DNA of 30,936 nucleotides from a virus. Of the stretch, positions 1 to 30,936 are shown piece after piece; the first letter of the stretch is position 1; every line of letters starts with the position of its first letter. The position numbers were made by a program, and so were the translations under genes. Under the pieces are notes generated by a model. The model was not told where the DNA came from. It was given only the letters and a program-made list of their open reading frames with translations, and ran no database searches. The DNA is taken from the IMG/VR virus record IMGVR_UViG_3300035698_035323, positions 1 to 30,936 of that record. The stretch is one strand, 5' to 3'.

Positions 1-867
1 TCATGAGTACCAGCCCTTCGTATTCACCTGCTTGCCGCACTCCGCCGACGCCTTCCGGACCGCATCATTGAACGGCATGTGCTCGAACGCGGTGAGGCCA
101 CTGTTCGGAGTGCAGTTGACAACGGTGAACTGCGATCGCTTGAAGTAGTCGCGCATCGCTTCGAAGCGCTGGTTCAGCGATTCATAGAGCACGTTGTTGT
201 GACGGATGGCGGCGTTGGTGCGGGACTCGTCGAAGGCGTACTTGCGGTCGTCGTCCATCTTGAAGTCCGCGCCCACCAGGTAGACGGTGCGGAACCCGAG
301 ATAGTGCAGGAGCCGGAGCGCCACGAGCATGACGGAGCGTTTGCCCTTGATGCCGAGCGAGTCCTTGGTCGCGCTGTTGTTGCCCCAGCAGATCGTGTCC
401 TCATCGAGGAACTTGCGATGGTCGAAGTGTTCGCCGCGGCGGTAGAGCAACACCGATGGCATCTGCTTCACGCGGAACGCGCTCGGTTTCATCGTGCCAT
501 TCGGCTTCTGGATGCGGAGGCGACCGTTCCAACTCGACATCGGCACGAACTTCAGAATGCCCGGGTCCTTCCAGCCGGTGTCGATGAACCGGCCTGGCGA
601 ATCGACGCACGTCCACAGGTTCGGTCGGTACACGGACCACGAGTTGTTGGCGCCCATCGTCACGATGCCGCGTTTGCTCAGTTCCGACAGATCGTGCTCG
701 GCCAAAGACGGTCCCGAGAGAACGAGGAACGCGCTGCGCCCGCGATAGAAGTTCGAGAGCGAGACGCTGTCGAAGTCGGTCGTGTAGAGCCGCACGCCAC
801 TCTTCGCAGGCCGCTTCAGGTGCAGGCCTGCCTGCAATGCTGCGATGTCGCCGTCGTGATCACGCAT
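1..867 (-). CDS. Rossmann-like (DUF115/MptE-like) hypothetical protein
   Basis: This 288-aa protein is complete; its TGA occupies bases 3-1. Near residues 46-55 it has a strand followed by a glycine turn (AFLVLSGPSL), then GANNSW at about 72-77 and VGADFKMD near residue 200. The pattern resembles DUF115/MptE-like or sialyltransferase-like Rossmann proteins found in phage genomes. No catalytic residue can be assigned. Its ATG lies just inside the upstream methyltransferase gene, so the two are translationally coupled. Being at the distal end of the tail module beside a methyltransferase, it might modify a sugar or a virion component; that is inference. The family call is by eye and only moderately certain, while the gene itself is clear. 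Confidence 0.8.
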   Translation of the reverse strand: MRDHDGDIAALQAGLHLKRPAKSGVRLYTTDFDSVSLSNFYRGRSAFLVLSGPSLAEHDLSELSKRGIVTMGANNSWSVYRPNLWTCVDSPGRFIDTGWKDPGILKFVPMSSWNGRLRIQKPNGTMKPSAFRVKQMPSVLLYRRGEHFDHRKFLDEDTICWGNNSATKDSLGIKGKRSVMLVALRLLHYLGFRTVYLVGADFKMDDDRKYAFDESRTNAAIRHNNVLYESLNQRFEAMRDYFKRSQFTVVNCTPNSGLTAFEHMPFNDAVRKASAECGKQVNTKGWYS

Positions 868-1435
868 GCCATCCTCCCGTGATATAGCGTCCCGACTGCC
901 CGGCAGTCTCGACAGCGCCGACCCGCACGATCCGATCGATCCACCAGTCCAGTGGCTGGACTGTCGGATGGAGATTCTGTCCGTCCACCGTGATTCGGCT
1001 GGGGCGCGTGCAGATCGAGAAGATGAAGTGACCGCCCGCTCGCCCGAGCCGCCTCATCTCGGCCAGGACTGGATCAACGTCGTCGGGCAGCAGGTGCTCG
1101 AGGGCGTCGAACGAGGTCACGATGTCTGCGATGCCCGAGGCAAGTGGCACGCGATGCATCGGCGCGCCGATGTCCGCTTCGACGTTGGCGAAGTCGATGC
1201 CCAGCCCATCGATGCCACGACGGCGCAGCTCACGAATGAACGCGTTGTCGCCGCATCCCATGTCCACCACGAATCGCGGCTGCCACGAGATCACTGTCGC
1301 GTAAGCATGACGACCATGGTTGGTGCCGCCATACGCACGGTTGCCCTTGGAGCGACCCGCGAGCTTCAGGTATTTGCGCCGTTCAGCCTCGCGGCGTTCT
1401 TCGATCGGGATTGTCAGTGTCTCGTGATCAGGCAT
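860..1435 (-). CDS. Class I SAM-dependent methyltransferase
   Basis: The 191-aa protein has the class I methyltransferase signature. Motif I (VVDMGCGDN, residues 56-64) binds SAM, an acidic residue ends strand 2 (GIDFA, D81), and FDALEHL (109-115) resembles motif IV/post-II of the Methyltransf_11 group. This group methylates small molecules, sugars or proteins rather than DNA; there is no DPPY or NPPY motif. The start overlaps the stop of the gene before it and its own stop overlaps the next start, so it belongs to the tail operon. The substrate cannot be read from the sequence. A role with the neighbouring Rossmann-like protein in modifying a virion or surface glycan is inference. Confidence 0.85.
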   Translation of the reverse strand: MPDHETLTIPIEERREAERRKYLKLAGRSKGNRAYGGTNHGRHAYATVISWQPRFVVDMGCGDNAFIRELRRRGIDGLGIDFANVEADIGAPMHRVPLASGIADIVTSFDALEHLLPDDVDPVLAEMRRLGRAGGHFIFSICTRPSRITVDGQNLHPTVQPLDWWIDRIVRVGAVETAGQSGRYITGGWHA

Positions 1436-2435
1436 ACCACCACTCCGGAACGTCCATGTCGCACAGCACGATGGGGTTCAGCGCTTCGAAGACCCATCGC
1501 GTCTCACCCTGGAACGTGCGTTCGGCGCGCAACTCGACGATGACGTCTTCGGGAATCGGATGCAGCATGGGAACGGCCGCTCGCCTCGGCGGACAGTTCT
1601 CCAGTGCTCCAGGAATCAGGCATGCGCCGCCGTCGGCAAATCCCTCAGTGCCGCCGGCCTGTGCATGGATCACCGACAGATGCGCTTCGTAGCGGTTGAA
1701 GGCGGCCTTGGATGAGTCGCCTACCGAAGACAACCAGCCTTCGGAAGAGGATCCACTTGGTCTGATGTACTGACCGAAAGATGAACTGAGTGGGTCGCCG
1801 TCGAGGCGGACTTCTTCCCACTCGTAAAGCCAGCCGAATGTCCGGCCTTCGATCAACGTGGTCGATCCCAGCTTCGCGGCGAAGCGATCGCGATCCGCAG
1901 GACCCATCTCGATGAGAGCGAGCAGTTCGCCGGTGCCCGGTTCCTTCCAAAGGATGCGGGCCGCACCGGTGAAGCCGCTGCGGAGCACCTGCTCATCGGG
2001 GAACGTGTCAGCGTGCGAGTGCTCTTCGTTGATCACGTTGACAGTGGCAGGCGTGACACCGCGGATCACGGCCCAGCCGATCTTGCCAGCTGCAATGGGC
2101 TCGCGGGCGACGACAAATCGCCCGACGTATTCGTCCGTTGTGGTGATCGCTGCACCGATCAACGCTGCTCGACGTTTGAACTCGTCGGTGTTGCCCTCGA
2201 CGCCAGGCTCGATGATCGGGCGGTCGATACCGAGGATGCCGAATCGCGGCAGATCAGTGCCAGACTCGTTGCGGACCAGGATGAGGTGTTCTTGGGTGCC
2301 CGGCATCGTCGGCCCGGCGCCGGTGTCTGCGTCAATCCGGCGCGTGAGATGAGCCGCATCAACGAAGGCGTTGTACGCCCGTGCGGGAATGCGGAGTGGA
2401 TCGCCGGTTCGGACTTTGCGCAGGTGATCAGTCAT
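1428..2435 (-). CDS. Hypothetical tail-module protein
   Basis: A 335-aa protein with no signal peptide, membrane segment or recognisable catalytic motif. The N-terminal half (about residues 45-170) is rich in short beta strands, with alternating charged and hydrophobic residues and a GxAxIL(W/L) pattern typical of virion structural domains. The C-terminal third carries several cysteines and prolines (CLIPGALENCPP near 290). It lies directly downstream of another tail protein with an ATGA start/stop overlap and before the methyltransferase. Position after the tape measure gene suggests a distal tail or baseplate-associated component. I do not recognise a named family. Confidence 0.75.
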   Translation of the reverse strand: MTDHLRKVRTGDPLRIPARAYNAFVDAAHLTRRIDADTGAGPTMPGTQEHLILVRNESGTDLPRFGILGIDRPIIEPGVEGNTDEFKRRAALIGAAITTTDEYVGRFVVAREPIAAGKIGWAVIRGVTPATVNVINEEHSHADTFPDEQVLRSGFTGAARILWKEPGTGELLALIEMGPADRDRFAAKLGSTTLIEGRTFGWLYEWEEVRLDGDPLSSSFGQYIRPSGSSSEGWLSSVGDSSKAAFNRYEAHLSVIHAQAGGTEGFADGGACLIPGALENCPPRRAAVPMLHPIPEDVIVELRAERTFQGETRWVFEALNPIVLCDMDVPEWWYA

Positions 2436-3238
2436 GTGCCGATCCCCAGTGCCGCAAAGTTGCCCGAGTTGTAGGTTCGCTCGACGTATGCCGCGACCGG
2501 TCGCTTGACGAGGACCTGCGCTGTCTCATCCTCGACCTCGGCGTACCGCACCCAGAGATACTCCCAGCCCTTCTTGCTGATCCCACTGATGGGCCCGACC
2601 ACGAGGCCGGTTACGTTCGGGCTGCCGGCAAATCGGAATGTGATTTCCCAATCGCCGAGGCCACGCTTCGAACCCGACGCGCCGAGAAAGAGGCACTCGC
2701 CCGAGGCAAGCCCCTTGAAGCCAGCGTTGTTGACGGTGCCAGTGAGCGAAAAGAGTGTGCCTTTGTATGCCGAAGTCACGACTGCGTCGTCGAGATAGTG
2801 GGTCTCCGAGAACTGGTAGACCGGGACGGTGACATCCACGCCCTCGACGCCGTTGTCCGTGACTCCGATCGCGCCCTGGAAGTCGGGCGCGGTCTCACCG
2901 GCCGGCGCATAGGTGTTGATCGTCGAGCGGCTTTGCGTGATGTGCTGTGATCCACCTCCTGTGTCAAATGCGAAGGCTGACTCACCTGTCTGCGGCGGCT
3001 CCGTTTGCTCTTCGGTGCTGTACCGGACCACACCGTCCCACAGTTCATTCGCGATAGGTTCGACCTGAATTGTCCGGCGCGGCATGAGGTCGTACGTGGC
3101 GGGCGCAGCACTGCTGATATTCGAGAGCGCTGATTGCTCATCGTCCGTACCGAAGACGACGTACCGCAACTCCGCGCTCGGGTTGTCACCTGAGACGATG
3201 ATGCGGGAGTCGAACTTCTCTTCAACGACGATTGGCAT
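2432..3238 (-). CDS. Hypothetical tail protein after the tape measure
   Basis: This 268-aa acidic protein is rich in Ser, Thr, Gly and predicted beta strands and lacks membrane segments. It begins 30 bp after the tape measure stop and ends in an ATGA overlap with the next gene. In siphoviruses this slot usually encodes the distal tail protein or another tail-tip component. The C-terminal part (about 190-268: GDWEITFRFAGSPN, then KKGWEYLWVRYAEV) looks like a compact structural beta domain. I recognise it as a type of protein often found in phages of this layout but cannot give it a family name. The tail assignment rests on position. Confidence 0.75.
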   Translation of the reverse strand: MPIVVEEKFDSRIIVSGDNPSAELRYVVFGTDDEQSALSNISSAAPATYDLMPRRTIQVEPIANELWDGVVRYSTEEQTEPPQTGESAFAFDTGGGSQHITQSRSTINTYAPAGETAPDFQGAIGVTDNGVEGVDVTVPVYQFSETHYLDDAVVTSAYKGTLFSLTGTVNNAGFKGLASGECLFLGASGSKRGLGDWEITFRFAGSPNVTGLVVGPISGISKKGWEYLWVRYAEVEDETAQVLVKRPVAAYVERTYNSGNFAALGIGT

Positions 3239-3268
3239 GGTGATTCCGGGGGTCCAGGACCTCGCGTG

Positions 3269-5617
3269 CTACGCGAAGGTGAGTCCTCCAGTCCGAGCGG
3301 CAGCGACGAGTTGCTTCGTGTTGCGTGCGGTCTGTGCGGTGGCGTTGGCGGTTCGTGCCTGCGCGTCTGCGGAGCCCAGAAGACCTTGCGCTGCGGCAGC
3401 ATTGAACGTCCCGCGCACTGTTGCACCGCGGGCGATCGCTTGCCCGAGCCCTGCGATGCGGTCCTGAAACTCGTCGAGGAATTCCTGTGGTGATCGACGG
3501 CCATCCGGATCCTCGCCGGGCTCGCCTTCCTGGTCCTCACGTTGTTGCCGCGCCCGCTCGATCGCTTCGTCCAGCTTCGCTCGGGCTGCATCCAGTTCGC
3601 GCTGCGTCTCCGCGATCTTCTCGCCTGTGGCTTGGCGCAGCTTCTCCTGCGCCTCTTCGAACTGCCGTCCGATCTCAGCGAGTGTGGCGTCGTTCAGGTC
3701 GGCTGATTGCTCGTGTTGACGCTGGCGTCGCTGCTCACGCTCATCGATCCGGCGCTGCCCCTCGGCGTCGAGGTCATCGAGTCGTGATTCAAGTTGATCG
3801 TCAATGCCACGTTTCGCCGCCTCGACATCGAGCGACGAATCGAACAGTCCCTGGATCTCCAGCATTCGCTTGGCGACGAAGGATGTGGCGCTCTCCCAGA
3901 TCTTCTTGAAGCCCGTCGCGAAGCGAGACCATGTCTTGGAGAGGAACGCCGTCGTCTCAATCCACCCGACCTCGAGGGCGTGCCAGACAATCTGCCCGGC
4001 GGCCAGTGCTCCGAACCACATCTTCTGCGCCGTCGTGATGAAGAAGTTTCTGGCGCTGAGCCAGACGGAGTTGAGCGCGGCCACACCCTTCTGCCAGATG
4101 AGCTTGAGTGACAGCCAGAGAATCTCTGCGGCGAGGGCGACATCGCCAGAAGCCAGTGCATCGGTGATTCCTTGGACGACCTTCGTGGCGCGGTCGCGGA
4201 GCTTCCCGAACTGATCACCCAGCCAGGTGAGTGCTTCACCGGCCACGCCCGTGGAGATGACCAGAGCACCACCGAGCCCGACGACTGCAGCGATGACCAG
4301 ACCGATCGGCGAGAGCAAAGCCGCGATGGCGGCGCCGACGACACCGAGTGCTGTGCCAACGGCAGCGACGATCGAGGCCATGGCTCCGAATACGGCGCCG
4401 AGTCCGACAATCGCCGCGCCGGCAACCACAAGAGCGATCCCGACCGCAAGTGCGATCGCAGTCACCTTGGCGATCGTCGCGATCAGCTCACGATTGCGAT
4501 TGACCACTCTTGTGATCCATCCTGCAATTGCGGCGAGTGCATCTGCGGCTCGGCGAACGGGTTGCTCGATCGCTTCGCCAATCGCGATCGCGATGCCTTC
4601 CACAGCGGAGAGCAGACGCCGGAACGCGCCGCCAATCCCAGCGTCCATCTGATCTGCAGTCTGAACAGCGATGCCAGCGGAGCGGCGGATCTCATCGCGG
4701 AGCACCTCGAACGCCTGTGCTGACGACGCCAATTTGAGTGCGGCCGCTTGACCACGTCCAAAGAGCGTCTCAAAAAGGGCCAGGCGTTCGGCGGAGCCAA
4801 GTCCCTTCGTGGCTTTCGCCAGATCATTGAGGATGTCGGCAAGGGGTCGGAGGTTGCCGGACGCATCGACGGCATCGATCCCGATCTTGCGGAGTTCGGC
4901 CTGGCGAGATTCGTTGGAGAGGTTCTTGTATGCCCGGGCCAGGGCGTTGCCAGCGAGGCTGCCCTTGATGCCGTTGTTGGCGAGGATGCCGATGGCTGCC
5001 GCGACATCCTCAATGCTCTCGCCCGTCTCGACTGCGAGTGGGGCCACGGGTTTGAAGGCCTCGAAGAGATCCTCGAGGGTCTGGGCACTCTTGTTCGCCG
5101 TTGCGGTGAGCACGTCCGAGACGCGCCCCATCTCGGTCGCTGGGATGTTGAATCCCCGCAGAGCAGCACCGGCGATCTCCGTCGCGCGGGGCAGTTCCGT
5201 GCTGGTGGCACGAGCCAGAGCGAGCACCGATTCTGTGCTGTCGAGGATGGCTTGTGGTTGGAACCCAGCGCGACCCAGTTCCGTCATGGCCTCTGCGACC
5301 TGACCGGCCGTGAATGAGGTCGTTCGCCCGAGGCGTTTGGCCTCATCGCGCAGGGATGCGAACTGCTGTTCAGTTGCGCCCGTCACGGCGCGGACAACGC
5401 GCATGCGATCGTCGAAGCCAGCGAACACACGCGTCGAGATGGCAAAGCCAGCCGCGACGCCAGCGCTGATGCCCGCCAGACGCATCCCGATTGAGCGAAC
5501 GCTGTCCCCGAACGTACGAAGGCGGCGCTGGGCTCGCTTGAGTCCCGCTGTGAGTTTGTCGTTGACGCCGAGTTCGACGAAGGCGCGCCCGGCGCGAATG
5601 CCGCTTGTGCTGGCCAC
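3269..5617 (-). CDS. Phage tail tape measure protein (TP901 family)
   Basis: The 782-aa protein sets tail length and is threaded through the tail tube. Residues about 60-230 match the TP901 tape-measure core: FDDRMRVVRAVTGAT, then LGRTTSFTAGQVAEAMTELG and a helix-rich segment ending near NGIKGSLAGNAL. Residues about 375-470 are a long hydrophobic alanine/glycine/valine segment with several possible membrane-spanning helices, as usual for tape measures. Residues about 590-720 are charged coiled coil rich in Glu, Arg and Gln. The start is GTG with GGAGG upstream, close behind the gp10-like gene. A length near 780 aa implies a fairly short siphovirus tail. Confidence 0.95.
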   Translation of the reverse strand: MASTSGIRAGRAFVELGVNDKLTAGLKRAQRRLRTFGDSVRSIGMRLAGISAGVAAGFAISTRVFAGFDDRMRVVRAVTGATEQQFASLRDEAKRLGRTTSFTAGQVAEAMTELGRAGFQPQAILDSTESVLALARATSTELPRATEIAGAALRGFNIPATEMGRVSDVLTATANKSAQTLEDLFEAFKPVAPLAVETGESIEDVAAAIGILANNGIKGSLAGNALARAYKNLSNESRQAELRKIGIDAVDASGNLRPLADILNDLAKATKGLGSAERLALFETLFGRGQAAALKLASSAQAFEVLRDEIRRSAGIAVQTADQMDAGIGGAFRRLLSAVEGIAIAIGEAIEQPVRRAADALAAIAGWITRVVNRNRELIATIAKVTAIALAVGIALVVAGAAIVGLGAVFGAMASIVAAVGTALGVVGAAIAALLSPIGLVIAAVVGLGGALVISTGVAGEALTWLGDQFGKLRDRATKVVQGITDALASGDVALAAEILWLSLKLIWQKGVAALNSVWLSARNFFITTAQKMWFGALAAGQIVWHALEVGWIETTAFLSKTWSRFATGFKKIWESATSFVAKRMLEIQGLFDSSLDVEAAKRGIDDQLESRLDDLDAEGQRRIDEREQRRQRQHEQSADLNDATLAEIGRQFEEAQEKLRQATGEKIAETQRELDAARAKLDEAIERARQQREDQEGEPGEDPDGRRSPQEFLDEFQDRIAGLGQAIARGATVRGTFNAAAAQGLLGSADAQARTANATAQTARNTKQLVAAARTGGLTFA

Positions 5618-5620
5618 GGG

Positions 5621-6067
5621 TCATCCTCCGTTCCGGGGGCGAATGCTGTTGCGCCACACCTTGGGGAGGTTGGACCGTTCCTTCTCCAGTGCTGGAGCCA
5701 TGTACGGTCGAGCGGCAATGCGCACGGTTCGTCTCTGTGTCTTCCCTCTGCGACGACGGGTGACCACAGTTCGGCCACCGACCTCCAGCACGCTGGGAGC
5801 GGTGGAGCGTCGGAATCCAACGGGGCCCACAACCACAGACTCCCGTTGCCGGTCGTACCCGAACAGGATCAGGCGTCGCAGATGCCCGGCATGGCTGGAA
5901 GGCGGATCGCCAGGACGGCTCGTTCGCTTCCGCTTGCGGATGGAAGTGCGCGCCCGCGTTCGGATGAAGGCGCCGGCCTTTGACAAGACTCGGCGTTTGG
6001 CGCGATCGACTGCCCGCGTGACCTTGGGCCGATCGAAGAACATCGCGGTGATGCGCATGTCGATCAT
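5621..6067 (-). CDS. HK97 gp10-like / virion morphogenesis protein
   Basis: A very basic 148-aa protein. It has the layout of small gp10-like or virion-morphogenesis proteins: an N-terminal helix (residues about 15-45: VDRAKRRVLSKAGAFIRTRA), a PGDPPSSHAGHLRR loop, a strand segment (ESVVVGPVGF), and a conserved end of the type ARPYMAPALEKE followed by a helix. Such proteins act at the head-tail interface or terminate the tail tube. Its ATG overlaps the stop of the lipoprotein gene, and the tape measure follows 3 bp later. The location between the lysis-like genes and the tape measure is unusual, since connector genes normally come before the tail tube. Confidence 0.75.
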   Translation of the reverse strand: MIDMRITAMFFDRPKVTRAVDRAKRRVLSKAGAFIRTRARTSIRKRKRTSRPGDPPSSHAGHLRRLILFGYDRQRESVVVGPVGFRRSTAPSVLEVGGRTVVTRRRRGKTQRRTVRIAARPYMAPALEKERSNLPKVWRNSIRPRNGG

Positions 6068-6354
6068 GGCGTCTCCCCGCCCCCGGATACGCCCACGCCC
6101 CCGGAACGAAGATCATCCGGATGGACGAATCGCGGCGGTACGGCATACCAGCCCTCTGGCAACTGAACGCGGTCGTCCGACAGCACCCAATCGCCATCAA
6201 TCAGGCGGTACACCTGGCCCGTCGTCTCCGGTCCGATCCGCACCGGGGAGTCGTCCGTCACGAGTACGGTTCTCCCAGTCGCGCACCCGATCGCCGACAC
6301 GACGAAGAGCATCAGCATGGCGCTCGGCCACCTGGGCTGTCTTCGCCTTCTCAT
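6064..6354 (-). CDS. Phage lipoprotein, candidate outer-membrane spanin subunit
   Basis: The 96-aa product starting at 6354 has an Arg-rich n-region (MRRRRQPRW), a hydrophobic stretch (MLMLFVVSA) and a lipobox ending AIGC at about residues 21-24, so it should be lipidated and exported. The mature part includes VYRLIDGDWVLSDD and LPEGWYAVPPRF, a motif set I associate with planctomycete phage lipoproteins. The 5' half overlaps the preceding 74-codon gene in another frame, the arrangement seen in Rz/Rz1 spanins. An upstream in-frame ATG at 6426 would add 24 residues and spoil the signal peptide, so 6354 is preferred although its Shine-Dalgarno is weak. Lysis function is inference. Confidence 0.65.
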   Translation of the reverse strand: MRRRRQPRWPSAMLMLFVVSAIGCATGRTVLVTDDSPVRIGPETTGQVYRLIDGDWVLSDDRVQLPEGWYAVPPRFVHPDDLRSGGVGVSGGGETP

Positions 6355-6421
6355 GACGGGATTCGAGCCACTTGAACAGTGCGATGGCCAACGTTGCGAC
6401 GATCTGGGCGACGATGCGCAC
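6197..6421 (-). CDS. Small membrane/coiled-coil protein, candidate inner-membrane spanin (Rz-like)
   Basis: Starting at a GTG (6421) two bases after the TGA of the holin-like gene, this frame encodes 74 residues. It has one N-terminal hydrophobic helix (IVAQIVATLAIALFKWL) and then a charged helix (HEKAKTAQVAERHADALRRV and onward) suited to a periplasmic coiled coil, with a Gly/Pro/Asp-rich tail. This N-in membrane anchor plus coiled coil is the Rz (i-spanin) plan, and the lipoprotein frame is embedded in its 3' part. An in-frame opening continues upstream to 6475, but that part overlaps the holin-like gene. The protein is small and the call is from architecture and position only. Confidence 0.5.
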   Translation of the reverse strand: MRIVAQIVATLAIALFKWLESRHEKAKTAQVAERHADALRRVGDRVRDWENRTRDGRLPGADRTGDDGPGVPPD

Positions 6422-6422
6422 T

Positions 6423-6629
6423 TCACTTCGCTCCCACCTGTTCGCTGGACTTGTCGTTGTCCCGGGCGAGCACAAGGCCGATCCCAGCGGTGAGCGCGGT
6501 GATCACCGTGCTCCAGTCGGCCATGGTGGCCGGATCAGCATCGAACTGGTGTGCGACGGCCAAGGCGATCGCGGCCACGATTGCGGCAATCCCTGCCACT
6601 GTTGTCTTCCATGATTTTCCGAGGGTCAT
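6423..6629 (-). CDS. Two-helix membrane protein, holin-like
   Basis: A 68-aa protein with a basic N-terminus (MTLGKSWK), a first hydrophobic segment at about residues 9-29 (TTVAGIAAIVAAIALAVAHQ), a polar loop, a second segment at about 39-54 (STVITALTAGIGLVLA) and a charged end. Two membrane helices in under 80 residues is the class II holin plan. It overlaps the tail chaperone stop by ATGA and is followed by the spanin-like pair, which strengthens a lysis role. No endolysin gene lies beside it in this window, so the function is inferred from architecture and context. Confidence 0.65.
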   Translation of the reverse strand: MTLGKSWKTTVAGIAAIVAAIALAVAHQFDADPATMADWSTVITALTAGIGLVLARDNDKSSEQVGAK

Positions 6630-6919
6630 TGCTTCAGTACCTCCTTGGGCATGGCCTTGTCGATGAACACAGTCTTGAGTGCGCCGATGTCGGTCTTCAT
6701 GACCGGCATGGCGCGGGTGTATGGATCGAAGTCGCTCGGCCGGAACGCCCGCGTCTTCTTCGGGTCACGCTGCGTATTGGCGATCAACGCCATCTGCGCA
6801 CTCGTGCGCGACCACTCTGAACGCTGACGGCCGTCGGCCATCAGCAGCAACTCGCGCAAAGTCAGGGTGCCCGGATCGATTCCGATGATGCCGGCGCAAT
6901 GCCAGATGAGTCGCCAGCA
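6626..6919 (-). CDS. Tail assembly chaperone, second-frame segment (GT-type extension)
   Basis: After the first chaperone frame ends, the frame at -1 relative to it encodes a convincing protein segment from about 6916 to 6626: RLIWHCAGIIGIDPGTLTLR, then a Met-Ala-Asp-Gly stretch, SEWSRTSAQMALIANTQRDP and PSDFDPY. This is the typical content of the T part of a G/GT tail chaperone or of the small gene in that slot. No ATG, GTG or TTG lies in this frame between about 7172 and 6842, although the conserved-looking sequence starts near 6916. A -1 ribosomal slip is therefore more likely than independent initiation. The alternative is a 71-aa protein from the ATG at 6841. The left end given here is uncertain. 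Confidence 0.6.
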   Translation of the reverse strand, partial: CWRLIWHCAGIIGIDPGTLTLRELLLMADGRQRSEWSRTSAQMALIANTQRDPKKTRAFRPSDFDPYTRAMPVMKTDIGALKTVFIDKAMPKEVLKQ

Positions 6920-7347
6920 GTCGCGAGCGCCTCCTCGGCCATCCGTTCCAGTTCTCCGCTGTCCAGTTTCTGCTCGATCAGATCCCGCGCCTTGTCCATC
7001 ACCCGGCTCGTCGTTTCGAGTACGCGCCCGAGGTTCTTCCGATCCCTCGGGCTCGGGCAGAAAGACACGAGGTCCTCCAGCAGAGCGGTTGTGGCATGTT
7101 CGATGGCATCTCCGGCCATCGCTCGGCCAAAGTCCTCGTCTCCAATCTCCTGCTCGTCTGCCTGTGGTTTGCATACGGCGTAGACGATGTCGCACAGGAG
7201 AATCGGATCGCGGATGAGTTTCTCGATCAGTGTGCCATCGACGATCTCAAGGAGATCGACACCGACAAGATCACGCACGCGCTTTATCGCCGCGACGTTG
7301 ATCGAGATCTCCCACGACCGGTCATTGTTGTCCGTGAATGATCTCAT
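6862..7347 (-). CDS. Tail assembly chaperone (G-type), hypothetical
   Basis: The 161-aa acidic, helical protein lies between the tail tube and tape measure genes, the conserved slot of tail assembly chaperones. It starts with a short beta segment (NNDRSWEISINVAAIKRVRD) followed by DLLEIVDGTLIEKLIRDPIL, a pattern common in small chaperone proteins of this slot. The tail (about 125-161) is Ala/Ser/Glu-rich. The 3' third overlaps a second coding frame, so the natural products may be a short protein and a longer frameshifted one. The start lies 2 bp after the tail tube stop. Function is inferred from position and architecture. Confidence 0.75.
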   Translation of the reverse strand: MRSFTDNNDRSWEISINVAAIKRVRDLVGVDLLEIVDGTLIEKLIRDPILLCDIVYAVCKPQADEQEIGDEDFGRAMAGDAIEHATTALLEDLVSFCPSPRDRKNLGRVLETTSRVMDKARDLIEQKLDSGELERMAEEALATAGDSSGIAPASSESIRAP

Positions 7348-7349
7348 GA

Positions 7350-7787
7350 TCAGACCGCTCCGATCCAGCTGGGTGGTGTGACGGAATACGTCACCTTTGC
7401 CGTGACCGACACAGTGATCGCTTCTTCGAGCGCCTCGGAACGAGAGAACGACGTGATCATGAAGTCAGCCTGCAGGCCTTCGCCGCCGGGGGTGTCGCCG
7501 TCGAGGATCTGGAATCCGACGATGGCGTTGCCGAGGTAGGCGTCTCTGATGACGCCGAACCCGGCATCACCGGTGTCCCACACCATCTCGAACTCCACGC
7601 TTGCTTCCTTCAGCGTCGCGACGATGGCGCGCCACCCGGCGTTGGCGCGAGTGGTGACATCCGCCTCGCCCGCCTCGAGCGAGAGCGTGACGTCCTTTGT
7701 GTTGGTGAGCTCAAGCCACGAGCCGGCGGCGTCCTGGCCGTCGACCTTGTAGTTGAGGGTGGCTTCCATGCCGAGTTTGATGGCCAT
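7350..7787 (-). CDS. Phage tail tube protein
   Basis: A 145-aa protein with the features of the TP901/lambda-V type tail tube family: an N-terminal KLGMEATLNYKVDG strand pair, LTNTKDVTLSLEAGEADVTT (the ring-forming beta sheet), RANAGWRAIVATLKEASVEF, and a C-terminal FSRSEALEEAITVSVTAKVT strand. Hexamer rings of this protein stack to form the tail tube around the tape measure. It is placed correctly between the connector genes and the chaperone pair. ATG at 7787 has GGAAG upstream. The protein is of normal length for the family. Confidence 0.9.
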   Translation of the reverse strand: MAIKLGMEATLNYKVDGQDAAGSWLELTNTKDVTLSLEAGEADVTTRANAGWRAIVATLKEASVEFEMVWDTGDAGFGVIRDAYLGNAIVGFQILDGDTPGGEGLQADFMITSFSRSEALEEAITVSVTAKVTYSVTPPSWIGAV

Positions 7788-7800
7788 GGTCTTTGCTTCC

Positions 7801-8055
7801 TTACGCTGTGCGTGTTGCGCCGATCACAACCAGCGTGTCGCCGGCAGCGCCTTTGGCCTGGATGGTTGCGAGATCCACGCCATTGAGCGTGAACTGCTGG
7901 CTTTTCGAGAGTGCCACTTCCGTGATCCCGTCGTCGCTCAGCAAGATCACTGCGTTGCCGGCGGAGCGGATCGTGAAGACGCCAACCGTCCGCTCTGCTG
8001 CGACCGGCTGGAACGTGGTGCCAAGAGTGACTTTGCGGATGATCACGGTGTTCAT
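7801..8055 (-). CDS. Small beta-rich hypothetical protein between tail terminator and tail tube
   Basis: The coding part begins at ATG 8055, overlapping the preceding TGA as ATGA, and gives 84 residues. An open frame extends upstream to 8154, but that part only mirrors the previous gene. The protein is nearly all beta strand, with a TTFQPVAAERTVGVFTIR segment, an ILLSDDGITEVALSKSQQFT segment and a GDTLVVIGATRTA end. This composition fits a small virion or tail-tube-associated domain. I do not recognise the family. Position suggests tail assembly. Confidence 0.7.
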   Translation of the reverse strand: MNTVIIRKVTLGTTFQPVAAERTVGVFTIRSAGNAVILLSDDGITEVALSKSQQFTLNGVDLATIQAKGAAGDTLVVIGATRTA

Positions 8056-8474
8056 CGCTTCACCCTGTAGGTCACCGTCAGCACACTGGTGAGCTGCCGG
8101 TTCTGGTCGAGATGCTCGGATGCGACAACGGGCTCGTGCTGGATCGCCAGCCACGCCGCCTGCGGGTAATCCGCCAGTCGCTTCAGGCGCAGGTGATCGG
8201 TGATCTCCTCAGCCAGGTCGAGCAATTCATCGACGCGCACATCGTCGTCCACCTTCTGCTGGATTCCGACATCCACGGCGCAGTCGAAGAACGAATGCTG
8301 TCGCGATGCGTTCTGGATCGTCAGGGACTTTGGAACGACGCTGACCCGGAGCGTTTGCAATTCCGGAAGGTCGAACGAAGGCTGATGAAGGCGCTCGGCC
8401 GTAAACGTCTCGCTGAACGAGCCAGCGTTCAGTGAGTCAGCCACGGCATCGGCGACGTCGGTGATGACACTCAT
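8052..8474 (-). CDS. Putative tail terminator / minor tail protein
   Basis: The 140-aa protein begins with SVITDVADAVADSLNAGSFS and continues with LRVSVVPKSLTIQNASRQHS, then CAVDVGIQQKVDDD and LDLAEEITDHLRLKRL. This order (N-terminal helix, a strand carrying VVP, a central strand, and a VDELLDLAEEI helix) matches the small tail terminator/completion proteins found before the tail tube gene in siphoviruses. They cap the tail tube and join it to the head. Both ends overlap neighbours by ATGA. The assignment is by structure pattern and location, not by a diagnostic motif. Confidence 0.75.
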   Translation of the reverse strand: MSVITDVADAVADSLNAGSFSETFTAERLHQPSFDLPELQTLRVSVVPKSLTIQNASRQHSFFDCAVDVGIQQKVDDDVRVDELLDLAEEITDHLRLKRLADYPQAAWLAIQHEPVVASEHLDQNRQLTSVLTVTYRVKR

Positions 8475-8722
8475 GGTGTGTCCCTCCCATTGAGGCGGCC
8501 TTCGAGGTACGACACGCGGCGCTCGATGCTCTGGTACTCCGTGCGGAGCGCCCGAGCCTCAATGAGCAACTCGTCGAGACGCATCTCGACGTGGTCGAGT
8601 TTCGTGGTCACGACACCCCATTGCACAGTGACCGCCACGACGGCGACTACGCCTGGAATCAGCACTCCGGACCAGCGGGCGGCGCCGTTGGATTTCGGTT
8701 GTCGCTCGTTACTTCCGCTCAT
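8471..8722 (-). CDS. Single-pass membrane protein with coiled coil
   Basis: An 83-aa protein with a polar N-terminus (about 15 residues), one membrane helix at about 19-38 (VLIPGVVAVVAVTVQWGVVT) and a heptad-patterned helix at about 41-75 (LDHVEMRLDELLIEARAL and on) ending in GRLNGRDTP. It is tightly embedded in the connector operon (ATGA overlaps on both sides). Its topology resembles small hemolysin/XhlA-like or Rz-like lysis proteins, but it lies in the head-tail connector cluster. Whether it helps lysis or morphogenesis cannot be decided from sequence. Confidence 0.7.
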   Translation of the reverse strand: MSGSNERQPKSNGAARWSGVLIPGVVAVVAVTVQWGVVTTKLDHVEMRLDELLIEARALRTEYQSIERRVSYLEGRLNGRDTP

Positions 8723-9114
8723 GCGCCCTCCGTGGCGACATGCTTGGTGTGGATGCGCAGGGCCTTGCGATACGGGTCGCTGTATCTGAACGGCGGCTCT
8801 GATCCGGGGGCCATGACCTCGTACACGAACACCGAAGCGCCGACCGTCTCGCGTATCTGATCGCCAGCCGTCGGGAGAACCATCTCGCCATCGAGCACCA
8901 GATCCGCCGTGCGGATGAGGTAGTCCCGCGACTCCAGCCTCTGGATGCCGCCGAACTCGTCCGACTGCTCGAACGTGGTCCGTCCAACCGTTGCGGAGAC
9001 GTCAACCGTGGACGCACCGCGCTGGTATGTGACCGTGGTGGTCATGTGGGCATGGCGCTGATCATCGAGGAACTGCGCACCTTGTTCGAGAACATCAGGC
9101 ATCGGATCGCTCAC
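8719..9114 (-). CDS. Putative head-tail connector protein
   Basis: A 131-aa protein with an N-terminal helix (MPDVLEQGAQFLDDQRHAHM) followed by an all-beta domain: TTTVTYQRGASTVDVSATVG, RDYLIRTADLVLDG and a GDQIRETVGASVFVYEVMAP segment. The pattern of a measured quantity strand plus LPTAGDQI resembles small head-tail adaptor proteins that sit between the capsid and terminator genes. It overlaps the DUF2190 gene stop and the next start by ATGA. No specific family name is recognised with confidence. Confidence 0.75.
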   Translation of the reverse strand: MSDPMPDVLEQGAQFLDDQRHAHMTTTVTYQRGASTVDVSATVGRTTFEQSDEFGGIQRLESRDYLIRTADLVLDGEMVLPTAGDQIRETVGASVFVYEVMAPGSEPPFRYSDPYRKALRIHTKHVATEGA

Positions 9115-9452
9115 TGACTCATGCGGATTCGGACGGTCGCGGCACTGTCGCTGGCGGCAGCGATGCTTCGCCCGATCTTCTTGTTGGCGCCGGTTGCGCT
9201 GTCGGTGGTCGCTTCAGTGGCGCCCTCGTCCCAGAAGACATCGAGCCCCTCGGCGATCGCGGTGCTCGCGCCAGTCGCCTTCGGGAAGTCGAACAAGCCG
9301 GAGACGCTGAGGGCACCGAGCGTGTTTGCGGGGATGTCCTGCTTGGCGACGCCGACCAGTTCGTTCTGGGCGACCACATCGCCGGCGCTCAGGTCGGAGC
9401 CTGGCGTGTAGTCGAGGGCAGCGCCCTCATGGATGTATGTTGCCGTTGGCAT
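9111..9452 (-). CDS. DUF2190-family capsid decoration (cement) protein
   Basis: The 113-aa protein shows the DUF2190 pattern: an N-terminal YIHEGAALDYTPGSDLSAGD segment, VVAQNELVGVAKQDIPANTL, LGALSVSGLFDFPKA, then a VFWDEG motif and a C-terminal KKIGRSIAAASDSAATVRIR. In this family the small beta-tulip protein binds the outside of the capsid lattice and stabilises it. The gene directly follows the major capsid gene, as expected, with a strong GGAG ribosome site in front of its ATG. Length is normal. Confidence 0.9.
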   Translation of the reverse strand: MPTATYIHEGAALDYTPGSDLSAGDVVAQNELVGVAKQDIPANTLGALSVSGLFDFPKATGASTAIAEGLDVFWDEGATEATTDSATGANKKIGRSIAAASDSAATVRIRMSQ

Positions 9453-9487
9453 TGGGATTACTCTCCTTCAGAGTGAGGGGACGTGGC

Positions 9488-11551
9488 TTACGCCTCGCCC
9501 TTCATTTTCACGCCGCCACGCGGCTCTTGTTTTGCGACACCAAAGTCGTGGTAGCCACGCATTTGGATGCCGAGGTTGTTGAAGTCGGCGTCAGCGCTCT
9601 CAACGGTCGGCTGCTGCTGGCCGTTGAGGAATGCGACCTCGATGACCGGCATGTCGGCCGGGTCGGCGAGGATGTACCACGCCAGGCCGCTGGCTCCGGT
9701 GTACTTGGGGTTGCTGAGGTAACTCGAACGCACCGGACGGAACTTGCCCGCGTGCGGGTTCGACACCGGCGTCTTCTTCGAGGACGAAGGATCACGCAGC
9801 TCGGTGGAGTTCATGATCTGCGTCGCCGGCACATACAGCGCGTTGGGCACGAGCATGATCACCGGCGCGACCGCGAGGGGATGACCATCGGGATCGGTCT
9901 GATCGAGGAACATCGTCTCGGCCTGGGTCAGCGCGTCGATGCCCAGAGCCGTCGTGACACCGTCGGCATAGTTGTTGTTGCCCGCGACGAAGAACGCAGC
10001 GTTGCTGAGGAACTCGGCCCAGAAGACGTCGTTGAGCTTGAGAGCGCCGCCTCGGCCAAGCCGGCGCGGGACCGCGGTGAGCGCATCGAGGTCATCGTTG
10101 ATCAGATCGCGGCGATCGATACCGAACATCCGGCCGTAGGTCTTGGCCTGATTCGTGTATGCCGTCTCGCCGACCGACGCGTGCTTGAGCTCGCCACCGG
10201 GTGGGATCTCTTCGTAGACGAATCCTCCAGACAGCGAGTAGCTGCTGACCTGCTTGAAGTCGCGCACGGTGCGGATCGCGGCGATGTCCCGCCACGTGGA
10301 TTCGACGGCGTCGAAGCCTGCGCGGAGGAACTTGTTCGCGACGTTGGAGAGGATGCCCGGCAGAGACATCGTGCTGAAGCCCGACGCCTGCATGTCGCCC
10401 GAGAAGGCGAACTGCAGCAGGCCCTTCAGATCGCTGCGGCCGAAGCCACGGTATCCGTTCGCCTGGGCGAAGATGAGGAGTGTCTCGCACAGGCCGAGGC
10501 CGTGGCGATACTCCCGGTTGGCTGCATCAAGCGTTCGTTCACTGAACTGGGACTCCAGCGTCTCCGATTCGAGTCCACCCGCAAAGCACAGCGCCGCCTC
10601 GATGATCGATCCTTCAATGCGATCACTCTGGGAACGCGGGCCGCCAATGCCTTCGTAGGTTCGGCTGAGCCGCATGACTTCGAGCTGGTACTTGTCGGGC
10701 TTCCACCCGGCTTCCAGCGCGGCGTGAGCCAGGCGCCCGAGATCGTCGGCAAGTTCCGGGCGCTGAGTGAGCACCTCGGCGGTCATCGCCTGGATTCGTT
10801 GGCGCCGATCAGATTCCGCTCGGGCCCGCGACGTGATCTGATCGATCTCGGCAGCTGGGTCGCTCGCGGTGATGTTGGAGTTGCGCTGCGGTTGCAGTGG
10901 TGCCTGAGGGGTGATGTCGTTGGTCGGCGCGGAATCGGTGGCCGCCACATCGGTGTCATGTGAATGGGCGTCAGGCATGGCCTGGGTCTCCTTGAGATGC
11001 TGGGCAGCGATTCGGGCCCGCGTTTGCTGGTCCGCGCCGAGATCGACGAAGCTGATTTCGTTGAGAGTGGTCTTGTGGGCGATGTAGATCGGGCCTTTGA
11101 ACTTGCGCCCGTTCACGGTGACAGCCACGTCGCGTTTGATGAACTCGAGCTCATCGACGGAGGCGCCAATCGATGCTTGCCAGGGGAATCCCTTCTTCCC
11201 ACTGACCACGATCTCCTGCGCAGCTGTCGTGTCACGTGACACAACGCCATCGGCGAGGAGTTTGCCGTTCTCGACGGCAATGCGTTCGGTGTGTCCGACA
11301 CCTTCGAACGCGGAGTGCTGGAATCGCACTGGTCGGCGCTGCGTCGGGATCTTCATGCCGTCGAGATTGACGACCACCGGGTACGCGAAGCCGAGTGTTC
11401 GGATCGGACCGCCGGTGTACGCGACCATCGAGAAGCGAGGAAGGCTTTCGTCCGTGCCGTCTTCAGTCGACGGCGCAGCTGCCTCGATCGCGACTTCACA
11501 GTCCATCGCCAGGATGTCCGGCGGTTCAGTTGTCGCTGGGGTCGTCGTCAT
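9488..11551 (-). CDS. Prohead protease-major capsid protein fusion
   Basis: This 687-aa protein joins two steps of head assembly. Residues about 35-190 look like a U35-type prohead protease: RPVRFQHS with candidate catalytic H79, WQASIGAS with candidate S128, and NEISFVDLGAD (163-173), the usual end of that domain. A Gln/Ala/Pro-rich and coiled segment (about 190-280) resembles a scaffold or delta domain. Residues about 300-687 look like a Mu gpT/HK97-fold capsid protein, with TYGRMFGIDRRDLINDDL and LADPADMPVIEVAFLNGQQQ near the end. Such proteins are cut by their own protease during maturation. ATG 11551 has AAGGA upstream and overlaps the portal 3' end by 26 bp. Confidence 0.93.
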   Translation of the reverse strand: MTTTPATTEPPDILAMDCEVAIEAAAPSTEDGTDESLPRFSMVAYTGGPIRTLGFAYPVVVNLDGMKIPTQRRPVRFQHSAFEGVGHTERIAVENGKLLADGVVSRDTTAAQEIVVSGKKGFPWQASIGASVDELEFIKRDVAVTVNGRKFKGPIYIAHKTTLNEISFVDLGADQQTRARIAAQHLKETQAMPDAHSHDTDVAATDSAPTNDITPQAPLQPQRNSNITASDPAAEIDQITSRARAESDRRQRIQAMTAEVLTQRPELADDLGRLAHAALEAGWKPDKYQLEVMRLSRTYEGIGGPRSQSDRIEGSIIEAALCFAGGLESETLESQFSERTLDAANREYRHGLGLCETLLIFAQANGYRGFGRSDLKGLLQFAFSGDMQASGFSTMSLPGILSNVANKFLRAGFDAVESTWRDIAAIRTVRDFKQVSSYSLSGGFVYEEIPPGGELKHASVGETAYTNQAKTYGRMFGIDRRDLINDDLDALTAVPRRLGRGGALKLNDVFWAEFLSNAAFFVAGNNNYADGVTTALGIDALTQAETMFLDQTDPDGHPLAVAPVIMLVPNALYVPATQIMNSTELRDPSSSKKTPVSNPHAGKFRPVRSSYLSNPKYTGASGLAWYILADPADMPVIEVAFLNGQQQPTVESADADFNNLGIQMRGYHDFGVAKQEPRGGVKMKGEA

Positions 11552-13025
11552 CTTGTTCGTCCTTTGAAGCGGCCGGAACGGGAGCTTCCGATGAATCCGG
11601 GGGCTGAATGCCGAGGGTGTTCATCAGGTCGCGCTCTTTGGCGATCTGACGCAGTTCGGATTCCCAGTCGAGTCCTTGGCGTGCGTACTCGCGAGCGAGC
11701 GAGGTCGTCCGGCTCTCAAGCCGGGTTGCCTGTGCGTTCGCTTCCTTGGCCGGGTCAACGTGTTCGTTGCCATCCCAGAACCACTGATGCGAACGGGAGG
11801 CATCACGCATTCGCATTGATTGCGGGAGCAGCCCCTCGACAAGCACGGCTTCATCGAGCCATGCCTCGAAGATACGATCGAGCACAGTACGCTCGATGTG
11901 CGCCTGTTCGATGCGGATGCTTTTGAAGTAGGTCTGGTGGTCGAGGCGCCCGGATGCGTAGTTGTAGCCAGAGCTGTTTCCGGCCGCGACGTTGAATGGC
12001 ATGTTCAGGCAACGGGCGATCTCGTTGAGGATCTCGCGTTTGAACTCGCCGTACGTCGTCGCTGGTTGCTCGGCTTTGAGCTGCGCCATCTTCCATCCAC
12101 CGGGCATCGTCAGCAGCATGCGCTGCTCGAGTTCGATGGCGTCCATCGGCTCAACGTCTTCGGCCTCACCGTTGGCAGGCGCGTCGGTGTAGAGAACACC
12201 GGCAAAGTCAGCAGCCGTCTCTGCCGCGCTGATCACCGCGAGGGTAAAGCGTCGCAGCTGCGCGAACAGTGGCAGCGCCGGCGTGATGTCGGGGATACCG
12301 CGACTCTGACCAGGCCGGTCAGCGCGGAAGTAGTGGATGACGACGGCAGCCGGGATGCGGCGGTACTCGAGGTTCGAGAGCCAGCGCAGATCGCCGGGAT
12401 GCTGTTTGAGGATGTGGTACTCAATCGGGTTACCGACATCATCAAAGACAACGCCGTCGATGGCCCCACGCACATTCAAGGCGAGATCAGGCGTGGCGAC
12501 CTGGTCCGCTTCAATCAGCCGGATGTCCAGTTGGACAGGTGAGCCATGACGGGGATTACGAGCGAGCAGGACGAATCCTTCGCCAGACTCAGCGCGAGCC
12601 ATCCGAATGGTGCGCAGCTTGGCGGCGAGGTCAACGGTCCGCGCCCAATCAGCAAACGCTGTCTCGATGCGACGATCCGCATCTGGGTCACCAGTCAGCA
12701 TCTGGAGACGCGGGCCAGTCCCGACGACATCGTTCGCGAGGGTGCTCACGATCCCGCGCGCATAGCTGTTGTTGGCAACCTCGTAACGGGCCCGGTTGCG
12801 CAGAACGCGCCGGACTTCGGGGTTGGTAGCTGCATCCGCACTCAGACCATCGGCATTCGCCCAATGGCGGCGGTTCCCATCCGTGGTCGCCGCCGCGTCA
12901 TACCGGGCGCGAAGTGGCCGAAGACTGAACACCGGTGTCCGGACGCGCGCACCGTCAGCGACTTGTACTTCGTCGCCGTGGCGATGCGTGCGGGCCGCCA
13001 GTGTGTTGATCAGTCGTTTGAGCAT
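11526..13025 (-). CDS. Phage portal protein (lambda family)
   Basis: The portal forms the dodecameric DNA channel at one capsid vertex. The protein carries the lambda B/PF05136 pattern: RARYEVANNSYARGIVSTLA near 60-80, DVVGTGPRLQM, MARAESGEGFVLLARN, DIRLIEADQV, GIPDITPALPLFAQLRRFT, and ARCLNMPFNVAAGNSSGYNY near 345. The end is acidic (DEQDDDDPSDN). I take ATG 13025, which has GAGG about 6 bp upstream; an in-frame TTG at 13046 overlaps the previous stop as TTGA and would add 7 residues. With 499 aa it has normal length for the family. Confidence 0.95.
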   Translation of the reverse strand: MLKRLINTLAARTHRHGDEVQVADGARVRTPVFSLRPLRARYDAAATTDGNRRHWANADGLSADAATNPEVRRVLRNRARYEVANNSYARGIVSTLANDVVGTGPRLQMLTGDPDADRRIETAFADWARTVDLAAKLRTIRMARAESGEGFVLLARNPRHGSPVQLDIRLIEADQVATPDLALNVRGAIDGVVFDDVGNPIEYHILKQHPGDLRWLSNLEYRRIPAAVVIHYFRADRPGQSRGIPDITPALPLFAQLRRFTLAVISAAETAADFAGVLYTDAPANGEAEDVEPMDAIELEQRMLLTMPGGWKMAQLKAEQPATTYGEFKREILNEIARCLNMPFNVAAGNSSGYNYASGRLDHQTYFKSIRIEQAHIERTVLDRIFEAWLDEAVLVEGLLPQSMRMRDASRSHQWFWDGNEHVDPAKEANAQATRLESRTTSLAREYARQGLDWESELRQIAKERDLMNTLGIQPPDSSEAPVPAASKDEQDDDDPSDN

Positions 13026-13042
13026 CCGTGCCTCGGCCTCTA

Positions 13043-13240
13043 TCAAACCGTTCCGTGTGGGATGGCTCGGGTGATCTTGATCCCGAGCCCTTTCTTCTTG
13101 ACTGCGTTCTTCGAGTTCAGGTAGCGGTCCGCCTCGATCTGGTCTGTCAGATCGTGTTGCTCCACGCTGCCTGCATCGCCCGAGGCCTTCTTGGGGCCTT
13201 TGGCGTTGTCGCGGATGGTGTCGTCGAGCGGTTCAGGCAT
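13043..13240 (-). CDS. Small basic head-module protein
   Basis: A 65-aa charged protein lying just before the portal. The N-terminal half is acidic and disordered (PEPLDDTIRDNAKGPKKASG). The end is better defined: DQIEADRYLNSKNAVKKKGL, then GIKITRAIPHGTV. Short proteins with an E-A-D-R-Y-L-x-S-K segment and a P-x-G-T-V end occur before portal genes in Mu/lambda-type head operons, where they may act as head completion or portal-accessory factors. This comes from pattern memory, so function is left open. Confidence 0.7.
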   Translation of the reverse strand: MPEPLDDTIRDNAKGPKKASGDAGSVEQHDLTDQIEADRYLNSKNAVKKKGLGIKITRAIPHGTV

Positions 13241-13278
13241 GGTTGCTACCGGGCTTCCGAGGGAGTGCGTGAATGGCG

Positions 13279-13752
13279 TCAGACCGCCGGGACATCTGCG
13301 GGGTTTTCGGGGAGATCCACAGAGGTCTCCCCGAAGGCGATGATGCCGCGTGCGTTCTCGATGAGCGCCTCAAGCCGGACCTTGTCCGCATCGAAGATGC
13401 CGGTCGCCCGGTCCTTCGACTGGCTATTGGTCAGTTCAACGTGTGCAGCCTTGAAGCGGCGCGTCAGGTCGCGAACCTCAGCATTCTCGATCGCGTTGAT
13501 CTGCTCGTCGCCAGGGAAGACCGTGATCGGATACGCCGTCGGGTGCGTCTTCGGGAGGTCGAGCGGATTGGCGGGGTTCGAGATGACCTCGACGTACGAC
13601 TCCAGTCGATCGAGATATGCCGACGCGCGTTCACGATCGTGCTCATTGAACTCAGCCTGGCGAGCGGACTGGCTCGCTATGACTTCGTTGGCGAAGGTCA
13701 CGAGTCGGTCTGCGGCTCCGGCAATGTCGAAGTTGGCAACACTGGTGGGCAT
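13279..13752 (-). CDS. Hypothetical protein at the start of the head operon
   Basis: A 157-aa acidic, mostly helical soluble protein: NFDIAGAADRLVTFANEVIA, then ERASAYLDRLESYVEVISNP, then a short loop, VRDLTRRFKAAHVELTNSQS and FDADKVRLEALIENARGI. No membrane segment or cysteines. ATG 13752 has a strong AGGAG (in TCAGGAGCACTTC) just upstream. About 130 bp further upstream is the conserved 17-bp element also found before the exonuclease gene, so this gene may begin a transcription unit including portal and capsid. The function is unknown; position suggests a head morphogenesis or portal-accessory protein. Confidence 0.75.
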   Translation of the reverse strand: MPTSVANFDIAGAADRLVTFANEVIASQSARQAEFNEHDRERASAYLDRLESYVEVISNPANPLDLPKTHPTAYPITVFPGDEQINAIENAEVRDLTRRFKAAHVELTNSQSKDRATGIFDADKVRLEALIENARGIIAFGETSVDLPENPADVPAV

Positions 13753-13862
13753 GAAGTGCTCCTGAGCAGGTGGAGGAATCGGGATGGAGGAGCGTTCTCA
13801 TCACACGCGGACAGTTGCACGGCGCGACACGTGTCGCACGCGAGCCGCGAGGTGCTGAGAAC

Positions 13863-13912
13863 CGTCTCTGATGTCTACTGGTTACTTACCCGGCCGACAC
13901 ACTGAGTGTCGG
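13863..13912 (-). promoter_or_regulatory. Conserved intergenic element, copy A (putative phage promoter or operator)
   Basis: The 17 bases CTGGTTACTTACCCGGC (13878-13894, plus strand) are identical to 27365-27381. In both copies the hexamer TGTCGG follows after exactly 12 bases. On the minus strand this reads CCGACA, 12 bases, GCCGGGTAAGTAACCAG, upstream of the 13752 gene. In this copy CCGACAC (13894-13900) and GTGTCGG (13906-13912) form a perfect 7-bp inverted repeat. No T-run follows, so it is not a terminator. CCGACA resembles a -35 hexamer, but no clear TATAAT lies 16-18 bases away. The other shared block, CCGTCTCTG (13862-13870), is 10 bp further off here than in copy B. Confidence 0.5.
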
Positions 13913-13973
13913 GGGCTTGGCGACAAGTGCGCAGATCGTTCCGCATGTAGAACTTGATGACGACCGAAGCGGA

Positions 13974-14165
13974 CTACCTGCTGCTCGTGGAAGTCTGTTC
14001 AAAAGTCGTCATCCGCCGTCCGCAATGACGGCATTCGCGGCGTCGCATCACCCGACCACCGTGGGCCCGGCGAGTGTAGAGCACTCGGAAGTGCCGACAA
14101 CCGCAGGATGGGCATTGCAATCCACGCCTGTCCTTTGTGTTGTCGTGCTCGGCTGTTGAGGTCAT
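13974..14165 (-). CDS. NrdR-like zinc-ribbon protein
   Basis: The 63-aa protein is a single zinc ribbon: CPSC (18-21) and CRHC (45-48) separated by VLYTRRAHGGRVMRRREC, then GRRMTTFE. The spacing and the R-R-R-E-C...C-G-R-R-x-T-T-F/Y-E end match the N-terminal zinc ribbon of the regulator NrdR, without the ATP-cone domain that follows in NrdR. Such stand-alone ribbons in phages (compare Ogr/Delta late activators) may bind DNA or RNA polymerase. Its ATG follows directly after the large terminase TAG, so it is co-translated with it. A role in late transcription is inference. Confidence 0.8.
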   Translation of the reverse strand: MTSTAEHDNTKDRRGLQCPSCGCRHFRVLYTRRAHGGRVMRRRECRHCGRRMTTFEQTSTSSR

Positions 14166-16466
14166 CTACTGCCTGCTCCTTCGCAACTCTGACAGCTTGA
14201 GCCGTTGTCTTGGACGCGGCTCGCGTTGACCGAGGCCCAGCAGATTGACTCCTTGAATCGATGCCGCAACGGACGCACCGACCATGCAATCGAGCCAGTG
14301 ATTGTCGAGACCGCCAACCCGAAGCTTCCACTCATCGACGGTGCGGCCGCGTCCTTCGGTCTTGACGCGATACTCCGCCGTCAGATGCTCGGCCAGCAAG
14401 CGGTGGCGATTCGGATCACGTTCATAGAGTGAAAGGCATCCCGGATCGCCCATGGGCACCGCCAGGCGTGCGTGGATGAACGACTTCCAGTAGTTCGCAT
14501 CGAACAGCACGTGACGAACTGCCCGCTTGCCTGCCACGTTGGGGATGCGCCAGTTGTGACCGACCCGGTCACCGCGTTTGCGCTTGTACTCACTGAACGG
14601 GAGGCTCGATGCACCGACGTAGCGACCATGGCTTGGCAGGAGGACATTGGCGAACTGGCTCTGCCGGCAGAATTGGTACACGACGTCGGTCGATGTGCCC
14701 CAGTTCGCATCGATGAGGCAGCGATCGATTCGCACCCGCGCACCATCGTCGCGTTTCCACTCGCGGCTGAGCATCGTGTTGGTGAGCCGCTCGAGTCCGC
14801 TGTAGATCGCACCTTCCTGGCCTGCTCTTGGAGCAGCCCGACCGAGCGTGCGTTTCACATCGCGCAGCGTGAAATAGGCTCCGGGGGCCAACTTCTGGTC
14901 CGGCTCCGTTCCGTAATCGATCACATGCCCGGTGAAGTCGTCCGACCATGCCGCAATCAGATAGAACAGGACGTTGCCCTGCACATCAATGAACATGGTC
15001 ATGTGCGAGCAACCGATCGGCACTTCGCCACGTTTCATACCGTTGACCTTCGCCGCGATCTCATCGGCGGTCATCAGGTCGATGTCGGGCTCGTTCTCCG
15101 GCAGCGGCTCGTTCTGGTATTCGGCCCAGAAGGCTGCCTCATCTTGCAGCTTGAGATTCATCGCGTGCTGGACGGCGCTCAGTTCATCGTGATTGAACCG
15201 CTCCGGCCAGGCCACGACTGCGCCCTCGTCCATCTGCTCGCGATGCTCCCCATAGAACGCCGTCGCGGCGATGATCCCGGCGTCGTTGCGCAACCCGTCC
15301 GCTCGCAGTTCCGCATACTTGCCCCAGAGCGCTTCGTTGGCCGGGAACTCGTAGACCATCCGCGTCCGCTCACCTTGCCACTGCGGATGCTTGTCGCGAT
15401 CCAGCAGGCGATCGGCCATGTCCTCTGGGCGCACCACGGTGATCGTCATCAGCCCCGCGATCTTCTTCCCCGGTCCGGCAAGGCCGAGTATGGCTCCAGC
15501 CAGGATTCGTTCGCGGGTCGCGCATTGCGATGGCGAACGGGCGGATTCGTCCGTCTGCGGGTCGTCGATGAGCACGAGTGACGGGCGCACCGACAGGCCG
15601 TCCACTCGCTTGTGCTTCATGCCGCGGATTCGGCCCGTGATGCCGGCCACGCGAATGATCGCGCCTGATGCATTCGACTCTGTATCGCCAGACATCGTCG
15701 GCAGCACGATCTCCCGCGCCGTCCAGCCGATGTGCGTCTGCGTTCCCTGAAACAGCTGCCCGCCGGCGCGCTGGTGGATTCCCTCAAGGCAGTGGATCGG
15801 ATACACCACCTCCGGGAAGTCCTCGAGCAACAGGTCGTTGTTCTCCAACTCCGCCTTGATGGAATCGAGCATGTTCGCGGCATGCTCTTCATCGGCGCCG
15901 ATCAACGCGACGAACTCCCGGGCTCCGATGAGGATCGCCCATAGACAGGCGATCTCACAGAGCGTCGTCTTTCCGCTGCCGCGCGGCATCGCCATCGCGA
16001 AGAGCCCGCCTTCCAGAACTGCCTGTTCGATCTTGGCGATGACCTTCAGGTGATCGTCTGACCAGGCCATCGTGAACGTTTGCGGGAAGTAGGTCTCGCA
16101 GAACGAACGGAAGTCGCCTTCGGCCTGCTCCCTTCGCTGAGGATTCACGACCGTCGGCAGCTCCCCGATGTCCCGACCAGACAACGACAGCGTCTTGCTC
16201 CGCGCCAGCGCCCGCTCGCGCACTGCGTCATAGTCTGCCGGTTGTCGGTCTTCTGCATCGGCCAACGCACGGTGCCGTTCCAGCACCAGCCAGGCGACGT
16301 ACCGGATCAGGTCGATGCGCCGCTCGTCCTTCGCCGAAGCGATGCGCAGGCCGGCGCGGGTGCGATGACGGCGCAATTGACGTTCAGCGATGACCTCACC
16401 GAGCTGCGTCGAGTTCAGGAGCTGGCACAGCTCCGATGGCCGGAGTTGTCGCGGATCAGTTGGCAC
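14166..16466 (-). CDS. terL: Terminase large subunit (GpA-like) with N-terminal accessory domain
   Basis: This 766-aa motor packages DNA into the prohead. It has Walker A PRGSGKTT at 161-168, Walker B SLVLIDDPQ at 296-304, and RNase H-like nuclease acidic residues in TMFIDVQG (D494), RCLIDANWG (D586) and DNHWLDCM near the end. Similarity is strongest to GpA-type terminases (PF05876 group), which fits the lambda-type portal. Residues about 8-66 (LRPSELCQLLNSTQ to IDLIRYVAWLVLERH) resemble the whole small protein encoded just before, suggesting a duplicated DNA-binding module. The start is GTG at 16466, overlapping that small gene by 11 bp. Confidence 0.95.
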   Translation of the reverse strand: MPTDPRQLRPSELCQLLNSTQLGEVIAERQLRRHRTRAGLRIASAKDERRIDLIRYVAWLVLERHRALADAEDRQPADYDAVRERALARSKTLSLSGRDIGELPTVVNPQRREQAEGDFRSFCETYFPQTFTMAWSDDHLKVIAKIEQAVLEGGLFAMAMPRGSGKTTLCEIACLWAILIGAREFVALIGADEEHAANMLDSIKAELENNDLLLEDFPEVVYPIHCLEGIHQRAGGQLFQGTQTHIGWTAREIVLPTMSGDTESNASGAIIRVAGITGRIRGMKHKRVDGLSVRPSLVLIDDPQTDESARSPSQCATRERILAGAILGLAGPGKKIAGLMTITVVRPEDMADRLLDRDKHPQWQGERTRMVYEFPANEALWGKYAELRADGLRNDAGIIAATAFYGEHREQMDEGAVVAWPERFNHDELSAVQHAMNLKLQDEAAFWAEYQNEPLPENEPDIDLMTADEIAAKVNGMKRGEVPIGCSHMTMFIDVQGNVLFYLIAAWSDDFTGHVIDYGTEPDQKLAPGAYFTLRDVKRTLGRAAPRAGQEGAIYSGLERLTNTMLSREWKRDDGARVRIDRCLIDANWGTSTDVVYQFCRQSQFANVLLPSHGRYVGASSLPFSEYKRKRGDRVGHNWRIPNVAGKRAVRHVLFDANYWKSFIHARLAVPMGDPGCLSLYERDPNRHRLLAEHLTAEYRVKTEGRGRTVDEWKLRVGGLDNHWLDCMVGASVAASIQGVNLLGLGQREPRPRQRLKLSELRRSRQ

Positions 16467-16686
16467 GGGCCGCCATCTCCTTCACGAGCCACGTGGCGTA
16501 GTGCACGAGGTTGATCGTTCCGTCTCCGTTTGTCGGAGCGCCAGAATCGATGTCCGCCGCGATCTGCTCGACATCGATGCGGATGCCACCCGCCGACGTG
16601 AGCAAGCGTGCCGCGTCGGTGGCGGACAGCGCCATGGGATTCAGTTGCCCTGGTTTGACAGCTGATTCGGGTGCTGGCTCCGACAT
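16456..16686 (-). CDS. Candidate small terminase-like protein
   Basis: This 76-aa protein begins at ATG 16686 behind GAGGG; an in-frame TTG at 16704 would add 6 residues. After a disordered start it has one helical module (ALSATDAARLLTSAGGIRID, then TINLVHYATWLVKEMAARA). The pattern L-x2-[ST]-[DE]-x2-[RQ]-LL-x-S ... I-[ND]-L-[IV]-x-Y-x-[TA]-WLV-x-E is shared with residues 8-66 of the large terminase encoded next, and the genes overlap by 11 bp. By position (first gene of the late arm, before terL) and this homology it may be the DNA-recognition subunit of packaging. It is smaller than most TerS proteins, so the assignment is tentative. Confidence 0.65.
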   Translation of the reverse strand: MSEPAPESAVKPGQLNPMALSATDAARLLTSAGGIRIDVEQIAADIDSGAPTNGDGTINLVHYATWLVKEMAARAN

Positions 16687-16814
16687 CACGCCGCCCTCTG
16701 CCAACAGTGGCCCACATTCAGGGCGAAGTTGCCCACATCTGGCGAATGCTCGCGAAGTCGCCTTGATGTGTTCGCGCGGTCATGCCCTTGTGTGTGCGAA
16801 AGGACCACATCGCC
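16687..16814. promoter_or_regulatory. Divergent intergenic region with 21-bp-spaced direct repeat
   Basis: This 128-bp stretch separates the late arm (minus) from the plus-strand cassette and should hold at least one promoter for each. It contains an imperfect direct repeat: GCCCACATTCAGGGCGAA (16710-16727) and GCCCACATCTGGCGAATG (16731-16748), starting 21 bp apart, which is two helical turns. The motif GCCCACAT is identical in both. Such spacing suits a regulator binding twice on one face of the helix. A good ribosome site (AAAGGA) precedes ATG 16815. No clear -35/-10 pair can be named on either strand. Confidence 0.45.
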
Positions 16815-17141
16815 ATGACGAACACGAACGAACAACGCGACCGGGAACTCGGAGGGATCGCCAAGCGCGCCCTCGACATCCCGACGCTGAAGACCCGCAG
16901 CAGCGACAGCCTGGACTTCCACGAGGTTTCGGTCTGGGGCCTTCTCGAAGCGCTGCGCCTCGCGTACTCGGCCGGATACGAACAGGCCATTACCGATCGC
17001 AAGCCCAACACCGTCCCGCCCGCGGGCATCTGCCCACGCTGCGGCGAGGACGACATCGACCAACTCGTATGGGACGACGCCGGGACCAGCGTGACCTGCC
17101 AGCGCTGCGGAACGAACTACGTCGTCATGCCGCTCGGCTGA
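16815..17141 (+). CDS. DUF6900-like domain plus zinc-ribbon protein
   Basis: A 108-aa protein, first gene of the plus-strand cassette. ATG 16815 is chosen because AAAGGA lies 9 bp upstream; an in-frame ATG at 16782 lacks a site. Residues about 9-55 (ELGGIAKRALDIPTLKTRSS, then DSLDFHEVSVWGLLEALRLA) match the DUF6900 pattern, a small domain of unknown role common in mobile-element proteins. The C-terminal part has CPRCGEDD and CQRCGTNY, a Cys4 zinc ribbon that may bind nucleic acid or protein. The gene runs opposite to its flanks and leads a set of four closely spaced genes with strong ribosome sites. Confidence 0.85.
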   Translation: MTNTNEQRDRELGGIAKRALDIPTLKTRSSDSLDFHEVSVWGLLEALRLAYSAGYEQAITDRKPNTVPPAGICPRCGEDDIDQLVWDDAGTSVTCQRCGTNYVVMPLG

Positions 17142-17162
17142 ACGCCGCCAAGGAGAACTGCC

Positions 17163-17489
17163 ATGAACACCAACGTCAACGACCACGTTCGCGAGATCGC
17201 ATCCCTGCAGCGCCAGATCGCTGACCTCCTCGACGCCGCGGGCCGGAAGGCGCGCGAGCTCGAGGTCGCCATGAGCGACAAGGCCAACGAACTCGAAGAG
17301 GCGATCACCCGCCGGCGCAGCCCGGCCAACGCCGAAGACGTCGCCGCTGCATTCACCGAGTACCGCGTCAATGCCGGGGAGCTCAGCAGCCGCCTGAACG
17401 ACGCCATCGAACGGCGCGGACACCGCGTCTTCCCGACTCCATACGACCCGATTCGATCGACGTGGGCGCTCGTTGAGAGCCGCCCATAG
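17163..17489 (+). CDS. Coiled-coil hypothetical protein
   Basis: A 108-aa soluble protein with AAGGAG 8 bp before its ATG. Residues about 8-48 are a heptad-patterned helix (IASLQRQIADLLDAAGRKAR, then ELEVAMSDKANELEEAITRR). The remainder is a second helical part (AEDVAAAFTEYRVNAGELSS) and a short proline-containing end. No enzyme motif, cysteine or membrane segment is visible. It sits 21 bp after the zinc-ribbon gene and 33 bp before the HARE-HTH gene, so one transcript is likely. Function is unknown; oligomerisation or binding to a cassette partner is possible. Confidence 0.8.
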   Translation: MNTNVNDHVREIASLQRQIADLLDAAGRKARELEVAMSDKANELEEAITRRRSPANAEDVAAAFTEYRVNAGELSSRLNDAIERRGHRVFPTPYDPIRSTWALVESRP

Positions 17490-17522
17490 CCATTTCCACT
17501 CTGTTTCCCGAAAGGAACTGCC

Positions 17523-18134
17523 ATGCAGAAGAACGACATCAAGATCGGAACCACGTACACCGCCAAGATCACGAACCGCGTGGTCCCCGTCCGTATCGAT
17601 GCGGAGAACCCGGGCGGCGGCTGGGACGCGACCAACCTGACCACGAAGAAGAAGGTCCGCATCAAGAGCGCGGCCAAGCTCCGGAGTGAGTACCGCGAGA
17701 CCATCAAGGCGGACGAGGCTGCGGATCAGGAGAACGCTCGCGTTCGCGACGAACGCAAGGCGAGCAAGGACGGCCAGACCGCGCGCGAGCGCGCGATGAG
17801 TCAGACCGCCAAGACGAAGAAGGCCGTGACTTCCGCGAAGGCGGCCACCAAGGCCAAGACCACGAAGAACGCGGCACCGGCCAACACGGCGAAGCGCATG
17901 GGAATCCTCGACGCCGCGGCGCAGATCCTGGCCAAGGCGAAGGAGCCGATGGCGTGCAAGGCGATCGTCGAACAGGCCATCGCCAAGGAGCTGTGGACCA
18001 CCAGCGGCAAGACGCCGCACGCCACGCTCTACGCCGCGATCATTCGCGAGATCTCGAAGAAGGGAACGGATGCACGCTTCGAGAAGGTCGAGCGCGGTCA
18101 ATTCCGCGCACTGCCCCGGACGAAGGGAGCGTGA
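17523..18134 (+). CDS. HARE-HTH (HB1-like) winged-helix protein with basic linker
   Basis: A 203-aa protein in three parts. Residues 1-57 form a small beta-rich module (IKIGTTYTAKITNRVVPVRI ... GGGWDATNLTTKKKVRIKSA) of a type seen beside this domain in planctomycetes. Residues about 60-125 are a charged, Lys/Ala-rich linker resembling histone H1 tails. Residues 127-198 are a HARE-HTH winged helix: GILDAAAQILAKAKEPMACK, IVEQAIAKELW, SGKTPHATLYAAIIREI and RFEKVERGQFRAL. This domain is known from ASXL/RpoE-delta-like factors and restriction systems and is thought to link DNA or transcription machinery. ATG 17523 has AAAGGA upstream. It probably binds DNA and may be a nucleoid- or transcription-modulating protein; that is inference. 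Confidence 0.88.
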   Translation: MQKNDIKIGTTYTAKITNRVVPVRIDAENPGGGWDATNLTTKKKVRIKSAAKLRSEYRETIKADEAADQENARVRDERKASKDGQTARERAMSQTAKTKKAVTSAKAATKAKTTKNAAPANTAKRMGILDAAAQILAKAKEPMACKAIVEQAIAKELWTTSGKTPHATLYAAIIREISKKGTDARFEKVERGQFRALPRTKGA

Positions 18135-18137
18135 TCC

Positions 18138-18494
18138 ATGAACAGCGCGCCTGACCGAATCGAGACGTTCACCATCGCAGCCGACCACCTGGTCCGCAGC
18201 GTGGTCCCGCTGCGAGGCAAACCGTACGAACATCGATGTCCGCGCAGATCCTACGAGGACATCGCGCACGCGGCGGAGTTGTTCAGCAACCAACTGGCCG
18301 ATAGCGGATTCACGCTGGAGGAGCTCGCCACCGCCGCCAACATTCCCAGTACGCAGACGGCGGTCGCTCTGGCCTTCATGAAAGAACGCGGCTGCGTCAT
18401 CACCCAGTTCCGGCGCAACTACGCCGCGGGGCGATGCATCTTTGAGGACGCGATGATCGAATACCACGCTCTTCGGGAGAAGGACCCCGAGTAG
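18138..18494 (+). CDS. Conserved 118-aa hypothetical protein with HTH-like segment
   Basis: Last gene of the plus-strand cassette, starting 3 bp after the HARE-HTH stop with GGGAG upstream. Residues about 30-50 (KPYEHRCPRRSYEDIAHAAE) lead into a helix-turn-helix-like region (GFTLEELATAANIPSTQTAV, then ALAFMKERGCVITQ), ending RRNYAAGRCIFEDAMIEYHA. The helical part resembles the winged-helix layout of MarR-like regulators, and I recall similar proteins in planctomycete genomes. It is probably a small DNA-binding or regulatory protein acting with the cassette. No enzyme motif is present. The 3' end faces the methylase gene 8 bp away. Confidence 0.85.
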   Translation: MNSAPDRIETFTIAADHLVRSVVPLRGKPYEHRCPRRSYEDIAHAAELFSNQLADSGFTLEELATAANIPSTQTAVALAFMKERGCVITQFRRNYAAGRCIFEDAMIEYHALREKDPE

Positions 18495-18502
18495 ACCGTA
18501 CA

Positions 18503-19870
18503 TCACTCTGAATCCTCCCCAGCCTCGACCGCGGTCGGGGCTTTCTCTCCGGCGTCAGTGTCTGCAGCGACGCGCTCCGCCTTGCCGCCAGTGAACTCCT
18601 CCCAGCGCTGCACGATCACATCGCAGTAGGCCGGATCGATCTCCATCAGGAACGCATGCCGATCGGTTTGCTCAGCGGCGATGAGCGTCGAGCCCGATCC
18701 GCCGAACAGATCGAGCACGTTTTCACCAGGTCGTGACGAATACTGGATCGAACGCACCGCCAGTTCGACGGGCTTCTCGGTGAGATGCACCATCGACTGC
18801 GGGTTGACCTTCTTGACGTGCCAGAGATCGGTCGCGTTGTTCGGGCCGAAGAACTTGTGCCCGGCTCCCTCACGCCAGCCGTAGAAGCAGATCTCGAACG
18901 CGCCCATGAAGTCCTTGCGCGTCAGCACCGGGTGCTGCTTGTCCCACACGACACCCTGGCTGAAGTACAACCCCGATGTGTTCAGCGGCGCGGGGTAGTT
19001 CCCGATGTTTGCGTAGCCACCCCAAATGAAAAACGATCCGCCTGGCTTGAGGACACGCGCAATGTTGCCGAACCAGGCGAGCAACATCGCGTCGAATGCC
19101 TCGTCCGTGACGAAGTCGTTCTCGAGTGGCCGGTCCTTCGCTCGCATCTTCCGGTGCGTCGCCTTGGCCTTTTCCGGGTGTCGTGCGAGATCAAACTTCT
19201 GGTGGTGTTTCTTCTCCGGCGCGGTGAATGACGAGTTCCCGGCGGCGATGGCGTTGTTCGATCGCGGCTCGACCTTCACGTTGTACGGTGGATCGGTGTT
19301 GACGAGATCGATCGTCGCGCCATCGAGCAACCGATCGACGTCAGCCTCACTCCCGCTCTCGCCGCACAGCAGGCGGTGATTGCCGAGTACCCAGAGATCT
19401 CCCGGCTGAGTCACCGGATCATCCGGCGGCTCCGGCACCGAGTCGGGATCTGTCAGGCCCTCCGTGACGCCAACGTCGCCGGCCATCAGCTTCGCCATCT
19501 CATCTTCGTCGAAGCCCAGCAGCGACCAGTCGATCCCAGCGCTCTGCAACTCAGCGATCTCGATCGGGAGCAACTCCATGTCCCAGGTAGCGAGTTCGCC
19601 GGTCTTGTTGTCGGCGATGCGATACGCTCGAATCTGCTCCGGCGTCAGATCTGCGGCGACATGCACCGGCACCTTCTTGAGTTCGAGCTGCTGCGCCGCC
19701 CGGAATCGCGTGTGGCCGCAGATGATCACGTCATCGGGGTCGACCACGATCGGCTGGCGAAATCCGAACTCACGAATCGACTCGGCGACGGCACTCACGG
19801 CGTCATCGTTCTGGCGAGGGTTCTTGTCGTAGGGCTTGAGTTCATCGATGGGGCGTTGAACGACTTTCAT
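18503..19870 (-). CDS. ParB-like nuclease domain fused to DNA methylase
   Basis: The 455-aa protein has two domains. Residues 5-95 form a ParB/sulfiredoxin-like fold (LKPYDKNPRQND, ICGHTRFRAAQQL with GHTR at 52-55, IADNKT). Residues about 160-440 are a beta-class N6-adenine/N4-cytosine methylase, in which DPPY (193-196) precedes DLFGGSGST (387-395), the SAM-binding FxGxG motif. HLTEKPVELA (362-371) is the usual motif before the SAM pocket. This ParB/MTase fusion is widespread in phages, where it may protect phage DNA from restriction or mark it for packaging. The 5' end overlaps the small upstream gene by ATGA. Recognition sequence is unknown, and no cognate endonuclease is seen. Confidence 0.95.
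   Translation of the reverse strand: MKVVQRPIDELKPYDKNPRQNDDAVSAVAESIREFGFRQPIVVDPDDVIICGHTRFRAAQQLELKKVPVHVAADLTPEQIRAYRIADNKTGELATWDMELLPIEIAELQSAGIDWSLLGFDEDEMAKLMAGDVGVTEGLTDPDSVPEPPDDPVTQPGDLWVLGNHRLLCGESGSEADVDRLLDGATIDLVNTDPPYNVKVEPRSNNAIAAGNSSFTAPEKKHHQKFDLARHPEKAKATHRKMRAKDRPLENDFVTDEAFDAMLLAWFGNIARVLKPGGSFFIWGGYANIGNYPAPLNTSGLYFSQGVVWDKQHPVLTRKDFMGAFEICFYGWREGAGHKFFGPNNATDLWHVKKVNPQSMVHLTEKPVELAVRSIQYSSRPGENVLDLFGGSGSTLIAAEQTDRHAFLMEIDPAYCDVIVQRWEEFTGGKAERVAADTDAGEKAPTAVEAGEDSE
18522..18548 (+). terminator. Candidate terminator of the plus-strand cassette
   Basis: GCCTCGACC (18522-18530) pairs with GGTCGGGGC (18533-18541), giving 9 pairs with one wobble (in practice the innermost pair opens to a four-base CGCG loop). 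TTTCTCT follows at 18542-18548. The hairpin lies 28 bp beyond the stop of the last plus-strand gene, inside the 3' end of the opposing methylase gene. The T-run is interrupted, so termination may be partial. It would prevent read-through against the early arm. Confidence 0.5.
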
Positions 19871-20088
19871 GGCGTGGCCTCCGTGCTAGGGGAATCGGGG
19901 CCGACCTTGGCCTCCGGGTTGATGTTCATGACGAGCTTCGCCCACGCCTCCGGACTTGGGCGACGTTGGGCCGTGTGGCCGAGGTTGCGGATGGTGGTAG
20001 CGATGGCCAGTCCCATGCCGGCCGCGACACGGGCCAACGTCGTAGCCCGTTGCCCGAGCGCGAGATTGGACGGAGATTGGACAGCCAT
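19867..20088 (-). CDS. Small hypothetical protein before the methylase
   Basis: The 3' end of this frame is credible because its TGA overlaps the methylase ATG as ATGA. The frame stays open up to 20406, but the upstream part is low-complexity sequence over the repeat region and does not look like protein. ATG 20088 gives 73 residues: MAVQSPSNLALGQRATTLAR, then VAAGMGLAIATTIRNLGH and PSPEAWAKLVMNINPEA. The start lies inside the 11-bp tandem repeat, so the true start may be further downstream. Possible roles include a small replication or regulatory factor; no family is recognised. Confidence 0.45.
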   Translation of the reverse strand: MAVQSPSNLALGQRATTLARVAAGMGLAIATTIRNLGHTAQRRPSPEAWAKLVMNINPEAKVGPDSPSTEATP

Positions 20089-20108
20089 TGGACAGCTGTT
20101 GGACAGCG
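20064..20108. repeat. Four tandem 11-bp iterons (TTGGAC core)
   Basis: TTGGAC occurs at 20066, 20077, 20088 and 20099, exactly 11 bp apart. The unit is close to GATTGGACAGC, with small changes in each copy. The unit is not a multiple of three and runs through the start of the small minus-strand gene, so the conservation is at DNA level rather than protein level. One repeat per helical turn suits cooperative binding of an initiator or repressor along one face of DNA. Confidence 0.75.
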
Positions 20109-20451
20109 GTGTGGTATGGCCCAGGCGAGCCGCCAAACCGGACCGGCCAACCGAAAGAAAGTCTGTCGTGGTCGGCGGCTGTTCCCGCAGGCGTCTCCTG
20201 CGCACACCTGCCCGGGAGTACCTATTGAACCTTCCTTCCCTTACTTCCTTCACCCACCCCCTCTCACACACGTACGCGGGCATTTCACGTGCGCGGGGGT
20301 ATGCGGGTGAAGGAGGGAAGTAAGTAGAGAAGTTGTTGTTATTCCTATTTCTAGGGCTATTCATGGCCAAACTTCCTTCACCCCTTCCTTCACCTTGCTT
20401 CACCATCCTTCACCCCAAAACCGCCACATCAGCGGGCTTCCTTCACTTCCT
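20109..20451. other. Gene-poor, repeat-rich region: candidate replication origin
   Basis: No convincing gene fills this stretch between the primase stop and the small gene before the methylase. TTCACC occurs at 20249, 20377, 20389, 20399 and 20409, and again (inside or beside the primase 3' end) at 20451 and 20461, with a TTCACT at 20442. Spacing is mostly 9-12 bp. An inverted copy GGTGAA lies at 20306, and the two sides form an imperfect inverted repeat (about 20239-20255 against 20305-20325). An AT-rich patch (about 20326-20357, including TTGTTGTTATTCCTATTTCT) lies between. Iterons, inverted repeats and an AT-rich patch beside the primase gene are typical of phage origins; the function is inferred. 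Confidence 0.55.
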
Positions 20452-22770
20452 TCACCTTGTTTCACCCCCTCCAATCAGGCGGTAGACCAGCCCGGTCCGG
20501 CCGCTCGTCGGGACCTGAACCGCTTCCAGATCCCCGCGCTGGATGAGCGTTTCGATCAGGTCGCGGAAGTCCTTGGCTTTGATCTTCATGCGTTTGAGCA
20601 AGACCTGATGGGACAGTTCCATCCCCGGCGCATCGCGCAGCTTCTCCATCACCTTGAGGCACTCTGCGTGGAACGGGTTGTCTGCCACATGGCTGGTCGC
20701 CATGAAGAGCATCCGCCGCGTCTGGTGCAGCACGAAGCCCGAGGCCCAGCGCACGGCATCGGCGCCAATGCGTGGTGACTCGTGGTTCTCGCTGATCGCA
20801 TGCAGCAGCGCAAGTTTGCGCACCTGCTCGCTGACGCGTCCCCACACTGTCGTGCCCACCGGATCGCTTCCAGCCTCTGCCGTGGCGTACTCGCTTTCAG
20901 CTTCCTCGCGCGTCTCAACGATCAGGCGCCTGGCCTCATCCGTGTGCTTGACCACCGTCGGCACCGGGTGCCAGTTATCCAGATTGCCCCGTCCCGGCCG
21001 GTAGGCGGACCACCAGCGGGCGGTCTCAAGCACGCGCGTCGGCAGATCACAGATGCTCGGCTCCTGCCCCGTGCCGCGCTGACCTGCTTCGAGGATGATC
21101 ATGCGAGCGAAGAAACCGTTGGTGAGCATCCGCTCGCTGAGCGCTTCGTAGTAGTGGTTGGGAATGGCGGTGCCGAAGATGACCAGGTTCGGCTGGTTGA
21201 TGACGCCGGGCGATTCCTTGCCCGCCTTGCGGCGCATGGGAAAGACGCTGTTGGCCGACGAATACATGGTCAGCAGCGTGCTCATGATCGCTTCGTGCCG
21301 GGCGTCTTTGGCCTTGTTGATCGACTGGAGCATTCCGTCGATCTCGTCGGTCTGAAAGAGCATGCTCGGCGTCTGGAAGAGTGCATCCTGTATGCCCTCG
21401 CCCGAAGCGAACCGTTCACCGAGTCCATCGGCGAGGCCAACCTCGTGGACGATGCGTGTGTTGATCTTGCGTGGCCAGTCCTTGCCGGCCGAGGAGTGGG
21501 CCAGACCGAGCAGGTAGAAGTTGGTGCGGTTGTCGCCGGAGTCGCGCACCTTGCGGCCGGCGAGAAACGACAGCAACGAGATCGCGCCACAGAACGCCAT
21601 GACCGGGTTTGGGTACGGCGCGGTCGCAAGACAAAAGTCCATGACCTCGGCGACAAAGCCGGGAATGTTCAGCATCTCGGTTGGCATCGGGCCCGGATCG
21701 GCGATGTCGGTCGGACATTCGCCGGATTGGTCATTGTTCGACGAACTTGCGCCGGGTGCGGCGGACATTCCCACAAGGGCCGAGATGTCCACACCCGTGG
21801 CATGGTCGGTCAGAGAATTCAGGGGGTCGCTGCCGAAGCCAGCGGATCGCAGAGACCGTGCGGCCTGCTCGAAATCTCCGCTGCAGGTGAGCCATGTGTA
21901 GAGCGAGAACGGCGAGTATGCCTGGTTCGGTTCAAACGGCGCCGCGTTGGACGAAAAGACGTAGAAGACCCGGTCCTTGAGCGTGGCGGACATGCCCGAG
22001 CTCTTGCCGGGGCGCCGCCAATACTCGTTCTTTCCGTCCTTGGTGCGAACCCATCCGTGTTGTTCAAGCAGTGTCCGCACATCTCCGCGACGGTTGAAAT
22101 CATCGCCGGGCCTGTCGGCATTCTCTGGCGGAGGTGCGCATTGTCCGCCCGACTGTGCGCCTGTGAGGCGGACATTGGCCGACATCGTCGGACCATTGAC
22201 CACCGGCGGCACATGTTCGTTCAGCTCCCACGCCGACTGCAGGAGCGCGTCCCGCTCTGCTTCGGTCAACACCGGTGGATCGCACAGGTCACCCTGAACC
22301 ATCTCGTATCCAACCGTCGGCGCGCAAAGGAACAGGCCTCCTTCACCGCGTGTCTCGATGAAGGTGACGACCTTCTTGCCGTCGCGGCGCTGAGCCAGCT
22401 TCAGGTTGCCAGACACCGACACCTCACAGCGGTAGATCGCATGCCGGCCACCGGACTGGGTGGATGCGATTGCAAGCCGGTCACGCAGCTCCGCAGGAAT
22501 GCAATCCCACCATGCAGCGAACAGCTCGCCACCGACATCGAAGTCGATGATCTCCAAGTTGTTCGATGCCTGGCCGCAGAGAATGCAGACGGCGTCGTGG
22601 CCGTTGGCGAACCATGCCGACACTTCGGCCTCCGTAGGCCGTTGCTTTTGATACTGCTTCCACCGACCCACGGCGGGACGCTTTTCGGCCCGGCGCGCTG
22701 GCAGCACGCAGAGACCGGCGGCGAGGTAGTCCGTGGCAGCGTGATGAAGGGCGCTGTGGCAACCAATCAA
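20452..22770 (-). CDS. Prim-pol / DUF3987 primase-helicase
   Basis: The 772-aa protein combines two replication domains. Residues about 10-190 are a bifunctional primase/polymerase domain (PF09250 type): LPARRAEKRPAVGRW, the metal-binding pair D76/D78 in IIDFDVG, GGRHAIYR (H110) and RGEGGLFLCAPT (141-152). Residues about 220-310 (LLEQHGWVRTKDGKNEYWRR ... YVFSSNAAPFE) are the usual linker of phage primases. Residues about 370-690 are DUF3987-like, with a degenerate Walker A GLAHSSAGKD (422-431) and acidic LFQTDEID (471-478). It should prime, and perhaps unwind, phage DNA. The start is a TTG overlapping the helicase stop as TTGA. An origin candidate lies directly after it. Confidence 0.93.
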   Translation of the reverse strand: MIGCHSALHHAATDYLAAGLCVLPARRAEKRPAVGRWKQYQKQRPTEAEVSAWFANGHDAVCILCGQASNNLEIIDFDVGGELFAAWWDCIPAELRDRLAIASTQSGGRHAIYRCEVSVSGNLKLAQRRDGKKVVTFIETRGEGGLFLCAPTVGYEMVQGDLCDPPVLTEAERDALLQSAWELNEHVPPVVNGPTMSANVRLTGAQSGGQCAPPPENADRPGDDFNRRGDVRTLLEQHGWVRTKDGKNEYWRRPGKSSGMSATLKDRVFYVFSSNAAPFEPNQAYSPFSLYTWLTCSGDFEQAARSLRSAGFGSDPLNSLTDHATGVDISALVGMSAAPGASSSNNDQSGECPTDIADPGPMPTEMLNIPGFVAEVMDFCLATAPYPNPVMAFCGAISLLSFLAGRKVRDSGDNRTNFYLLGLAHSSAGKDWPRKINTRIVHEVGLADGLGERFASGEGIQDALFQTPSMLFQTDEIDGMLQSINKAKDARHEAIMSTLLTMYSSANSVFPMRRKAGKESPGVINQPNLVIFGTAIPNHYYEALSERMLTNGFFARMIILEAGQRGTGQEPSICDLPTRVLETARWWSAYRPGRGNLDNWHPVPTVVKHTDEARRLIVETREEAESEYATAEAGSDPVGTTVWGRVSEQVRKLALLHAISENHESPRIGADAVRWASGFVLHQTRRMLFMATSHVADNPFHAECLKVMEKLRDAPGMELSHQVLLKRMKIKAKDFRDLIETLIQRGDLEAVQVPTSGRTGLVYRLIGGGETR

Positions 22771-24455
22771 AACGGCACCTCATCATCGGCGAAGACGTAC
22801 TCGGGTAAGTCATCACCGTCCCGTTCATCAGAGCCATCCAGCCGCGGCGGGATCGACTCGAGTTCATAGTTCACGATGCGGTCGTACTGTTCACCGGCGC
22901 TGCGGCGCACCGTGATCGATGATGTCTCGCAGATGCTGCCACGCTCGCAGATGTCCACAGCCTCGTCGGTGTTCTCCGGCACCGGCTCGCGGCTCCTCTT
23001 CCGCCACCACTGTTCGGCCTTGGTTCGCGCGTATCCGGTGTGCTCGAAGCAGATCCATTCCGATACGTGCTCGCTCAGTCCGATGCGGTATTCGACGCGC
23101 ATGGAGCGGGGATGAGCCGGGTCCGCGCCGCGCTTGGTGTGGACGCTGTAGTAGACATCGCTGACGCGATGGATCGTGTCTTCGGTTTGCCCGGTGAGCA
23201 CGCCTGCGGTGCTCGCGCGGTCATCATGTTGCTCGCGCTGCGGCGGTGGGAACTCGTAGCCACACTCTGGACACCTGGCGTAGGCCGCATGAATGATCGC
23301 TTGGCATTCCGGGCATTCCTTGGCCGGTGCATCACCGTCGCCCTGTCCCGGTTCCTCGACGCGAAGGTCATCGACCGGACCGTGCCGGACGACATTGCCG
23401 CCGAAGTCGAGCACAAGGCAGTCGGCCTTGCCCGGATGCAACCGAAACCCACGACCAACCATCTGGTAATAGAGGCCGGGTGAAAGCGTGGGCCGGAGCA
23501 TCGCCACACAGTCGATATTTGGCGCATCGAACCCGGTCGTGAGCACATTGACGTTGCAGAGGTAATTCAGGCCGCCGCGCTTGAAGCGAGCGAGCAGGTC
23601 GTCGCGTTCAGCAACGGGTGTCTCGCCACAGACGAATCCACAATCGCACCCATGTCGATCCTCGAGTACCCGAACGATGTGCCGACCGTGAGTGACTCCG
23701 GAGGCGAAGATCAGCACCGCGGTGCGATCGCGCGTCTGTTCGACAATCTCGGCGCATGCGGCATCGACCAGCGCGTCTTCGTCCATCAGGTCTTCGACTT
23801 CACCTGCGATGTACTCACCACCCCGAACATGCAAGTTCGTGGTGTCCGCTCTGCTCTGCCCCGCCTTGGTGCGCAGCGGAGAGAGAAAGCCCTGCACGAT
23901 GAGTTCCTTGACCCCGATCTCGTAACAGACCCGATTGAGGAAGTGATCCTCGCGGCAGATGATGCCGGTTGCCATCCGGAATGGCGTCGCGGTCAGGCCA
24001 ATGACGCGAACGCGCGGATTCACCACGGCCGCGTCAGCCAGGAACTTCCGGTACATCCCATCGCCTTCCGGCGGAATGAGGTGTGCCTCGTCAACGATGA
24101 TGAGATCGAACGGCTCGAAGTCGCAGGCGCGGCGATACACCGACTGGATGCCGGCGACGATCACCTGGGGGTCGGTGTCGCGGCGCTTCAATCCCGCCGA
24201 GTAGACGCCGACATCAAGATCGGGCGCGATCGCCTGGAGCTTGTCCACTGCCTGTTCGAGCAACTCCTTGACGTGTGCCAGGATGAGGACGCGCCCATTC
24301 CACACATTGACTGCATCTCGGCAGATCGTGGCCATGACCGGTGTCTTACCACCAGCGGTAGGGATGACGATGCACGGGTTGTCATCGTGATCCCGGAGAT
24401 GCTGGTAGACCGATTCCACCGCTTCGGACTGGTACGGACGGAGTTGCATCGCCAT
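22767..24455 (-). CDS. Superfamily 2 DEAH-box helicase with zinc ribbon
   Basis: A 562-aa SF2 helicase. Walker A is IPTAGGKT (31-38), motif II is DEAH (122-125), motif III TATP (155-158), and motif VI QMVGRGFR (331-338). Residues 381-398 form a Cys4 zinc ribbon (CPEC ... CPEC). The last 130 residues (EYRIGLSEHVSEWICFEHTG ... WWRKRSREPVPENTDEA) are a C-terminal domain often attached to phage replication helicases of this type. It probably opens DNA for replication or recombination beside the primase and RusA. The ATG overlaps the RusA stop as TGATG. Confidence 0.93.
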   Translation of the reverse strand: MAMQLRPYQSEAVESVYQHLRDHDDNPCIVIPTAGGKTPVMATICRDAVNVWNGRVLILAHVKELLEQAVDKLQAIAPDLDVGVYSAGLKRRDTDPQVIVAGIQSVYRRACDFEPFDLIIVDEAHLIPPEGDGMYRKFLADAAVVNPRVRVIGLTATPFRMATGIICREDHFLNRVCYEIGVKELIVQGFLSPLRTKAGQSRADTTNLHVRGGEYIAGEVEDLMDEDALVDAACAEIVEQTRDRTAVLIFASGVTHGRHIVRVLEDRHGCDCGFVCGETPVAERDDLLARFKRGGLNYLCNVNVLTTGFDAPNIDCVAMLRPTLSPGLYYQMVGRGFRLHPGKADCLVLDFGGNVVRHGPVDDLRVEEPGQGDGDAPAKECPECQAIIHAAYARCPECGYEFPPPQREQHDDRASTAGVLTGQTEDTIHRVSDVYYSVHTKRGADPAHPRSMRVEYRIGLSEHVSEWICFEHTGYARTKAEQWWRKRSREPVPENTDEAVDICERGSICETSSITVRRSAGEQYDRIVNYELESIPPRLDGSDERDGDDLPEYVFADDEVPF

Positions 24456-25054
24456 CAGGAGGGCAACTCCACGATCTCCACGATGGCCCTTCCTCCCTTG
24501 ATGACCTCGCCGCGCTCAATCTCGAGCCGATCGATCTGGCCGTCATCGTGGTAGATGCGCGCGTGCTCCAACGAATCGAGCAACGCCTTCATGCGGTTGT
24601 CGATGTCGATCGCGCGGCGCGTGGGAGGCTGGAGGACAACCCGTACATGCAGCCGACCATCCGGCGGACTGGAGCTTTGATCACGAAGGAGGGCGCACAC
24701 ATTCTTGCGATACGCTCTGCCTTCGCGGCTGATCACAACCCGGCACCCGCGACCGGCCCGGAAACCGTGCCCGCTTCCTCTTAGCGGAATCGACCGCCAG
24801 TAATGATTGACACTCGGTGGCCAGGGGAGGTGAAGGATGAGCGCGGCACAGGCCCCCGGGGCATCGGCGCAGTTGCCGGTGTTGATCCGCTCGGGGTCGC
24901 GGGGACGGTTCATTGACATTGGCCCGGTTGGGGATTCAGCCGGAGGCCTGTGCGCGCGAGGCGCGTGTTCGTCACCGCTCGGACGCGCCGACTGCCGCAC
25001 GCGTGCCGCATCTCTTCCTTCTCGGCTCGGGGCCGAAGACTCAGAATCGCTCAT
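24455..25054 (-). CDS. rusA: RusA-like Holliday junction resolvase
   Basis: The 199-aa protein has a disordered N-terminal extension of about 70 residues, followed by a RusA domain: LPWPPSVNHYWR (76-87), VVISREGRAYRKNV, then D150, D152 and K156 in the AIDIDNRMKALLDSL segment and D170/D171 in YHDDGQI. RusA cuts four-way junctions that form in phage replication and recombination. The usual family length is about 120 aa, so the extension is unusual. An internal start at M46 or M48 is possible, but ATG 25054 has GGAGA in front and lies 3 bp after the previous stop. Confidence 0.93.
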   Translation of the reverse strand: MSDSESSAPSREGRDAARVRQSARPSGDEHAPRAHRPPAESPTGPMSMNRPRDPERINTGNCADAPGACAALILHLPWPPSVNHYWRSIPLRGSGHGFRAGRGCRVVISREGRAYRKNVCALLRDQSSSPPDGRLHVRVVLQPPTRRAIDIDNRMKALLDSLEHARIYHDDGQIDRLEIERGEVIKGGRAIVEIVELPS

Positions 25055-25057
25055 GCG

Positions 25058-25510
25058 TCACCGTCTCCACGGTGGGGTGCTGTTCTGTGCCTGCTGAGGT
25101 TGGCCTTGTGATGCTTCCTTTGTCGCGTATCCCTTGATCTCGTTGACCAGATCGCCCGTGTCCTCGCGCTTCTTCACTTTGACCGTGATCTGGACCGGGA
25201 GATTGTGCAGTTCCACGCTGTCGTTCGGTGCCATCACACCCACCGCGTGGCAGATCGCCGACAACTCGGAGCGGGCAATCTGCACCGCCGTCTGATTCGG
25301 GTTCTGCAGATTCAGCCGAGCCCAGAGGATGCGATTCTTGTACTCGCCATCGAGGATTGTGAATGCCAGTTGCAGGTAGCTGCCGTTGCCGCTCTTGGTC
25401 GGCTTGGTCTCCGACTCGGTGATCGCGGCGATGTACTTGCCCGCGGGGATCGCGTCGAAAGTGGTCGAGGGGTCTACAGTCCGTGCGTCAAAACCATTCA
25501 GATCAGCCAT
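25058..25510 (-). CDS. DUF669-family ssDNA-binding-like protein
   Basis: The 150-aa protein starts at ATG 25510, behind AGGAG; an in-frame ATG at 25528 would place the ribosome site inside the coding part. It has the DUF669 pattern: ADLNGFDARTVDPSTTFDAI, PAGKYIAAITESETKPTKSG, YLQLAFTILDGEYKNRILWA, LNLQNPNQTAVQIARSEL and a PVQITVKVKKRED strand, with a Gln/Pro-rich tail ending PPWRR. These are treated as phage ssDNA-binding/OB-fold proteins, and the acidic or disordered tail recruits partners in SSB. It follows a Sak4-like gene, forming the usual recombination pair. Confidence 0.9.
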   Translation of the reverse strand: MADLNGFDARTVDPSTTFDAIPAGKYIAAITESETKPTKSGNGSYLQLAFTILDGEYKNRILWARLNLQNPNQTAVQIARSELSAICHAVGVMAPNDSVELHNLPVQITVKVKKREDTGDLVNEIKGYATKEASQGQPQQAQNSTPPWRR

Positions 25511-26324
25511 CCGTGGAGTCTCCTTCATTCGTGGTGCTGGGTGTGGGGGAGGTCGGCCGTGTCGAGGGCGTGTCAGTCATTGCGGCCATGAGCGAAGGCC
25601 ATGTGAGAGGCAGCTCGGCCGGAAGGCCGTAGCGGTTCTTCGCGGTGCATGAAGGACATCCGACGCAACGCAGAATGCGCTCGCCGCCATCCTGACCGAG
25701 CGCGACGGCGATGGAACGCGTGCGGTTGAAACCCGCGTCTTCGCTCTCGGTGCGGAACTTCCGCGTGGCAAACAGGACGGCATCGCACCATTCAGTGATC
25801 AGTGCCGAGGCGTGTTTGTGCAGACGCGGCGAGTACCGGTCATACGCGACCGACTCCGGGTCATCGAACTTCTCAACCTTGGCATGCGCCAGGAGCACGA
25901 CAGCCATGCCCCGGTCGTTGCGCAGCGCATCGAGTCCATCGAGGACTTCACGCCACTGGGTCAGGGCGTGCGTGTAGCCCTTGGCATATCCGCCGTCCGC
26001 CTTCTCGATCGATTTCACGCCGTACTCGCGGCACACGTCATCCCAGGCGAGTCGCTCGAGCCAGTCGAGAGAGTCGATGACCACCGTCTGGAACTCGTGT
26101 TCCTCCGAATAAAGCGCCGTCAACGTCTTGATGACATCGCTGAAACTCGTCGCCAGTGGGAACGACGCGCAGTCGATCTGGTCCAGGCCATCTTCGGTCT
26201 GAACGAAGATCGGGTTCGGTGCCTGGGATGCGATCGTGGACTTGCCGATCCCCTCGGTTCCGTAGATCAGCAGTCTCGGTGGTGTGTGGCGACGGCCACT
26301 GCGAATTTGTTTCAGTAATGACAT
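25503..26324 (-). CDS. Sak4-like RecA-fold ATPase (phage recombinase)
   Basis: The 273-aa protein belongs to the AAA_24/Sak4 group of RecA-like phage recombination proteins. Walker A is GTEGIGKST (22-30), Walker B is TVVIDSLDWLE (80-90), and GMAVVLLAHAKVEKF near 145 is a sensor-like strand. A CPSC/TAKNRYGLP segment near 225 is typical for the group. In related phages it anneals or exchanges single strands with the help of the DUF669 protein and a 5'-3' exonuclease, both of which are encoded next to it here. The C-terminal 25 residues are Thr/Ser/Pro-rich and disordered. Confidence 0.92.
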   Translation of the reverse strand: MSLLKQIRSGRRHTPPRLLIYGTEGIGKSTIASQAPNPIFVQTEDGLDQIDCASFPLATSFSDVIKTLTALYSEEHEFQTVVIDSLDWLERLAWDDVCREYGVKSIEKADGGYAKGYTHALTQWREVLDGLDALRNDRGMAVVLLAHAKVEKFDDPESVAYDRYSPRLHKHASALITEWCDAVLFATRKFRTESEDAGFNRTRSIAVALGQDGGERILRCVGCPSCTAKNRYGLPAELPLTWPSLMAAMTDTPSTRPTSPTPSTTNEGDSTDG

Positions 26325-26379
26325 CGTTGTTCCTTTGTGATCGGGAAGTTCATGTGTATTTCGCAGGACCGATGTCCAA

Positions 26380-26443
26380 TGGCAGGTGTGGGAGTCGAAC
26401 CCACCAGCCGAGGCTTATGAGGCCCCAGTCGCCCGGCCCTGCC
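26380..26443 (-). tRNA. tRNA-like gene, anticodon CAT, with shortened D-arm
   Basis: On the minus strand a near-complete cloverleaf can be folded. Acceptor GGCAGGG (26443-26437) pairs with ACCTGCC (26387-26381), 6 of 7 pairs. Anticodon arm is GGGGC CTCATAA GCCTC with anticodon CAT (Met or lysidine-modified Ile). The variable loop has 5 bases, and the T-arm is GTGGG TTCGACT CCCAC, a perfect match to the consensus. Only 10 bases (CCGGGCGACT) lie between acceptor and anticodon stems, where about 19 are usual. There is no room for a normal D-arm. The 3' CCA is not encoded. It lies between exonuclease and Sak4 genes, in operon sense. Functional status is uncertain. Confidence 0.6.
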
Positions 26444-26506
26444 GAAGTGCGCCCGACGGGGTGGTCGTCGCGTGGACTCACCACAAGCCGTTCGGGCGCT
26501 GAATGT

Positions 26507-27316
26507 TCAGGCCACATCAAGGACGCGAACCTCCTCGTATCCGGTGGGCCAATGATCGCGCTGGTGGCACTCCAGCCATCGACGAATCGCAGCGGCGTTC
26601 TCGCGCTCGGCGATGGCCAACGTGTCGTCGCTGATGCGCCACACGCCGCAACGGAATGGTTCACGCTTCTCGACAGCAACAAGGTGGACGGGGACTGGCT
26701 GGTCACCGCAAGACTGCGCCAGGACGGCCCGGTAGAACGCCAGTTGCCGGTGATAGCCGTACCGGCGAGCGTCCGACTCGAACCAAGTCAGGTCGTCACA
26801 GGTCTTGAAGTCCACAATCCCACGGTGCGGATGCACCCAATCGATTCGAATCTGACATGGCGTCCCGCAATAGTTGTCGCGCACAACACCTTCAGCCCGG
26901 CCATGCAGCAGAAGGTCAGCGGCCTCAGTGTTTACGGCCACGCCCGATGCAATCTGCTCGATGAGCTGCACCTGATCGTGCGAAAGCACCGGCTTGCCCT
27001 GGGCCTTGGCCCACTCGACAAACGCCTTAGTGTTTGTCCCGAAGGGCTTGTTGGTCTTGGCGTTGATCGGCCCGCCCATCGCGAAGGCCGCTTCGTACAC
27101 ATCACGGCCTTCGAGGATGCGAACATGAGCCGCCCGGCCGACGAGATATGCCGGTGATTCCCTGTCCGCGATGAGACCGAGTGACTTCTTGCGGTGAAGC
27201 CAGGGGCATTTGATGAAGTCCAGGAGTTGATGGCTCGATAGGAATCGACTCGCTTTGGCGTGGTACTCCTCAGCGGGTTCAACTTCGAGGATGTTCAGGT
27301 CGATCGCCAGGTCCAT
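26507..27316 (-). CDS. PD-(D/E)XK exonuclease (RecE/DUF3799-like)
   Basis: The 269-aa protein has the phage exonuclease fold. An early helix-turn (FLSSHQLLDFIKCPWLHRKK) precedes GRAAHVRILEG with candidate H64. The metal site follows as IRIDWV (D159), GIVDFKTC (D169 and K171) and YHRQLAFYRAV (Q191). In RecE-type systems this enzyme digests one strand from a double-strand end so that the annealase (here the Sak4-like ATPase) can act. It starts a gene set running down to the primase, with conserved element copy B 49 bp upstream. ATG 27316 is chosen because it precedes the intact domain. Confidence 0.9.
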   Translation of the reverse strand: MDLAIDLNILEVEPAEEYHAKASRFLSSHQLLDFIKCPWLHRKKSLGLIADRESPAYLVGRAAHVRILEGRDVYEAAFAMGGPINAKTNKPFGTNTKAFVEWAKAQGKPVLSHDQVQLIEQIASGVAVNTEAADLLLHGRAEGVVRDNYCGTPCQIRIDWVHPHRGIVDFKTCDDLTWFESDARRYGYHRQLAFYRAVLAQSCGDQPVPVHLVAVEKREPFRCGVWRISDDTLAIAERENAAAIRRWLECHQRDHWPTGYEEVRVLDVA

Positions 27317-27357
27317 TGCGTTGTCTCGCTTTCAAGTCACCGAAGCAGCCTGCCCAG

Positions 27358-27399
27358 GCCGTCTCTGGTTACTTACCCGGCGCTGGGACAGACTGTCGG
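27358..27399 (-). promoter_or_regulatory. Conserved intergenic element, copy B (putative phage promoter or operator)
   Basis: CTGGTTACTTACCCGGC (27365-27381, plus strand) is identical to 13878-13894, with TGTCGG (27394-27399) at the same 12-base distance as in copy A. The palindrome GACAG-A-CTGTC (27387-27397) overlaps it. CCGTCTCTG (27359-27367) matches copy A as well but directly joins the 17-mer. On the minus strand it lies 9 bp after the sigma-like gene and 42 bp before the exonuclease start. It may be a promoter served by the phage sigma factor, or a repressor/activator site. Confidence 0.5.
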
Positions 27400-27407
27400 A
27401 GAGAGGA

Positions 27408-28004
27408 TCACGCCAGGTAGCCGTTGAGCCCCTTGTCCTCGAACACCGCGCGGATCTTTGCGAGGTAGTTGTCATAGAACGTGGCGCGCGGCACTTCGAG
27501 TTTGCGGGCGACTTCCGCGATGGGCATGACAGCCAACAACTCGGCAGCCTCACTCAACTCCGGCGGCAACTCGGCCAGCACCGTGTTGATGTCGCGATGC
27601 AGATCGGCACGCTCCTCGGCCGGTCGCAGGTGTTTGCCGGTGCGCAGATCGTGATCATCTTGGCTGATCGTGGCGACGCGCTGCGCGGGCGTCTCTTGAT
27701 CGCCAGTGTTGATCTCTTCGTTGAGCGAGCAGTCCTCACGGCGACAGTCACGCATCTTTGCCAGGCGATCGCGAAGCAGCTTGCTGATCTTCCGCTCAAC
27801 CAGGCGGGCGACGAACGTGTTGTGGGTCGCTTTGCTTGGATCGAACTTCGGCAGACGCTCGAGCAGGTCCGTGATCAGATCCTGTTCGATGTCGGCGACA
27901 TCGTCATTCGTGTAGCCGGCTTTGCCGACCAACTGCCGAGCTTTGTGGTGAACGACTTCAAATGCGTACTCGGTAAGTTCTTCGTGCTTTCGATTGGTGT
28001 CCAT
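27408..28004 (-). CDS. Sigma-70-family-like factor
   Basis: ATG 28004 is preceded by AGGAGGTCCAA, an excellent ribosome site, giving 198 aa. Residues about 12-85 resemble sigma region 2: FEVVHHKARQLVGKAGYTND, DVADIEQDLITDLLERLPKF, then a TFVARLVERKISKLLRDR helix. Residues about 136-190 resemble region 4 (LHRDINTVLAELPPELSEAA, PIAEVARKLEVPRATFYDNY), a helix-turn-helix that would contact a -35 element. Size and lack of region 3 fit ECF-like factors. A phage-encoded sigma at the head of the recombination operon could switch host polymerase to phage promoters. Candidates for its targets are the two conserved elements in this window. Confidence 0.85.
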   Translation of the reverse strand: MDTNRKHEELTEYAFEVVHHKARQLVGKAGYTNDDVADIEQDLITDLLERLPKFDPSKATHNTFVARLVERKISKLLRDRLAKMRDCRREDCSLNEEINTGDQETPAQRVATISQDDHDLRTGKHLRPAEERADLHRDINTVLAELPPELSEAAELLAVMPIAEVARKLEVPRATFYDNYLAKIRAVFEDKGLNGYLA

Positions 28005-28067
28005 TTGGACCTCCTGTTGGCCGGGAGGCGTCGTGTGGGAACCAGTCGATGCAGCGATCGCGCACGC

Positions 28068-28119
28068 AGTGGAGGCGTTGCAGGATTGCCGCATCTGCGG
28101 CACCCACAACGCCTCCACT
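28068..28119. promoter_or_regulatory. Nested hairpin upstream of the sigma-like gene
   Basis: AGTGGAGGCGTTG (28068-28080) and CAACGCCTCCACT (28107-28119) form a perfect 13-bp inverted repeat. Inside is a second perfect hairpin, TGCCGC ATCT GCGGCA (28087-28102). The structure lies 64-115 bp upstream of the sigma-like ATG, in the untranslated leader or promoter. No T-run follows on either strand, so it is not a plain terminator. It could be an attenuator or RNA element, an operator, or a transcript-stabilising hairpin. Confidence 0.6.
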
Positions 28120-28186
28120 TCGTGGCCGGTTTGTTGTCAGGTAATCAGTTTGTTTGAGTCACATGCGGGGAGCCCAGCCCCAGTGC

Positions 28187-28516
28187 TCAGGCGCTCACCT
28201 CCTCGACGGTCATCCGAAACGGAAGACCGCGTTGAATCTCAAGGGAGCGGATCACGCAATCGCCCATCGACTCCAGGTGGGCGAAGAGTTCGATCACCTG
28301 CGCCTTGAGCGCGAAGTCGGCTTTGCCCGACTCGGGTCGCGGCCCGTTCTCGCCCTGGAATTTGATTTGGTGGATGACCCGAGGCATCGGGTCCATCACT
28401 GGCTCGCCCTGCCGCACCGGGAGATCCTCGATGCAGCCAAAGTTGATCCGTTGCATCTCGGTGAGGAGCTTGCGCCGCGAAGGAGGAAGACTTGCCATCA
28501 TTACATTTACGACCAT
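28187..28516 (-). CDS. Conserved small hypothetical protein of the early arm
   Basis: The frame is open from 28585, but the first 23 codons look random. ATG 28516 gives 109 aa; ATG 28501 or 28498 are alternatives, and none has a strong ribosome site. Protein-like sequence starts at SRRKLLTEMQRINFGCIEDL and runs through PRVIHQIKFQGENGPRPE, FALKAQVIELFAHLESMGD and IRSLEIQRGLPFRMTVEE. I recall small proteins with an RINFG-x-I-E and a KFG/Q-GEN-x-PRPE pattern in planctomycete mobile elements, but not a function. It lies just before the sigma-like gene and after a terminator-like hairpin. Confidence 0.7.
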   Translation of the reverse strand: MVVNVMMASLPPSRRKLLTEMQRINFGCIEDLPVRQGEPVMDPMPRVIHQIKFQGENGPRPESGKADFALKAQVIELFAHLESMGDCVIRSLEIQRGLPFRMTVEEVSA

Positions 28517-28626
28517 CGCACGCCCATTTCTGCCAGTTGTTTGAGGCCGACACCATGCGGGCCCGAGCAACTGCGATGGGGGCATTCAAACAGGTGGATT
28601 TTGCTCGCAACAAAGGCGCAACAAGA

Positions 28627-28658
28627 AAGCGGCGAGGAACCGATGGCTCCCGCCGCTT
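28627..28658 (-). terminator. Candidate rho-independent terminator after the 736-aa gene
   Basis: On the minus strand AAGCGGCG pairs with CGCCGCTT (8 perfect bp around a 16-base loop that can pair partly further) and is followed by TTCTTGTTG (28626-28618). It lies about 70 bp after the stop of the 736-aa gene and about 110 bp before the next start. The T-run is interrupted but the stem is strong. Confidence 0.5.
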
Positions 28659-28699
28659 GGGCAATGCAGACAGGCGAAAAACTTTCAGGTTTACTCTGT

Positions 28700-28726
28700 G
28701 CGCAACTTCAAACGTCGATGTTGCGC
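28700..28726. repeat. GCGCAAC / GTTGCGC inverted repeat
   Basis: GCGCAAC (28700-28706) and GTTGCGC (28720-28726) form a perfect 7-bp inverted repeat with a 13-base gap, reaching the stop codon of the 736-aa gene. GCGCAAC recurs close to the terminator-like hairpin (GGCGCAACAAG, about 28615-28625) beside another CGCAAC. The spacing could suit a dimeric regulator. Confidence 0.4.
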
Positions 28727-30936
28727 TACTGCTGTCGGCTGCGAATCTCGTTCATGACGGCATCCGTGATCTGGGTCACCTCGTCGGTTGCCAGCCCTTT
28801 GATCTTGGTGATCCACGTCTTGAAGCTATCGACCTTCACCCGGCATGCGCGCCCCGACTGTCCATTGGATTCCAACTGACCAGCACGCACGGCTTTGGAA
28901 ATCGTCCCCCTGTCAGGTGACCCGCCCTCGCCCAGAACTCGTTCGGTCGCCCTCCAAAGCTCCACCTGTTTGGCCAAGTCGAAAGACACACTGCCGGGCT
29001 GCGTCGGAGTGCCATTTGTCGCAGTGGCCGCGGCCCGTTTCAGGTTCGTGATCGGTACCTGGATCCGACGCTCCTCGCCATATTTCGTGAACCGGACATC
29101 CAATGACGCTGGTGAACCGGATACGTCCAACTCCATGGACTCCTCGGGACACAGATCGACCTCGGCCGTGGCTTCCTTGTCGCTGAACAGAGTTCCCGAT
29201 GGCGTTGCCAACATAGCGATCGCCACGCCGATGCCGGAGTTCTGCAACGTCACTTTCCCGTTCTCGCGTGACGCCGTCAGGCAAGGCCAGAGAGGGAGGC
29301 CGAACTGGTCCATGATGGCGTCATCAAGGGCCTGTAGGTCGTTGACTCGTTCCTTGATCACCTTTGCACCTTCTGCAACGGAAGAGGGCACACGGCTCTC
29401 CGCTACAAGCCTGAACGCAGGCGATAGCTTGGAATGGTTCGGCGGCAAATCTCTTGCGGCACACATGCACCAATTGAACCGCCTCAATAATGATCCTGTG
29501 TCGCCATTGGAAGCAAGGAGGCGTGCGTGCAGTACACCGACGAGTTTCCAGAGCACGGCTGGGAGAACATCGAGCGCCAAATCGGCCGTTGGCCACCGGA
29601 GATGGAGGACCATGACCTCGCCGGAGTCTGGACCGACATCCCACGACTCCTGCTCCCGCTCAATCGCCCACGACAGAAGTGTTTCCTCCACCTGCGCTCT
29701 TACTGCTGCGGGGATCGCGTGGAATTCGCTCGCCACCACGTTGGCAATGATGGTGTCCATCCTCTTGATCTTCGTGTCGGCCTGACATTCTGACAGCAGC
29801 CGCGCAGTCATGAGAGGATCACGCCTCACCAACTCACTGGTGAGTTCGGCGAAATGGTCCGCGATGTGTTCTAACGGAAGCAACTCGTCGAGAGCGCGAA
29901 GGTGCGGCTTCCACTCCTGCCACGGCGCGCCCAGATTGATGACAGACAGGAATGCACTCCGAGACTCTTCGCTCGTCATCACCTTCCGAAATAGCGTGAG
30001 GTCCACCAAGTCGGGGATCAATACGAGGTCTGTCTCGAGGTCTTCGAGCGAGTACCGTTGTTTCGTGTAGTAGTCGGCGTCCAGAATCAGCTTTTCCGCG
30101 ATACCGACAATGCGGTAGAAGACGCGCGCTTGGTCCTCAGGTGCCTTGATTTCAGTCCTGAATTGGGTCTTGGGAAAGCGGAGTCGCAGGGAGCCGCTGA
30201 GACCACGGATGAAGAAGCGGACTTGGATCGGTGAGGCAAGATCATCCGACCGGACTTCAACATCGGAATCAAACGACTCGATGGCGCCAGTCTCATCGGC
30301 ACGCACCTCTTGGAGGCGCTGCGTCTCCGGATCAATGTACTGCCGGCTTTGGAACAGTGCATGGTCAATACTCCGATACTCCTCCCCCGAGGGGTGCGAG
30401 AACCGGATCATGTAGAGCCGATCAATGAACCGGCTAAAGCAGAGTTCACGGAGCTTCGCGAGATCGAAATGCAGCTTGCTTACCGCGTCTTTCGGGATTC
30501 CAAGGAACGCAGAGTTGAATTCGTGCAGTCGGTCGTCTGTGATGCGGCGTCCGCCGCCCACCGCCGTGAAGCGAAGATACCCCTCGTCATCACTGGAGTA
30601 ATGAATGTTCACGTTATCGACGATGGCATTTTGCCACGAGTACCACAACGGCCGGCGAGCGTCATAGTCATAGGCCCGCACCGACAAGTCGTCCTGGAGA
30701 CCAAGCACGACATTCAGGGCACCCGTCCCATCATGAGGAACGCGAGAGAACACGCCCAACCGGATCTGCGGCGTGAGCCATGCGTTCTCCAACGCAGCAT
30801 CCAATGCATCGCGGTCGAACGGCACCGTCGTCTGGTACGACTGGATCGTGATCTCACGCTGGTCCAGGATGCCCTCGGCACGAGGCGCAACCTCCAGTCG
30901 CTGAATGTGATCCTTTGGTTCGTACCGTGAAGGCAT
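28726..30936 (-). CDS. Large hypothetical protein with C-terminal HTH-like domain
   Basis: The 736-aa frame starts with ATG at the last bases of the window, so a longer N-terminus outside cannot be excluded. Residues 1-330 contain many strand-like segments (NVVLGLQDDLSVRAYDYD, LYMIRFSHPSGEEYRSIDHA, SGSLRLRFPKTQFRT). Residues about 330-560 are helical and regular, and 560-650 are beta-rich. Near the end (about 665-705) RGTISKAVRAGQLESNGQSG followed by CRVKVDSFKTWI resembles the helix-turn-helix/wing of excisionase-like DNA-binding domains. No enzymatic motif is visible. It lies at the upstream end of the early arm, a place where phages carry accessory, host-takeover or anti-defence genes. Function is unknown. 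Confidence 0.8.
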   Translation of the reverse strand: MPSRYEPKDHIQRLEVAPRAEGILDQREITIQSYQTTVPFDRDALDAALENAWLTPQIRLGVFSRVPHDGTGALNVVLGLQDDLSVRAYDYDARRPLWYSWQNAIVDNVNIHYSSDDEGYLRFTAVGGGRRITDDRLHEFNSAFLGIPKDAVSKLHFDLAKLRELCFSRFIDRLYMIRFSHPSGEEYRSIDHALFQSRQYIDPETQRLQEVRADETGAIESFDSDVEVRSDDLASPIQVRFFIRGLSGSLRLRFPKTQFRTEIKAPEDQARVFYRIVGIAEKLILDADYYTKQRYSLEDLETDLVLIPDLVDLTLFRKVMTSEESRSAFLSVINLGAPWQEWKPHLRALDELLPLEHIADHFAELTSELVRRDPLMTARLLSECQADTKIKRMDTIIANVVASEFHAIPAAVRAQVEETLLSWAIEREQESWDVGPDSGEVMVLHLRWPTADLALDVLPAVLWKLVGVLHARLLASNGDTGSLLRRFNWCMCAARDLPPNHSKLSPAFRLVAESRVPSSVAEGAKVIKERVNDLQALDDAIMDQFGLPLWPCLTASRENGKVTLQNSGIGVAIAMLATPSGTLFSDKEATAEVDLCPEESMELDVSGSPASLDVRFTKYGEERRIQVPITNLKRAAATATNGTPTQPGSVSFDLAKQVELWRATERVLGEGGSPDRGTISKAVRAGQLESNGQSGRACRVKVDSFKTWITKIKGLATDEVTQITDAVMNEIRSRQQ

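Follow-up and report, generated by a model that had tools for sequence, protein, structure and literature searches.

Paired promoter-like elements and their candidate reader, an ECF-like sigma factor, in phages and prophages of Planctomycetota

Sigma factors are the promoter-reading subunits of RNA polymerase. In the sigma-70 family the labour is divided, with region 2 assigned to the -10 box and region 4, through its helix-turn-helix, to the -35 box. Sigma factors encoded by phages redirect the host RNA polymerase to phage-specific promoters in front of gene blocks; as instances we take gp28 and gp33/34 of SPO1 and gp55 of T4, sigma factors of lytic phages, and presumably also the sigma-like activator of the PBSX late genes. 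Among the literature examined, the described system on a mobile element that comes closest is SigN (ZpdN) of the Bacillus subtilis plasmid pBS32, which directs host RNA polymerase to the promoters of that element and activates its own gene, as shown by Rend-seq and in-vitro transcription; its regulon is reported to exclude the putative prophage region of pBS32 (PMC6751061).

The locus described here lies in a 30.9-kb IMG/VR record (IMGVR_UViG_3300035698_035323), the whole of which was analysed and is referred to as the window. Its minus strand carries, in this order, genes for a sigma-like protein, an exonuclease VIII/RecE-like protein, a Sak4-like annealing protein and a helicase, and further on for a terminase, an NrdR-like zinc-ribbon protein, a 157-aa protein, portal and capsid. 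The exonuclease gene (26507-27316; PHROG 412, E 4.2e-43; Pfam DUF3799, PDDEXK) is the first of a DNA-processing operon that continues with the Sak4-like protein, the helicase and others. The head operon starts with the 157-aa gene (13279-13752), which has no family; the genes for portal (11526-13046) and capsid (9488-11551) come next. The terminase large subunit of the gpA type (14166-16466; PHROG 38, E 1.1e-38; GpA_nuclease) is encoded just before the putative head-operon promoter.

Two intergenic sites on the minus strand, 13878-13894 and 27365-27381, carry the identical 17-mer GCCGGGTAAGTAACCAG, preceded in both cases, at a gap of 12 bases, by the hexamer CCGACA (13907-13912 and 27394-27399). 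Copy 1 occupies the gap that separates the zinc-ribbon gene (13974) from the first gene of the head operon (13752), and copy 2 the gap from the sigma stop codon (27408) to the exonuclease gene (27316); both are upstream of their operons and in the same orientation. The initial annotation had pointed out this 17-base identity with a hexamer at equal distance, and had placed one copy behind a sigma-like gene and before the exonuclease set and the other before the head genes; the match is exact, on the same strand, and the gene context is as it described. The 17-mer with its CCGACA occurs twice in the whole window, and further sites with up to three mismatches to the 17-mer were not found there (chance expectation by dinucleotide shuffling 0.01). 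A profile derived from relatives returned exactly two matches in the window, at 40.1 and 37.4 bits, with the next best at 3.5.

The anatomy of the element is that of a promoter. From the profile and the identity between paired copies, we assign CCGACA as the putative -35 hexamer and TAAGTA, within the 17-mer and separated from it by an 18-bp spacer, as the putative -10 hexamer (27370-27375 before the exonuclease operon, 13883-13888 before the head operon). The spacing alone predicts transcript starts near 27362 and near 13875, respectively. The profile of the window-like class reads CCGACA-18-TAAGTAAC and matched neither shuffled sequences nor the opposite strand of the regions compared. In 22 pairs of copies, each from one phage, identity was 0.88 in the -35 hexamer, 0.27-0.55 in the middle of the spacer, 0.98-1.0 in the -10 hexamer and about 0.8 in the region of the start site, with 0.26 in a shifted-register control, so that the middle of the spacer is at background; the -10 peak arises partly by construction, as the copies were anchored there, while the -35 peak does not. 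Two boxes at a constant spacing of 18 bp thus flank a variable spacer. Scans for intrinsic terminators were empty at both sites. Some -35 boxes, such as CCGACA and CTGACA, resemble the GACA of host consensus promoters, as would be expected of a promoter that a host sigma factor reads, with the phage's sigma-like protein acting elsewhere; however, a scan for standard sigma-70 promoters was likewise empty at both sites, and the comparisons below bear further on this reading.

The gene next to copy 2 (27408-28118, minus strand), whose actual start is probably near 28004, encodes a member of the sigma-70 family. The protein matches the RNA polymerase sigma factors of PHROG 1740 (E 4.7e-10), and most homologues (45 of 50) contain Sigma70_r2; the window protein on its own scores E 3.7e-4 and 20.7 bits, under the curated cut-off of 24, and is recognised via its family. 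Sigma70_r4_2 was found in nine members of the family, and a search of the family profile against the PDB returned RpoE (E 5.4e-7). An AlphaFold (AF2) model of the window protein has a pLDDT of 88, and its top structural matches are all sigma factors, with Foldseek E-values above 0.001 throughout for the whole protein and a Z of about 8, which for a helical protein is not decisive alone. Region 2 of the model superimposes on its structural matches at 2.0-2.8 Å, and the helices at the C-terminus match domains of region 4 (SigF, 8jzt, with Z 7.5 and 2.1 Å over 61 residues; SigD, 3vfz). With about 198 aa, the protein comprises region 2 and region 4, with neither region 1.1 nor region 3, and is in this sense ECF-like. 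Divergence among the homologues is extreme, with identity to the window protein as low as about 21%; in the annotated phage records, the best match, at 28.7% identity, is to a hypothetical protein from Wolbachia phage WO.

By DNA, no close relative was found in the annotated phage collection. In IMG/VR, the 55.4-kb record IMGVR_UViG_3300037755_001185 (G001) is 80-94% identical across most of the window and keeps both copies at the same two loci, which is what the initial annotation had proposed to look for in related phages; as the flanks are also similar, conservation in this genome alone is weak evidence. The profile found the same two sites in G001 at 40.1 and 38.6 bits, followed by 5.0. 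The second exact 17-mer match in IMG/VR, on an unrelated contig (L002/G002), was set aside as chance, because it reaches only 11.9 bits with the profile and the 20 kb of it that were read contain no homologue of the sigma, exonuclease or terminase genes. For a wider comparison, a terminase search gave 80 viral loci, an exonuclease search gave 62 viral loci, and 80 loci in bacterial genomes were retrieved with the exonuclease profile, almost all from records titled as Planctomycetota and many from Phycisphaerales.

Throughout these phages and prophages of Planctomycetota, one copy is located behind or beside a sigma-like gene before the exonuclease operon and the other between the terminase and the head genes. 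Of 143 exonuclease loci, 100 have a sigma-like gene immediately upstream of the exonuclease gene, and five loci lacking it in that position, when opened, all proved to have the sigma gene next door in divergent orientation. In most loci the sigma stop is immediately followed by some form of the element. The spelling of the element varies among phages, yet agrees between the two loci of one phage. Several relatives have a third copy, mostly preceding integrase or excisionase genes, by which the regulon would span excision, replication and particle assembly.

The agreement within phages was quantified in 43 phages by aligning the exonuclease-side with the head-side region and scoring the best match without gaps, in a set that includes near-duplicates. 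Mean pair scores were 19.5 for the phages' own pairs, 10.5 for foreign partners and 10.5 for the reverse strand, and none of 20,000 permutations of the pairing exceeded 13.1. Matched copies (score of at least 17) were present in 27 of the 43, with a sigma gene beside the exonuclease in all 27; the four phages with an exonuclease relative but without a sigma gene had no matched pair (Fisher p 0.015 among the 43), contrary to what a host sigma factor as reader would imply. A further 12 of the 43 have a sigma gene but no match in the compared regions. In several of these a reverse-strand gene is inserted after the terminase; in one (G024) the copies match by eye outside the compared stretch, and in G021 the two copies are unlike. 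The copies are on one contig in the window, in G001, in the other viral contigs and in the complete chromosomes of syqfu and of Planctomycetales bacterium ZRK34, a cultured host of one such prophage; in at least G066 and G073 they are apparently on different contigs of one draft genome, and for several other pairs from draft genomes the assignment relied on distance and accession. On present sequence evidence, dozens of related viruses carry matched sets of their own, each differently spelled.

The chromosome of Planctomycetes bacterium syqfu (CP087563) contains nine matched prophages, among which at least five types of element occur, the copies agreeing within each prophage. It is therefore unlikely that one host factor reads all these unlike elements.

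Which protein reads the element was approached through covariation. Element similarity tracks sigma identity with a partial rho of 0.46 given exonuclease identity (p < 1/3000), the phages being related, so that the correlations are not independent trials. Sigma pairs less than 35% identical share the element in 0 of 297 cases, though their exonucleases average 63-65% identity. When the sigma was divided by region, the similarity of -10 boxes was related to region 2 (partial 0.63) but not to region 4 (0.02), and that of -35 boxes more strongly to region 4 (0.42) than to region 2 (0.21); spacer similarity tracked neither region. This pattern survives permutations and the removal of whole clusters; in a cluster bootstrap, the preference of the -10 box for region 2 is 0.99 and that of the -35 box for region 4 is 0.84, the latter being less secure. 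As these are the boxes that the two regions would read in a sigma-70 factor, the region-wise covariation is the strongest evidence for the sigma-like protein as reader, and the neighbouring sigma protein likely reads the element. An element whose similarity follows the phage sigma, by the regions that read -10 and -35, is also not what reading by a host sigma would produce, and we consider that explanation quite improbable. The pairing, the identity within pairs and the region-wise covariation lend strong comparative support to the proposal of the initial annotation that the element is a phage-specific promoter, with the sigma-like protein next to it as the reader.

The initial annotation had also noted inverted repeats and had considered a dimeric regulator. 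A perfect 7-bp inverted repeat in copy 1 and an 11-bp palindrome in copy 2 are indeed present, and would suit an operator through which a dimeric repressor or activator coordinates the two operons, as would a longer inverted repeat whose arms lie on either side of the -10 box in the exonuclease copy (5' arm 27383-27399, 3' arm 27340-27357, minus strand) and covary in the window's subclade. However, the two copies carry different repeats, and these are not general in other phages, being absent from the head copies and from most relatives; the conserved GCCGGGTAAGTAACCAG is itself not a dyad, and no conserved dyad common to both copies emerged among the relatives compared. Nor would a fixed two-box layout with a variable middle be expected of an operator. 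A dimeric operator as the shared function does not hold up on this evidence and is very improbable.

The arms of the longer repeat pair and covary in the window, G001 and the loci L099, L102, L112, L113, L114 and L176, with about -23 to -38 kcal/mol vs about -15 to -18 kcal/mol for foreign partners, which would be in line with a structured RNA leader, an antiterminator or attenuator, before the two operons. Against such a leader, pairing in the head copies is not above that of foreign partners (p 0.29), no Rfam family matches the element, and the hairpin is missing from most exonuclease copies outside the subclade while the element persists. An RNA element as the shared function was thus rejected, head copies and other clades having no covarying hairpin, and is extremely improbable. 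The hairpin of the exonuclease copy may be an additional layer at that one locus; it is possible that its inverted repeat serves as an operator, or as a terminator for read-through from the sigma gene.

Paired occurrence, promoter-like anatomy, a sigma gene at every matched pair and region-specific covariation are what the comparison establishes, and the two elements are very probably promoters of one phage regulon, read by the phage's own sigma. In the proposed mechanism, the ECF-like sigma (27408-28118) would join the host RNA polymerase, and the sigma-bound polymerase would bind both promoters, each with -35 CCGACA, the 18-bp spacer and -10 TAAGTA, and start the exonuclease/replication operon and the head operon together. 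Initiation at these sites and the timing of induction are what we infer from the arrangement. In some relatives the same sigma might also drive an integrase/excisionase operon. The sigma and all its promoters would have changed together in each phage lineage, by which co-resident prophages would have come to spell their promoters differently and might not cross-talk. More tentatively, and to our mind somewhat more doubtful than probable, Planctomycetota prophages would hold rapidly diversifying, mutually orthogonal sigma/promoter systems that permit separate induction in one chromosome, driven by competition between co-resident prophages.

A literature search returned no description of promoters in Planctomycetota phages, and the element gives a sequence-level handle on gene control in them. 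Nature provides dozens of such sigma/promoter pairs, several of them within a single cultured host, from which the choice of -10 and -35 boxes by regions 2 and 4 could be learned and orthogonal expression tools built.

Compared with described systems, the proposed way of working is the same as that of the SPO1, T4 and PBSX factors; unlike these, the present proteins match region 2 and region 4 of the ECF/RpoE type, and it seems that replication and structural operons, and sometimes excision operons as well, are served by a single sigma. With ECF (group IV) sigma-70 factors such as RpoE and Mycobacterium SigH they share the layout of region 2, linker and region 4, and they differ from them in being phage-borne and extremely diversified, with -10 boxes such as TAAGTA, TAGGTA or ATGTAG and 18 bp between the hexamers. 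As with SigN, the sigma is encoded on a mobile, prophage-bearing element and would serve that element's own promoters; SigN has a Bacillus host and was characterised experimentally, whereas here the evidence is comparative alone, the sigma is ECF-like, and the candidate promoters precede phage replication and head operons. Phage sigma-promoter systems are thus an established kind, and it is the co-diversified, apparently orthogonal sets in Planctomycetota phages that look new.

An inverted repeat (window positions 27340-27357 with 27383-27399) flanks the -10 box in just one copy of the predicted promoter element, the exonuclease copy, which lies before the exonuclease operon. It is found at the same position in related phage loci L098, L099, L102, L112, L113, L114 and L176, and its arms covary from phage to phage. 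In L195, L198, L201, L205 and L223, whose sigma gene is transcribed divergently, the intergenic region that it shares with the exonuclease, upstream of the latter, contains several short inverted repeats, e.g. TCACGTGA and GACATGTC, which probably represent an operator cluster of the lysis/lysogeny switch.

At the head locus, a second motif, AAGTTCTACATGCGGAACGATC, forms an imperfect dyad on the minus strand (window 13943-13963), between the NrdR-like zinc-ribbon gene at 13974-14165, which it directly follows, and the head promoter. Its spelling differs by clade (e.g. GTTCCAGTATTGGAAC), and in the phages inspected by eye it is mostly missing when the zinc-ribbon gene is missing; an automated dyad scan recovered it only partially. 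It is possibly the operator of the NrdR-like zinc-ribbon protein, or a cos-type site. Many relatives also carry the motif in their head regions. A tRNA gene with a CAT anticodon was located downstream of the head-locus element in L255 (4222-4294), L256 (4086-4156), L275 (4077-4149) and L282 (2063-2135); in L275 and L282, the predicted transcript start coincides with its 5' end.

Some relatives have a third copy of the element: it lies ahead of integrase or excisionase operons at L186:4599, L187:4000, L196:6285 and L204:6306 and ahead of a ParB-like gene at L250:4549, with a further one at L245:19923. The sole clear unlike exonuclease/head pair was that of genome G021 (L124 and L169), with the CAGATATAG type at the exonuclease copy and the GGTTATGTAATAAG type at the head copy. 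Both types also occur in prophages of Planctomycetes bacterium syqfu (CP087563), and G021 is a mosaic. For the close relative IMGVR_UViG_3300037755_001185 (G001, L009), positions 1-1269 match, in inverted order, genes that lie downstream of the head promoter in the window, and this inverted first 1.3 kb suggests that the contig is chimeric or carries the remnant of a second prophage.

The sigma-like protein encoded at window 27408-28118 (minus strand), the proposed reader of the element, has a weak homologue (28.7%) in Wolbachia phage WO (MN180251.1:26899-27327), annotated as hypothetical and possibly a distant member.
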